This document shows, piece after piece, positions 1 through 56,808 of a stretch of 56,808 nucleotides of DNA (position 1 is its first letter; each line of letters begins with the position of its first letter). The stretch is taken from NCBI GenBank assembly GCA_913777025.1, contig CAJYQM010000321.1:1-56808 (forward strand). Reading direction: 5' to 3'. The notes under the pieces were generated by a model. The model made no database searches, was not told the origin of the DNA, and worked only from the letters and a program-made list of their open reading frames with translations. The stretch is from an uncultured Massilia sp. Lineage in GTDB: Bacteria; Pseudomonadota; Gammaproteobacteria; Burkholderiales; Burkholderiaceae_D. Position numbers and translations under genes: made by a program.

Positions 1-47
1 ATTCCTGGTAGGGCGTTTCCAGGCGATGACGGGAGCGTAGCCGTAAA

Positions 48-71
48 GCTGGGTATCATCGTGATACCAGC
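48..71. repeat. Inverted repeat upstream of the thioesterase gene
   Basis: Arms GCTGGGTATCA and TGATACCAGC flank a TCG loop, with a single extra G in the left arm; the core GGTATCA/TGATACC at 52-68 is perfect. It lies about 25 bases before the start codon at 96. It could be an operator or a leader hairpin. Nothing else is recognisable in bases 1-95 apart from the ribosome binding site AGGAGG. Confidence 0.4.
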
Positions 72-95
72 GTACACAATCGACAGGAGGAACGG

Positions 96-632
96 ATGGA
101 ATCGACGGCGGAACAATGGGAGCGCGAACTGCGCGCGGTGCGCGAGCGCGTGGCGCAGGCGGGCGGCAAGCCGGGCGTGGTGCCGGCCGGGGAAGCGCGC
201 GGCATGAGCGGCCTTGCGATCATGCAGGCGCTGCTGGCGGGACGCTTCCCGTACGCGCCGATCGCCGAGACGCTGGACTTCTTCCTGGTCGAAGTCGACA
301 AGGGCCAGGCCACCTTCCAGGGCACGCCCCTGCCCGGCCACCTGAACCCGATGGGCACGGTGCACGGCGGCTGGTACGCGACCCTGCTCGATTCGGCGGT
401 CGGCTGCGCGGTGCAGACCATGCTGGAGCCGGGCCAGGGCTATACGACGGCCGAGCTGAGCGTGAACCTGGTGCGCGGCGCGCGCCTGGACGGCGGCCCG
501 CTGCGCGCGATCGGCAAGGTGCTGCATTGCGGCCGCCAGATGGCGACCGCCGAGGGCCGCATCGTCGATGCCCAGGGCAAGCTGTACGCGCACGCGACCA
601 CGACCTGCATGGTGTTCAGCGCCCGCGACTGA
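96..632 (+). CDS. PaaI-family hotdog thioesterase
   Basis: A 178-residue protein of the hotdog-fold acyl-CoA thioesterase family (PaaI/YdiI-like), expected to hydrolyse acyl- or aryl-CoA thioesters in the cytoplasm. The catalytic loop is visible as HLNPMGTVHGGWYATLLDSA near residues 82-101, with the HGG (90-92) and acidic D99 typical of the family. The first ~60 residues are an extra helical, charged segment ahead of the fold. The start is well supported by AGGAGG a few bases upstream. It converges on the LD-carboxypeptidase gene with only ~20 bases between stops. The substrate cannot be read from the sequence. Confidence 0.85.
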   Translation: MESTAEQWERELRAVRERVAQAGGKPGVVPAGEARGMSGLAIMQALLAGRFPYAPIAETLDFFLVEVDKGQATFQGTPLPGHLNPMGTVHGGWYATLLDSAVGCAVQTMLEPGQGYTTAELSVNLVRGARLDGGPLRAIGKVLHCGRQMATAEGRIVDAQGKLYAHATTTCMVFSARD

Positions 633-653
633 AGCGCGATCGATTGAACCGGA

Positions 654-1724
654 TCAGCTGACCGCCGGCTCCAGCAGCGTGAGCGTCTGCGCCCCGGTGT
701 CGAGCGTGGCGCGCACGCCCAGCGGCATGGTGAACTGGTTGCGGATGTGGCCGAAGGAATAGCCGGTCACCGCCGGCACCCGCAGCGGCTGCAGGTGCAC
801 GTCCAGGGTCTCGTCCAGCGTCAGCGAGGGGCCGTCGCCCTGCGGCCCGCAATTCTCGCAGATGCCGATCATCAGCGCGGCCGCCCGCTCCAGCCCGAGG
901 GCAAGGTCGAGCTGGGTCATCCAGCGGTCGATGCGGTAGGGTTCTTCGTTCACCTCTTCGATGAACAGGATGGCGCCGCGATAGTCGGCGGCGTAGGGCG
1001 TGCCGGCCAGCGCGCTGATCAGGGACAAATTGCCGCCGACGAGCGGCCCGGTGGCGACGCCGCCGTGCACGGTGCGCACCGCGTACTGCGGCTCCTGCAG
1101 CGCGCGCTGCGCGTTCTCCGGCGCCATCGGGATCGTGTAGCGCGGGCGCGGGTCCGTCAGCACCGCCAGCATATGCTCGTCCGAATAGGGCGAGGGCGTG
1201 CTCGTGGCGACCGGCCCGTGGAAGGTCACCAGGCCGGCATGGCGCGCGATCGCCAGGTGCAGGGCCGTGATGTCGGAGTAGCCGAGCAGGATCTTCGGGT
1301 GGCTGCGGATCAGCCGGTAATCGAGGTGCTTGAGCAGCGAGATGCAGCCGGAGCCGCCGCGGATCGCCCAGATGGCTTTTACCTCCGGGTCGCGGAACAT
1401 GGCGTGCAGGTCGGCGATGCGGGTGGCCACGGTGCCACCGTAGTTGCCCCAGACTTCGCGCAACCAGGCGCCCTGCTTCACACGGAAGCCGAGGGACTCG
1501 ATGTGCCTGACGGCTTTGTCGATGGATGCGTCACTGGTGTAGCCGCCGGGGGCGACCAGGCCGATGACGTCGCCCTTGCGCAGGCGCGGGGGTTTGATCA
1601 GGGGTGTCATGGAAGAGCGTGAAGATGGTGCCGCCAGCGCCGGCAGCGCCAGGCTTGACGCGAGCAAGGCGCCGAAGCGCCGCCTGCTCATAAGGTGCGC
1701 GATCGCCATGCGTGTTCGATCCAT
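654..1724 (-). CDS. ldcA: LD-carboxypeptidase (muramoyltetrapeptide carboxypeptidase, S66)
   Basis: A 356-residue member of peptidase family S66, which removes the terminal D-Ala from murein tetrapeptides during wall recycling. The predicted Ser-Glu-His catalytic set is visible: Ser150 in GYSDIT, a Glu in FIEEV (256/257) and His326 in GYSFGH; the family IRGGSG motif is at 121-126. An arginine-rich leader (SRRRFGALLASSLALPALA) looks like a Sec or Tat export signal, whereas E. coli LdcA is cytoplasmic, so this copy may act in the periplasm. In-frame starts at 1724, 1709 and 1691 lack a clear ribosome binding site, so the start is uncertain. It lies downstream of a same-strand TonB receptor, separated by a REP-like pair. 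Confidence 0.85.
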   Translation of the reverse strand: MDRTRMAIAHLMSRRRFGALLASSLALPALAAPSSRSSMTPLIKPPRLRKGDVIGLVAPGGYTSDASIDKAVRHIESLGFRVKQGAWLREVWGNYGGTVATRIADLHAMFRDPEVKAIWAIRGGSGCISLLKHLDYRLIRSHPKILLGYSDITALHLAIARHAGLVTFHGPVATSTPSPYSDEHMLAVLTDPRPRYTIPMAPENAQRALQEPQYAVRTVHGGVATGPLVGGNLSLISALAGTPYAADYRGAILFIEEVNEEPYRIDRWMTQLDLALGLERAAALMIGICENCGPQGDGPSLTLDETLDVHLQPLRVPAVTGYSFGHIRNQFTMPLGVRATLDTGAQTLTLLEPAVS

Positions 1725-1728
1725 TACC

Positions 1729-1813
1729 GTCGCTCCTGCGCAGGCAGGCGCCCAAGTTCTGCACGCGTCGACGCTACACGTGCAACCTGGGTCCCCGCCT
1801 TGGCGGGGACGAC
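1729..1813. repeat. REP-like inverted pair, copy 1
   Basis: Two 30-base units lie in opposite orientation at 1729-1758 and 1784-1813. The first begins GTCGCTCC and ends GCGCCCAAGTT; the second, read on the minus strand, begins GTCGTCCCCGCC and ends GGACCCAGGTT. The same unit recurs as a pair at 29622-29697. Each unit has its own CCCGCC/GGCGGG stem. It lies between the TonB receptor stop and the ldcA start. Confidence 0.75.
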
Positions 1814-1833
1814 GTAGTGGATAGTGCGCGCGA

Positions 1834-4611
1834 TCAGAAGAATTTATAACGCACGTTGAAGTTCAGCGAACGGCCACGCGGGTCGGCCACGCGCGGGTCC
1901 CAGCCGGCGCCCACGACTTCGTCGACGTTGTGCGCGGTGAACGGCGGATCGCGGTCGAACAGGTTCTGGATGCCGACGGTGATCGTTGTGTTCCTGAAGC
2001 CCGTGTAGGTGGTCGACAGGCCGAAGGTGGTATAGCTCGGCACGGTCGGATCGAAGCCCGGCGGCGGTGCCGACTTGCCGGCGTCCGGCAACTGGTCCTT
2101 GTAGCCGTTGCGGTACAGGTTGCTCAGCAGGACACTCCAGTCACCCTTGCTCACGCTGAAGGTGGCGCTGTGCTTCCAGCGCAGGTAGAGGTCTCGGGTG
2201 TAGAAGTTGCCGACGTATTCCTTGTAGTCCTGGCCCGGGATCTCGGCGAACTGGTAGCTCTGGGTCCAGGTGCCGTCCAGGGTCGCATTCCAGCGGAAAC
2301 CACCCGGCAGGTCGCCGCGGCCGCGCAGGCCGAGGTCGGCGCCGCGGGTTTTCAGGCCGGCCGCGTTGATCCAGCCGGCGTCGACGTAATCGATGGTGCC
2401 GTCGGCGTTGCGATGGATGTACTCGCTCAGCGCTGCGGCATTCGCCAGGACCACCTGCGGCGTGCGGTTCAGGATGCGGTCCTTGATGTTGATCGCCCAG
2501 TAGTCGAGCGACACCGAGAAATTGCGCACCGGCTCGATGATCACGCCCAGCGTACCTTGCTGCGACGTTTCCGGACGCAGGTTCGGATTGCCGCCGCTCT
2601 TGTAATCGAGGCGCTCGATCGCGCAGTAGCGCGGATCACCCGGATGCTGGCCGCAGCCGACCGGATCGGAGATGCCGTTCGGCAGCTCCTGGTCCAGGCG
2701 GCCCGAGTACAGCTGGACGAAGCTCGGCGCCAGGAAGCCCTTGCTGGCCGAACCGCGGAACATCAGCCAATTGGTCGGACGGTAGCTGAACGCGGCTTTT
2801 GGATTGGTGGTGGCGCCGATCAGGGTGTAGTCGTCGCGGCGGATCGCCAGCTGCACTTCCAGGCTCTTCAGCACCGGAATCACCAGCTCGGCATAGGCCG
2901 CCTTGATGTTGCGGGTCACGCGCGGCTGGTTGGCATTGCCTGGCGCCAGCAGGATCTGGGTCGCATCGGTATCCTGGGCGAACGCATAGCTTTCACGGCG
3001 CAGATCGAAGCCGACCGCGCCCGAGACGGCGCCGCCCGGCAGATCGTAGATCTGGCCGGAGATCGAGCCGTCCAGCTGGGTCTGGGTCGTCTTGCCGTGC
3101 TGCAGGCGGCCGTAGAACTTGGCCGCTTCCAGCGCGTTCATGGCAGCCTGGGTCTGGCCGGCCTCCGGTCCCACGAACGGATTCACGATACCGCTGCCCA
3201 GCACCGAGTACAGGGCCTTGGTGTTGGCGTAGCCGTCGACCAGGTCGGTCGTGGCGCGGCTGGCGGAGTGCGACAGGCCAAGCTTGTAGTCCCACTTGCT
3301 CGCGATAGTGCCGTCGGCGGCCAGCAGCAAGCGCACGGTGTCGTTGTTGTTCTGCTGGGTACGGTTACCCAGCGGCCAGGCGCGCCATTTGTACAGGATC
3401 GGCTTGGTCCTGTCGAAGCTCGGGATGTAGGCCGACAGATCCTGGTAATACGGGCCGCCGGCCGGGTAGGCATTGCCGTTGGCCAGCGTGGTCGAGATCT
3501 GGGCCGGGGTCAGGATCGACAGGCTGCGGTTGTGCGCCAGCAGGGCCTCGGCGTAGATGCGATTGTCCGGGTTGACCTGGAAGGTCGCGCGGCCGATGGC
3601 ATTGGTGCGCTCGGCCGGCAGCTGGATCACGTAGTCGCCGCCGTAGTCATAGGCGCAGGAATAGGTCGAGCGCAGCGGCGAGGTGACGTTCTTCCACAGC
3701 GAGGTGGCGTACTGCGACATGCCTTCGACGCTGTCGCACTTGCCTTGCAGGCTCAGCAGGCCGGCCTGCAGGTAGGTGTTCGGGTCGCCGGGCATCTTGA
3801 AGCCGGTGCCCAGCGCGGAGCCGGCGCCGGTCAGCTGGTTGGCGGCCGGGGTGCCGGTGGTGTCCGGCGACAGGCCACGCGCCGGCTGGTAGCCGTTGGC
3901 GAAGTCGCGCTGGCGCGAGCTGAGCATGTCGTTCTTGTCATGGGTCAGCGAACCCATCACGTTCCAGCGGTCCGTGTCCAGGTTGCCAGTGCCGGCGCTC
4001 AGCGACAGGCGACGGGTGGCACCGCCGCCGTGCTGGGTGAAATTGCCGCTGGCGGTGCCGTCGAAGCCCTGGTAATCGGTCTTCAGGATGAAGTTGATCA
4101 CGCCGCCGACCGCGTCGGTACCGTAGATGGCCGACGCGCCGTCCTTCAGCACTTCGATGCGTGCGATGGCCGCCAGCGGGATGCTGTTCAGGTCGACCGC
4201 CTTGCCCGACATGCCATAGCCGGCGATGCGGCGGCCGTTCAACAGCACCAGCGTGCCGGACGGGCCGAGGCCGCGCAGCGAGGCGAAGGAACCGCCGCCG
4301 CTGACGCGGTCGGCGTCGGCGCCGAACACGTTGTTGCCGGAGGTCTGGTTGTCGGCCCCGGTGCCGTTGGCCGAGATCAGGGTCAGTAACTGTTCGGCGG
4401 TGGTGATGCCCTGCTTGTCGAGTTGGTCGAGCGTGATGGTCTGGACCGGCAACGCGCCTTCCAGGTTGATGCGCCGGATGCTGCTACCCGTGATTTCGAC
4501 GCGCTGCATGGGTTGTTGCTGCGATTGCGCTTGTTGCTGCACCTCCTGCGCGATCGCCGGACTGACGGCGCCGATCAGGGCAATCATGTGTGCTAACTTC
4601 TTTAACTTCAC
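1834..4611 (-). CDS. TonB-dependent outer-membrane receptor
   Basis: A 925-residue TonB-dependent receptor importing an unknown ligand across the outer membrane. It has a signal peptide (residues 1-21, ending AIAQ), a plug domain with the typical SLRGLGPSGTLVLLNGRR segment near residues 110-128 and IARIEVLKDGASAIYGTDA around 148-166, then a long beta-barrel ending in the aromatic terminus RYKFF. A GTG start at 4611 is chosen because AAGGAGAG lies five bases upstream. The 188-base upstream gap is AT-rich, consistent with a promoter. It is the large CarA/BfrA-like class with no STN domain, so no sigma/anti-sigma signalling is implied. Its neighbours suggest, but do not prove, a wall-fragment or oligopeptide ligand. 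Confidence 0.93.
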   Translation of the reverse strand: MKLKKLAHMIALIGAVSPAIAQEVQQQAQSQQQPMQRVEITGSSIRRINLEGALPVQTITLDQLDKQGITTAEQLLTLISANGTGADNQTSGNNVFGADADRVSGGGSFASLRGLGPSGTLVLLNGRRIAGYGMSGKAVDLNSIPLAAIARIEVLKDGASAIYGTDAVGGVINFILKTDYQGFDGTASGNFTQHGGGATRRLSLSAGTGNLDTDRWNVMGSLTHDKNDMLSSRQRDFANGYQPARGLSPDTTGTPAANQLTGAGSALGTGFKMPGDPNTYLQAGLLSLQGKCDSVEGMSQYATSLWKNVTSPLRSTYSCAYDYGGDYVIQLPAERTNAIGRATFQVNPDNRIYAEALLAHNRSLSILTPAQISTTLANGNAYPAGGPYYQDLSAYIPSFDRTKPILYKWRAWPLGNRTQQNNNDTVRLLLAADGTIASKWDYKLGLSHSASRATTDLVDGYANTKALYSVLGSGIVNPFVGPEAGQTQAAMNALEAAKFYGRLQHGKTTQTQLDGSISGQIYDLPGGAVSGAVGFDLRRESYAFAQDTDATQILLAPGNANQPRVTRNIKAAYAELVIPVLKSLEVQLAIRRDDYTLIGATTNPKAAFSYRPTNWLMFRGSASKGFLAPSFVQLYSGRLDQELPNGISDPVGCGQHPGDPRYCAIERLDYKSGGNPNLRPETSQQGTLGVIIEPVRNFSVSLDYWAINIKDRILNRTPQVVLANAAALSEYIHRNADGTIDYVDAGWINAAGLKTRGADLGLRGRGDLPGGFRWNATLDGTWTQSYQFAEIPGQDYKEYVGNFYTRDLYLRWKHSATFSVSKGDWSVLLSNLYRNGYKDQLPDAGKSAPPPGFDPTVPSYTTFGLSTTYTGFRNTTITVGIQNLFDRDPPFTAHNVDEVVGAGWDPRVADPRGRSLNFNVRYKFF

Positions 4612-4669
4612 GCGTCTCTCCTTGGGTACTGGCAGCGGGGTGGGCTGGCGCCTGGGGTTTAATAGTCAA

Positions 4670-4687
4670 GTAATGTCTTTGCATTAC
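4670..4687. repeat. Small inverted repeat in the TonB-receptor leader
   Basis: GTAATG and CATTAC arms with a six-base spacer sit in the AT-rich region upstream of the receptor gene. Possible operator; nothing further can be supported in 4612-4799. Confidence 0.25.
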
Positions 4688-4799
4688 GATATTTATATTT
4701 TCAAAGGTAAGCGCAGTGGCTTTGCACCATCCAATGAAAATTCCGGCGCTGAGTATAACTACAGGGAATATTTAGCTGAGGAAAAACTCGCCAAAACTA

Positions 4800-6581
4800 T
4801 CACCTGCCCTTGGAGGCGCGTGCTCTTTGCGCAACATCGACATCCAGGTAACGCCATTGCGTGAGTTCGACCGGGTGGCGCTTGTAGTTTTTCAGCCACG
4901 GTTGGCGGATATCGGCCGATTGCACCTGGGTCAGCGGCACCCAGGGGTTATAGGCGTGGATCAGCTGGTTCATTTCGAAGTACAGCTTCTGGCGTGCCGG
5001 ACCGTCCGGCAGCTGGCGCGCCTGTTCGTAACGTGTGTTGTAAGCCGGCAGGTCGAAGCGCGCATAGTTGGCGCGGCCCGCGTTCGGGCCGTACAGCAGC
5101 TGGTAGAAATTCTCGCCATCGGGGAAATCGGCGACCCAGTTACTTTCGAACATCTGCACCTTGCCAAGGCGCGACGCCTTGATGATCTCCGTCTTCTTGT
5201 CCGACTTGAACACCACGCGCAGACCAATCGCATTCAGGCACTTGCGCCACAATTCGTCGCGCAGGCGTCCGCTGACCGTCGCTTCGCTGCTCATCACTAG
5301 GGTCAACTGACTGCCGTCCGGCTGCCGGCGAAACCCATCCGCGTCGCGCTTGCCGTAACCGTGGCGGTCGAGCAGGGCATTCGCCAGCGCCGGATCGTAG
5401 GGTACGGGGCTGCGGTAGTTGGGGTCGTAGCCAAGCACGTTGGGCGGCAACGGCGACTCGGCCTTGATGGCGAAGCCCTTCTTCAGCAGCGCGATGTCTT
5501 CAAGACTGTTGTAGCTCATCGAGATCGCGCGGCGCAGGGCAATTTTCTCCTTGCCGTAACCGCCGACGACCGGGTCCTGCATGTTCATCCACATGTAATA
5601 AGTCTGCAGCACCGGGAAGCGGTAGAGTTCCATGCCGCGCGCGGCCAGTTCCGGCTTCAGCTTGCCGTTCTTGATGACCATGTCCGTCATCGATTCCGGC
5701 ACCTGCTCGAGGTAATCGTATTCGCCGTTGAGGAAACCCAGCATGCGGCCCTGGAATTCTTCGGCGATCTTGACTTCGACGCGGTCCACGCGCGGCAGCG
5801 GCTGCCCTTCCAGCGCGGCGCCGATCGCTTTATCTTGGGGGTTGCCGCCCGGCGTACCGTGGAACACGGCGGTCGAGGCCGGGTTCTTCAGCAACACGAT
5901 GCGGTCGCTGCGCTTCCAGTCACCCAGCATGAAGGGCCCGGTGCCGACCGGGTGGTTGCCGGCCTGGCCCGGATAGGCCTCGATCACCTCGCGCGCCACC
6001 ACGCCAGTGGCCGGGGTCGCCAGGTAGAACAGGAAATTGTTGTCGGGCTCGGCCAGGCGGATCCGCAGCGTGTAGCGGTCGAGTGCCTGCAGGCCGGGGA
6101 TCGCCGTGTCGACGCTGTATTTGTCCTTGAGCGCGCCATCGCCCAGCAGCTTGCCGTCGAACAAAAAGGACCAGGGCGATTTCAAGGCCGGGTCGTACAG
6201 GCGGGTGATGCTGTAGACGTAATCCCGGGCTGTGACTTCGCGCCGCTTGCCCTTGAATGCGGGATCGGGCGTGAAATAAATGCCCGGGCGGATGTGAAAG
6301 GTGTAGCTGCGCCCGCCATCCTCGATGGTGGGTAATTCAGTTGCGCTATTGCCCTGCAGCTTGAGTGGCCGCGCCAGGTAGTCGTAGCGCAGCAGCGGGT
6401 CGAACAGGTTTTCCAGCAGCGACAAGGTGGCCAGGTCGGACCCGACCGCGGGGTCCAGCCCGGCTTCGCTGGTGGACAGGAACATGTGCAGGACCTTGCC
6501 CTCCCCGGCCGGCGCGGCGGCCAGGGCGGGTAGTTGACACAGGGTGAACAGCAGGGCGGCGAAGGTGCGGCGAGTCGGCAT
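4800..6581 (-). CDS. Periplasmic peptide-type ABC substrate-binding protein (SBP_bac_5)
   Basis: A 593-residue extracytoplasmic solute-binding protein of the DppA/OppA/MppA family. A signal peptide covers about residues 1-22 (FAALLFTLCQLPALAAA). Family features include EAGLDPAVGSDLATLSLLEN near the N terminus, GTGPFMLGDWKRSD mid-protein and the MNMQDPVVGG/KIALRRAISMSYN region. No permease or ATPase genes are adjacent, so it is an orphan that must share a transporter, as MppA does with Opp in E. coli. The ATG has AGGA eight bases upstream. The gene diverges from the SpmAB-like gene. A murein-peptide ligand is plausible from context only. Confidence 0.88.
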   Translation of the reverse strand: MPTRRTFAALLFTLCQLPALAAAPAGEGKVLHMFLSTSEAGLDPAVGSDLATLSLLENLFDPLLRYDYLARPLKLQGNSATELPTIEDGGRSYTFHIRPGIYFTPDPAFKGKRREVTARDYVYSITRLYDPALKSPWSFLFDGKLLGDGALKDKYSVDTAIPGLQALDRYTLRIRLAEPDNNFLFYLATPATGVVAREVIEAYPGQAGNHPVGTGPFMLGDWKRSDRIVLLKNPASTAVFHGTPGGNPQDKAIGAALEGQPLPRVDRVEVKIAEEFQGRMLGFLNGEYDYLEQVPESMTDMVIKNGKLKPELAARGMELYRFPVLQTYYMWMNMQDPVVGGYGKEKIALRRAISMSYNSLEDIALLKKGFAIKAESPLPPNVLGYDPNYRSPVPYDPALANALLDRHGYGKRDADGFRRQPDGSQLTLVMSSEATVSGRLRDELWRKCLNAIGLRVVFKSDKKTEIIKASRLGKVQMFESNWVADFPDGENFYQLLYGPNAGRANYARFDLPAYNTRYEQARQLPDGPARQKLYFEMNQLIHAYNPWVPLTQVQSADIRQPWLKNYKRHPVELTQWRYLDVDVAQRARASKGR

Positions 6582-6742
6582 GGCAAGGTCCTGAAGGCGT
6601 TGCGTATCATAGGCCGAGGCTTATACGCAGGCAATAAGCGATCGCCCGCGACGCGCCGGCCGTTCACGGGCGCCGCCTGGGACGCATAACTTTTTAATAT
6701 AGCTGCGCCGCATTCTTTCATCGTGGCAGCTTGCTGTGCGCC

Positions 6743-6748
6743 TATACT
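6743..6748 (+). promoter_or_regulatory. Candidate -10 box for the spmAB-dacB pair
   Basis: TATACT lies 30 bases before the ATG at 6778, in the 196-base divergent gap to the binding-protein gene. No convincing -35 is found at 16-18 bases, so confidence is low. The rest of the gap shows nothing recognisable. Confidence 0.3.
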
Positions 6749-6777
6749 CTGCACAATCGAGCGCGACGACACATCAC

Positions 6778-8016
6778 ATGGCACTGAATTACATCTGGAT
6801 CGGCTTCTTCCTGGTTGGTTTTATTGCGGCTTTGGCCCAGTGGATCTTTCTGGGCGACACTGAAATCTTCAAGCGCATCATCGACGGCACCTTCGACTCG
6901 TCCAAGTCGGCCGTGATGGACATCGCCCTGCCGCTGGCCGGCGTGATGACCTTGTGGCTGGGCTTGATGAACGTCGGCGAAAAGGCCGGCGCCATCGGCT
7001 GGCTGGCGAAGATCATCTCGCCCTTCTTTTCGCGCATCTTCCCGGACGTGCCGAAGGACCACCCGGCCACCGGCCACATGGTGATGAATTTCTCGGCCAA
7101 CCTGCTGGGCCTGGACAATGCCGCCACGCCCTTCGGCCTGAAGGCGATGGAAAGTTTGCAGACGCTGAACCCGCAAAAAGACACGGCCAGCAATGCCCAG
7201 ATCATGTTCCTGGTGCTGCACACCTCGGGCCTGACCCTGATCCCGCTGGCGATCATGGCCCAGCGCGCCATCCTGGGCGCGAAAGACCCGTCCGACATCT
7301 TCATTCCCTGCATGGTCGCGACCTATGTCGCCACCGTGGCCGGCATCATCGCGGTCTCGATCCGCCAGCGCATCAACCTGATCAATGGCGTGGTGCTGGG
7401 CTGGCTGGGCGGGATCACGGCCTTGATCGGCCTGATGATCTTTTATTTCACGAACTACTTGAGCAAGCCGGAAATCGAGACCGTGTCCAAGGTCGCGAGC
7501 AATTTGATCCTGTTCAGTATCATCGTCGTGTTCATCGTCGGCGCGCTGCGCAAGGGCGTGAACGTGTACGAAGCCTTTATCGAGGGCGCCAAGGGCGGCA
7601 TCCAGACCTCGCTGACCATCATTCCCTACCTCGTCGGCATGCTGGTGGCGATTTCCGTGATCCGCAATTCGGGCGTGCTCGGCTACGTGGTGCAGGGCCT
7701 GGAATGGGTGATCCGCATGATGGGCCTGGACACCGCCTTCACGCCGGCGCTGCCGACCGCGCTGATGAAGCCGCTGTCGGGCAGCGGTTCGCGCGCGCTG
7801 ATGATCGACACCATGAAGACATACGGCGTCGATTCCTTCGTCGGGCGCCTGGCCTGCATCTTCCAGGGCTCGGCCGATACCACCTTCTATATCGTCGCGC
7901 TGTACTTCGGCTCGGTGGGCGTGCGCAAGACCCGCTACGCCATTTCCTGCGGCTTGATCGCGGACCTGGCCGGCATCATCGCGGCGATCTCGGTCGCCTA
8001 CGTATTCTTTGGTTAA
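6778..8016 (+). CDS. Fused SpmA-SpmB (nucleoside-recognition/Gate) membrane protein
   Basis: A 412-residue polytopic membrane protein. The N-terminal half (about 1-200) matches SpmA (GEKAGAIGWLAKIISPFFSR, NFSANLLGLDNAATPFGLKA) and the C-terminal half (about 220-412) matches SpmB (SLTIIPYLVGMLVAISVIRN, KPLSGSGSRALMIDTMKTYG). Both belong to the nucleoside-recognition/Gate transporter superfamily. In Bacillus, spmA and spmB are separate genes downstream of dacB and affect spore cortex and core dehydration; in Gram-negatives a fused form exists with unknown substrate. The ATG at 6778 is preferred over a GTG at 6736 because conservation begins there. The stop is followed almost at once by a DD-carboxypeptidase gene, so the two are probably co-transcribed. 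Confidence 0.85.
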   Translation: MALNYIWIGFFLVGFIAALAQWIFLGDTEIFKRIIDGTFDSSKSAVMDIALPLAGVMTLWLGLMNVGEKAGAIGWLAKIISPFFSRIFPDVPKDHPATGHMVMNFSANLLGLDNAATPFGLKAMESLQTLNPQKDTASNAQIMFLVLHTSGLTLIPLAIMAQRAILGAKDPSDIFIPCMVATYVATVAGIIAVSIRQRINLINGVVLGWLGGITALIGLMIFYFTNYLSKPEIETVSKVASNLILFSIIVVFIVGALRKGVNVYEAFIEGAKGGIQTSLTIIPYLVGMLVAISVIRNSGVLGYVVQGLEWVIRMMGLDTAFTPALPTALMKPLSGSGSRALMIDTMKTYGVDSFVGRLACIFQGSADTTFYIVALYFGSVGVRKTRYAISCGLIADLAGIIAAISVAYVFFG

Positions 8017-8034
8017 ATGTTTTTAAGGATGAGC

Positions 8035-9615
8035 ATGTTCCAACGTCGCCTTGCCACCCTCTCCTTCCTGCTGGCCGCCTGGCTGCCGGCCCACGCCCAG
8101 CTGCCCGAACCGGTGCTTGGCGCCCTGCGCAGCACGACGATCCCGGAAAGCGCGCTGAGCGTGGTGGTGTTGCGCGACAACCAGACCGTCCTGTCGCACC
8201 TGGCGGACCGCCCCACGCATCCGGCCTCGACCATGAAACTGGTGACGACGCTGGTCGCCCTGGAGACGCTGGGCCCGGTCTTCCGCGGCCGCACCGAGCT
8301 GCGCGGTACCGGCGAGATCCAGGGCGACACCCTCAAGGGCGACCTGATCCTGCGCGGCGGCGCCGACGCCGACCTGGACACCGAAGCGCTGACCACCATG
8401 CTGCGCAGCCTGCGCAACCAGGGCATCCGCAAGATCCAGGGCCACCTCGTGATCGACCGCCAGCTGTTCAACCCGGCGCGCGCCGACCTGGGCGTGCCGC
8501 CCTTCGACGAATCGCCCGATTCCTATTACAACGTCATCCCCGATGCCGCCCTGATCAACAAGAACATGCTGCAGCTGGACCTGCGCTCGACCGGCGCCGG
8601 TTTGAAGATCGCGGTGCAGCCGGAACTGCGGGACGTGAGCGTCACGTCCGAGATGAAGCTGGTGGGCGGTGACTGCGCCAACTGGGACAACGGCTGGCAG
8701 GCGCCGGAAGTCCGGACCCAAGGCCAGGCCGATGGCCGGATCAAGGTCGTGCTGCACGGAACCTTCCCGAAAAACTGCATTGCCAGTACCTCGATCAACG
8801 TGATCGACCGCCAGGCCTATGTCGACCACCTGCTGCGCACCACTTGGCACCAGCTGGGCGGCAGCATCGACGCCGACACCATCGAAGGCGCGACCCCGCC
8901 GGACGCGAAGCTGCTGGCCGCACACGTCGCGCGCGCGCTGCCGGAAGTCGTCCGCGACACCAACAAACCCTCGGACAACCTGCTGGCGCGCATCCTCTTC
9001 CTGAGCCTGGGCGCACTCGAAGCCGACCCGGTGCTGGGCAGCCGTCCGCTGCCCGGCGGGAGCGAGCCGACCCTGGCCCGTTCCGCCACCGTGGTGCGCA
9101 CCTGGCTGCGCGCCCACGGCATCGACGACACCGGCCTGGTCCTCGAAAACGGTTCCGGCCTGTCGCGCATCGAACGCGTGACGCCGGTGCAGCTGGCCGG
9201 CGTGCTGCTGGCCGGCCAGCGCAGCAACTGGGCGCCGGAATTCCAGGCCAGCCTGCCGATCGCCGGCGTCGACGGCACCCTGCGCCGCCGCCTGCAGAAC
9301 AGCCCGGCCGCGAGCCGCGCGCGCATGAAGACCGGCACGCTGCGCAACGTGGTCGCACTGGCCGGCTACGTGCCGGATGCGAGCGGCAAGCAGTGCATCG
9401 TCGTCGCCATGATCAATAGCGACCTGGTCAGCAACGGGCGCGGACGGCAGGTGCTCGATACCCTGGTCGACTGGGTCGCGCGCATGGAAGGCATGCCGGC
9501 GCTGGGGCCGACGCCGGCACCGGGGATGCCGATGACGGCGCCCGCGGCCCAGCCCATGCCCCCGCAGCCAATGGCACCGCAGCCGGCGCCTTCCCAGCCC
9601 GTACCCACGACGTGA
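8035..9615 (+). CDS. dacB: PBP4-type D-alanyl-D-alanine carboxypeptidase/endopeptidase
   Basis: A 526-residue serine peptidase of family S13 (PBP4), which trims the terminal D-Ala and cuts 3-4 crosslinks in the periplasm. The three active-site motifs are present: STMK at 65-68, SDN at 313-315 and KTG at 432-434. An N-terminal signal peptide ends near AHAQ. The last ~40 residues form a Pro/Met/Ala-rich tail beyond the catalytic domain, which is unusual. Start 8035 is chosen because AAGGA precedes it by about seven bases; in-frame ATGs at 8017 and 8029 are less well placed. It follows the SpmAB fusion by 18 bases. Confidence 0.9.
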   Translation: MFQRRLATLSFLLAAWLPAHAQLPEPVLGALRSTTIPESALSVVVLRDNQTVLSHLADRPTHPASTMKLVTTLVALETLGPVFRGRTELRGTGEIQGDTLKGDLILRGGADADLDTEALTTMLRSLRNQGIRKIQGHLVIDRQLFNPARADLGVPPFDESPDSYYNVIPDAALINKNMLQLDLRSTGAGLKIAVQPELRDVSVTSEMKLVGGDCANWDNGWQAPEVRTQGQADGRIKVVLHGTFPKNCIASTSINVIDRQAYVDHLLRTTWHQLGGSIDADTIEGATPPDAKLLAAHVARALPEVVRDTNKPSDNLLARILFLSLGALEADPVLGSRPLPGGSEPTLARSATVVRTWLRAHGIDDTGLVLENGSGLSRIERVTPVQLAGVLLAGQRSNWAPEFQASLPIAGVDGTLRRRLQNSPAASRARMKTGTLRNVVALAGYVPDASGKQCIVVAMINSDLVSNGRGRQVLDTLVDWVARMEGMPALGPTPAPGMPMTAPAAQPMPPQPMAPQPAPSQPVPTT

Positions 9616-9657
9616 AATCGGATTTCACTCAGTCAGGCTATTTGAAATCTTCTTTCA
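9612..9657. terminator. Hairpins between convergent genes
   Basis: GTGAAAT-CGG-ATTTCAC is a perfect stem at 9612-9628, and TGAAA-N5-TTTCA follows at 9643-9657. They separate the convergent ends of dacB and the lipoprotein gene. There is no T tract, so intrinsic termination is uncertain. Confidence 0.4.
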
Positions 9658-9665
9658 CGATGACA

Positions 9666-10466
9666 TTAGCGTGCCTCCCCCGGCAATGTGACCGGATGGG
9701 TGGTCACCGCCGTATCGCCGGGCGCGCTTGAGGAGGCTGTCGGCGCCGCCTGCCCCGTCGTGGCGGCGGCGCTCGCGGCCGGCGTGGTCGGCGGTGCCGC
9801 CGTGCTGGCCTGGGCGCTGCCGTTCTTGCCGGGCTCCAGCCACGGCGTGCCGGCCAGGTTCGGCTTGGCCTCGACCAGCGACACGTTGGCGCCCGTGCCT
9901 TCACGGATGGCGCGCACCAGGTCCATCATCGTCGCCTCGGTGAACTTCTCGGGTGTGCCCAGCATCATGCCGCCGACGCGGCGCGGCCAGGCCAGCCAGC
10001 CGCCTTCCGGCTTGGTGAAGACGGCATACATGTCGAGGTGGTAGCCGCTCTTGTACGGGAACAGGCAGGCGACCAGGTTCATGTTGTCGCTGCCGCGCAC
10101 CTTGGGCGCCGCCTTGGCGGTCCAGGACGCGCCGTCGCAGCTCGATCCCTTTTCCACCGCGGTGCCCGGAGGCGCGCCCGTCGGATCGGCGATCTTGAAG
10201 TGACCCGGCAGGTCGGTGACCTGGGCGCCGGCCTGGGTGGCCACCTGCGCCTCCTTGAGGTTGCGGTTGATGCCGTTGCTGGCGGCCTTGGCGACCGTCT
10301 CGGCAGGGGCCGTGGTCTTGATGTCGAATACGCGGTAGTACTCCACCGTCGTGTCGCGCGCGGCAAAGGTATCGTTGCCGCCGGTGCTGGTACATCCTGC
10401 CAGCGTGGCCATGGCGGTAACCATAGGAATGGACAATGCGGCGCAAGCCATCATCGAGCGTTTCAT
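9666..10466 (-). CDS. Uncharacterised lipoprotein with low-complexity C terminus
   Basis: A 266-residue predicted lipoprotein. A lipobox LAGC occurs at the end of a hydrophobic leader (near residue 25), so the mature protein should be lipid-anchored. The middle part (about 35-190) is a compact domain of no family I recognise, with two Cys (SSCDG, LVACLF) that could pair. The tail (about 200-266) is Ala/Thr/Pro-rich. The ATG at 10466 is chosen because GGGAGG stands five to six bases upstream. It converges on dacB, and its 5' side abuts the downstream end of the wall-recycling run. The envelope location fits the neighbourhood, but I cannot assign a function. Confidence 0.7.
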   Translation of the reverse strand: MKRSMMACAALSIPMVTAMATLAGCTSTGGNDTFAARDTTVEYYRVFDIKTTAPAETVAKAASNGINRNLKEAQVATQAGAQVTDLPGHFKIADPTGAPPGTAVEKGSSCDGASWTAKAAPKVRGSDNMNLVACLFPYKSGYHLDMYAVFTKPEGGWLAWPRRVGGMMLGTPEKFTEATMMDLVRAIREGTGANVSLVEAKPNLAGTPWLEPGKNGSAQASTAAPPTTPAASAAATTGQAAPTASSSAPGDTAVTTHPVTLPGEAR

Positions 10467-10604
10467 GCGCACCTCCCTGAGTTTGGACTGTTACCCGTCC
10501 TGCATCGATGGTGCGATTTTCCGGTTGCGGATGCGGTGGAGACTGCGTTTGCTCAAGCGTGTGATGCAAGCGTCAGCGTGGCGCGACAGCGGCGTGGACT
10601 GGCT

Positions 10605-11276
10605 TCAGAGTACGCGGCGGAAGGTTTTACGTACCAGCTCGCGATCGCCGCAATCGAAGTGCCACCACTCGGTCTTGATGCCGACGAAGCCTGCCTGGAA
10701 CATGGTGTCGCGCAGCAGCTGGCGGTTGGCCACCTGGACGTCGCTCAGCGCGCCGGTGCGCAAAAAACCCTCTTCCAGCGCCGGATGCGACAACTCCGTC
10801 ATGTCGTCGAAGCCGGTGCCCATGTCGAGCTCGCGGCCCTGCTCGTCGAGCAGCGTGATGTCCAGCGCCATGCCGTAGGAGTGGATGGAGCCGCGCGCCG
10901 GATCGGCGAGGTAGAGGCGCAGACCGGTGCCGTCGAGCGCATCCCACAATTGCTGCTGGACGCGCTGCGGGCGCAGGGCGTCCAGCACCAATGCCGTATA
11001 ACCGGGCCGCGCGCGCGCCAGCCAGGCCACCGCCCGTTCCAGCGCGCTTGCCGCGTCGCGGTGCAGCCAGGCGCAGTCGTAGGGAGAATACAGGTCGCGG
11101 CCGACGAAATTGTTCGCCGTCGCATAGCGCAGGTCGACGGCGATGCCGGCGATGGTGGACAGGTGGCGGAATTCCGGGTCGCCGGCGATCTCCTCGCTGG
11201 CTATGCCCTCTCGCGGGCCGCCCTCTCGTGGGCCGCCCTCTCGTGGGCCGCCTTTTCGTGGACCGGACAAGCTCAT
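10605..11276 (-). CDS. ddpX: D-alanyl-D-alanine dipeptidase (VanX/DdpX family)
   Basis: A 223-residue zinc dipeptidase of family M15D, which splits D-Ala-D-Ala into two D-Ala. Zinc and catalytic residues are visible: SIHSYGMALD gives His132 and Asp139, and EWWHFD gives Glu203 and His206. Residues 5-24 are four tandem copies of GPR(K/E)G encoded by 15-base repeats, a feature I do not know from the family. The start overlaps the LysR stop in an ATGA, so translation is coupled. A longer upstream frame exists but lies entirely inside the lysR gene. No signal peptide is seen, so D-Ala-D-Ala is probably split in the cytoplasm. The product could feed the D-amino-acid dehydrogenase at 20781. Confidence 0.9.
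   Translation of the reverse strand: MSLSGPRKGGPREGGPREGGPREGIASEEIAGDPEFRHLSTIAGIAVDLRYATANNFVGRDLYSPYDCAWLHRDAASALERAVAWLARARPGYTALVLDALRPQRVQQQLWDALDGTGLRLYLADPARGSIHSYGMALDITLLDEQGRELDMGTGFDDMTELSHPALEEGFLRTGALSDVQVANRQLLRDTMFQAGFVGIKTEWWHFDCGDRELVRKTFRRVL
11205..11264 (-). repeat. 15-bp tandem repeat inside ddpX
   Basis: Four consecutive 15-base units encode GPRKG, GPREG, GPREG and GPREG. Copies are nearly identical at the base level, so the tract is probably recent and prone to slippage. Confidence 0.85.
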
Positions 11277-12178
11277 CGACATCCTTTTTCGATCAGGGCG
11301 CGCGCGGTGGCGCCGATGCAGTTGGCCAGTTCGCGCGCGGCGTGCGACAGCGGCGCGTGGCTGGCCGTCAGCAGGTACAGCTGGACCGGGATCGCCGGCG
11401 CCCACGGGCGGCATTGCACCTTGTCGCGCGCGGCCGATGCCGCCGTGAACGGATCGAGCACGGCGCTGCCGGCACCCGCCTCGACCAGCGAACGCGCGAT
11501 CTGGTAGGTCTGCACCACGGTGTGGAACACCGGATGCACGTCCTGGGCTTCGCAGGCGGCCACCACCATCTCGCCCAGCGGATCACGGTCGGCCAGGCCG
11601 ATCAGTTCGCCGGACAGCGCGCTGGGCGTGATCGGTTCGCGGCATTCCTCATCGTTCCAGGTGCCGGCCGGCGCCATCACCGTGAGCGTGCCCTGGGCGA
11701 TCGCCTCGGCCTCGATGCCGGGGTGGCGCGGGTCCTGCAGCGACAGGGCGAGATCCGCTTCGCCCAGGCGCAGCGCGTTGACGATCTCGGTGGTGTGGAA
11801 GGTCGCCAGTTCGCAGCGGGTCTGGGCGAAGCCGCGGCGCCAGTCGTTCAGGGCGGCGGGCAGGACGCTGATCGCGATGGTCGGCGTGGAGACCAGGCGC
11901 ACGGTCTCGCCGGCGCGGCTTTTCAGGCTGGCGGCCAGGCGGCGGATGCCCTGCAGGTCGCGGTTCAGCTTTTCGGTCTCGGCGAACAGGCGGTGCGCCT
12001 CGGGTTTGGGGTACAGCTTGCCGCGCACGCGCTCGAACAGCGGCATGCCCAGTTGCAATTCGGCGTGCTGCAGCACCTTGGTCACGGCCGGCTGGGAGAT
12101 GTGGAGCACCTGGGCGGCGCCGCTGATGGTACCCACCTGCATGATGGCATGGAAGACTTCGATATGGCGCAGACGCAT
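11273..12178 (-). CDS. LysR-family transcriptional regulator
   Basis: A 301-residue LysR-type regulator. The winged helix-turn-helix is at about residues 1-60 (FHAIMQVGTISGAAQVLHIS, QPAVTKVLQHAE), followed by the linker helix and a periplasmic-binding-protein-like effector domain (about 90-295). The start MRLRHIEVFH at 12178 is preferred to an 11-residue longer frame because it matches the family N terminus. It sits 61 bases after the amidase gene and overlaps ddpX by four bases, so it is embedded in the operon it probably controls rather than divergent from it. The effector is unknown; a muropeptide, amino sugar or D-Ala derivative is a reasonable guess from context. Confidence 0.9.
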   Translation of the reverse strand: MRLRHIEVFHAIMQVGTISGAAQVLHISQPAVTKVLQHAELQLGMPLFERVRGKLYPKPEAHRLFAETEKLNRDLQGIRRLAASLKSRAGETVRLVSTPTIAISVLPAALNDWRRGFAQTRCELATFHTTEIVNALRLGEADLALSLQDPRHPGIEAEAIAQGTLTVMAPAGTWNDEECREPITPSALSGELIGLADRDPLGEMVVAACEAQDVHPVFHTVVQTYQIARSLVEAGAGSAVLDPFTAASAARDKVQCRPWAPAIPVQLYLLTASHAPLSHAARELANCIGATARALIEKGCR

Positions 12179-12239
12179 CGCATTGATTCCTAAGCTTGAA
12201 CCGTCAAGCATATCGGAAAAGCGGCGCTGCGCAAAAGCA

Positions 12240-13214
12240 TCACTGCTGCACCGGCACCGGCGGTGTTGCGGGAATGACAGTCGGGCTGTCCGGCGGCGTG
12301 GTCGGCAGCGGCGTCGGCTGTGCGGGCGGCGTCGGCTGGGCAGGTTCCACAGGCGGCGCCGGCTGGGCCGGCGGCGGCAGGACCGGCGCGGTCATCACCG
12401 GCGCGGCCGGTACCGGCGGCAGCGGGCCGCGCGGATTGGTCAGCGCTTCCAGCAGCGCGGCGGTCTGGACGTCCGGCATGCCGTCGATGTTGGCCGGCCG
12501 GTATTTCATCTGGAAGGCCGACAGGACGGTGCGGGTCTGCTCGTCCAGCACGCCGGACTCGACCAGGCCGTAGCCCCAGGTGTGCAGCTTCTTCTGGAAC
12601 CAGGCGACGTCCGGCAGCTGGGTCTGGAAGATCGGGTAGAGCGCGACCACGCGGTTGGCGTCCGGCCAGGTCACCAGGCCGGCGGCGGCCAGTTGCCGCC
12701 ACGGGAACATCGGGCCCGGGTCTTGCTTGCGCTGGGGCGCGATGTCGCTGTGGCCGAGCACGTTTTCCGGCGCGATGTGGTGGCGCGTGACGATGTCGCG
12801 CACCAGCGGGATCAGGGCGTCGATCTGCGATTGCGGGAAGGGTGCGTAGACGCGGCCGTTCGGCGTGTCCTTCCAGCCCGGGTTGACGATCTCGATGCCG
12901 ATCGAGCTGTTGTTCAGCTGGGTGAAATTCTTCCAGCTCGAGTTACCGGCATGCCAGGCGGCGTTCTTTTCGTCGACCAGGTTGTAGATGACGGGACGCG
13001 GGTCGTCGGTGACCAGGTAATGGGCGCTGACCTCCTGCTGGGTCAGCGTCGCCAGCGACGACGGCTTGTCGCCCACGGTGTAGTGCAGCACCAGGAAGCG
13101 CGCGCGGCTGCTCTGGCCCTTGGCGGTATAGGTGTGGTCGTATTGCGGACCGGTCGGGCCGGTGGCGCAGCCGGCCAGCAGGGCCAGCATCAGGGTGGCG
13201 GCGAGGATTTTCAT
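12240..13214 (-). CDS. amiD: AmiD-like N-acetylmuramoyl-L-alanine amidase lipoprotein
   Basis: A 324-residue zinc amidase (Amidase_2) that cuts between MurNAc or anhydroMurNAc and the stem peptide. The lipobox LAGC near residues 13-16 predicts a lipoprotein. Zinc ligands are His44 (LHYT), His155 (GHSD) and Asp165 (KQDPGP); Glu108 in IGIEIVN is likely catalytic. A peptidoglycan-binding domain follows (about 200-265), then a Pro-rich tail of about 50 residues. E. coli AmiD has the same amidase plus binding-domain plan without the long tail. The start overlaps the kinase stop by four bases (ATGA), indicating coupled translation. Confidence 0.92.
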   Translation of the reverse strand: MKILAATLMLALLAGCATGPTGPQYDHTYTAKGQSSRARFLVLHYTVGDKPSSLATLTQQEVSAHYLVTDDPRPVIYNLVDEKNAAWHAGNSSWKNFTQLNNSSIGIEIVNPGWKDTPNGRVYAPFPQSQIDALIPLVRDIVTRHHIAPENVLGHSDIAPQRKQDPGPMFPWRQLAAAGLVTWPDANRVVALYPIFQTQLPDVAWFQKKLHTWGYGLVESGVLDEQTRTVLSAFQMKYRPANIDGMPDVQTAALLEALTNPRGPLPPVPAAPVMTAPVLPPPAQPAPPVEPAQPTPPAQPTPLPTTPPDSPTVIPATPPVPVQQ

Positions 13215-14158
13215 GTTTTATTCTTGGGTTCGGGTTGGGAGGCCATGCGGGCGGCGGCATGGTGCGCACCGCCGGCGGTCTGGGTCAGCGGCGTGGCGGG
13301 CGGCAGCGCGGCCCGCATCGCCGCCATGATCATCGGATGCAGTTCGCTGGCGCGCCCGGACAGCGCCACCGGGCGCGGGCCGAAGCGCGTGAGCAGGGCT
13401 TGCGCCAGGCGCGCCAGTTCGCGGCCGGCGCCCTGCAGGATGGCGGCGGCGACAGGATCGCGTTCGGCGCTGGCGGCCACGGCCAGCGCCAGCTTGCCGA
13501 CGGCGCCGCGTTCCTGGCCGTAGATGAACTGGCGAGAGTATGCCCAGTCGTCGCCGCCGACGTAGTCGAACACGGCCTGCGCCATGGGCGAGCCATGCCA
13601 GCTGCCGGGTTGTTCATCCTCGCGGCGCCAGATGTGGCGCAGCGCTTCCTTCGCGATCCAGAAGCCGCCGCCGCCATCGTCCAGCACCACGCCGCGGCCG
13701 CCGGCGCGGTGGAACACGCCATCGGCATCGATGAAGGCACCGATCGAACCGGTGCCGGCATAGACCAGGTAGCCCTCGCCGGGCGCGAAGCTGGCGCGGT
13801 AGGCGATTACCATGTCGCTGCAGAAGTGGACTGCTTGCGGGTCCAGGTGCAGCAGTTCGGCCAGCCAGCGCTGCAGCAATTCGCTGTCGCCGCCGAAGCC
13901 GGTGAGGCCGGCCTGGACGCGTCCGGGCATCCCGTGCGGCAGTACCTGCGCCGCCAGTTCGGTGAAGGTGGCGCGCACGGTATCGCGGCCCGATGCGTTA
14001 CCCATCTGCAGCGCGGACAGGCCGGCGACCGTGCCTTCGGCCACGATGGCCCCGCCGGGTGCGGCCAGCGCCCAGCGGGTCTGGGTGCCGCCGGCGTCGA
14101 TGCCCAGGCCGAGGCCGGCACCGGACCCGGCCATGTGTTCGGGTTGTGAGGGAATCAT
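13211..14158 (-). CDS. BadF/BadG-type N-acetylhexosamine kinase
   Basis: A 315-residue ASKHA-fold sugar kinase. The phosphate-1 loop GLGIDAGGTQTRWALA is near the N terminus, with GYLVYAGTGSIGAF and GGRGVVLDDGGGGFWIAKEA mid-protein. BadF/BadG/BcrA-type kinases include eukaryotic GlcNAc kinase and the bacterial MurK GlcNAc/MurNAc kinases. Placed between a glycosidase and an amidase and in one run with murQ, it most likely phosphorylates MurNAc and/or GlcNAc to give the MurQ substrate. Start 14158 is chosen over 14134 on conservation grounds; neither has a strong ribosome binding site. Substrate preference is inference. Confidence 0.82.
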   Translation of the reverse strand: MIPSQPEHMAGSGAGLGLGIDAGGTQTRWALAAPGGAIVAEGTVAGLSALQMGNASGRDTVRATFTELAAQVLPHGMPGRVQAGLTGFGGDSELLQRWLAELLHLDPQAVHFCSDMVIAYRASFAPGEGYLVYAGTGSIGAFIDADGVFHRAGGRGVVLDDGGGGFWIAKEALRHIWRREDEQPGSWHGSPMAQAVFDYVGGDDWAYSRQFIYGQERGAVGKLALAVAASAERDPVAAAILQGAGRELARLAQALLTRFGPRPVALSGRASELHPMIMAAMRAALPPATPLTQTAGGAHHAAARMASQPEPKNKT

Positions 14159-14243
14159 GATCGAAGCGAAGTGTACGCCCTTCGCCCCGCTGTGCGCACA
14201 TGAATGCTCACCGTATGTGCATGACCGGATGTTATGGTTTCCA

Positions 14244-15854
14244 TCATGCCGCGGCTTTTCTCCAGGCCTGCACCCGCGCGCTCTCGTTGCCGAGGCGGTC
14301 GACCGCGCTGACGAACACGGCATCCGGGCTGCCCAGCCTGGCGTCGTCCGTGACCGCCCAGTCCACGCGCGAGGCCGGCGCCGTCGCGAAGCGCCATTCG
14401 CCGCCGTAGCGCGACCAGATCGCATAGGTGGCGTTGGCCTTGCCCGCCGCCAGTTTCAGCAGCACGGCATTGCCCTTGCGGGTGGCCGCGACCGAAGGCG
14501 CGCCCGGGGCCGTGTTGCCGAGCCAGGGCGTGGCCGGGACCAGGGCCGGCGACGAATAACAGCTGCTGCGCAGCTGGTCGAAGATGCCCTTGCGGTTCTG
14601 CATCAGCGCGGCCATGCTGAAGTGCACGTGACCGCCGGCATTCGGACGCGAGCGCGTGACGCCGATCTGCTCGATGATTTCCTGCGGCTGGTAATCCTTG
14701 ACCGGCGCGCCGATGCGGCTGGTGTACAGGCCCGGCCACAAGTGGCGGCCGCGGCTGTTCTGCGCGATCCAGTAGTCGAGCAGCACGTCGTAGGCCTGGC
14801 CCGGCTGGCGGATCGACCAGTACAGCTGCGGCGTGAAGTAGTCGAGCCAGCCGTTCTGCAGCCAGGTCTCGGCGTCGGCGTACAGCTTGTCGTATTGCGA
14901 AAAACCGTTGATGCCGCGCGGGCGGCGGTCCGGGCGGCCCAGGCCGAAGGGACTGATGCCGAAGCGCACCCAGCTCTTTTCGCGGTGGATCTCTTCGTAC
15001 AGCGCCTCGATCAGGCGGTTGACGTTCTGGCGGCGCCAGCCCGCGCGGTCCAGCTTGCCGCCACCGGCCAGGTAGCGCTGCCAGGATGGGTCGTCCGGAA
15101 ACTCCAGCTCGCCCTTTCCGGTCTTGCCCTCCAGCGCCGCGCCTTCCGCGCCGGTGGCGCCGGCGGCCTCGATCGGATAGGGATAAAAATAATCGTCGAT
15201 GTGGACGCCGTCGATGTCGTAGCGGCGCACCACGTCCAGTACCACGTCCAGCGTCTGCTTGACCGCGCTTTCCTCGCCCGGGTCCATCCACTGGTATTTA
15301 CCGTAAGTCTTGACGGCCGCCGGATTGGTGCGCGTGATGTGGTTTGGCGCGGCCGGCGAGCGGGCGCCGGCGTTGCGGGCGCGGTAGGGGTTGAACCAGG
15401 CGTGCAGCTCGAGCCCGCGCGCGTGGGCCTGCGTGATCCAGAATTTCAGCGGGTCGTACCAGGGTTGCGGCGCCTGGCCCTGCAGCCCGGTCAGGTATTC
15501 CGACCAAGGCTCGATCTTCGACGCGTAGATGGCGTCGGCCGAGGGGCGCACCTGCAGCACGATCGCATTCAGGTTCAGGGCGCGGGCGCGATCGAGGATG
15601 GCGATGGCCTCGGCCTGCTGCTTGTCGGCGCTCAGGTTCGGTTTGCTGGGCCAGTCGATGTTGGCCACCGTCGAGACCCAGGCGGCGCGGAATTCGCGCG
15701 GCGCCGGCGGCGGCAGGTCGCCGCCCTTGCCGCCGCCGGTGGTGGCCACCACGCCCGGCTGCGTCGTCGTACAGGCCGAGAACAGGCCACTCATCGCCAT
15801 CGCACCGGCGACGCCGGCAAGCGCGAATGCGCGCCGTTTTTGATCAGGTTGCAA
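14244..15854 (-). CDS. digH: DigH/YddW-like glycosyl hydrolase lipoprotein (GHL10, DUF187)
   Basis: A 536-residue family GHL10 (DUF187) protein. The N terminus carries a hydrophobic leader and a lipobox-like FSAC. The (beta/alpha)8 domain spans about residues 50-430 and includes REFRAAWVSTVANIDWPSK, LQVRPSADAIYAS, HAWFNPYRA, GVHIDDYFYPYP and DYFTPQLYWS; the paired Asp of HIDDYFYP is the likely catalytic acid region. A fibronectin-like C-terminal domain follows. E. coli DigH of this family cuts denuded glycan strands lacking stem peptides. Its place between a NagX-like protein and a sugar kinase supports the same role here. The gap to the upstream gene is 33 bases. Confidence 0.85.
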   Translation of the reverse strand: MQPDQKRRAFALAGVAGAMAMSGLFSACTTTQPGVVATTGGGKGGDLPPPAPREFRAAWVSTVANIDWPSKPNLSADKQQAEAIAILDRARALNLNAIVLQVRPSADAIYASKIEPWSEYLTGLQGQAPQPWYDPLKFWITQAHARGLELHAWFNPYRARNAGARSPAAPNHITRTNPAAVKTYGKYQWMDPGEESAVKQTLDVVLDVVRRYDIDGVHIDDYFYPYPIEAAGATGAEGAALEGKTGKGELEFPDDPSWQRYLAGGGKLDRAGWRRQNVNRLIEALYEEIHREKSWVRFGISPFGLGRPDRRPRGINGFSQYDKLYADAETWLQNGWLDYFTPQLYWSIRQPGQAYDVLLDYWIAQNSRGRHLWPGLYTSRIGAPVKDYQPQEIIEQIGVTRSRPNAGGHVHFSMAALMQNRKGIFDQLRSSCYSSPALVPATPWLGNTAPGAPSVAATRKGNAVLLKLAAGKANATYAIWSRYGGEWRFATAPASRVDWAVTDDARLGSPDAVFVSAVDRLGNESARVQAWRKAAA

Positions 15855-15887
15855 TTCACTACTCCGTTATCTTGCGTCGACAAGGTC

Positions 15888-17030
15888 TCAGACCTTGACG
15901 AACCATTTTTTGCGCCACATGGCCCAGGCCAGCGCGAACATGCAGGCGTCGAACAGCAGCGCATGCAGCAGCGACGTATTGACGGCGCCGATCGGCAAGG
16001 CGGCGATCGGCGCGTACAACATGCTGCCGAGCGAATGCAGGCTGCCGTCCGGCCGGGCGAATTTTACATAGCCCAGCATCTTGGCGACGAAACCGGACAC
16101 CGCAAAGATGAACAGCGCATTCATCCCGTAGATGACGAAAGGCCGCATCCAGCGCGCCGCGGCCGTGCGCAAGCCCGCGCTCGGGTTCGCGTCCAGCAGC
16201 CAGTAGAAGCCCGAGAACACGATCGCCGCCCAGCCCGTCATCCACACGCAGAACGACGGCGTCCACAGGCTTTTATTGATGGGCATGAGCATGGTATCCA
16301 AAATCGCGCCGACACCCAGGCACGCCAGGCCGGCCAGCAGCAGCCACAGGGCTTGCACCCTGCGTTCGACCGCGGACATCAGCCATTGTCCCGCCAGCAC
16401 GCCGAACAGCTGGCTGCACAGCGCGGGCAGGGTCGACACCAGCCCTTCGGGATCCCAGGTCTTGGCCTGCACCCACAGATGCTTGCCGAGCAGCGTGCGG
16501 TCGACCCAGGCGCCGAAGTCCCGGCCCGGCTCCAGCACGCCGGCACCGATGCCCGGCACCGGCACCCACAGCATCAATACGCTGTACAAGGTGAGCAGGG
16601 CGGCGATGATCGCCAGCTGGGCGCGCCAGCCGCAATAGACGACGATGGGCGCGGCCAGCAGCGTGCACAGGGCGATGCGCTGCAGGACGCCGGGAATGCG
16701 CACCTTGTCGAAATTGAAATAGGGAATCAGGTTCAGCAAGAAGCCGATCAGGAAGATCAGCGCCGCCCGCCTGGCCAGCTTCAGCAGCAGCGCGGGCTTG
16801 TCGGCGCCGCCGGCCGCCAGGCGGCCCAGCGACAGCGCCATCGCCACGCCGCCGATGAACAGGAAGAAGGGGAAGATGCAGTCGGTGAAGGTCCAGCCAT
16901 GCCACTTGGCGTGTTCGAGCGGACCGTAGAGGTGGCTCCAGTCGCCCGGGTTATTCACCAGCACCATGGCGGCGATGGTGAAACCCCGGAAGGCGTCGAG
17001 CGAGACCAGCCGTGCCGGGGCGTCGCGCAT
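15888..17030 (-). CDS. nagX: HGSNAT/NagX-like (DUF5009) membrane protein
   Basis: A 380-residue membrane protein with roughly ten predicted helices, related to NagX/DUF5009 and human heparan-alpha-glucosaminide N-acetyltransferase. Diagnostic segments are LVSLDAFRGFTIAAMVLVNN near residue 8, LEHAKWHGWTFTDCIFPFFL from residue 38, and RIPGVLQRIAL. From memory, His40 in EHAKWHG aligns with the acetyl-transferring His of HGSNAT. Bacterial relatives lie in GlcNAc or MurNAc utilisation loci and are proposed to transport or acetylate amino sugars at the inner membrane. Only three bases separate it from the AmpG-like gene, so co-expression is very likely. Transport versus acetylation is undecided. 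Confidence 0.8.
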   Translation of the reverse strand: MRDAPARLVSLDAFRGFTIAAMVLVNNPGDWSHLYGPLEHAKWHGWTFTDCIFPFFLFIGGVAMALSLGRLAAGGADKPALLLKLARRAALIFLIGFLLNLIPYFNFDKVRIPGVLQRIALCTLLAAPIVVYCGWRAQLAIIAALLTLYSVLMLWVPVPGIGAGVLEPGRDFGAWVDRTLLGKHLWVQAKTWDPEGLVSTLPALCSQLFGVLAGQWLMSAVERRVQALWLLLAGLACLGVGAILDTMLMPINKSLWTPSFCVWMTGWAAIVFSGFYWLLDANPSAGLRTAAARWMRPFVIYGMNALFIFAVSGFVAKMLGYVKFARPDGSLHSLGSMLYAPIAALPIGAVNTSLLHALLFDACMFALAWAMWRKKWFVKV

Positions 17031-17033
17031 CGC

Positions 17034-18299
17034 TTATTTCTTCCCGAACTCGGGATCGATCCTGACCAGCGCCGCCATGATGAAGGCGGGAATGGTCGCC
17101 AGGCAGACCCACACGAAGAAGTGCTGGTAGCCGATCATTTCCTGCAGCTTGCCGCTCCACATGCCGGGCACCATCATCCCCAGCGCCATCAGGCCGGTGC
17201 AGATCGCGTAGTGCGCGGTCTTGTAGGGGCCGTCGGCAATCATGATCATGTACATCATCATCGCGGTGAAGCCGAAGCCGTAGCCGAACTGCTCGATGGC
17301 GAGGAAGGCCGAGATCACGCGCATGTCCTGCGGCTGGGCCGAGGACAGGTAGACGAACACCAGGTCGGGCAGGTGCACGGCGAACACCATCAGCCACAGG
17401 CAGCGCTTCAGGCCCCAGCGCGAGATCAGGTAACCGCCGAACAGGCCGCCGACCGTCAGGGCGATGATGCCGATGGTGCCGTAGGCCAGGCCGTACTGCA
17501 CGGTGGACAGGCCCAGCCCGCCCTTCTCGACCGGGTCCTTCAGGAAGGGCGCGACCAGTTTCAGGAGCTGCGATTCGCCCAGGCGGAAGGTCAGTATGAA
17601 ACCGAGGATCAGCCAGATGTCGCGCTTGGCGAAGAAGGTGGCGAAGGTCTGGCCGAAGCCGGCCACCAGGTTGCCGCCTTCGACCGCCTTGCGATCCGCA
17701 TCCGGACGCGGCAGGATGGCCTGGTGCCAGGCGAAGAAGCCGAAGAACAAGCCGGCCAGCACGAAGAACACGATGGCCCAGGCTTGCCGCACGTCGCCGA
17801 GGCTGGTGGCGAGATAACCGGCCAGCATCACCAGCGGCCCCTGCCCCGCCAGCGTGGCCAGGCGGTAGAAGGTGGAGCGCACGCCGACGAAGGCCGCCTG
17901 CTGCTGCTGGCGCAGGCCGAGCATATAAAAGCCGTCGGCCGAGATGTCATGCGTGGCCGAGGCGAAGGCCATGATCCACATGACGCCCAGGCTGACGACG
18001 AAATAGGCGGGCAGGTGCAGCGTCGCCCCGACCGCGCCGAGGCTGGCGGCCAGCACCAGCTGCAGGGACACGGTCCAGCCGCGCTTGGTGCCGAACAAAT
18101 CGACCAGCGGCGACCACAGGGGCTTGATCACCCAGGGCAGATACAACAGGCTGGTGTAGAAGGCGATGTCGGTGTTGGACACGCCCATGTCCTTGTACAT
18201 GACCACCGACAGGTAATTGGCGACGATGTACGGGATCGCCTGGCCGAAATAGAGCGAGGGCACCCACAGCCACGGGTTCTTTGCTTGCGATGTTTGCAT
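17034..18299 (-). CDS. ampG: AmpG-like muropeptide permease (MFS)
   Basis: A 421-residue major-facilitator protein with about twelve hydrophobic segments. AmpG-family signatures include LWVPSLYFGQAIPYIVANYL at the N terminus, LPWVIKPLWSPLVDLFGTKR around residues 53-72, and AFASATHDISADGFYML. AmpG imports GlcNAc-anhydroMurNAc with or without peptides using the proton gradient. At 421 residues it lacks the extra C-terminal helices of E. coli AmpG (about 490 residues) and resembles the shorter AmpG-like permeases. It begins 38 bases after murQ. ATG 18299 has a weak AAAGAG upstream. Transport of free disaccharide rather than muropeptide is possible. Confidence 0.87.
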   Translation of the reverse strand: MQTSQAKNPWLWVPSLYFGQAIPYIVANYLSVVMYKDMGVSNTDIAFYTSLLYLPWVIKPLWSPLVDLFGTKRGWTVSLQLVLAASLGAVGATLHLPAYFVVSLGVMWIMAFASATHDISADGFYMLGLRQQQQAAFVGVRSTFYRLATLAGQGPLVMLAGYLATSLGDVRQAWAIVFFVLAGLFFGFFAWHQAILPRPDADRKAVEGGNLVAGFGQTFATFFAKRDIWLILGFILTFRLGESQLLKLVAPFLKDPVEKGGLGLSTVQYGLAYGTIGIIALTVGGLFGGYLISRWGLKRCLWLMVFAVHLPDLVFVYLSSAQPQDMRVISAFLAIEQFGYGFGFTAMMMYMIMIADGPYKTAHYAICTGLMALGMMVPGMWSGKLQEMIGYQHFFVWVCLATIPAFIMAALVRIDPEFGKK

Positions 18300-18337
18300 A
18301 ACTCTTTCGTGGTCGGCAGGCACCGCGCCGGGGCGAT

Positions 18338-19219
18338 TTACACGGCCAATGCCGCGCGCACGCTGCCGCGCGTCGTCTCCAGCAGCGCCTGCGCCTGCTC
18401 GACCGGGATGTTCTTGGACAAGGCCACGATCGCGACCTTGACGTGGTAGCCGCACTGTTCCAGCACCGTGCGCGCCTGCGCCTCGTCGGCGCCGGTGGCG
18501 AAGGTCGTCAGGCGGATCGCGCGGCGCACCAGCTTGGCGTTGGTCGCCTTCAAGTCTACCATCAGGTTGCCATAAACCTTGTTCAAACGCACCATCAAGG
18601 CACTCGAAAAGGTGTTCAAGGCGATCTTTTGCGAGGTGCCTGCTTTCAGGCGGGTGCTGCCGGAGATCGCTTCCGGGCCGGTGTCCAGGGTGATGCCGAT
18701 TTCGGCCTCGCCCGCGACCGGGGCATCCGGGTTGTTGGCGAAGCCGATGGTCAGCGCCCCTGCCGCGCGCGCGGCGCGCAGCGCGCCCAGCACGTAGGGT
18801 GTGGCGCCCGAGGCGGCGATGCACAACACCACGTCGTCCGGGCCGACGTTCACGTCGCGTACATCCTGCGCGCCCTGCTCGATGTCGTCTTCCGCGCCTT
18901 CCACCGCGACGAACATGGCATCCTTGCCGCCGGCCAGCAGCGCCACCGCGCGCCCGTGCGGCCAGGAAAAGGTCGGGTACAGCTCCACGCTGTCCAGCAC
19001 GCCCAGGCGGCCCGAGGTGCCGGCTCCCACGTAGACCAGGCGCCCGCCCGCTTCCATGCGCGGCAGCGCGGCGGTGACGGCGGCGGCGATGCGCGGCATG
19101 GCGGCGCGCACGGCTTCGACGGCCTTGAACTGGTCGTCGACCAGCACATTCACCAGTTCGGCGGTCGGGTATTGGTCGAGGGCGGCGTGTTGCGAGGCAG
19201 GCGTTTCGGTATTCAGCAT
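18338..19219 (-). CDS. murQ: N-acetylmuramic acid 6-phosphate etherase
   Basis: A 293-residue SIS-domain lyase that removes D-lactate from MurNAc-6-P to give GlcNAc-6-P. The phosphosugar-binding loop GAGTSGRLGVLDSVELYPTF is at 65-84, with the likely catalytic Glu79; the second acidic motif VAVEGAEDD contains Glu107. The C-terminal helical part keeps LMVDLKATNAKLVRRAIRL. The family length is about 298, so it is complete. ATG 19219 has no ribosome binding site and lies only a few bases after a candidate transcription start, so the mRNA may be leaderless. It is the first gene of the minus-strand wall-salvage run. Confidence 0.95.
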   Translation of the reverse strand: MLNTETPASQHAALDQYPTAELVNVLVDDQFKAVEAVRAAMPRIAAAVTAALPRMEAGGRLVYVGAGTSGRLGVLDSVELYPTFSWPHGRAVALLAGGKDAMFVAVEGAEDDIEQGAQDVRDVNVGPDDVVLCIAASGATPYVLGALRAARAAGALTIGFANNPDAPVAGEAEIGITLDTGPEAISGSTRLKAGTSQKIALNTFSSALMVRLNKVYGNLMVDLKATNAKLVRRAIRLTTFATGADEAQARTVLEQCGYHVKVAIVALSKNIPVEQAQALLETTRGSVRAALAV

Positions 19220-19229
19220 GATGACCAGT

Positions 19230-19257
19230 TTAATACCAATGCAGAAGAGACTGTCAT
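19230..19257 (-). promoter_or_regulatory. Candidate promoter of the murQ run
   Basis: On the minus strand ATGACA (19257-19252) and TATTAA (19235-19230) are separated by 16 bases. The predicted start would fall around 19222, three bases from the murQ ATG. Confidence 0.35.
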
Positions 19258-19295
19258 GAAAGGATCGTCCGCAGCCATGCCGTAAAGTTATGCAT

Positions 19296-19324
19296 CCGGC
19301 AAGGGCCGGCATTTGCCGCGGCAA
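19296..19324. promoter_or_regulatory. Paired palindromes in the divergent murQ-hydrolase region
   Basis: CCGGC-AAGG-GCCGG occupies 19296-19309 and the perfect 12-base palindrome TTGCCGCGGCAA occupies 19313-19324. They lie between two divergent genes, a typical place for an operator. Confidence 0.35.
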
Positions 19325-19374
19325 GGCGCAGTCCGTATCCTCGCTTGCATCATACTGACGATTGCGGAGACACG

Positions 19375-20670
19375 ATGAACCAAGGCAGACGCAGCATGCT
19401 GGGCCTGGTCCTGCTGGGGGCGGTGCAGCCGTTGCCGGGCGCGGCGCGCGGCGGTACGGCGCGCGCGGCACTGGACCGGGAACTGGCAACCATCGCGCAG
19501 GACCCGGCCTGCGAACTGGCCAGCCTGTCGGTGCTGGCGATCCGCGACGGGCAGGTCAGCTACGAAGGCCAGTTCGGGCGCCGCAGCATCGGTCCCGACC
19601 GCCCGGCCGACGCCCATACCTTGTTCCGCATCGCCTCGGTTTCCAAGATGATGACCACGCTCGGCCTGATGCGCCTGCTGGAAGCCGGCAAGGTCGACCT
19701 CGACGGCGACGTCTCGCGCCGCCTCGGTTTCAGGCTGCGCAATCCGCACTTCCCGGACCGGGTCATCACGCTGCGCAGCCTGCTCACCCACACGTCCTCG
19801 CTGCGCGACGATGCCGGTTATGCCTTCGGCATCGAGGTCGCACTGAAGGATGTGCTGACACACGGCGACGGCAAGATGTGGGCGGCGAATGCCGCGCCGG
19901 GCGACTACTTCAGCTACTGTAACCTCGGCTGGGGCGTGATCGGCACCGTGATGGAAGCCGTGACCGGCGAGCGCTTCGACCGCCTGATGCGGCGCCTGCT
20001 GCTCGATCCGCTCGGCCTGCAGGGCGGCTACGACCCGTCCGCCTTCACCCCCGGCGAGCTGGCGAACCTGGCCACGCTGTACCGCAAGCGCACGGTCGAT
20101 ACCGAAGTCTGGGACCCATCCGGACCCTGGATCGCCCAGGCCGACGATGTGCTGCACAAACGGCCCGCGCCGCCGCCCGGCATCGACCGCTACCTCATCG
20201 GCAGCAACGCCACGCCATTCAGCCCGACCGGCGGCCTGCGCATTTCCGCGCGCGGCCTGGGGGTCGTCATGCGCATGCTGTTGCAGGGCGGCGTGCATGC
20301 AGGCAGCCGGCTCTTGACACCGGCCACGCTCGACCGGATGTTCAGCCGCCAGTGGACCCATGATGGCGCCAACGGCGATACCCTGGACGGCTTCTACCGG
20401 GCCTGGGGCCTGGGCAACCAGCAATTCCCCCATGATCCGCTCACGGGCGGCGACCTGGCCGGGCACCAGGGCGATGCCTATGGCCTGGTCTCGGCCTTCC
20501 TGATGGACCGCGCCAGGCGCAGCGGCATGGTGATGCTGGTGGGCGGCACCTCGACCGATCCGTTCACGCCAGACAACCGCGGCGCGCAGTCGGCCATGCC
20601 GCGCTTCCAGGAACGCATCCTGGCGGCGCTGTACCGGCGCGCGATCCTGGTGCGCCCGGGCGCATCGTAA
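19375..20670 (+). CDS. Serine hydrolase, class C beta-lactamase/PBP-like fold
   Basis: A 431-residue beta-lactamase-family (S12/AmpH/EstB-like) hydrolase. SVSK gives the Ser-x-x-Lys nucleophile pair in LFRIASVSKMMTT, YCN in FSYCNLGWG is the Tyr-x-Asn motif, and GHQGDAYG occupies the KTG position. The N-terminal leader ends near PGAARGG, suggesting export. The ATG at 19375 has GGAG six bases upstream; a ten-residue longer frame lacks support. Divergent from murQ across 155 bases, it could be a DD-peptidase or AmpH-like enzyme acting on wall peptides. Esterase or beta-lactamase activity cannot be excluded. Confidence 0.82.
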   Translation: MNQGRRSMLGLVLLGAVQPLPGAARGGTARAALDRELATIAQDPACELASLSVLAIRDGQVSYEGQFGRRSIGPDRPADAHTLFRIASVSKMMTTLGLMRLLEAGKVDLDGDVSRRLGFRLRNPHFPDRVITLRSLLTHTSSLRDDAGYAFGIEVALKDVLTHGDGKMWAANAAPGDYFSYCNLGWGVIGTVMEAVTGERFDRLMRRLLLDPLGLQGGYDPSAFTPGELANLATLYRKRTVDTEVWDPSGPWIAQADDVLHKRPAPPPGIDRYLIGSNATPFSPTGGLRISARGLGVVMRMLLQGGVHAGSRLLTPATLDRMFSRQWTHDGANGDTLDGFYRAWGLGNQQFPHDPLTGGDLAGHQGDAYGLVSAFLMDRARRSGMVMLVGGTSTDPFTPDNRGAQSAMPRFQERILAALYRRAILVRPGAS

Positions 20671-20780
20671 CAGTGCAAACATGAATCACGGTTATGCCTG
20701 GCGTCGCTACATTCATTGGCCGAGCCCGGCGCCCTCCCCTTAAGCTGCGAAGTCATGTCAATGATCAATAGCGTGCCCTG

Positions 20781-22031
20781 ATGCAACAAGTAATCGTGAT
20801 CGGCGGTGGTGTCGTCGGCCTGGCTTCGGCCTGGTGGCTGCTCGAGGCAGGTTACCGGGTCACGCTGCTCGAACGCGCACCACAAGTGGGCACCGGTACC
20901 AGCTACAGCAACGGCGGGCAGCTCAGTTACCGTTACGTCTCGCCACTCGCGGATGCCGGCGTGCCGCTGAAGGCGCTGAAATGGCTGTTCCAGGAACACG
21001 GCCCGCTGCGCTTCAAGCCGCAGCTGGACCCGCACCAGTGGCGCTGGCTGGCCGCCTTCCTGGCCAACTGCCGCGCCGATGCCAACCGCAAGACCACCAA
21101 TAAACTGCTGCAGCTGGGCGAACTGTCGCGGCGCGGCATGACCGAACTCGAGATGACGGTGCCGCCGGCATCCTTCCAGTGGCGCGACGCCGGCAAGCTG
21201 GTGGTCTACCGCAGCCGCAAGGCCTTCGAGGCCGCCACCACAAAATTGGCATCGGCGGACAGCGCCGGCACCGGCCAGGTCTGGAGCGCGGCCGAGTGCG
21301 TGGCGCGCGAACCGGCGCTGGCCGCCATCGAAGACCGCCTGGCCGGCGGCATCTACAACAGCGGCGAAGCGGTGGCCGACTGCTACGCCTTTTGCGTCGC
21401 GCTGGCCGAGCGCATCCGCGCCCATCCGCGCTTCCAGGGTTTCGTGCAGGGCGAAGCGACGCGCTTGCACACCGCTGCCGGCCGTATCGCCGGCCTGGAA
21501 ACCACGGCGGGACCGCTCGCCGCCGACGCCTACGTGCTCGCCGCCGGCATGCAGAGCCGCACGCTGGCCCTCGGCGCCGGCATCTCGCTGCCGATCTATC
21601 CGTTGAAGGGCTACAGCCTGAGCGCGCCGATCCGTCTCGACGACGTCGCGCCGGAAATCAGCGTCACCGACTTCGAGCGCAAGGTGCTGTACGCCCGCAT
21701 CGGCGACACACTGCGGGTGGCGGCCATGGTCGACATGGTGGGCGAAGACCTGCGCCTGGACCCACGCCGCCTGGCCAGCCTGACGCGCCAGGTGCGCGAG
21801 ACCATGCCGCGCGCCGCCGACTACACCCACATCACGCCCTGGGCCGGGCTGCGGCCTGCAACGCCGAACAGTGCGCCGATCATCGGCGCGACCCGGTATC
21901 CGAATCTGTGGCTGAACGTGGGGCATGGGCCGCTGGGCTTCACGTTTGCCTGCGGGACGGCGAGTTTGCTCACCAGCCTGATGCGCGGAGAGGCAACCCC
22001 GTTCTCCCTCGACGGGCTGACGCTGGCCTAG
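20781..22031 (+). CDS. dadA: D-amino-acid dehydrogenase
   Basis: A 416-residue FAD-dependent DadA-like oxidoreductase, which oxidises D-amino acids (typically D-Ala) to keto acids at the inner membrane and passes electrons to quinone. The Rossmann FAD motif VIVIGGGVVGLASAWWLLEA opens the protein, TSYSNGGQLSYRYVSPLADA follows, and the C-terminal TPWAGLRPATPNSAPIIGAT and NVGHGPLGFTFACG segments close the FAD site. Length is typical. No strong ribosome binding site is seen. It could consume D-Ala released by DacB, LdcA and DdpX. No alanine racemase gene (dadX) is adjacent, unlike the E. coli dadAX operon. Confidence 0.9.
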   Translation: MQQVIVIGGGVVGLASAWWLLEAGYRVTLLERAPQVGTGTSYSNGGQLSYRYVSPLADAGVPLKALKWLFQEHGPLRFKPQLDPHQWRWLAAFLANCRADANRKTTNKLLQLGELSRRGMTELEMTVPPASFQWRDAGKLVVYRSRKAFEAATTKLASADSAGTGQVWSAAECVAREPALAAIEDRLAGGIYNSGEAVADCYAFCVALAERIRAHPRFQGFVQGEATRLHTAAGRIAGLETTAGPLAADAYVLAAGMQSRTLALGAGISLPIYPLKGYSLSAPIRLDDVAPEISVTDFERKVLYARIGDTLRVAAMVDMVGEDLRLDPRRLASLTRQVRETMPRAADYTHITPWAGLRPATPNSAPIIGATRYPNLWLNVGHGPLGFTFACGTASLLTSLMRGEATPFSLDGLTLA

Positions 22032-22160
22032 AAGGTATACGCTAACTTATTTAAGAAAATTCTGATTTTATTTGTCGGCGGTTTTATTTATGTTCAGCAA
22101 TCTTTAGCCGAAGTTGCGACATCTCCATGTAAAATCTCTTCATCTTTCATGTTTTGAAAA

Positions 22161-22187
22161 TTCATGTGCCTGACTCAGGCACATGAA
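22161..22187. promoter_or_regulatory. 27-bp perfect palindrome upstream of ychJ
   Basis: Arms TTCATGTGCCTGA and TCAGGCACATGAA flank a single central C with no mismatch. It ends 19 bases before the chosen ychJ start at 22207 and covers an alternative ATG at 22183. The plus strand has no T tract after it, so an operator is more likely than a terminator. The surrounding 22032-22160 stretch is AT-rich and probably contains the promoter. Confidence 0.6.
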
Positions 22188-22206
22188 ATGGCGGATAATT
22201 GCCGCC

Positions 22207-22662
22207 ATGTCTACCCGCGCTCCCACCCCATCCTGCCCGTGCGGCAGCAGCCTGCCGATCCTGCGCTGCTGCGGCCCTTATATCGCGGGCGCCGAACTGC
22301 CGCCGACGGCCGAGGCGCTGATGCGTTCCAGGTACACCGCCTACACGATGCAGGTGGAAGACTACCTGCAAGCCACCTGGCATCCGAGCACCCGGCCACA
22401 CGAACCGATCATCGACAAGAATGAAAAGATTCAATGGCTCGGACTTGAGATAAAATCTGCTTTACGTTTACGTCAACGTAAAGTAGACCTGCCGGACAAT
22501 CCAGACCAGGACACCGTCGAATTCGTCGCCCGCTTCAAGTCAGCGAGCGGTGGCGGCCGGGCCCAGCGCCTGCACGAAATCAGCCGCTTCGTGCGCGAGC
22601 CGGATCCCGCCGTGGGTGGCAAGATGCGCTGGTTCTACCTGGACGGCAGCTTCCCCGACTAG
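22207..22662 (+). CDS. ychJ: YchJ-family protein (UPF0225, SEC-C motif)
   Basis: A 151-residue YchJ/UPF0225 protein of unknown role. The N-terminal zinc-binding motif CPCGSSLPILRCCGPYI begins near residue 9. It is followed by the conserved ALMRSRYTAY segment and the NTF2-like YLQATWHPSTRP fold. The ATG at 22207 is preferred to 22183, which lies inside a palindrome. The stop is 18 bases before liuB, so it may be the first gene of that transcript. An ACGT-rich palindrome lies within its coding region at 22460-22483. Confidence 0.85.
   Translation: MSTRAPTPSCPCGSSLPILRCCGPYIAGAELPPTAEALMRSRYTAYTMQVEDYLQATWHPSTRPHEPIIDKNEKIQWLGLEIKSALRLRQRKVDLPDNPDQDTVEFVARFKSASGGGRAQRLHEISRFVREPDPAVGGKMRWFYLDGSFPD
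22460..22483. promoter_or_regulatory. ACGT-repeat palindrome, candidate LiuR-type operator
   Basis: CTTTACGT and ACGTAAAG arms flank TTACGTCA; inside, TTTACGT-CA-ACGTAAA is also a perfect inverted repeat, giving three ACGT cores at six-base spacing. On the minus strand it contains TTGACGTAAACGTAAA, which resembles (from memory) the motif of MerR-family LiuR regulators of leucine catabolism. It is about 200 bases upstream of liuB, inside ychJ. The site is seen; the regulator is inferred. Confidence 0.5.
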
Positions 22663-22680
22663 AAAAAAGCAGGAGACGCG

Positions 22681-24288
<1,608 letters not shown>

Positions 24289-24302
24289 ACAGGAACCCCG
24301 AC

Positions 24303-25091
24303 ATGGACACCTACGACACCCTCGATATTTCCGTCGCCGACAGCATCGCGACCATCACGCTCGACCGCCCGGAGGTGCGCAACGCCTTCAACGAGAACGC
24401 GATCGCGGATCTCACCATGGCCTTCGACGAAGCCAGCCAGGACGCCGGCGTACGCGCCATCGTCCTGGCGGCGAACGGCGCCGCCTTCTGCGCCGGCGCG
24501 GACCTGAACTGGATGAAGAAGATGGCCGGCTACTCGTTCGAAGAGAACGAAGCCGACGCCCTGCGCCTGGCCGACATGCTGCGCACCATCTACTTCAGCC
24601 CCAAGCCGGTGGTGGCGAAAGTGCAAGGCGACTGCTACGCCGGCGGCATGGGCCTGGTGGCGGCCTGCGACATCGTGGTGGCCGCCCAGGGCGCGAACTT
24701 CTGCCTGTCGGAAGTCAAACTGGGCCTGATCCCGGCCACGATCTCGCCCTACGTGATCAAGGCGATGGGCGAGCAGGCGGCGCGCCGCTACTTCCTCACC
24801 GCCGAGCGCTTCGACGCCACCCAGGCGCTGCGCCTGGGCCTGGCGCACGAGGTGGTACCAAGCGAGCAGCTGGACGCCACGGTCGCCGGCATCGTCAAGT
24901 CCCTGGCCGGCAACAGCCCGAATGCCGTGCGCGAAGCCAAGAAGCTGGTGCGCGACATCGCGGGCGTGCCGATCGACGACGTGCTGCTGGCCGATACCGC
25001 CGGCCGCATCGCGACGATCCGCGCTTCGGAAGAGGGCCGCGAAGGCGTTGCCGCCTTCCTCGAAAAGAGAAAGCCTTCGTGGCTCAGTTAG
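24303..25091 (+). CDS. liuC: Methylglutaconyl-CoA hydratase (enoyl-CoA hydratase family)
   Basis: A 262-residue crotonase-fold hydratase. CAGADLNWMKKMA (about residue 64) and EVKLGLIPATISPYVIKAMG are typical of LiuC-type hydratases that convert 3-methylglutaconyl-CoA to HMG-CoA. GDCYAGGMGLVAACDIVVAA supplies the second oxyanion-hole region. The start at 24303 has AGGA upstream; a much longer frame reading back to 23664 overlaps liuB and is rejected. It sits between liuB and bioA, so it is the last liu gene before the biotin block. General enoyl-CoA hydratase activity remains possible. Confidence 0.9.
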   Translation: MDTYDTLDISVADSIATITLDRPEVRNAFNENAIADLTMAFDEASQDAGVRAIVLAANGAAFCAGADLNWMKKMAGYSFEENEADALRLADMLRTIYFSPKPVVAKVQGDCYAGGMGLVAACDIVVAAQGANFCLSEVKLGLIPATISPYVIKAMGEQAARRYFLTAERFDATQALRLGLAHEVVPSEQLDATVAGIVKSLAGNSPNAVREAKKLVRDIAGVPIDDVLLADTAGRIATIRASEEGREGVAAFLEKRKPSWLS

Positions 25092-25142
25092 CCTGTAAAT
25101 TGGTTTATTCAGTATAGTTAGTTTAGTTCGTTAGGAATCATC

Positions 25143-26495
25143 TTGAAGCACCCATCCACACCACAGAGCTCATCCGACTGGATCGCGCGCAGCCTGCGCA
25201 GCGTCTGGCACCCCTGCACGCAGATGCAGCACCATGAAGAGGTGCCGCTGATCGCCGTCAGCCATGCCAAGGGGGCGTGGCTGTACGACCATGAAGGCCG
25301 GCGCTACCTGGACGGCATCAGCTCGTGGTGGGTCAATTTGTTCGGCCACGCCAACCCGCGCATCAACGGCGCCCTGAAGGACCAGCTGGACCGGCTGGAA
25401 CACGCGATGCTGGCCGGCTTCACGCACGAGCCGGTGGTCGAGCTTTCCGAGCAACTGGCGGCGCTGACCAAGCATGCGCTGGGCCACGCCTTCTACGCGT
25501 CCGACGGGGCCTCGGCGGTCGAGATCGCGCTCAAGATGAGTTTCCACTACTGGCGCAACGCCGGCTACAGCAAGAAGCAGGAATTCGTCTGCCTGCAGGG
25601 GTCCTACCACGGCGAGACCATCGGCGCGCTGGCCGTGACCGACGTCGCCCTGTTCAAGGATGCCTACGGCCCGCTGCTGCGCGCCGCGCGCACGGTGGCC
25701 TCGCCCGATGCACGGGGCGCCGTGGACGGCGAGTCGGCCCAGGACGTGGCGCTGCGCGCGATCCAGGACGTGGAAAAGCTGTTCGCGGAAAGCGCGGACA
25801 CCATCGCCGCCATCATCGTCGAACCGCTGGTGCAGTGCGCGACCGGCATGGCGATGCACGATCCGCTGTACCTGCAGCGCCTGCGCGAACTGTGCGACCG
25901 TTACCACGTGCACCTGATCGCCGACGAGATCGCGGTCGGTTGCGGCCGCACCGGCACCTTCTTCGCCTGCGAACAGGCCGCCATCTGGCCGGATTTCCTG
26001 TGCCTGTCGAAAGGCATCAGCGGCGGCTACCTGCCGCTGTCGCTGGTGCTGTGCACCGATAAAGTCTACGAAGCCTTCTACAGCGAAGACATCACGCGCG
26101 GCTTCCTGCACTCGCACTCCTACACCGGCAACGCGCTGGCCTGCCGCGCCGCGCTGGCGACGCTGCAGATCTTCCAGGAAGACGACGTCATCAACAAGAA
26201 CCGCGAGACTGCCACCCGCCTGATGCTGGAAATGGCGCCGCTGCTCGAGCACGAGCGCGTCACCCACTTCCGCCAGCGCGGCATGATCCTGGCCTTCGAT
26301 GCGGTCGAGCCGGACAGCAAACGCGCCTCGACCTTCGCGCGCCGCTTCTTCAGCACGGCGGTCGAGAACGAACTGCTGCTGCGCCCGATCGGCCGCACGG
26401 TGTACCTGATGCCACCCTACGTGCTGGACGAGGAAGAGATCGTCGGCCTGGCCGCGCGCACGCGTAAAGTCTTCGAATCCGTGATCGCGAGTTGA
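25143..26495 (+). CDS. bioA: Adenosylmethionine-8-amino-7-oxononanoate aminotransferase
   Basis: A 450-residue class III PLP aminotransferase converting KAPA to DAPA with S-adenosylmethionine as donor, in biotin synthesis. The segments [19 protein letters not shown] and [20 protein letters not shown] are diagnostic of BioA, and the PLP lysine is in [17 protein letters not shown] start is used: AGGA is about seven bases upstream and no ATG lies nearby. The 51 bases before it are AT-rich (TTGGTTTATTCAGTATAGTT), so a secondary promoter is possible. It starts the bioAFDB block inside the liu operon. Confidence 0.94.
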
Positions 26496-26499
26496 GCCC

Positions 26500-27693
26500 A
26501 TGGACCTGATCGCACAAGTGCAGGGCAAGCTGGACGCGCTGGCGGCGCAAAGCCTGACGCGGCGCCGGCGCAGCGCCGACAGCCCCTGCGCGCCGCGCCA
26601 GGTGGTCGACGGCCGTCCGATGCTGGCCTTCTGCAGCAACGATTACCTGGGCCTGGCCGCGCACCCTGCCGTCGTGGCGGCGCTGCGCGAAGGGGCCGAG
26701 TTGTACGGCGCCGGCAGCGGCGCCTCGCACCTGGTGTCCGGCCACAGCCGCGCGCATGCGCTGCTGGAAGAGCGCCTGGCCGCCTTCGAGGCGCCGCACC
26801 TGTTTGACGCGAAGGCGCTGTATTTCTGCACCGGCTACATGGCGAACCTGGCCACGCTCACCGCCCTCGGTGCGGATGCAGACGCGATGATCTTCTCGGA
26901 AGCGCTGAACCATGCCTCGCTGATCGACGGCGCGCGCCTGGCGAAAGCCGGCGTCACCGTCTATCCGCACGGCGACGTGGCGGCGCTGGAAGCGAAGCTG
27001 GCCGCGAGCACCGCCAGCAGCAAGATCGTCGTCACCGACAGCGTGTTCAGCATGGATGGCGTTTTTGCGCCGCTGCCCGAGCTGCTGGCCGCCTGCGAAC
27101 GCCACGGCGCCTGGCTGGTGGTCGACGATGCGCATGGTTTCGGCGTGCTGGGCCGGCACGGCCGCGGCGCGCTGGAACATTTCGATCTGCGTTCGCCCAA
27201 CCTGGTGTATGTCGGCACGCTGGGCAAGGCCGCCGGCGTCGGCGGCGCCTTCGTCGCGGCGCACCGGGCCGTCATCGAACTGCTGGTGCAGCGCGCCCGC
27301 CCCTATATCTACACGACGGCCGCGCCGCCGGCGCTGGCGCATGCGCTGCTGGCCAGCCTGGACATCATCGCCGGCGAGGAAGGCCTGCGCCGCCGTGCTC
27401 ATTTGAGCGCCCTGATCGCTCGACTGGATGAGGCACTGCGCCTGGTGCGCTGGCAGCGCCCGTTCTCGCCGACCGCGATCCAGCCCATCGTCATCGGCGC
27501 CAACGACGAAGCGCTGCGCGTGGCGGCAAGCCTGCACGAGCAGGGCCTGTGGGTACCGGCGATCCGCCCGCCGACCGTGGCGCCGGGCACGGCGCGCCTG
27601 CGCGTGACCTTGTGCGCCGCGCATACCGAACAAGACGTCGCGCAGCTGGCCGCTGCGCTCAACCAGTTGGAAATGGAAAGGCCGTCAGCATGA
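26500..27693 (+). CDS. bioF: 8-amino-7-oxononanoate synthase
   Basis: A 397-residue alpha-oxoamine synthase that condenses pimeloyl-thioester with L-Ala to give KAPA. Landmarks are [20 protein letters not shown] (near 45), [20 protein letters not shown] and [17 protein letters not shown]; the PLP lysine lies in [18 protein letters not shown]. It begins four bases after the bioA stop and its own stop overlaps the bioD start. Length and motifs are complete. Confidence 0.94.
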
Positions 27694-28523
27694 TGCTCAA
27701 CGATCCCGAACAAACCGGCGGCATGCCGGAACAGCCCGAAGTCGGCTTTGCCGAACCGGTAACGGCCGCCACCGCACCGGCCAGCCCCACCGTCCCCGCC
27801 GCACTGGCGGCCGAAGGCATACCGACCCGCTTCGCCTGCTTCGTCACCGGCACCGACACCGAGATCGGCAAGACCCTGGTGTCAAGCGCCATCCTGCACA
27901 AGCTGGTGCAGCAAGGCGTGCGCGCCTGCGGCATGAAGCCGATCGCCGCCGGGGCCGAGGAACGCGACGGCGTGCTGCACAACGAGGATGCCGCCATGCT
28001 GCGCGAAGCCGGCAACGTGAACCTGCCGCAGCACATCACCACGCCCTTCATGCTGCGCGAACCCTGCGCGCCGCACATCGCGGCCAGCCTGGAAGGCGTG
28101 ACCATCGAACCGGTCGCGATCATGACCGCCTATGCCGAGATCCTGGGCGCGTCCGACGCCACCGTGGTCGAAGGCGTGGGCGGCTTCTGCGTGCCGTTTT
28201 CCGACGATTTCGACAGCGCTGGCCTGGCCGTGCAGCTGAACCTGCCGGTGATCCTGGTGGTCGGCATGCGCCTGGGCTGCATCAGCCACGCACTGCTCAC
28301 CGCCGAAGCGATCATCTCGCGCGGCCTGGTGCTGGCGGGCTGGGTCGCCAACCAGGTCGATCCCGACATGCGCTTCGTCGACGAAAACATCGCCGCGCTC
28401 GAACAGCGCATGCCCGCGCCCCTGCTGGGACGCGTGCCGCGCCTCGACCAGGCTTCGGCTGCGCAAGCAGCCACATTCATCGAGCTCGCGGGCCTGCCGG
28501 GATGGCCGGCCACGCGCGCCTGA
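27690..28523 (+). CDS. bioD: Dethiobiotin synthetase with N-terminal extension
   Basis: A 277-residue ATP-dependent ureido-ring-forming enzyme of biotin synthesis. The P-loop-like [20 protein letters not shown] starts near residue 53, and [19 protein letters not shown] and [16 protein letters not shown] follow in the usual order. Typical BioD proteins are about 220-230 residues; here about 50 Pro/Ala/Glu-rich residues precede the catalytic fold. The ATGA overlap with bioF (27690-27693) supports this start, although an internal start cannot be excluded. No membrane segment is seen in the extension. Confidence 0.9.
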
Positions 28524-28557
28524 GTTCCACATCAGTCAGCCAAAACAAGGAAACACC

Positions 28558-29586
28558 ATGTCCCAAGTCGTCACCCTCCACCCGCCGGTCACGCCGGTCA
28601 CCCTGCCGAAGGACGCCACCTGGCCGCTGGCCGAGGTGCAGGCCCTGTTCGAGCTGCCGCTGCCGGAACTGATGTTCCGCGCCAGCCAAGCCCACCGCAC
28701 CCATTTCCCCGACGGCGACGTCGAACTGGCCACCCTGCTGTCGATCAAGACCGGCGGCTGCGAGGAAGACTGCGGCTACTGCCCGCAGGCGTCGCGCTAC
28801 GACACCGGCGTCGAAGCCAAGAAAATCCTCGACCTCGACGTGGTGCTGGCCGCCGCGAGCGAAGCCAAGGCCAAGGGCGCGACCCGCTTCTGCATGGGCG
28901 CCGCCTGGCGCAGCCCGAAGGAGCGCGACATGGAGAAGGTCGAAGCCATGGTGCGCGGCGTGAAAGCGCTGGGCATGGAAACCTGCGCCACGCTGGGCAT
29001 GCTGGAAGAGGGACAGGCCGAGCAGCTGGCCCAGGCCGGCCTGGACTACTACAACCACAACATCGACACCGCGCCCGATTTTTATGGCGACGTGATCTCG
29101 ACCCGCGACTACCAGGACCGCCTGGACACGCTGGGCCGCGTGCGCAATGCCGGCCTTAAAATCTGCTGCGGCGGCATCGTCGGCATGGGCGAGACCCGCG
29201 CCCAGCGCGCCGGGCTGATCGCCCAGCTGGCCAACATGAACCCGTATCCGGAATCGGTGCCGGTCAACCACCTGGTGCAGGTCGAAGGCACCCCGCTGCA
29301 CGGCCTGCCGCCGCTGGACCCGATCGAATTCGTGCGCACCATCGCCGTGGCCCGCATCACCATGCCGAAGGCGCGCGTGCGCCTGTCGGCCGGCCGCCGC
29401 GAGCTGGGCGAAGCGGTGCAGGCGATGTGCTTCATGGCCGGCGCGAACTCGATCTTCTACGGTGACAAGCTGCTCACCACCGATAACCCGGAAGCGAACG
29501 ACGACCGCGCGCTGCTGGAGAAGCTGGGCCTCAAAACCCGCTCGGCGACGCTGGAGTCGGCGCCGAAGGAGCGTTGCGGCTGCTGA
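28558..29586 (+). CDS. bioB: Biotin synthase
   Basis: A 342-residue radical-SAM enzyme inserting sulfur into dethiobiotin. The SAM cluster motif is [10 protein letters not shown] (Cys-x3-Cys-x2-Cys) after [28 protein letters not shown] and [20 protein letters not shown] are conserved BioB regions, and [13 protein letters not shown] provides the Arg ligand of the 2Fe-2S cluster. AAGGAAA precedes the ATG. It is the last bio gene; a 153-base gap with a REP-like pair follows before liuD. No bioC or bioH is present in the window. Confidence 0.95.
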
Positions 29587-29621
29587 ACGCTGCCGTCACG
29601 ACGGCCCACGTACACAAGCAC

Positions 29622-29697
29622 GTCGCCCCCGCGAAGGCGGGGGCCCAAGTTCGTGGCTCACTCGAAAAACTTGGGTTCCCGCCTCCGCGGGAACGAC
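29622..29697. repeat. REP-like inverted pair, copy 2
   Basis: Thirty-base units lie at 29622-29651 (starting GTCGCCCCCGCGAAGG, ending GCCCAAGTT) and, reversed, at 29668-29697 (its minus-strand copy starts GTCGTTCCCGCGGAGG and ends CCCAAGTT). It is the same unit as at 1729-1813. The two arms can fold into one long hairpin with a 16-base loop. It fills most of the bioB-liuD gap. Confidence 0.8.
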
Positions 29698-29739
29698 GGA
29701 CTTGGGCCAACACTTAAAACTAAACAAACGAGACACCAC

Positions 29740-31776
<2,037 letters not shown>

Positions 31777-31799
31777 AAACCATAACGATGGAGGAGACC

Positions 31800-32741
31800 A
31801 TGCGCATCTTGCTGTACCGCGGCGACGGGGTGATCGAACCCTGGGCAAGAGATTTTGCCGGCGCACTGCCGCATGCCGAGACAATCGTCTGGCAGGAAGG
31901 CGACACGGTCGCCCCCTGCGACTATGCCGTGCTGTGGGCGCCGGCACCGGCCCTGCTCGACCAGTTGGCAAACGATGCGGGGCGACTGCGAGCCATCTTC
32001 CTGATGGGCGCCGGCGTCGACGCCCTGCTGAAATTCGGCGATGCGCTGCCGCCGGTGCCGATCGTGCGACTGGGCGACGCCGGCATGGCCGAGCAGATGG
32101 CGGATTACGTCGCGCACGCGGTGCTGCGCTACTTCCGCCGCTTCGACGATTACGAGCGCCAGGCGCGCGAAGGCGTGTGGCGTCCGCTGGCGCTGCAGGA
32201 CAAGAAGACCTTCACGGTCGGCGTGCTCGGCCTCGGCAAGCTCGGCGTGCCGGTGGTGCGCACCCTGCGCCAGCTCGGCTTCCCGGTGCGCGGCTGGAGC
32301 CGCACGCCCAAGGACCTCCCTGGCGTCGAGTGCTTCGCCGGCATGGACGCGCTCGACGATTTCCTGGCCGGCACCCGGGTCCTGATCTGCATGCTGCCGC
32401 TGACGCCGGAGACCACCAACCTGCTCGACCGTGCGCGCCTGTCCAGGCTGCCGGAAGGCGCCTACCTGATCAACGTCGCGCGCGGCGCCCAGGTGGCCGA
32501 GCCGGACCTGCTGGCCCTGATCCGCGCTGGCCACATCGCCGGCGCCACGCTGGACGTGTTCCGCAACGAGCCATTGCCGGCCCCGCATCCGTTCTGGGGC
32601 GAGCCGCGCATCACCATCACGCCGCACGTCTCGGCGCTGACGCTGCGCGAGGAAGCGGTGCGCCAGATCGCCGTCAAGATCAAGCTGCTCGAGCAGGGCG
32701 AGACGGTCGCCGACGTGGTCGACCTCCAGAGAGGATATTGA
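31800..32741 (+). CDS. GhrA-like glyoxylate/hydroxypyruvate reductase
   Basis: A 313-residue D-2-hydroxyacid dehydrogenase with the GhrA pattern. The NAD(P) motif FTVGVLGLGKLGVPVVRTL is near residue 140. INVARGAQVAEPDLLALI carries the substrate Arg, and TPHVSALT carries the catalytic His. GGAGGAG lies directly before the ATG at 31800, making it better than the ATG at 31788. It sits between liuD and liuE with gaps of 23 and 1 bases, although no standard leucine-pathway step needs it. It may reduce a 2-keto acid; the true substrate is unknown. Confidence 0.85.
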   Translation: MRILLYRGDGVIEPWARDFAGALPHAETIVWQEGDTVAPCDYAVLWAPAPALLDQLANDAGRLRAIFLMGAGVDALLKFGDALPPVPIVRLGDAGMAEQMADYVAHAVLRYFRRFDDYERQAREGVWRPLALQDKKTFTVGVLGLGKLGVPVVRTLRQLGFPVRGWSRTPKDLPGVECFAGMDALDDFLAGTRVLICMLPLTPETTNLLDRARLSRLPEGAYLINVARGAQVAEPDLLALIRAGHIAGATLDVFRNEPLPAPHPFWGEPRITITPHVSALTLREEAVRQIAVKIKLLEQGETVADVVDLQRGY

Positions 32742-32742
32742 C

Positions 32743-33651
32743 ATGAACTTGCCAACCAGAGTGAAAATCGTCGAGGTCGGCCCGCGCGACGGGCTGCAGA
32801 ACGAAAAGGAAGCCGTGTCCGCGGCGGTGAAGGTCGAACTGGTCGACCGCCTTTCGCGCGCGGGCTTTCCCAACATCGAGGCGGCCTCCTTCGTTTCGCC
32901 GAAATGGGTGCCGCAGATGGCGACGAGCCTGGATGTCATGGCCGGCATCGAACGCCGGCCGGGCACGCTGTATTCGGCGCTGACGCCGAACATGCAGGGT
33001 TTCGAGGCCGCGCTGGCCGCCAGGGCGGACGAAGTCGTGATCTTCGGCTCGGCCTCGGAAGCCTTCTCGCAGAAGAACATCAACTGCTCGATCGCCGAAT
33101 CGATCGCGCGCTTCGAACCGGTGGCGCGCGCCGCGAAGGAACACGGCCTGCGCCTGCGCGGCAGCATCAGCTGCTCGTTCGGCTGCCCCTACCAGGGCGA
33201 GGTGCCTTTGACCGCCGTGGCCGACGTGGTGGGGCGCATGCGCGACCTGGGCTGCGACGAGATCGACATCGCCGACACCATCGGCGTCTCGACCCCGCGC
33301 AAGACCCAGGCGGTGATGGAGACCGCGGCGCGCGCTTTCCGCCTGGAGCGCATCTCCGGCCACTTCCACGACACTTATGGCCAGGCGCTGGCGAACATCT
33401 ACGCCAGCCTGGAAGTGGGCGTGGCGATCTTTCACTCCTCGGTGTCGGGCCTGGGCGGTTGCCCGTATGCCAAGGGCGCGACCGGCAACGTGGCGACCGA
33501 GGACGTGATCTACATGCTGAACGGGCTCGGGATCGAGACCGGGGTCGACCTCGACCAGGTGGTGGATGCGGGGGCCTTCATCTCGCAGCAGCTGGGGCGC
33601 AAGGGGGCGAGCCGGGTCGGGAATGCGCTGCTGGCCAAACGCGCCGGTTGA
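32743..33651 (+). CDS. liuE: Hydroxymethylglutaryl-CoA lyase
   Basis: A 302-residue HMG-CoA lyase that splits HMG-CoA into acetoacetate and acetyl-CoA, the last step of leucine breakdown. VKIVEVGPRDGLQNEKEAVS opens the TIM barrel with the divalent-metal Asp. SGHFHDTYGQALANIY supplies metal-binding His residues, and the signature GLGGCPYAKGATGNVATED carries the active-site Cys. GAGAGGA is seven bases before the ATG. It is the last gene of the liu-bio run. No isovaleryl-CoA dehydrogenase (liuA) or liuR is in the window. Confidence 0.95.
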   Translation: MNLPTRVKIVEVGPRDGLQNEKEAVSAAVKVELVDRLSRAGFPNIEAASFVSPKWVPQMATSLDVMAGIERRPGTLYSALTPNMQGFEAALAARADEVVIFGSASEAFSQKNINCSIAESIARFEPVARAAKEHGLRLRGSISCSFGCPYQGEVPLTAVADVVGRMRDLGCDEIDIADTIGVSTPRKTQAVMETAARAFRLERISGHFHDTYGQALANIYASLEVGVAIFHSSVSGLGGCPYAKGATGNVATEDVIYMLNGLGIETGVDLDQVVDAGAFISQQLGRKGASRVGNALLAKRAG

Positions 33652-33672
33652 TTTGACCGTGCGGAAATGAAA

Positions 33673-33698
33673 AAGGCCGACGATCGCTCGTCGGCCTT
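33673..33698 (-). terminator. Intrinsic terminator after tRNA-Pro
   Basis: AAGGCCGACGA and TCGTCGGCCTT arms flank a four-base loop. Read on the minus strand the hairpin is followed by TTTTT, ending tRNA-Pro. It may also stop transcription leaving liuE on the plus strand, where the T tract is poor. Confidence 0.85.
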
Positions 33699-33710
33699 CT
33701 CACTATATAC

Positions 33711-33787
<77 letters not shown>

Positions 33788-33796
33788 AAGACAGCA

Positions 33797-33826
33797 ATCA
33801 TAACCGTCGGAGGATGTCCCGGTCAA
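33797..33826 (-). promoter_or_regulatory. Promoter of tRNA-Pro
   Basis: Minus strand TTGACC (33826-33821), an 18-base spacer and TATGAT (33802-33797) lie nine bases before the tRNA 5' end. Both hexamers match consensus at five of six positions. Confidence 0.75.
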
Positions 33827-33884
33827 GGAAAGCGTCCGCGTTTTTTGCGCGGCTGCGGTTTTCCGGCACAAACTGGAGTCGAAC

Positions 33885-34523
33885 ATGAACGCCATCACCC
33901 CTTCCCTGGCGCCCGCCGGCTTCGGGCCCGACCCGCGCCAGCTGAAACGCGTGGGCGCCGGCATCGCCCTCTCGATCGCCCTGCACGCGCTGCTGCTGTC
34001 GATCTACCGCCAGCCGCACACCGCGCCCGCACCCGCGGCGCCCGACAGGCTGACGGTGCGCCTGCGTCCCGTGGAACCCGCCGCGCCGCCGGTGCCGGTG
34101 CCGCGCACCATGCCCCGGCCGGAGCCCGCCAAGCCGGCGCCCGCCAAACGCGCACGCCCTGCCCGTCCGGTGATCTCGGTTGCGCCGGAAACGCGCGCAG
34201 CGAAGGATGAGGACAGCTTCAAGGTGGCGCCGGCACCGGCCAGCCCGCCACCCGACGACGCCGCGCCCGCGCTCGATGCGGCGCCGACGTTCGACCTGAA
34301 CGCCGCCCGTGCGATGGCGCGCGCCCAGGCCAACGCGCCCGACCCGGCCAAGGCCGGCACCGCGCTCGAGCGCCTGCCGCCGAAACCGCTGGAGACCGAA
34401 AGCAAACTGTCGCGTGCGATCGTGGCCGCCAAGCGCGGCAATTGCAAGGACGGCATCCCGGGCGGCTTGCTGGCCCCGCTTTACCTGATGATGGAAAAGA
34501 AGGACCACGGCTGCAAATGGTAA
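33885..34523 (+). CDS. TonB-like single-span protein, unknown function
   Basis: A 212-residue protein with one membrane segment near residues 24-41 (GIALSIALHALLLSIY), a Pro/Ala/Arg-rich stretch (about 45-120) and a short C-terminal domain with two Cys (GNCKDGIPGG and DHGCKW). The layout resembles the N-terminal half of TonB or energy-transducing proteins, but the usual TonB C-terminal fold is missing. GGAG is six bases upstream of the ATG. The DUF416 gene follows after 31 bases containing a TTTACGTCAA motif. A spacer-type envelope protein is the most I can propose. Confidence 0.6.
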   Translation: MNAITPSLAPAGFGPDPRQLKRVGAGIALSIALHALLLSIYRQPHTAPAPAAPDRLTVRLRPVEPAAPPVPVPRTMPRPEPAKPAPAKRARPARPVISVAPETRAAKDEDSFKVAPAPASPPPDDAAPALDAAPTFDLNAARAMARAQANAPDPAKAGTALERLPPKPLETESKLSRAIVAAKRGNCKDGIPGGLLAPLYLMMEKKDHGCKW

Positions 34524-34536
34524 AGTTTACGTCAAG
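34521..34536. promoter_or_regulatory. Second TTTACGTCAA site, candidate LiuR-type half-operator
   Basis: TAAAGTTTACGTCAAG shares the ten-base core TTTACGTCAA with the palindrome at 22460-22483. It overlaps the stop of the TonB-like gene and lies about 20 bases before the DUF416 gene. Confidence 0.3.
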
Positions 34537-34554
34537 ACCACGATCGCATCGACG

Positions 34555-35172
34555 ATGTTCACCTACGACGAAAACCGGCTGAAACAGGAATTGGCCACCC
34601 TGCCGCCCAGGTTGCGCCTGGCCTTCGCGACGGCTGCGGCAACCCGGCAACTGCCGTGCTATACGCGGTTTGCGCCGCCGCGCCTGCTGCAGGCGCAACT
34701 GGATCCGGAAGCGCTGCTGACGGCGCTCTGGAAAAAGATCCGGGCCGGCGAGCTGGCGCCGGAAAGCTGGCAAGCGACCCTGGACAAGCTGATGACGGTG
34801 CTGGAAAAGGACACCCGGGATTGGCGCCCCTTCGACTTCCTGGCCGAGGACGCGCTCGTTACCGTGGCCTACGCGATCCGCTGCCTGCTCGATCCCGATC
34901 CGCAGGAAGCCGCATGGGCGGCGCGCGTCGTGTACGAGGCGGCGGACCAGGCCGCCATCCGCTTGCGGGGCGAGGTGCCGTCCACGTCGGCCGCCGAAGC
35001 GCAGATCCTGGCGCATCCCTTCGTCCAGCGCACGCTCGCGCTGCTGGACGAGGACCTCGCTTCGCTCAAGCGCCGCAACGTCGAGGATGTGTTCCTGCGC
35101 GCCTGCGCGAACCCGGCGTTCACCGACGAGGAGTTCGCGGGCTTCGACGCCTTCGTGCCCGCGAAACGCTGA
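34555..35172 (+). CDS. DUF416 family protein (YjaG-like)
   Basis: A 205-residue, mostly helical cytoplasmic protein that I place in DUF416 (E. coli YjaG). Support comes from overall length and the conserved core around residues 93-140: DWRPFDFLAEDALVTVAYAI and AARVVYEAADQAAIRLRGE. No catalytic motif, signal peptide or membrane segment is visible. The family function is unknown. It converges on rsmI with 15 bases between stops. Confidence 0.65.
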   Translation: MFTYDENRLKQELATLPPRLRLAFATAAATRQLPCYTRFAPPRLLQAQLDPEALLTALWKKIRAGELAPESWQATLDKLMTVLEKDTRDWRPFDFLAEDALVTVAYAIRCLLDPDPQEAAWAARVVYEAADQAAIRLRGEVPSTSAAEAQILAHPFVQRTLALLDEDLASLKRRNVEDVFLRACANPAFTDEEFAGFDAFVPAKR

Positions 35173-35187
35173 CGCTCGGTCGTCCGC

Positions 35188-36126
35188 TCAATCGTCCTGG
35201 CCGTCGTCCTGGCCGTTGCCCTTGATCTGCAGCGCGCGCTCGTACAGCGCATTTTTCTTCCTGCCCGTGATCTGGGCCGTCAGGCTGGCGGCCTGCTTCA
35301 CCGAGCACTCGGCCAGCAGGATGTTCAGGATCCGTTCGGCCTCGGCATCCTGGGCGTCGTCCTGCACGGCCGCGCCTTCGACCAGCACCACGAATTCGCC
35401 GCGCTCGCGGTTGGCGTCGGCCTTGACCCAGGCCAGCGCGTCTTTCAGTTCGCAGCGGTGGATCTCTTCGAACAGCTTGGAGAGTTCGCGCGCGAACACG
35501 ACCTGGCGCCCGGGTTCGAACACGGCCGCCAATGCCTCGACACAGTCATTGATGCGATGCGGTGCCTCATAGATCACGAGGGTCGCGGTCATCTGCTTGA
35601 GCGTACTCAGTTCCGCTTCGCGCTGCTTGGGCCGCGCCGGCAGGAAGCCGACAAAATGGAAGCGGTCGTTCACCAGGCCGCTGGCCGACAGCGCCGCGAT
35701 CGCCGCCGACGCGCCCGGGATCGGCACCACCTGCAGCCCGGCCGCGCGTACGGCGTCGACGATGCGCGCGCCCGGATCGGACACGGCCGGCGTGCCGGCG
35801 TCCGACACCAGCGCCACGCGCTCGCCGGCGCGCAGGCGAGCGACCAGCTTGTCGGCCACTTCGCGTTCGTTGTGCTGGTGCGCGGCCACCATCTGTTTGT
35901 TCAGGCCGAAGCGGGTGAGCAGGGCCCCGGTCTTGCGCGTGTCCTCGCAGGCCACGACGTCGGCCAGCATCAACACGTGCAGCGCGCGCAGCGTGATGTC
36001 GGTGACGTTGCCGATGGGTGTGGCCACCACGTACAGCGTTGCGGTAGGATAGGACTGCTGGGCGGCCTCGCCCATGACGGGCAGCTGGGCGATCTGGAAG
36101 GATGAACTGGACTGGGTTTCTGTCAT
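35188..36126 (-). CDS. rsmI: 16S rRNA (cytidine1402-2'-O)-methyltransferase
   Basis: A 312-residue tetrapyrrole-methylase-fold enzyme that 2'-O-methylates C1402 of 16S rRNA. Landmarks are TLYVVATPIGNVTDITLRAL, CEDTRKTGALL, VSDAGTPAVSDPGARIV, PIPGASAAIAALSASG and FVGFLPARPKQR. The ATG at 36126 is only 11 bases from the divergent lpoA start, so its promoter must lie within lpoA; the first ~25 residues are poorly conserved and a start near 36075 is possible. The rsmI/lpoA pairing is conserved in many proteobacteria. Confidence 0.94.
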   Translation of the reverse strand: MTETQSSSSFQIAQLPVMGEAAQQSYPTATLYVVATPIGNVTDITLRALHVLMLADVVACEDTRKTGALLTRFGLNKQMVAAHQHNEREVADKLVARLRAGERVALVSDAGTPAVSDPGARIVDAVRAAGLQVVPIPGASAAIAALSASGLVNDRFHFVGFLPARPKQREAELSTLKQMTATLVIYEAPHRINDCVEALAAVFEPGRQVVFARELSKLFEEIHRCELKDALAWVKADANRERGEFVVLVEGAAVQDDAQDAEAERILNILLAECSVKQAASLTAQITGRKKNALYERALQIKGNGQDDGQDD

Positions 36127-36137
36127 TTGGGGATGGG

Positions 36138-37421
36138 ATGCTGATAAAAAGTCTCAAGGCCTGGCACAAGGAGAGCTGCCTCGGCCTGGTATTCGCGCTG
36201 CTGTCGCTGCTGCTGCTGTCCGGCTGCACCACGGTATGCCTCGAGCCGGAAGAATTGTGCGCGTCCAAGGGCGCAAACACAAGCCTGCATCCGCGCGTGA
36301 TCGAACGCAGCGCGCTGCCTGCGCCCGCGGCGGCGCCCGAAGCCGCGTCCGCGCCGGCACCGCGGCCCGATCCCACGGACGCCGTGCGCACCGCCCCGAT
36401 CACCCTGCCCCGCCAGGAAGCGGCGCCCGCGAACACGGTGCGCGTCGCCCTGCTGCTGCCGATGAATTCCGCATCCCTGGCCGGCGCCGCCGAATCGGTG
36501 CGCGCCGGCTTCATGGCCGGTGCCGCGCGCGACGGCGCCGGCTTCCAGGTCGACCTGGTCGCCACCGGCGACGATGTCGCCCAGACCCTGGCCGCCTACG
36601 ACGCTGCCAGCGCCTCGCACGACCTGGTGGTCGGCCCGCTGGCCCGCCCCGCCGTCAGCGCGCTGGCCAGCCGCGGCAGCGTGCCCAAGTCGACCATCGC
36701 CCTGAACCACCCGGAAACGCGCGGCGCCCTGCCGCGCGGCATGTGGGTGGCCGGCCTCTCCATCGAGGACGAGGCGCGGCAAGTGGCCGAATGGGCGGCG
36801 CGCGAGCATCCGAACGGCCGCGTGCTGATCCTGACCGGCAGCCCGGTCTGGGCCCAGCGCGCCGCCGATGCCTTCGATGCGCGCTGGAATGAACTCGGCC
36901 ACACCGGCCAGCGTTTCGCCCTGCCTTCCGCGGACGGCCGGGTCGATCCGGCCCTGCTCCAGGAATTGAAGGGCCGCCTGGACATCGATCCGCCCGCGCT
37001 GCTGTTCGCCGCGCTCGACGTGGCCGAGCTGCGCCAGGTGCGCACGCTGGCCGGCACGGCGCTGCCCGTGTATGGCGGCGCCACCATCAATCCGGGCCGC
37101 GCGCCGGGCTTGACGGTGCCCGAACTGGACGGCATCCAGGTGGTCGACGTGCCCTGGCTGGTGCAGCCCGACCACCCGGCCGTGATGGTCTACCCGCGCC
37201 TGGCCGATCCCGAACTGCCGCTCTACATGCACCGCCTGTACGCGCTCGGCATCGACGCCTTCCTGGTCGCGCGCGAACTGGCCATGCGCCCGGGCGCGCC
37301 CTTCCGCATCGATGGCGTCAGCGGCCGCCTGACGCTGGACGCCGGCGGCCAGCTGCGCCGCCGCGAAGCCCAGGCGGTCTACCGCGACGGCGGCTTCACG
37401 CCGGCGGACACGGGGCCCTGA
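36138..37421 (+). CDS. lpoA: LpoA-like penicillin-binding protein activator
   Basis: A 427-residue outer-membrane lipoprotein of the LppC/LpoA family, which stimulates PBP1A from the periplasm. The lipobox LSGC lies at about residues 27-30, followed by a Pro/Ala linker and a periplasmic-binding-protein-like domain (about 105-420; VRVALLLPMNSASLAGAAES, VVGPLARPAVSALAS). E. coli LpoA is about 680 residues with an N-terminal TPR domain; that domain is absent here, as in other betaproteobacterial forms. The start 36138 follows GGGGA. It heads a run with yraN. Confidence 0.87.
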   Translation: MLIKSLKAWHKESCLGLVFALLSLLLLSGCTTVCLEPEELCASKGANTSLHPRVIERSALPAPAAAPEAASAPAPRPDPTDAVRTAPITLPRQEAAPANTVRVALLLPMNSASLAGAAESVRAGFMAGAARDGAGFQVDLVATGDDVAQTLAAYDAASASHDLVVGPLARPAVSALASRGSVPKSTIALNHPETRGALPRGMWVAGLSIEDEARQVAEWAAREHPNGRVLILTGSPVWAQRAADAFDARWNELGHTGQRFALPSADGRVDPALLQELKGRLDIDPPALLFAALDVAELRQVRTLAGTALPVYGGATINPGRAPGLTVPELDGIQVVDVPWLVQPDHPAVMVYPRLADPELPLYMHRLYALGIDAFLVARELAMRPGAPFRIDGVSGRLTLDAGGQLRRREAQAVYRDGGFTPADTGP

Positions 37422-37422
37422 C

Positions 37423-37785
37423 ATGTGGCCGACCCGCCTCTCGCAAAAGCAGGAACAGGGTCGGCAGTGGGAAGAAATGGCGTGTGTGTATCTTCAACGT
37501 CACGGTTTGGCGCTGGTCGAAGCAAATTTCCGATGTAAGCTGGGCGAGATCGACTTGATCATGCGCGAAGGCGCGACCCTCGTGTTCGTCGAGGTGCGCC
37601 AGCGCGCCGCCGGTGCCCAAGTCTCGGCCGCCGCCAGCATCGGCCCGGCCAAGATCCGCCGCGTGGTGCGCGCCGCCCAGGTCTACCTGCAAGGCCTGCC
37701 GCGCACCCCGCCCTGCCGCATCGACGTGGTGGCGATCGACGGCGGGCGCGTCGAGTGGCTGAAAAACGCCATCGAAGCATACTGA
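37423..37785 (+). CDS. yraN: YraN family protein (UPF0102)
   Basis: A 120-residue protein of UPF0102, which has a restriction-endonuclease-like fold. Conserved segments are GRQWEEMACVYLQRHGLALV, NFRCKLGEIDLIMREGATLVFVEVRQR, with the Glu-Asp-Glu-x-Arg pattern of the presumed metal site, and PCRIDVVAID. It begins one base after the lpoA stop, indicating co-transcription. Its function is not established; roles in DNA processing have been suggested for the family. Confidence 0.9.
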   Translation: MWPTRLSQKQEQGRQWEEMACVYLQRHGLALVEANFRCKLGEIDLIMREGATLVFVEVRQRAAGAQVSAAASIGPAKIRRVVRAAQVYLQGLPRTPPCRIDVVAIDGGRVEWLKNAIEAY

Positions 37786-37830
37786 GGGCCCACCAGCTGC
37801 CAGCGTCTCGCATTCCTCTTGACAGGCTTT

Positions 37831-37858
37831 CAAGTGTAAGCAATTTTTGCAGCACTTG
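37831..37858. terminator. Nested hairpin between yraN and diaA
   Basis: Outer arms CAAGTG/CACTTG and inner arms GCAA/TTGC can fold into a bulged stem. It has no downstream T run, so attenuation or processing is as likely as termination. Confidence 0.35.
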
Positions 37859-37881
37859 ATCGTCCGCCGTTGCCACTGCAC

Positions 37882-39114
<1,233 letters not shown>

Positions 39115-39147
39115 TCCGACTGCACAGCAAGGACGAAGCGGCGGACC

Positions 39148-39153
39148 TATAAT
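39148..39153 (+). promoter_or_regulatory. Consensus -10 box for the tlpA-like gene
   Basis: TATAAT at 39148-39153 precedes the ATG at 39181 by 27 bases. The -35 region is weak. Confidence 0.4.
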
Positions 39154-39180
39154 GGCCTGTCGCTCACAGGGATCAGACCA

Positions 39181-39705
39181 ATGACCACTTCGGCTTCCCC
39201 TTACCGTTCCTGGATCAAACCGGCCGCCATCGGCGCGGTCGTGCTCGCCATCGCCGGCATCGGCTTCGCCACCTTCAGCCACCAGCAGCAGGCGCCGGAC
39301 GTCACGTTCATCGGCATCGACGGCCAGAAGATCAGCTCGCAGGACTTGCGCGGCAAGATCGTCATGATCAACTTCTGGGCCACCTCCTGCGCCACCTGCG
39401 TGAAGGAAATGCCGCAGATGGTCGACACCTACAACAAGTTCAAGGGCCAGGGCCTGGAATTCGTCGCCGTGGCGATGAGCTACGACCGCCCGGACTACGT
39501 GCTGAACTACGCCGAGACGCGCAAGCTGCCGTTCAAGGTCGCGCTCGATTCCGGCGGCGATCTGGCCAAGCAGTTCGGCGACGTCTCCATGACGCCGACC
39601 ACCTTTGTCATCGGCAAGGACGGCAAGATCCTCAAGCGCTACCTGGGCGAACCGGATTTCGCGTCCCTGCACGCCCTGCTGCAGAAATCCCTCGGCACCA
39701 CCTGA
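39181..39705 (+). CDS. TlpA-like membrane-anchored thioredoxin
   Basis: A 174-residue TlpA/ResA-type disulfide reductase of the periplasmic side. One N-terminal membrane anchor spans about residues 13-31 (KPAAIGAVVLAIAGIGFATF). The active site is the C70-A-T-C73 motif in FWATSCATCVKEMPQM, and the cis-Pro loop is MTPTTFVIGKDG near residue 138. Such proteins keep target cysteines reduced for cytochrome c maturation or similar tasks. No cytochrome genes are adjacent, so the partner is unknown. Confidence 0.88.
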   Translation: MTTSASPYRSWIKPAAIGAVVLAIAGIGFATFSHQQQAPDVTFIGIDGQKISSQDLRGKIVMINFWATSCATCVKEMPQMVDTYNKFKGQGLEFVAVAMSYDRPDYVLNYAETRKLPFKVALDSGGDLAKQFGDVSMTPTTFVIGKDGKILKRYLGEPDFASLHALLQKSLGTT

Positions 39706-39798
39706 ACCTGCCGCGGCATCCGGCGCACGCCTGACCTCCCGCAAGCCTGCCACGCTCGATTGCTCCAAGCTTGACGCGCTCGCTACAAGGAGATCCGA

Positions 39799-40434
39799 AT
39801 GCGCAAGCTGACCACCCATGTTTCCGGGCTCGCCTGCCTGCTGGCGGCGGGCTGTACCAGTGTCGATACCGGCCTGCGCAACACCGTGGTCCTGCACTAC
39901 CAGCACGTCGCCAACGTGCACCAGATCGTCTTCAGCGCGCCCCTCGAACTGCCTCGGCGCGCCCTGCCGGTACACACGGTGCTGCCGCTGGAATCGCAGG
40001 GTTTCTGGGCCGTGTTCGTCCTGTGCAGCCTGGACGCGACCGGCGCCAACGTGCCCAGCTTCTATTTCGACGTCGACCGCTTCCACGTGCGCTACGGCAA
40101 GCAGCGCATCGGCCCGCTGCGCCCCTACACGCTGCGCCTCGACGATACCGCCGACCTCAACAACCGCCACGAGACGCTCGCCGTCGCGCAAGTCATCGCC
40201 GGCGAGATCCAGGCCGGCCCGTCGAGCCAGGTATTCCGGCACGGCTATTATCCGCAGCTCGATTACCGCTTCGCGATCTACTTGCCGCGCGGCCTGCCCG
40301 ATTATTCTGGAGATCAATTGACCCTACGCTATGAAGGCGGCCAGACCATGGTGTTGGGCAATGGTTATCCGCCTTCCGACATCCCGGTGGCCGGTCTGGG
40401 CGGCCTCGGTATTGCGTCGCACTGTTTTCCTTGA
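39799..40434 (+). CDS. Uncharacterised lipoprotein
   Basis: A 211-residue predicted lipoprotein: the leader ends in LAAGC at about residues 15-19, so Cys19 would be lipidated. The rest appears rich in beta strands (VVLHYQHVANVHQIVFSAPL, FYFDVDRFHVRYGKQRIGPL) and belongs to no family I recognise. AAGGAG six bases upstream fixes the start. A GC-rich tandem repeat begins 14 bases after the stop. Its gene follows the TlpA-like gene by 93 bases. Confidence 0.65.
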   Translation: MRKLTTHVSGLACLLAAGCTSVDTGLRNTVVLHYQHVANVHQIVFSAPLELPRRALPVHTVLPLESQGFWAVFVLCSLDATGANVPSFYFDVDRFHVRYGKQRIGPLRPYTLRLDDTADLNNRHETLAVAQVIAGEIQAGPSSQVFRHGYYPQLDYRFAIYLPRGLPDYSGDQLTLRYEGGQTMVLGNGYPPSDIPVAGLGGLGIASHCFP

Positions 40435-40448
40435 GGCGGACGCCCCTC

Positions 40449-40495
40449 GCCCCTCGCCGGGCGCCCCTCGCCGGGTGCCCCTGGCCGGGCGCCCC
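40449..40495. repeat. 14-bp tandem repeat
   Basis: Three full copies of GCCCCT(C/G)GCCGGG(C/T) and a fourth partial copy lie between the lipoprotein gene and the 71-residue gene. Part of another copy precedes at 40442. Confidence 0.85.
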
Positions 40496-40549
40496 ATACC
40501 CGCACTTGGCGCTAAGCTATTGCCATCGATCCGAACAATGGAGGCAAGC

Positions 40550-40765
40550 ATGGATGCAGCGGACAACAGGATGACGGCGGAACAGGGCTACCAGGCCATG
40601 CTGGCCTTCCTGCAGCGCGAAGTGGAACTGACCGAATCGAGCGACCTGGCCGACCTGGTGAGCGAATACCGGCTCGGCGCCGACGGCCAGCCGGTGGACC
40701 CTGCGGTGTGGCATGGCTGGCTGGAAGCGGTCGGCAAGGTCGTGGGCGGCGGCAAGGCGGCTTGA
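40550..40765 (+). CDS. Small acidic protein, unknown
   Basis: A 71-residue acidic protein (MDAADNRMTAEQGYQAMLAF at the start) predicted to be mainly helical, with no recognised family. GGAGG stands five bases before the ATG at 40550, which favours this start over the ATG at 40538 and makes translation likely. The stop is two bases before the GTG start of the MgtC-like gene, so they probably share an mRNA. I see no signal peptide or catalytic motif. Confidence 0.55.
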   Translation: MDAADNRMTAEQGYQAMLAFLQREVELTESSDLADLVSEYRLGADGQPVDPAVWHGWLEAVGKVVGGGKAA

Positions 40766-40767
40766 GC

Positions 40768-41466
40768 GTGCTGCCCCACCTCGAACTCATCATGCGGCTG
40801 GGCCTGGCGGCGCTGCTGGGCGGCGCCATCGGCTTCGAGCGCGAGCGCCTGTCCTGGGCCGCCGGCTTGCGCACCCACATGCTGGTGTGCGTCGGTTCCT
40901 GCCTGTTCATGATCGTTTCGGCCTATGGCTTCATGGATGTGCTGGCGCACGAGCACGTCGGCCTGGATCCGTCGCGCGTCGCCGCCCAGGTCGTGTCCGG
41001 CATCGGCTTCCTCGGCGCCGGCTCGATCCTGTTACGCGGCGAAATCGTGCGCGGCCTGACCACCGCCGCCAGCCTGTGGACGGTGGCGGCGGTCGGCCTC
41101 GCGGCCGGCGGCGGCCTGTACGTGGCCGCCGTCTCGGCCACGATCCTGATCCTGATCATCCTGGCCGGCTTGAAACCGCTGGAACGCCGCTATTTCGCGA
41201 CCCGGCAAAAGCGTGAAGTGATCGTGTCCGCCGAACGCGGCAGCCTCACCTTGCCCGTGCTGGAAAAGGAACTGGGTCCGGTCACGGGCCGCATCAGCAC
41301 CTTCATCCTCCAGCATGCGGGCGAAGGGTCGATGACCGACGACGTCACCATTGCCTTTTCGCGCATGTCGGAAAACGAATTCCATTCCTTGCTGGAGGAA
41401 TTGCACCGCATTCCCGGCGTGCTCAAGCTGGACGTGAAAAGCGGGCTCGAACGGCGCGCGCGCTGA
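40768..41466 (+). CDS. MgtC/SapB family membrane protein
   Basis: A 232-residue MgtC/SapB-type inner-membrane protein. The N-terminal membrane domain (about 1-135) has LGLAALLGGAIGFERERLSW and SGIGFLGAGSILLRGEIVRG, the hallmark of the family. A soluble C-terminal domain with an ACT-like pattern follows (about 145-232). MgtC proteins modulate the F-ATPase and magnesium or phosphate homeostasis in some pathogens; others are uncharacterised. A GTG start at 40768 is chosen, just after the small acidic gene; an ATG at 40792 is the alternative. Confidence 0.87.
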   Translation: MLPHLELIMRLGLAALLGGAIGFERERLSWAAGLRTHMLVCVGSCLFMIVSAYGFMDVLAHEHVGLDPSRVAAQVVSGIGFLGAGSILLRGEIVRGLTTAASLWTVAAVGLAAGGGLYVAAVSATILILIILAGLKPLERRYFATRQKREVIVSAERGSLTLPVLEKELGPVTGRISTFILQHAGEGSMTDDVTIAFSRMSENEFHSLLEELHRIPGVLKLDVKSGLERRAR

Positions 41467-41483
41467 CTACCGGCGCCGCTCGA

Positions 41484-41502
41484 CCGCTGGATTGACCAGC
41501 GG
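41484..41502. terminator. Hairpin between convergent genes
   Basis: CCGCTGG-ATTGA-CCAGCGG is a perfect stem-loop in the 55-base gap between the convergent MgtC-like and helicase genes. There is no T tract. Confidence 0.4.
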
Positions 41503-41521
41503 CCTGCGCCCGGTGGTGGAC

Positions 41522-43507
41522 TTACCAGCGCCCCTTCTCTTTCTTCGACTGGCGCTTGCGCGCCGCCGCATTCTGCTGCTGCAGCAGGGCATCCACGCGT
41601 TCCGACGCTTCCCGCGCCAGTTGCTGGGCTTCCTCGATGCTGGGGAAGTAATCCGGCATGCGGTAGCCGAGCCAGGCATAGGCCGAGTACATGCGGCACG
41701 TGTCTTCGACTTCCTGCAGGTTCTGCCAGAACATTTCCTGCGGGTGAGGCTGGAGCTTGCAGACGCGTTTCTTGGCCAGCGATTGCGCCCAATGCGACCA
41801 CGCGCTTTCCAGCGTCGGCACCTTGGTCGAGATCGGCACCAGCGACATCGTGAACTTCTCGGCCACGCTCAGGTCGAGCGTATCGAGCCACTCGGCGCGC
41901 TCGTTCTGCTCCTCGGTAATGCGCGGATAGAAAAAGCCGTCCGGCACGTCGATGTTGTGGACAAAACGCTTCAGCAGTTTCACCAGCGAGGTCTCGCCGG
42001 TCACCGACGAGATCCTGTGCAATTGCTCGACGGATGGCGCCACCGCGAAGCCGCTGGCTTTCACGGGCGGAATCTTTTCCTTCATCAGGGCACGCATGAT
42101 CTCGTGGGTATCGTCGTCGTAGCCGGCCACGAAACCCTCTTCATGCACGCCGTAGCGCCCTGCCCGCCCGGCGATCTGCTTGGCCAGCGCCGCCGATATC
42201 TCTTCTTCCTCGTAGCCGTTGTACTTGACCGCCGTCGTCATCACGATGCGCTGGATCGGCATGTTCAAGCCCATGGCGATGGCGTCGGTGCCGACCACGA
42301 TGTCGGCCTGTCCTTCGCGGAAACGCTCGGCCTGGGCGCGGCGCACTTCCGGAGATAAATTGCCGTACACCGTGGCCACCGACAGCCCCATCTCGGTGAT
42401 CATGTCGCGCCACATCAGCACATTGCGCCGCGAAAAGGCGATGACGGCATCGCCGCGCCGCAGGTTGCGGATTTTACGGACCGCCGTCGGTTCCATCGAC
42501 AGCGGCGCCTTGCGTTTCAGCACATGCACTTCGAGCGGGCATTCCAGGCGCTCGGCCAGGGCCTCGATCGCGCGCCGCGCTTCCGGCGCGCCAACCAGGT
42601 AGACGACGGAAGCCGGTGCGCCGCACACGGCCGCGGTCCAGGCGGCGCCACGGTCGCGGTCGGCCAGCATCTGGATCTCGTCGATGACAGCGACCTCGAC
42701 CCGTGTCCTGGTGTCCAGCATCTCGACCGTGCTGGCGACGTGGGTCGCGTTGTCGGCCAGGCGGCGCTCTTCGCCGGTGACCAGGCTGACCGCCAGCGGC
42801 TCGCCGTCTTCCTTCACCACGCCCTGCAGGCGCTCGTAGTTTTCCAGCGCCAGCAGGCGCAGCGGCGCGAGATATACGCCGCTCCCGGCTTGCGCCAGGT
42901 GTTCCATCGCGCGGTGGGTCTTGCCGGAATTGGTGGGACCGAGCAGCGCGATGAAGCGGCGCGCCATCTTGCTGGCGACCTCGAAGGATTGCGGGTACTC
43001 GGCCAGGTTGATGCTTTCCTTGGTGCGCGCGGCGTGGCGCTCTTCCTGGTCGCGCTCGACTGCGTGTTCCAGGCGCTGCCGGATGCGCTCGAACACGTAC
43101 TCGGCCGGCTCGGACGTCTCCAGCTCTTCCAGCACGTGCAGGAACAGCATCGGATCGAAGCCGGCGTCCTCGCACTGGTCGGCGACCTCGCGCACGAATT
43201 CCTCGACTTCCTGGTTCAGGTCGTCCATGGCGTCGCGGGTGGCGCGTTCCTCGATCAGTTCGCGCCGTGCGCCGAGGTCCATCTTGCGCCATTTGCTCGA
43301 CTTGGCGAGCACGCCGCGCGCCGGCACCAGGCGGTACTCGACGTGCAGGCCGTCGACGCGCACCGCGCCCAGGAAGCGCAGGAAGACCCGGCCTTCCATC
43401 TTGACCAGCTCGGCGCCTTGCTCGGCCAGCTTCAGGTCGTGTTCGAGGAAGGCGTCGTCGTCGCCCAGGTTGGTGTCGGCATCGTCGTTGCTGCGGTATT
43501 GGTTCAT
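41522..43507 (-). CDS. Suv3-like ATP-dependent RNA helicase
   Basis: A 661-residue superfamily 2 helicase most like mitochondrial SUV3/SUPV3L1. Walker A is GPTNSGKT at 190-197, the DEIQ box at 276-279 (AVIDEIQML), and motif VI is QIAGRAGRYG at 444-453. APLRLLALENYERLQ and VGTDAIAMGLNMPIQRIV are also Suv3-like. The first ~180 residues are charged and specific to this group; the C terminus is Lys-rich. In mitochondria Suv3 unwinds RNA for degradation with PNPase. No nuclease gene is adjacent. The start at 43507 lacks a ribosome binding site and is preceded at once by a 27-base palindrome. Confidence 0.87.
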   Translation of the reverse strand: MNQYRSNDDADTNLGDDDAFLEHDLKLAEQGAELVKMEGRVFLRFLGAVRVDGLHVEYRLVPARGVLAKSSKWRKMDLGARRELIEERATRDAMDDLNQEVEEFVREVADQCEDAGFDPMLFLHVLEELETSEPAEYVFERIRQRLEHAVERDQEERHAARTKESINLAEYPQSFEVASKMARRFIALLGPTNSGKTHRAMEHLAQAGSGVYLAPLRLLALENYERLQGVVKEDGEPLAVSLVTGEERRLADNATHVASTVEMLDTRTRVEVAVIDEIQMLADRDRGAAWTAAVCGAPASVVYLVGAPEARRAIEALAERLECPLEVHVLKRKAPLSMEPTAVRKIRNLRRGDAVIAFSRRNVLMWRDMITEMGLSVATVYGNLSPEVRRAQAERFREGQADIVVGTDAIAMGLNMPIQRIVMTTAVKYNGYEEEEISAALAKQIAGRAGRYGVHEEGFVAGYDDDTHEIMRALMKEKIPPVKASGFAVAPSVEQLHRISSVTGETSLVKLLKRFVHNIDVPDGFFYPRITEEQNERAEWLDTLDLSVAEKFTMSLVPISTKVPTLESAWSHWAQSLAKKRVCKLQPHPQEMFWQNLQEVEDTCRMYSAYAWLGYRMPDYFPSIEEAQQLAREASERVDALLQQQNAAARKRQSKKEKGRW

Positions 43508-43510
43508 GGG

Positions 43511-43537
43511 GCTGCCAAGTGATATCACGTTGGCAGC
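43511..43537. promoter_or_regulatory. Near-perfect palindrome at the helicase start
   Basis: GCTGCCAA and TTGGCAGC outer arms enclose the perfect GTGATATCAC with one extra G. It ends three bases before the ATG. A candidate -10 TATAGT (minus strand, 43543-43538) abuts it, so the predicted transcription start falls inside it. Operator or leader hairpin; the rest of 43538-43685 shows nothing clear. Confidence 0.6.
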
Positions 43538-43685
43538 ACTATAGCGGATACGCCACCAGCCCGGCACGCGCACCACTGGCATCGATACGAGACTCCCGCC
43601 ACACGCTTTATGCTGGCCCAGCAGCAATCGTGGGCCCGATTGCACACGGTTGAACTTGACCCGGGTCAAGATTCGCAAAACACGC

Positions 43686-44741
43686 TCAGAACTGCGTTTC
43701 CAAGGTGCCCGAAGCGCTGCCGTCGTAGCCCGGCAGGCCGCTCAGCACGTCGCGGAAGGCTGGGCTGGCCATGGCCTCGCGCGCCGCCCGCAGCAGCGGC
43801 GTGTCCAGGGCCGCCCGGTCGCAGGCCAGGAAGTAGCGCTCGCGGCAGACCGGGATGAAATCGAGGTCGAAGCGCCGCGCCGCCGTCTCGACGCCGAAGC
43901 TGACGTCGGCCATGCCGCTGGCCACGTAGGCGGCCACCGCCGCATGGGTGAATTCGGCGCTGTCGAAGCCGGCGATGCGGGACGGGTCGAGCGCGCGGTC
44001 GGCCAGCAGCAGCTCCAGCAGCACGCGCGTGCCGGATCCGTGCTGGCGGTTCACGAAGCGCAGGCCGGGGCGCGCCAGGTCGTCCAGGCCGGTCACCCGC
44101 TTCGGGTTGCCCCTGGCGACGAACAGGCCCTGCTGGCGGTAGGCCAGGTGCAGGAAGGCGTGGCGCGCGGGGTCCAGCCACTGGCGGTGCGCGGCGGCGG
44201 CGGCCGCTTCGAATTTGCCGAGCGGGAGGTGGAAACCGGCCAGGTCGCATTCGCCGCGCGCCAGGGCGGCCACGGCCTCGGTGCTGCCACGGTAGTTGAT
44301 GTCCACGGTGACGCCCTGCTCGCCCAGGCGCGCAACCAGCGCCGCCACGGCGAAGCCATGCGAGGCGGTCAGGCGCAGCACCTGGGCGTCCGCCGCCAGC
44401 ACCCGCGCCAGTTCCTGCTGCAGCTCGGAGGCCAGGCTGTCCAGCAAGGGCGTCAGGCGCGCGCTGATGCGGCGGTCGGCCCAGATCAGCTTTTCCGCCA
44501 GCGGCGACAGCAGCGTGCCCTGCCCGCGCACCTTGTGCACCAGCTGGGCGCCGAACTGTGCGCTGAACTGTTCCAGCAAACCCCAGGCGTGGCGGTAGGA
44601 CATGCCGCATGCGGACGCCGCCTTGCTGATGCTGCCGGTCTGGCTCACGGCGGTCAGCAGCGACAGCAGCGCGGGCAGCAGGGTGGGCGTGCCGCGGGCA
44701 TCGCGCAGGATCCAGTCAGGGCGTATCTCGACCTTCAGCAT
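43686..44741 (-). CDS. One-component regulator: ModE/LysR-like HTH plus binding-protein domain
   Basis: A 351-residue regulator. The N-terminal winged helix (about 1-100) resembles ModE and LysR (LLTAVSQTGSISKAASACGM, SYRHAWGLLEQ). The rest is a periplasmic-binding-protein-like effector domain (RQHGSGTRVLLELLLADRAL, FGVETAARRFDLDFIPVCRE) of the type related to molybdate or substrate binding. The ATG at 44741 is preferred to 44747, because GAGG would then be seven bases upstream. It diverges from the formate dehydrogenase operon and probably controls it, with formate or molybdate as a plausible effector. Confidence 0.82.
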   Translation of the reverse strand: MLKVEIRPDWILRDARGTPTLLPALLSLLTAVSQTGSISKAASACGMSYRHAWGLLEQFSAQFGAQLVHKVRGQGTLLSPLAEKLIWADRRISARLTPLLDSLASELQQELARVLAADAQVLRLTASHGFAVAALVARLGEQGVTVDINYRGSTEAVAALARGECDLAGFHLPLGKFEAAAAAAHRQWLDPARHAFLHLAYRQQGLFVARGNPKRVTGLDDLARPGLRFVNRQHGSGTRVLLELLLADRALDPSRIAGFDSAEFTHAAVAAYVASGMADVSFGVETAARRFDLDFIPVCRERYFLACDRAALDTPLLRAAREAMASPAFRDVLSGLPGYDGSASGTLETQF

Positions 44742-44884
44742 ATGCATACCTCGAAAAACCTACTGCGCGTTGCCCGCATGGTTTGCGATGCTCCGCTGCG
44801 GCGGACCGACTGTACTTTCGTACAGTTGCGCTTCTCAACCACGCGGGCTGCCGCTCGCGACGGTTTTTCAAGGCGCGCATATGC
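44738..44884. repeat. Long imperfect palindrome in the fds control region
   Basis: Terminal 23-base arms 44738-44760 and 44862-44884 match at 19 of 23 positions when one is reversed (shared GCATATGC and GAAAAACC). Further inside, GCCCGCATGGTT pairs with a reversed GCCCGCGTGGTT. At the centre ACTGTAC-TTTC-GTACAGT (44809-44826) is perfect. The left end includes the regulator start codon. It could be a decayed miniature element or an extended operator. Confidence 0.6.
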
Positions 44885-44908
44885 AAATCATTTCCTATTG
44901 ATTCAGAA

Positions 44909-44937
44909 TTTTGCGGGTGCTAGGCTGGATTTATAAC
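44909..44937 (+). promoter_or_regulatory. Candidate promoter of fdsG
   Basis: TTTTGC at 44909-44914 and TATAAC at 44932-44937 are spaced by 17 bases, about 70 bases before the fdsG ATG. A small palindrome ATTC-A-GAAT (44901-44909) overlaps the -35 side. Confidence 0.35.
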
Positions 44938-45004
44938 ATCAAACCGGTCCCGCATATGCTGCGCCGAACATAAGCGAAGAGCAGCGGGCGCACATGGAGA
45001 CGCC

Positions 45005-45501
45005 ATGCACACACCGCCCGACCCGGCCATGGAAGCCACCCGCGTGGCCGAGATCCTGGCCCGCCACGCCCCGCGCCAGGATCAATTGCTGCCGCTGCTG
45101 CACGCGCTGCAGGACAGCCTCGGCTACATCCCGCCCGGCCAGGTGCCGGTCATCGCGCAGCATGTCAACCTGTCGCGCGCCGAGGTGCATGGCGTGATCA
45201 CCTTCTACCACCACTTCCGCAGCGCGCCGCCGGCACGCTGCACGGTGCAGCTGTGCCGTGCCGAAGCCTGCCAGAGCATGGGCGCCGAGCGCCTGCTGGC
45301 GCATGCGCAGCAGGCGCTCGGCTGCGGCCTGCACGGGCGCAGCGCGGACGGACAGTTCGCGCTCGAACCCGTGTACTGCCTGGGCCAGTGCGCCAGCGCG
45401 CCCGCGATGATGATCGACGCGTCCGTGTTCGCGCGGGTGACGCCGGCGCGCTTCGATGCGCTGCTCGGCACCCTGTGCGAGACCACCGCCGCGGAGGCCG
45501 C

Positions 45502-45505
<4 letters not shown>
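45005..45505 (+). CDS. fdsG: NAD-dependent formate dehydrogenase gamma subunit (NuoE-like)
   Basis: A 166-residue thioredoxin-fold [2Fe-2S] subunit related to NuoE. The four cluster cysteines are visible as C79/C84 (RCTVQLC) and C125/C129 (VYCLGQC). HVNLSRAEVHGVITFYHHF is typical of the family. GGAG is five bases before the ATG. The stop overlaps the fdsB start in ATGA. In the soluble FdsABG complex this subunit relays electrons near the NAD site. Confidence 0.92.
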
Positions 45506-47052
<1,547 letters not shown>

Positions 47053-47061
47053 GAGAACACG

Positions 47062-49935
47062 ATGATCGAAACCATCCTGAAACGCGACCTGGGCACGCCG
47101 CCTGCCGCCGTCTTCCCGGACGCCGCGGTCGACTACGTCACGCTGGAGATCGACGGCCAACGCGTGACCGTCCCCGCCGGCACCTCGGTGATGCGTGCGG
47201 CGGCCCTGTCCGACATCAACATCCCGAAGCTGTGCGCCACCGACAGCCTGGAACCCTTCGGCTCCTGCCGCCTGTGCCTGGTGGAGATCGAAGGCCGGCG
47301 CGGCTATCCGGCCTCGTGCACCACGCCGGTGGAAGCCGGCATGGTGGTGCGCACCCAGTCGCCCAAGCTGCAGCAGCTGCGCAAGGGCGTGATGGAGCTG
47401 TATATCTCCGACCACCCCCTGGACTGCCTGACCTGCCCCGCCAACGGCAATTGCGAGCTGCAGGACATGGCCGGCGTCACCGGCCTGCGCGAAGTGAGAT
47501 ACGGCTACGAGGGCGCGAACCACCTGAAGCTGGGCAAGGACGAATCGAACCCCTACTTCACCTTCGATTCCTCGAAATGCATCGTCTGCAACCGCTGCGT
47601 GCGCGCCTGCGAGGAAACGCAAGGCACCTTCGCGCTGACGATTTCCGGACGCGGCTTCGATTCCCGCGTCTCGGCCGGCCAGGACGAAGCCTTCATGCAA
47701 TCCGAATGCGTGTCCTGCGGCGCCTGCGTGGAAGCCTGCCCGACCGCCACGCTGCAGGAAAAATCCGTGATCTGGCTCGGCCAGGGCGAGCACAGCATCA
47801 CCACCACCTGCGCCTATTGCGGCGTCGGCTGCTCGCTGAACGCCGAGATGAAGGGCAACCAGGTGGTGCGCATGGTGCCTGCGAAAGACGGCAAGGCGAA
47901 CGAGGGCCACGCCTGCGTGAAGGGCCGCTTCGCCTGGGGCTATGCCACGCACAAGGACCGCATATTAAAGCCGATGATCCGGGCGAAGATCACGGACCCC
48001 TGGAAGGAAGTCGGCTGGGACAAGGCGCTCGACTACGCCGCCTCCAAGTTCAAGCGCATCCAGGCCAGGCACGGCGTCGATTCGATCGGCGGCATCGTGT
48101 CCTCACGCTGCACCAACGAGGAAGGCTACCTGGTGCAGAAACTGGTGCGCGCCGCCTTCGGCAACAACAACGTCGACACCTGCGCGCGCGTCTGCCACTC
48201 CCCTACCGGCTACGGCCTGAAACAGACACTGGGCGAATCGGCCGGCACGCAAAGCTTCAAGTCGATCGAACAGTGCGACGTGATCATGGTCATCGGCGCC
48301 AACCCGACCGACGGCCACCCGGTGTTCGGCTCGCGCATGAAGCGGCGGCTGCGCCAGGGCGCGCGCCTGATCGTGATCGATCCGCGCCGCATCGACCTGA
48401 TCAAGTCGCCGCACGTGCGCGCCGACTACCACCTGCAGCTCAACCCGGGCACCAACGTCGCCGTCCTGTCGGCGCTGGCCCACGTGATCGTCAGCGAGGG
48501 TTTGTTGGACGAAGGCTTCATCGCCGAGCGCTGCGAGGAACGCGCCTTCGGCCAGTGGCGCGACTTCGTGGCGAAGCTTGAGAATTCGCCGGAAGCGCTG
48601 GAAGACGTGACCGGCGTGCCGGCCCGGCTGGTGCGCGAAGCGGCGCGCCTGTACGCCACGGGCGGCAACGCGGCCATCTTCTACGGCCTGGGCGTGACCG
48701 AGCATGCGCAGGGCTCGACCGCCGTGATGGGGATCGCCAACCTGGCCATGGCGACCGGGAACGTGGGACGCGAAGGCGTCGGCGTGAATCCGCTGCGTGG
48801 CCAGAACAACGTGCAGGGCTCCTGCGACATCGGCTCCTTCCCGCACGAGCTGCCGGGCTACCGCCACGTGTCCGACAGCACCGTGCGCGCCGCGTTCGAG
48901 CAGGCCTGGGGCGTGCCGCTGCAGGCCGAACCGGGCCTGCGCATCCCGAACATGTTCGAGGCCGCGCTGGACGGCAGCTTCCTGGGCCTGTACTGCCAGG
49001 GCGAGGACATCGTGCAGTCGGATCCGAACACCCAGCACGTGACCGCGGCCCTGCAGGCGATGGAATGCGTGGTGGTGCAGGACATTTTCCTGAACGAGAC
49101 GGCGAAATTCGCCCACGTGCTGCTGCCCGGCGCCTCTTTCCTGGAAAAGGACGGCACCTTCACCAATGCCGAACGGCGCATCTCGCGCGTGCGCAAGGTG
49201 ATGCCGCCGCGCGCCGGCTACGCCGACTGGGAAGTCACGGTCGCCCTGTCGAACCGCCTCGGCTACCCGATGGACTACCGCCACCCGTCCGAGATCATGG
49301 ACGAGATCGCGCGCCTGACGCCGACCTTCACCGGGGTCAGCTACGCGCGGCTCGATGCGCTCGGCAGCATCCAGTGGCCCTGCAACGACGCCGCGCCGGA
49401 AGGCACGCCGACCATGCACGTCAAGGAATTCGTGCGCGGAAAAGGGCGCTTCATCATCACGCAGTATGTCGGCACCTCCGAGAAGGTCACGCGCAAGTAC
49501 CCCTTGATCCTGACCACCGGCCGCATCCTGTCGCAGTACAACGTGGGGGCGCAGACGCGCCGTACCGAGAACGTGCAATGGCATGCGGAAGACCGCCTCG
49601 AGATCCACCCGTACGACGCCCAGGAACGTGGCATCGCGGAAGGCGACTGGGTCGGCATCGAAAGCCGCGCCGGCAGCACCGTGCTGCGTGCGCTGGTCAC
49701 CGAGCGCATGCAGCCGGGCGTGGTCTACACCACCTTCCACTTCCCGGAATCGGGCGCCAACGTGATCACCACCGAGAATTCGGACTGGGCCACCAACTGC
49801 CCCGAATACAAGGTGACGGCGGTGCAGGTGACGCCGGTGCAGCAGCCGTCGGCATGGCAGCGCCAGTACCGGGACTTCAACGACGCGCAGCTGCGCCTCG
49901 CCGAAGCCAACGCCAACGCCAACGCTACGGCCTGA
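47062..49935 (+). CDS. fdsA: NAD-dependent formate dehydrogenase alpha (catalytic) subunit
   Basis: A 957-residue molybdopterin enzyme oxidising formate to CO2. Cluster ligands run in order: a [2Fe-2S] set C58/C69/C72/C86; a His-Cys set H118/C122/C125/C131; two ferredoxin-type sets, C173/176/179/183 and C216/219/222/226; and a further 4Fe-4S set C250/C253/C257/C285. The catalytic Mo ligand is Cys378 in CARVCHSPTGYG, so the enzyme uses Cys and not selenocysteine. AGGAG precedes the ATG. The C-terminal part (about 820-930) is the molydopterin dinucleotide-binding domain. Confidence 0.96.
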   Translation: MIETILKRDLGTPPAAVFPDAAVDYVTLEIDGQRVTVPAGTSVMRAAALSDINIPKLCATDSLEPFGSCRLCLVEIEGRRGYPASCTTPVEAGMVVRTQSPKLQQLRKGVMELYISDHPLDCLTCPANGNCELQDMAGVTGLREVRYGYEGANHLKLGKDESNPYFTFDSSKCIVCNRCVRACEETQGTFALTISGRGFDSRVSAGQDEAFMQSECVSCGACVEACPTATLQEKSVIWLGQGEHSITTTCAYCGVGCSLNAEMKGNQVVRMVPAKDGKANEGHACVKGRFAWGYATHKDRILKPMIRAKITDPWKEVGWDKALDYAASKFKRIQARHGVDSIGGIVSSRCTNEEGYLVQKLVRAAFGNNNVDTCARVCHSPTGYGLKQTLGESAGTQSFKSIEQCDVIMVIGANPTDGHPVFGSRMKRRLRQGARLIVIDPRRIDLIKSPHVRADYHLQLNPGTNVAVLSALAHVIVSEGLLDEGFIAERCEERAFGQWRDFVAKLENSPEALEDVTGVPARLVREAARLYATGGNAAIFYGLGVTEHAQGSTAVMGIANLAMATGNVGREGVGVNPLRGQNNVQGSCDIGSFPHELPGYRHVSDSTVRAAFEQAWGVPLQAEPGLRIPNMFEAALDGSFLGLYCQGEDIVQSDPNTQHVTAALQAMECVVVQDIFLNETAKFAHVLLPGASFLEKDGTFTNAERRISRVRKVMPPRAGYADWEVTVALSNRLGYPMDYRHPSEIMDEIARLTPTFTGVSYARLDALGSIQWPCNDAAPEGTPTMHVKEFVRGKGRFIITQYVGTSEKVTRKYPLILTTGRILSQYNVGAQTRRTENVQWHAEDRLEIHPYDAQERGIAEGDWVGIESRAGSTVLRALVTERMQPGVVYTTFHFPESGANVITTENSDWATNCPEYKVTAVQVTPVQQPSAWQRQYRDFNDAQLRLAEANANANATA

Positions 49936-49947
49936 AGGAACGACGGG

Positions 49948-50232
49948 ATGAACATCGAACACCTGGTCACGATGGCCAACCAGATCGGCAGCTTCTTCGC
50001 GGCCTTCCCGGACCGCGAGGAAGCGGAGGCCGGCATCGCCACCCATCTCGAGCGCTACTGGGCGCCGCGCATGCGCGTGCGCCTGTACCAGCACGTGGAC
50101 AGCACGCGCGGCGCGGGCCTCGAACCGATCGTGCTGGAGGCGATCGACAAGCACCGCAGCCGCCACGATGCGCCGGTCGCCGAGCATACCTCGGTGCCGA
50201 AGGACGAGGACACCGGCGGGGATGCCGGCTGA
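49948..50232 (+). CDS. fdsD: Formate dehydrogenase delta subunit
   Basis: A 94-residue FdsD-family protein, recognised by MNIEHLVTMANQIGSFFAAF at the start and ERYWAPRMRVRL in the middle. FdsD is a small subunit needed for full formate dehydrogenase activity, possibly in assembly. It begins 12 bases after fdsA with AAGGA upstream. In Cupriavidus the operon is fdsGBACD; here fdsC (FdhD-type sulfurtransferase) is missing between A and D. The gene converges on the histidine kinase gene. Confidence 0.9.
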   Translation: MNIEHLVTMANQIGSFFAAFPDREEAEAGIATHLERYWAPRMRVRLYQHVDSTRGAGLEPIVLEAIDKHRSRHDAPVAEHTSVPKDEDTGGDAG

Positions 50233-50235
50233 GCT

Positions 50236-51615
50236 TCAAGCGGCCGGCGGCGCGAATTCCACGATCGCGCACAGGCCGGCCATGCCGCCCCGCCCTTCGA
50301 GCCGGATCGCGGCGCCGTTGCGCTCCGCCGCCCGCTCCGCGATCGCCAGCCCGAGGCCGCTGCCCGGCTGGTCCTGGCCCGGGATCCGGTAGAAGCGCTC
50401 GAACACCTTGCGCCGCAGACCCGGCTCGATGCCCGGCCCCTGGTCGGCGATGCTGAGCCGGCAGCCGTCCGTGCTTGGTGCCAGCCGCACGTCGATGACG
50501 CCGCCTTCCGGCGAATACTTGATGGCATTGCTGACCAGGTTGTCGACCAGCGCACCCAGGCTCTCGACGTGCAGCGGCAGGTGGCAGTCGCCTTCGACCT
50601 GGAATTCGATGTCGATGGCGCGCTCCAGCGCCAGCGGCACGGCGGCGGCCAGGCGGTCGCGCACCAGCGCCCCCAGGTCCACCGGCGGCGGCGGCACCGG
50701 CGGCGGTTCGGACTGGGTGCGTTCCAGCGCCAGCAACTGGTGCACCATGCGCGTGGCGCGGTCGACGCCGTCGCGCAGGCCGGCGGCGGCATCGGCGCTG
50801 CGGGCGCGGGTCTCGATGTCGCAGCGGCTGAGCAGCACATGGGCGTTGATCTGCACCGCCACCAACGGTGTCTTGAGCTCGTGCGCGGCGTCGGTCAGGA
50901 ACTGGTGCTCGCGCTCGATGCGCTCGTTGAGGCGCTTCATGAGGCGGTTGATGGCGTCGACCAGCGGCGACAGCTCGCGGTAGGGCGAGGTCGGCAAGGC
51001 GCTCAGGTCCGACACCGCGCGCTGCTCGATGGCCTCGGCGATCGAGCGCAGCGGCCGCAAGCCGATGGCGACGATCAGCCAGGCCGGCAACAGCAGCAGC
51101 GGCAGGCTGAACACGGTGGACGAGGCCAGGAAGCTGATGCCGGACATCGACAGCATCCACAAATCGTCGACTTCATGGCTGCGTTCGATCACCAGGCCGC
51201 TGGCCGCATCGTGCTCGATCGAACTCACCCAGCCGTTCTCGCGCAGCGGGCGCACCTGGTCCGGCGACGGCAGCGCGTCGGGCAGGCCGGGCAGGGAGTC
51301 GTAGAGCAGGCGGCCGGCGCGCCAGACGCGCAGGCGTACCCGCGAGTGGTAGTCGAGCGTGGCGAACATGCGCTTGCGCACCGCTTCCAGTTCGCCCGCG
51401 GCCGCCACCAGCGCCTGCGGACGGTCGGCCAGCAGTGCCAGGTGCAGCAGCGCCTCGCGCGCGTGGGCACGGTTCTCGGCGGCGGTTCGGGTGCGCTGGG
51501 TCACGCGCGCATCCTGCAGCACGTAGGCCAGGCCGAACAGGAAGACGATCACGGTCACGCCGGAAAAGCCCAGCATCAGGCGCCGGAACAGCGAGGAAGG
51601 ACGCGCCGCCTTCAC
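50236..51615 (-). CDS. Sensor histidine kinase (QseC-like)
   Basis: A 459-residue membrane sensor kinase. Two membrane segments (about 14-33 and 163-186) flank a periplasmic sensor of about 130 residues. A short HAMP-like linker leads to the H box FLTDAAHELKTPLVAV with His245, then the ATPase boxes (LVDNLVSNAIKYSPEGG, ADQGPGIEPG, GSGLGLAIAERAA). The GTG start at 51615 overlaps the regulator stop in GTGA, so the pair is coupled. The signal is unknown; its position beside the fds genes does not by itself link it to formate. Confidence 0.92.
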   Translation of the reverse strand: MKAARPSSLFRRLMLGFSGVTVIVFLFGLAYVLQDARVTQRTRTAAENRAHAREALLHLALLADRPQALVAAAGELEAVRKRMFATLDYHSRVRLRVWRAGRLLYDSLPGLPDALPSPDQVRPLRENGWVSSIEHDAASGLVIERSHEVDDLWMLSMSGISFLASSTVFSLPLLLLPAWLIVAIGLRPLRSIAEAIEQRAVSDLSALPTSPYRELSPLVDAINRLMKRLNERIEREHQFLTDAAHELKTPLVAVQINAHVLLSRCDIETRARSADAAAGLRDGVDRATRMVHQLLALERTQSEPPPVPPPPVDLGALVRDRLAAAVPLALERAIDIEFQVEGDCHLPLHVESLGALVDNLVSNAIKYSPEGGVIDVRLAPSTDGCRLSIADQGPGIEPGLRRKVFERFYRIPGQDQPGSGLGLAIAERAAERNGAAIRLEGRGGMAGLCAIVEFAPPAA

Positions 51616-52277
51616 GCTGCTTCCTGCCGGACCACGTAGCCGACGCCGCGCACGGTGCGGATCATGCCTTCGCCGATCTTGCGCCGCAGGTTGTAGATGT
51701 GGACGTCGAGCGTCTGGCCTTCGCTGTGCGGCAGCACGCGGCGTTCCAGGTCGGCGCGCGTCAGCACCCGGCCGGCCTGCTTGACCAGCGTGAGCAGGAG
51801 CGCGTATTCGGTCGGCGACAGCGCCACCGGGACGCCGGCGCGCGTGACCTGCATGCTGCCTTCGTCCAGCACCAGCTCGCCCACCTGCCACAGCTGCTCG
51901 CCGCGGCCGACGGTGCCGCTGGCGCGGCGCACGATGGCGCGCAGGCGCACCAGCAGTTCCGGAATGTCGAAGGGCTTGATCAGGTAATCGTCGGCGCCCA
52001 GGTCGAAACCCTTCAGCCGGTCTTCCAGGCTGTCGCGCGCCGTGATGATCAGGACCGGCAAGCCGATGCGGCGGGCGCGGATCGCCTTCAGCAGCTCGGT
52101 GCCGTCGCTGTCGGGCAGCCCGAGGTCGAGCAGCATCGCATCGAAATGCTCGGCCGTCATGCGTTCGACCGCATGGGCCGCCAGCCGGCACCAGACCACG
52201 CCGTGCCCGTTGTCCTGGAACACCGACAGCAAGGCGCGCCCGATCGACAGGTCGTCTTCCACCATCAAGATTTTCAT
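51612..52277 (-). CDS. OmpR-family response regulator (QseB-like)
   Basis: A 221-residue response regulator. The receiver domain has acidic residues in MVEDDLSIG, phospho-acceptor Asp51 in LLDLGLPDSDG and Lys102 in LIKPFD. The winged-helix DNA-binding domain (about 125-220) ends VRGVGYVVRQ. It partners the histidine kinase downstream. A direct repeat at 52331-52346, about 55 bases upstream, looks like its own binding site. Confidence 0.94.
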   Translation of the reverse strand: MKILMVEDDLSIGRALLSVFQDNGHGVVWCRLAAHAVERMTAEHFDAMLLDLGLPDSDGTELLKAIRARRIGLPVLIITARDSLEDRLKGFDLGADDYLIKPFDIPELLVRLRAIVRRASGTVGRGEQLWQVGELVLDEGSMQVTRAGVPVALSPTEYALLLTLVKQAGRVLTRADLERRVLPHSEGQTLDVHIYNLRRKIGEGMIRTVRGVGYVVRQEAA

Positions 52278-52330
52278 GTCTCGAGTTTAACAGTTGGCCG
52301 GACGGACGGAAGCGCCGGGCCTGCGCCAAT

Positions 52331-52346
52331 CTTCAGGTTGGCTTCA
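52331..52346. promoter_or_regulatory. Direct repeat, candidate operator of the QseB-like regulator
   Basis: CTTCA at 52331-52335 and 52342-52346 are spaced 11 bases start to start, the one-turn direct repeat expected for OmpR-family regulators. It lies in the divergent region between the regulator and the exported protein gene. Confidence 0.45.
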
Positions 52347-52418
52347 TGCGTTGCCGCCCATGCGGAAATTGTGTGCGGTCGATGCCGGCGTACCGCTAGG
52401 CGGTTTGCGGCTACCATA

Positions 52419-52437
52419 TTGTCGGGCAAGCCGACAA
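52419..52437. repeat. Hairpin before the exported propeller-like gene
   Basis: TTGTCGG-GCAAG-CCGACAA is a perfect stem-loop 25 bases upstream of the ATG at 52463. It could be a leader structure. Confidence 0.4.
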
Positions 52438-52462
52438 ACGCAGGCATTCACCGCAGGGACAG

Positions 52463-53623
52463 ATGACGACACACTCCAAACGCTTCAGGCAGATCATGCT
52501 CGCCGTCCTGGCGGCGCCGCTGGTCGCGCTGGCGGCACCGGACGACGATCCGGGCCTGCCGCCCTACCCCGTGCTCCGCTACGACGACTCCGACCTGTCG
52601 CGCGGCATCGACGCCGCCGTCGCGCTCGACGGCGGCAGCGTGCTGTTCGCCGGACGGATCTTCGACGCGTCCGGACCGGCATCATGGGGATGGACGCTCA
52701 AGGCCGACGGCGGCGGCAGGCGGATCTGGGAAAAGGAACTGGGCAAGAAGGCCCGGAATGCCAGTTTTGCCGCCGCCAGCGCAGCCGGCAGCGGGGCACT
52801 GCTGGTGGGCACCGTGAACGAGGAAGTGGGCGCGCTGGGGCATTCGTCTGCCTGGATCGTGTCGATGGCGGCGGACGGCCGCGTGCAGTGGGATAAATCG
52901 CTCAGCTTCGGCCAGCTGACGCAAGCGCATGCCGTCGCGCCCACGCTGAACGGCGCCTTCCTGGTCGCGGGCACGGTACGCCGTCCGGCCAGGGACGACC
53001 AGGCCTGGGTCGCCCGGGTCGACCCCACAGGCCAGGTGGCGCTCCAGAAGACCCTCGACACCCCGAAGGATTTCGTCTTCGATGCCTTCGCCGGCATGGA
53101 CGACGGCAGCTTCCTGCTGGCCGGACATGTGTTCCCCGATTCGGGCGTGGAGATGCGCGGATGGATAGCGCGCTTCGGCGCCGACGGCAAACCGCAATGG
53201 TCGCATACGCTCGCGGCCAGGGAGTCGGGCGTCGCCGCGCTCGAGGTGGCGGCCGACGGCAGCATCGCCCTCGCCATCGGCAGGCGCGACCAGCCGCTCC
53301 AGCTGATGCGCCTGAACGCGGCGGGAGAAACGCTGCAGGCGCCCGTGAAGATCGGATTGTGCAAGGTGCCGGCGCTGTGGCGTCAGCGCAATGGCCAGCT
53401 TCGCCTGGCCGGCGTGACTTGCGCATCGGGGAAAGGACAGGCGGCGGTGGGCCTGATTGCGGACCTCGCGCATCCGGAGCGCCTGCAGGCGATCGAGGCG
53501 ATCGCGGGCGCCGAGGTCACGCAACTGGTGCCGCTGCCCGAGCGCGACGCCATTGGCGTGCTGGGCAAGCGGGAGGATGGCGACAAGACCAGCAGCGTGT
53601 TCGTCAGCCGCCCGCTGCGCTGA
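52463..53623 (+). CDS. Exported beta-propeller-like protein, unknown function
   Basis: A 386-residue protein with a signal peptide (about 1-25, LAVLAAPLVALAAP). The mature part repeats a pattern of roughly 50 residues, such as GSVLFAGRIFDASGPASWGW, GALLVGTVNEE, GAFLVAGTVRRP and GSFLLAGHVFPDSG, each followed by W-x-x-x-x-x-x-DG. That is typical of a beta-propeller built from small blades. No catalytic residues are evident. It diverges from the two-component system and may be regulated by it through the site at 52331. It converges on lipA. Confidence 0.65.
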   Translation: MTTHSKRFRQIMLAVLAAPLVALAAPDDDPGLPPYPVLRYDDSDLSRGIDAAVALDGGSVLFAGRIFDASGPASWGWTLKADGGGRRIWEKELGKKARNASFAAASAAGSGALLVGTVNEEVGALGHSSAWIVSMAADGRVQWDKSLSFGQLTQAHAVAPTLNGAFLVAGTVRRPARDDQAWVARVDPTGQVALQKTLDTPKDFVFDAFAGMDDGSFLLAGHVFPDSGVEMRGWIARFGADGKPQWSHTLAARESGVAALEVAADGSIALAIGRRDQPLQLMRLNAAGETLQAPVKIGLCKVPALWRQRNGQLRLAGVTCASGKGQAAVGLIADLAHPERLQAIEAIAGAEVTQLVPLPERDAIGVLGKREDGDKTSSVFVSRPLR

Positions 53624-53639
53624 GCCGCCCGAAGGCGGC
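53624..53639. terminator. Hairpin between convergent genes
   Basis: GCCGCC-CGAA-GGCGGC forms a tight stem-loop directly after the propeller gene stop and 8 bases before the lipA stop. There is no T tract. Confidence 0.4.
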
Positions 53640-53647
53640 CCGCATAA

Positions 53648-54640
53648 TCACGCTGCCACGCCGGCTTCGTGGGCCTGCTGGTCCGCGTGATACGAAGAAC
53701 GCACCATCGCGCCGACGGCCGCATGCACGAAGCCCATCTCGTAGGCCTTTTCTTCGAACATTTTGAAGGTGTCCGGGTGCACGTAGCGGCGCACCGGCAG
53801 GTGCGAGTTCGACGGGGCCAGGTACTGGCCGATGGTCAGCATGTCGATGTCGTGGGCGCGCATGTCGCGCATGACTTCCAGGATTTCCTCGTCGGTCTCG
53901 CCCAGGCCGACCATCAGGCCGGACTTGGTCACGGCGTTCGGATACTTGGCCTTGAAATCGCGCAGCAGGGTCAGCGAGTGCTGGTAGTCGGCGCCCGGGC
54001 GCGCTTCCTTGTACAGGCGCGGCACGGTTTCCAGGTTGTGGTTCATCACGTCCGGCAAACCGTCGGCGAAGATGTTCAGCGCCTTTTCCAGGCGGCCGCG
54101 GAAGTCCGGCACCAGCACTTCGATCTTGGTGTTCGGCGACAGGGCGCGCGTCTTGGTGATGCACTCGACAAAGTGGCCGGCGCCGCCGTCGCGCAGGTCG
54201 TCGCGGTCGACCGAGGTGATCACGACGTAGCTCAAGCGCAGGTCGGCGATGGTCTTGGCCAGCTTGCCCGGCTCTTCCGTGTCGAGCGGGTCCGGACGGC
54301 CGTGGCCGACGTCGCAGAACGGGCAGCGGCGGGTGCACTTGTCGCCCATGATCATGAAGGTCGCGGTGCCCTTGCCGAAGCATTCGCCGATGTTCGGGCA
54401 GCTGGCTTCCTCGCACACGGTCACCAGGTTGTTCGCACGCAGGATATCCTTGATCTCGTAGAAGCGCGAGGACGCCGTGGCGGCTTTCACGCGGATCCAG
54501 TCCGGCTTCTTCAGGCGCTCGTGCTGCTCGAGCGGGACGATCTTGATCGGGATGCGCGACGTCTTGCTCGCACCTTTTTGCTTGTCGCTGGCGTTGTAGG
54601 CAGCTGCTGCTGCGGTGCCGGTATCGATTTCGGAAGTCAT
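53648..54640 (-). CDS. lipA: Lipoyl synthase
   Basis: A 330-residue radical-SAM enzyme that inserts two sulfurs into octanoyl groups on lipoate-dependent proteins. The auxiliary cluster motif is [12 protein letters not shown] and the SAM cluster motif CTRRCPFC. The C-terminal RSSYHAD region provides the conserved Ser ligand. Residues 1-40 form a variable N-terminal extension. It lies 22 bases after lipB on the same strand, giving a ybeD-lipB-lipA order. Confidence 0.96.
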
Positions 54641-54662
54641 TGGCTCTTTACCCCGCAGGGTG

Positions 54663-55392
54663 TCAGTTGGAGTTGATCGTTTCGGGCGTGGATTCAGTCA
54701 CGGGTTCGACCGCGGCCAGGTGGCGCACCAGTTCGCGCGCCAGCGCCTGCTGGACGCCGGCCAGCGGCGCTTCCACGCCCATGGCCCGCATGTCCACGGT
54801 GGCCAGCCCGGAATAGCCGCACGGGTTGATCCAGGTGAAGGGGGACAGGTCCATCGCCACGTTCAGCGACACGCCGTGGTACGTGCAGCCGTTACCGCGC
54901 ACCTTCAGGCCCAGCGCGGCGATCTTGGCGCCCGCATGTGCTTGAGACTGCGGACCGCCGGCAATGTAGATGCCGGGCGCGCCCGCGACGCGTTCACCCT
55001 CGAGATTATACGCCGCCAGCACATCGATGACAGCCTGCTCGATCTTGTGGACGAACTGGCGCGCGTACAGCTTGCCGCCCGGCTTGTTGCGGCGCAGGTC
55101 CATCAGCAGGTAGATCACGACCTGGCCCGGACCGTGGTAGGTCACTTCGCCGCCGCGGTCGGTCTGCACCACGGGGATGTCGTGCGTCGGCACGCCGGGG
55201 CCGCTCAGCAGGTGGCCGCGGTCGGCGCCCAGGCCGAGGGTGAAGACCGGCGGATGCTCGACGATCCAGAGCTCGTCTTGCGTGTCCGGCGTGCGCGCAT
55301 CGGTGAAGGCGCGCATGGCGGCGAAGACGCTGTCGTAGTCGGCGCGGCCGAGCTCGCGGATGAGAGGAGCCGCAGGACGATTCGCTTGCATG
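54663..55392 (-). CDS. lipB: Lipoyl(octanoyl) transferase
   Basis: A protein of about 242 residues that transfers octanoyl from acyl carrier protein to lipoyl domains. Motifs are [37 protein letters not shown] and [20 protein letters not shown], the last giving the catalytic Lys; the Cys nucleophile is in WINPCGYSG. The start MQANRP at 55392 matches the usual family length; an ATG at 55425 would add 11 residues, and neither has a strong ribosome binding site. Confidence 0.94.
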
Positions 55393-55488
55393 GGATTGAG
55401 GTGGGAAATGGGCTGCCCCGTCATTATAAGCCAGCCGCATTTCCTGCGCCCGCCTTCGTTCGGCGGGCGACTTGGCAGCGTTGTGCGA

Positions 55489-55755
55489 TTACAGCACAAC
55501 CTTGACCATCGGGTGGCCGGACAGGGCGCTGTAGATGGCGTCGAGCTGTTCGCGGCTGGTGGCGCGCACGACCACGGTCAGGCCGGTGTAGGTGCCCTTG
55601 GTCGACGGACGCACTTCCATCTTGCCTTTGTGGAAAGTCGGGTCGTGGGGGACGATGACTTCGACGATGGTGTCGGCAAAGGCGTCGTGCGTGGCGCCCA
55701 TCACCTTGATCGGGAAGTCGCTCGGGTATTCGATGAGGGATTCTTTCGGGTCCAT
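55489..55755 (-). CDS. ybeD: YbeD/DUF493 family protein
   Basis: An 88-residue DUF493 protein with an ACT-like ferredoxin fold, recognised by [20 protein letters not shown] and the C-terminal [13 protein letters not shown]. The family gene is commonly next to lipB, as here, and its role is unknown; regulation of lipoate metabolism has been suggested. GGAG six bases upstream supports the start at 55755. A candidate -10 TACAAT (minus strand, 55782-55777) lies just upstream. Confidence 0.92.
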
Positions 55756-55831
55756 GGACGCTCCATTAAAAGGGGCATTGTAGCCAAAGTCGGGGCGATG
55801 CGTGGACTTGTGCCCGGCACGCCCCGTCAAC

Positions 55832-56808
55832 TCAGCGCTCCTGCTGGTGCCGCCCGCCGCCGCCTTCGGCACGCGCGGCCCGGCCGCCACCGTCGCCGCG
55901 AGGCGCCGGGGCTGGGCGCGCCGCGGCCACCGGCGGCGGTGCCGGCATGGCCGGGCGTGCGATCACCGGCGCCGGCGCGGGTGCCGGCGACGGGGCGGCC
56001 TGGGGCGGCGGCGGGGCGATGCGCTGCGGCATCGGCCGCTCCCAGTCGCCGCGGTGCGCCCGCTCGGGGCGCGGATCGTTGCGCTGCTCGAAGCGCGATT
56101 CGGTGCGCGCTTCCCGCACCGGCTGCGGCAGCGCAACGGGCGCTGCGAGCGCCGCCGCCGGCGTCTGCAGCACCGGCGCCGGGGCCGGCATCGGCTGGCG
56201 GTTGCGGCGCAGTTCTTCCAGCTGTTCGCGGCGGTCCGAGCGCTGCCAGCCCTGGCTGCGCCATTCGCGTTCACGCTCGCCGGTGGCCGGTACGCCTGCC
56301 GGCGGCACGGTGGTGATGATTTGCGGGGCCGGCTGGCGCGGCGGCGGGCTCGAGATCGTGCCCGGCGTCGGCGATGGCTGCGGCGGCGGGCTGACGATGG
56401 TGCCGGCCTGCGGCGACTGGTGCGGCGGCGGGCTGTTGATGCCGAGGCCCTGGGCCGACGACGTGGCCTGGCCGATCACCGGCGCCGGCATGGTCGCCTG
56501 GAACGGGCGCCGGTTGGCGAAGCCGTCGCGCTCGACGCGGCCGGTGTCGATCACGCCGTCGGCGCGGCGACCTTCGCCACGGCGATCGTCATCTCGGCGC
56601 TCATCGTTAGCGCGGCCACCCCAGCGGCCGCCGCGATCGGCGCGGTCGGCATCCTGGCGGGCGTCCGGGCGGGCGTCGCCGCGCCGGCCTTCGCCACGCC
56701 AGTTGTCCACGCGCCGGTCGCCATCGTGCCGGGCGTCGCCACGCCAGCCGTCACGGTCGCCACCGCCCGGCCGCCCGGGGCGCTGCGGACGGTTCGGCGG
56801 GGCCGGCG
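55832..56808 (-). CDS. Pro/Arg/Gly-rich low-complexity protein, 5' end outside window
   Basis: The reading frame stays open to the window edge, so this is the C-terminal 325 or so residues of a longer protein. The available N-terminal portion is rich in RGD and DRR-type repeats (WRGDARHDGDRR, GEGRRGDARPDAR). The middle contains three Pro-rich repeats of the type (I/V)xSPPPxxxPxxGTI. The C terminus is Pro/Ala/Arg-rich. The composition suggests a disordered exported or surface protein; a GTG at 56710 could be an internal start. I recognise no domain. Confidence 0.55.
   Translation of the reverse strand, partial: PAPPNRPQRPGRPGGGDRDGWRGDARHDGDRRVDNWRGEGRRGDARPDARQDADRADRGGRWGGRANDERRDDDRRGEGRRADGVIDTGRVERDGFANRRPFQATMPAPVIGQATSSAQGLGINSPPPHQSPQAGTIVSPPPQPSPTPGTISSPPPRQPAPQIITTVPPAGVPATGEREREWRSQGWQRSDRREQLEELRRNRQPMPAPAPVLQTPAAALAAPVALPQPVREARTESRFEQRNDPRPERAHRGDWERPMPQRIAPPPPQAAPSPAPAPAPVIARPAMPAPPPVAAARPAPAPRGDGGGRAARAEGGGGRHQQER

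Follow-up and report, generated by a model that had tools for sequence, protein, structure and literature searches.

A conserved eight-gene run in Massilia, probably for peptidoglycan salvage, and the joint lack of canonical AmpG and AmpD in most genomes with its kinase

Within a 56,808-nucleotide stretch of DNA from an uncultured Massilia sp. (contig CAJYQM010000321.1), analysed whole and referred to here as the window, eight genes are best read as a periplasm-first (“denude first, import later”) peptidoglycan recycling and salvage operon, a reading to which a probability of about 60% is given. Related genomes repeat its gene order and strandedness, so the run is more than chance. The textbook route of wall recycling in Gram-negative bacteria includes AmpG and AmpD, whose muropeptides report damage to the wall and induce AmpC-type beta-lactamases; it is this canonical pair that the operon appears to replace.

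The genes of the run, all on one strand, are as follows.

18338-19219, minus strand: murQ, N-acetylmuramic acid 6-phosphate etherase (TIGR00274, 310.8 bits, above the cut-off of 302; solved MurQ 4s12, E 1.1e-81)
17034-18299, minus strand: ampG-like, MFS permease diverged from canonical AmpG (TIGR00901, 168.9 bits, below the curated cut-off of 350)
15888-17030, minus strand: nagX-like, transmembrane acetyltransferase, HGSNAT_cat (PF07786; NagX_SO_3504 equivalog, 187 bits, below the curated cut-off of 480)
14244-15854, minus strand: digH-like, GHL10 glycan-cleaving enzyme, putative lipoprotein, TTG start (PF02638, 199.5 bits)
13211-14158, minus strand: BadF-type sugar kinase, proposed MurNAc 6-kinase (PF01869)
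12240-13214, minus strand: amiD, AmiD/AmpDh2-type amidase with a PG-binding domain, putative lipoprotein, LAGC (PF01510 and PF01471)
11273-12178, minus strand: lysR, LysR-type regulator (PF00126 and PF03466)
10605-11276, minus strand: ddpX, DdpX-like D-Ala-D-Ala dipeptidase (PF01427)

Gaps of 38, 3, 33 and 85 bases separate the first five genes in the order murQ to kinase, the kinase and amiD share a 4-base ATGA overlap, 61 bases lie between amiD and lysR, and a second 4-base ATGA overlap joins lysR to ddpX. The layout given in the preliminary description (eight same-strand genes, gaps of 3-85 bases, two ATGA overlaps) is thereby confirmed, and its gene identities and single functional theme are supported. 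Pfam gives a family for each of the eight, MurQ being the only one to exceed its curated NCBIfam cut-off. The permease is called AmpG-like because it does not reach the curated AmpG score. In the NagX-like protein, His40 aligns, counted on the alignment, with residue 297 of human HGSNAT, the catalytic histidine according to an excerpt of PMC9007349. The DigH-like protein is 33% identical to E. coli DigH over 421 aligned positions, carries LFSAC in its N-terminus and matches the structure of Cwp19 (5oq2, E 4.6e-71), the only solved relative found. The operon amidase matches the AmpDh2 structure 4bpa (E 1.7e-88), is 45% identical to E. coli AmiD and combines Amidase_2, a PG-binding domain and a lipoprotein-like start as AmiD/AmpDh2 enzymes do, while scoring below the curated cytoplasmic AmpD equivalog (91 of 143 bits). 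The DdpX-like protein is 40% identical to E. coli DdpX, yet falls short of the PRK10178 cut-off (155 against 176 bits), and hydropathy gave no evident signal peptide for it.

Co-transcription of the run is predicted. Between positions 10400 and 19500 a consensus scan gave no sigma-70-like promoter, where shuffling leads one to expect 0.8. Terminator-like sites numbered 10, compared with an expectation of 5.4; four lie on the operon strand, each of them within a gene. One further feature directly precedes murQ.

19224..19239, minus strand: 16-base element TTGGTATTAAACTGGT, directly upstream of murQ

Of the 38 loci L023-L060, 31 have this element ahead of murQ with no more than three mismatches, 23 of them exactly, and in 8 of 9 genomes there is exactly one exact copy, always by murQ. 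The TTACACT within it could be a -10 box. The element was not found in the lysR-less, uncut named loci L044, L050, L051, L055, L056 and L058, whose genomes are mutually related.

The expectation that relatives keep the gene set was borne out by neighbourhood comparison, which showed the run again around the kinase at 38 loci (29 titled Massilia; L023 and L024 share one assembly name). A wider count covers 44 loci, L024-L060 and L087-L093, in which L093 and L058 are the same genome and from which L061 (Bacillota), with no operon-query match at E 1e-10, is excluded. AmpG-like permease, NagX/MurT-like protein, BadF kinase and MurQ are all present in the window and in 31 of these 44, a LysR relative is found in 34, and NagX is absent from operons including L029, L034, L044, L050, L051 and L055. 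The combination had been thought undescribed as an operon, and no paper on it was found among the open-licence literature matches listed. Distribution was followed in 79 genomes of the GTDB family, a set overlapping the named loci by at least five; the kinase is present in 19 and absent from 60. MurQ accompanies it in 18 of the 19 and occurs in none of the 60, and full-strength DigH/GHL10 is found in all 19 kinase genomes, with two partial matches among the others. Among 369 genomes of the class, the kinase profile at E 1e-45, a level that leaves weaker relatives outside, returned the own genome only.

Canonical AmpG scores above cut-off in 4 of the 19 kinase genomes versus 53 of the 60 others, and canonical AmpD in the same 4 versus 59 of 60, so that both are absent from an identical 15; the lone AmpD-less genome among the 60 is 68% complete. 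Where both genes are kept they lie on separate contigs or megabases apart, so the shared pattern is not a product of linkage. Genera g4, g6 and g40 each contain both states, and the kinase and MurQ tree requires at least three changes of state, forced by starred branches, although in 119 of 500 draws shuffled labels required no more changes than the real ones; Fisher tests on the genome counts ignore kinship among related genomes. Three genomes (G005, G048 and G070) retain canonical AmpG and AmpD even though they hold kinase, MurQ, DigH, AmiD and the AmpG-like permease together. The lack of both in the own genome is weak by itself, as that genome is 83.5% complete.

In a second reading the operon is nutritional and serves foreign or dead-cell peptidoglycan, and the group lacks AmpG and AmpD for a separate reason, as a trait of its lineage. 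The genes flanking the run, which go unmentioned in the preliminary description of it, lend this reading support.

654..1724, minus strand: S66 L,D-carboxypeptidase (PF02016 and PF17676; Tat-like start SRRRFGALL)
1834..4611, minus strand: TonB-dependent receptor (PF00593 and PF07715)
4800..6581, minus strand: family-5 (peptide-type) periplasmic binding protein, SBP5 (PF00496)
8017..9615, plus strand: PBP4/DacB-type D,D-carboxypeptidase/endopeptidase (TIGR00666, 233.6 bits, above the cut-off of 107.8)
19345..20670, plus strand: serine beta-lactamase-fold protein, weakly AmpH-like (PF00144; best match PRK10662 AmpH, 59 of 266 bits)
20781..22031, plus strand: D-amino acid dehydrogenase, DadA (PRK00711, 443 bits, above the cut-off of 383)

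The nearby TonB receptor, SBP5, PBP4, DadA and S66 protein suggest uptake from outside. SBP5 is matched in 27 of the 44 loci, all five rearranged ones (L087-L091) among them, and the receptor in 17, many of these loci ending at 10 kb; the S66 gene is matched in one of the 44, the loci mostly stopping short of its position. Furthermore, all 19 kinase genomes fall within one GTDB family, and own-wall recycling would be possible through the AnmK and MurU that most or all of them keep. A separate lineage trait fits poorly with two unlinked genes being absent from exactly the same set of 15 genomes, with three genera that each include both states, and with a kinase-less set in which AmpD is missing solely from an incomplete genome; the nutritional reading is considered unlikely, and replacement of the canonical pair is preferred.

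As the preliminary description noted, the window holds neither AnmK nor NagZ, but both families are found in the genome, NagZ as a diverged piece cut by a contig end and below the curated cut-off. AnmK occurs in the own genome and in every one of the 19 that carry the kinase, which means that anhydro products continue to be formed, and the proposal that the kinase replaces AnmK by using hydrolysed MurNAc from a DigH-type hydrolase is rejected. Hydrolysed sugar would indeed be the substrate of a MurNAc kinase, and an excerpt of PMC12288456 terms E. coli DigH a glucosaminidase or muramidase; the GHL10 enzyme Cwp19, on the other side, was demonstrated as a lytic transglycosylase (PMC6016235, in excerpt). 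The kinase may work beside AnmK. MurU scores above cut-off in 17 of the 19, and the MurNAc-1P route may therefore remain. Canonical NagZ is also lacking in 12 of the 60 kinase-less genomes, and its loss is thus not tied to the operon. An exported NagZ was rejected, as no signal sequence is evident in the diverged NagZ-like proteins with clear starts that were read (L081, L082, L083, L095).

The substrate of the operon kinase is approached through its paralogs. Each of the 19 kinase genomes encodes a second BadF kinase, which in 15 is no more than about 7 kb from the diverged NagZ; it lies away from the NagZ match in G005, G048 and G072, and the G000 copies of the two genes sit on short contigs. 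Among the nag loci (L097-L101, L103), L100, the only one scored with NCBIfam, places this kinase beside NagA, NagB-II, GntR, a two-domain NagZ and a NagX paralog. It resembles the operon in holding paralogs of the kinase (30% identity), NagX (33%) and the MFS permease (39%), and differs in having NagA, NagB-II, GntR and NagZ, with MurQ, DigH and AmiD unmatched in the stretches read. NagX is unlikely to be the essential importer, since some operons have none, although a NagX paralog can sit in the nag locus.

From the ubiquity of the second kinase and its frequent place near diverged NagZ, the operon kinase is probably a MurNAc 6-kinase. That it is instead a GlcNAc or glucosamine kinase serving NagZ-freed GlcNAc, with MurQ fed by AnmK alone, is judged a little less likely even than the nutritional reading. 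Its sole NCBIfam match is indeed GlcNAc kinase (NagK, SO3507 type), at 61 of 370 bits and below the curated score, but the second kinase in L100 matches NagK far better (180 bits). An Asn, linked to other sugar kinases (PMC10465942), precedes the catalytic Asp in about half of its relatives, and Clostridium MurK is dual according to an excerpt of PMC5790795. Against MurQ being fed by AnmK alone, AnmK occurs in 56 of the 60 kinase-less genomes and MurQ in none, showing that MurQ goes with the operon kinase rather than with AnmK. Asp115 and Asp161 of the kinase are invariant across the 22 rows of alignment A1 and, equated by spacing from the GTGS motif, correspond to D95 and D141 of T. forsythia MurK (catalytic and anomeric-site Asp). 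At the lactyl-pocket position, defined from PMC10465942, all 44 operon-kinase copies carry GGRG (L058 and L093 being one genome) and the six nag-locus kinases read carry GWG; the pocket itself (MurK positions 94 and 133-136) holds a small S114 and G153-G154-R155, the Arg being bulky. The motif leaves the substrate undecided, because GGRG is also found in Sulfolobus hexokinase and the MurNAc-active Clostridium MurK has GGWG.

In the preferred, periplasm-first reading, whose compartments are predicted from signal-like starts and whose enzyme specificities and direction of change we infer, the AmiD/AmpDh2-type amidase would remove stem peptides in the periplasm and the DigH-like enzyme would cleave the bare glycan there. 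The operon permease would then bring in peptide-free disaccharides, to be split in the cytoplasm by the diverged two-domain NagZ encoded elsewhere. MurNAc would receive a C6 phosphate from the BadF kinase and anhydroMurNAc would be phosphorylated by AnmK, also encoded elsewhere, after which MurQ would convert MurNAc-6P to GlcNAc-6P and D-lactate, with NagA and NagB-II completing the breakdown. NagX, accessory because some operons are without it, may N-acetylate free amino sugars in the periplasm ahead of import, and the peptides would be processed by PBP4, the exported S66 carboxypeptidase, the SBP5 protein, DdpX and DadA. As nothing peptide-bearing would need to enter, canonical AmpG and cytoplasmic AmpD would become dispensable, in keeping with their repeated absence. 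A broader formulation is offered tentatively, at somewhat less than even odds: that the Massilia-group operon, with its own AmpG-like permease, periplasmic amidase, GHL10 enzyme, MurNAc kinase and MurQ, displaced the AmpG-AmpD route several times, that removal of peptides before import leaves no AmpR-type anhydromuramyl-peptide signal in the cytoplasm, and that the kinase derives from a GlcNAc kinase through lactyl-pocket changes.

If true, recycling can bypass the cytoplasmic peptide step, in a group repeatedly without AmpG and AmpD and with a periplasmic alternative. This group would provide a natural test of the need for the muropeptide signal, and the kinase, AmpG-like permease and DigH-like enzyme are directly assayable.

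In E. coli and Pseudomonas, recycling proceeds by disaccharide import through AmpG, followed by NagZ, AmpD, AnmK and MurQ (E. coli) or MurU (Pseudomonas). The Massilia group shares disaccharide import, NagZ, AnmK and MurQ or MurU with this pathway, and differs in an operon-encoded amidase and glycan enzyme with signal-like starts and in the absence of canonical AmpG and AmpD from 15 of 19 kinase genomes. The Agrobacterium YejBEF-YepA system is similarly that of an AmpG-less lineage recycling through another importer, although, in the excerpt of PMC9790009, Agrobacterium keeps AmpD and imports peptide-bearing muropeptides, whereas the Massilia-group kinase genomes are mostly without AmpD and their proposed importer is an MFS protein. 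Of the known systems, the ampG-ybbC-murT-murK-murQ operon of Tannerella forsythia (Tanf_08345-08385) comes closest; in the excerpts of PMC5388701 and PMC7670621 it likewise joins an AmpG-like permease, a BadF-family MurNAc 6-kinase, MurQ and a transporter-like membrane protein. Its AmpG is reported to import GlcNAc-MurNAc and GlcNAc-anhMurNAc without peptide (PMC7670621, in excerpt). NagX is reported as distantly related to TfMurT in part of PMC9007349, but the two may not be equivalent, as an excerpt of PMC5790795 places MurT in the sodium symporter superfamily. GHL10/DigH, periplasmic amidase, DdpX and LysR belong only to the Massilia-like run, ybbC, a glycosyltransferase and other genes, as far as the excerpts extend, to the Tannerella side, and the Massilia-like host is a proteobacterium that retains AnmK.

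The eight genes of the putative salvage run lie on the minus strand at 10605..19219 of the window, itself contig 321 of a 542-contig assembly (4.73 Mb, 83.5% complete). Gene coordinates bear out the positions in the preliminary description and its account of the spacing (gaps of 38, 3, 33, 85 and 61 bases plus two 4-base ATGA overlaps), and each of its gene names, murQ, ampG-like, nagX-like, digH-like, BadF kinase, amiD, lysR and ddpX, is backed by Pfam. Against the curated NCBIfam cut-offs, a stricter test of identity than Pfam, MurQ scores above (310.8 versus 302 bits), while the AmpG-like (168.9 versus 350), NagX-like (187 versus 480) and DdpX-like (155 versus 176) proteins and the kinase (61 versus 370, NagK model) fall below, and the DigH-like protein has no NCBIfam model. 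These five are relatives of the named families rather than proven members. Direct comparison with the E. coli proteins gives 33% identity for DigH, 40% for DdpX and 45% for AmiD. The nearest solved structure to the amidase is AmpDh2, with Cwp19 being the sole one matched by the DigH-like protein. The run is flanked on both sides by further wall genes.

Genes flanking the run in the window
9666-10472, same strand as ddpX and just downstream of it: gene of unassigned family, no Pfam or NCBIfam match
Left flank: PBP4, above the TIGR00666 cut-off
Left flank: Gate-domain membrane protein
Left flank: family-5 binding protein
Left flank: TonB receptor
Left flank: S66 carboxypeptidase with a Tat-like start
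Right flank, divergent from the run: beta-lactamase-fold protein, weakly AmpH-like
Right flank, divergent from the run: DadA

A scan of named genomes returned 39 kinase loci, one of which, in a Bacillota genome, has no evident operon. By title, 29 of the remaining 38 are Massilia, the other nine being Telluria, Herbaspirillum, Rugamonas, Duganella (two), Pseudoduganella, Janthinobacterium and two unplaced assemblies. The gene set recurs in the same order among these loci. Six additional stretches bring the set to 44 (cut loci included, and L093 repeating L058), with relatives of AmiD in 44/44, the AmpG-like protein in 43/44, DigH in 42/44, MurQ in 41/44, DdpX in 39/44, LysR in 34/44 and NagX in 31/44. 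A GntR motif occurs in 22 of the 44, mostly immediately ahead of murQ, and the 9666-10472 product, which has a lipoprotein-like start, has a relative in 21. The operon genes are rearranged in five more distant genomes (L087-L091), with an SBP5 gene still nearby in all five. The rearranged operon of L091 carries, between ampG-like and murQ (3743-6085), a LysR relative above the PRK11013 cut-off (457 versus 288 bits) and a DAP/Orn/Arg-family decarboxylase, hinting at diaminopimelate use. Separately, a single named assembly supplies both L023 and L024, on two contigs that each have the kinase and neighbours. Along its 3.6 kb, L023 shares 96-100% identity with the window, so the assembly may be a mixture of two strains or contain the region twice.

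Because all 44 loci are anchored on the kinase, they are uninformative on the kinase-less state, and 79 genomes of the same GTDB family were therefore used. The kinase is present in 19 (E 1e-20). MurQ occurs in 18 of these versus none of the other 60, and GHL10 in all 19 at 171 bits or more, the 60 kinase-less genomes giving two partial matches (85 and 60 bits) above the Pfam cut-off. The canonical forms were scored likewise: AmpG is above cut-off in 4/19 versus 53/60, AmpD above cut-off in 4/19 versus 59/60, and NagZ (about 360 bits or more) present in 0/19 versus 48/60. Fisher tests, which ignore kinship and are a rough guide only, give p of about 1e-11 for AmpD and 8e-8 for AmpG. AnmK is found in 19/19 and 56/60, and MurU above cut-off in 17/19 and 59/60; G019 and G027 have the operon with no MurU match above cut-off, and may have lost the MurNAc-1P route. 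Weaker NagZ-family matches exist in all 19 kinase genomes, that of the window's own genome being a fragment truncated at the end of its contig. Loci L081, L082, L095, L097, L100 and L101 encode a two-domain NagZ-family enzyme of ~500 aa, and canonical NagZ is also missing from 12 of the 60 genomes without the kinase.

Canonical AmpG and AmpD are kept by the same four kinase genomes (G005, G048, G070 and G040), on separate contigs or megabases apart. G040 lacks MurQ and has a split kinase match, on contig 35 (L058, L093); the match is split in G018 as well, and the G067 kinase holds one in-frame TGA. Presence and absence of AmpG/AmpD are both found within each of the genera g4, g6 and g40, and on the kinase and MurQ tree well supported branches force a minimum of three changes in the trait. 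With the labels shuffled, 119 of 500 draws required as few, so that clustering by clade is not demonstrated. We read the pattern as repeated loss, because nearly all other family genomes hold both genes; the tree alone cannot separate loss from regain. In G045, a second MurQ adjoins a second AnmK (L092, 2902-7268); a sodium:solute symporter and a GntR-UTRA regulator precede the pair, and a long gene upstream partially matches the TonB receptor. The arrangement resembles an independent operon for (anhydro)MurNAc uptake.

A second BadF kinase was found in 19/19 kinase genomes by PF01869 search, in 15 of them no more than about 7 kb from the diverged NagZ. The single nag locus scored, L100, encodes a NagK-like kinase (180 bits, cut-off 370), a GntR regulator, NagA above cut-off, a NagB-II-like protein, the two-domain NagZ (212 versus 207 bits), an AmpG-like MFS protein and a NagX paralog. 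GlcNAc thus seems to be served by a kinase of its own, and in view of this NagK-like copy the MurQ-linked one is best read as a putative MurNAc 6-kinase. The lactyl pocket of T. forsythia MurK is reportedly shaped by S133-P134-L135 and T94 (PMC10465942), and the corresponding residues of the window kinase, placed by their spacing from GTGS, are G153-G154-R155 and S114. All 44 operon kinases carry GGRG; of seven other BadF kinases read, six have GGWG and one SGWG. That the Arg pairs with the lactyl carboxylate is a hypothesis only, because GGRG is shared by a Sulfolobus hexokinase and 8zo3, a MurNAc/GlcNAc kinase, carries GGWG. The own genome also holds a third BadF-type kinase (contig 102; L102, 6883-7848), set among other genes suggestive of a distinct sugar locus.

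Upstream of murQ, 31 of the 38 loci L023-L060 carry a 16-base element, TTGGTATTACACTGGT, at up to three mismatches (23 exact, four with one, two with two and two with three), with two further three-mismatch matches away from murQ. The window copy differs by one base. Exactly one exact copy, immediately before murQ, was found in eight of nine genomes searched, G018 having none; the search gave two one-mismatch matches elsewhere, and the reversed control one match. The element could serve as promoter, as operator or as both.

Gene content and distribution are what is observed for the following route, and we infer all its enzyme activities. AmiD and the DigH-like protein would act first, in the periplasm, and the AmpG-like permease would then import the peptide-free disaccharide for NagZ, followed by the BadF kinase beside AnmK, with MurQ and the nag enzymes completing the route. 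Removal of peptides outside would leave AmpD without substrate, and this would explain its absence. Aligned with human HGSNAT, His40 of the NagX-like protein falls at residue 297, named as catalytic (PMC9007349), which fits periplasmic amino-sugar acetylation. NagX is described as distantly related to TfMurT (PMC9007349), and MurT as a sodium symporter (PMC5790795). Import of GlcNAc-MurNAc as well as GlcNAc-anhMurNAc has been reported for the AmpG of T. forsythia (PMC7670621), so by analogy one permease could feed both the BadF kinase and AnmK. Among the matches listed, from open-licence literature only, none describes this operon in the Massilia group or reports that AmpG and AmpD are lost there. 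The closest system described is the ampG-to-murQ operon of T. forsythia, reported as one transcript by RT-PCR (PMC5388701).
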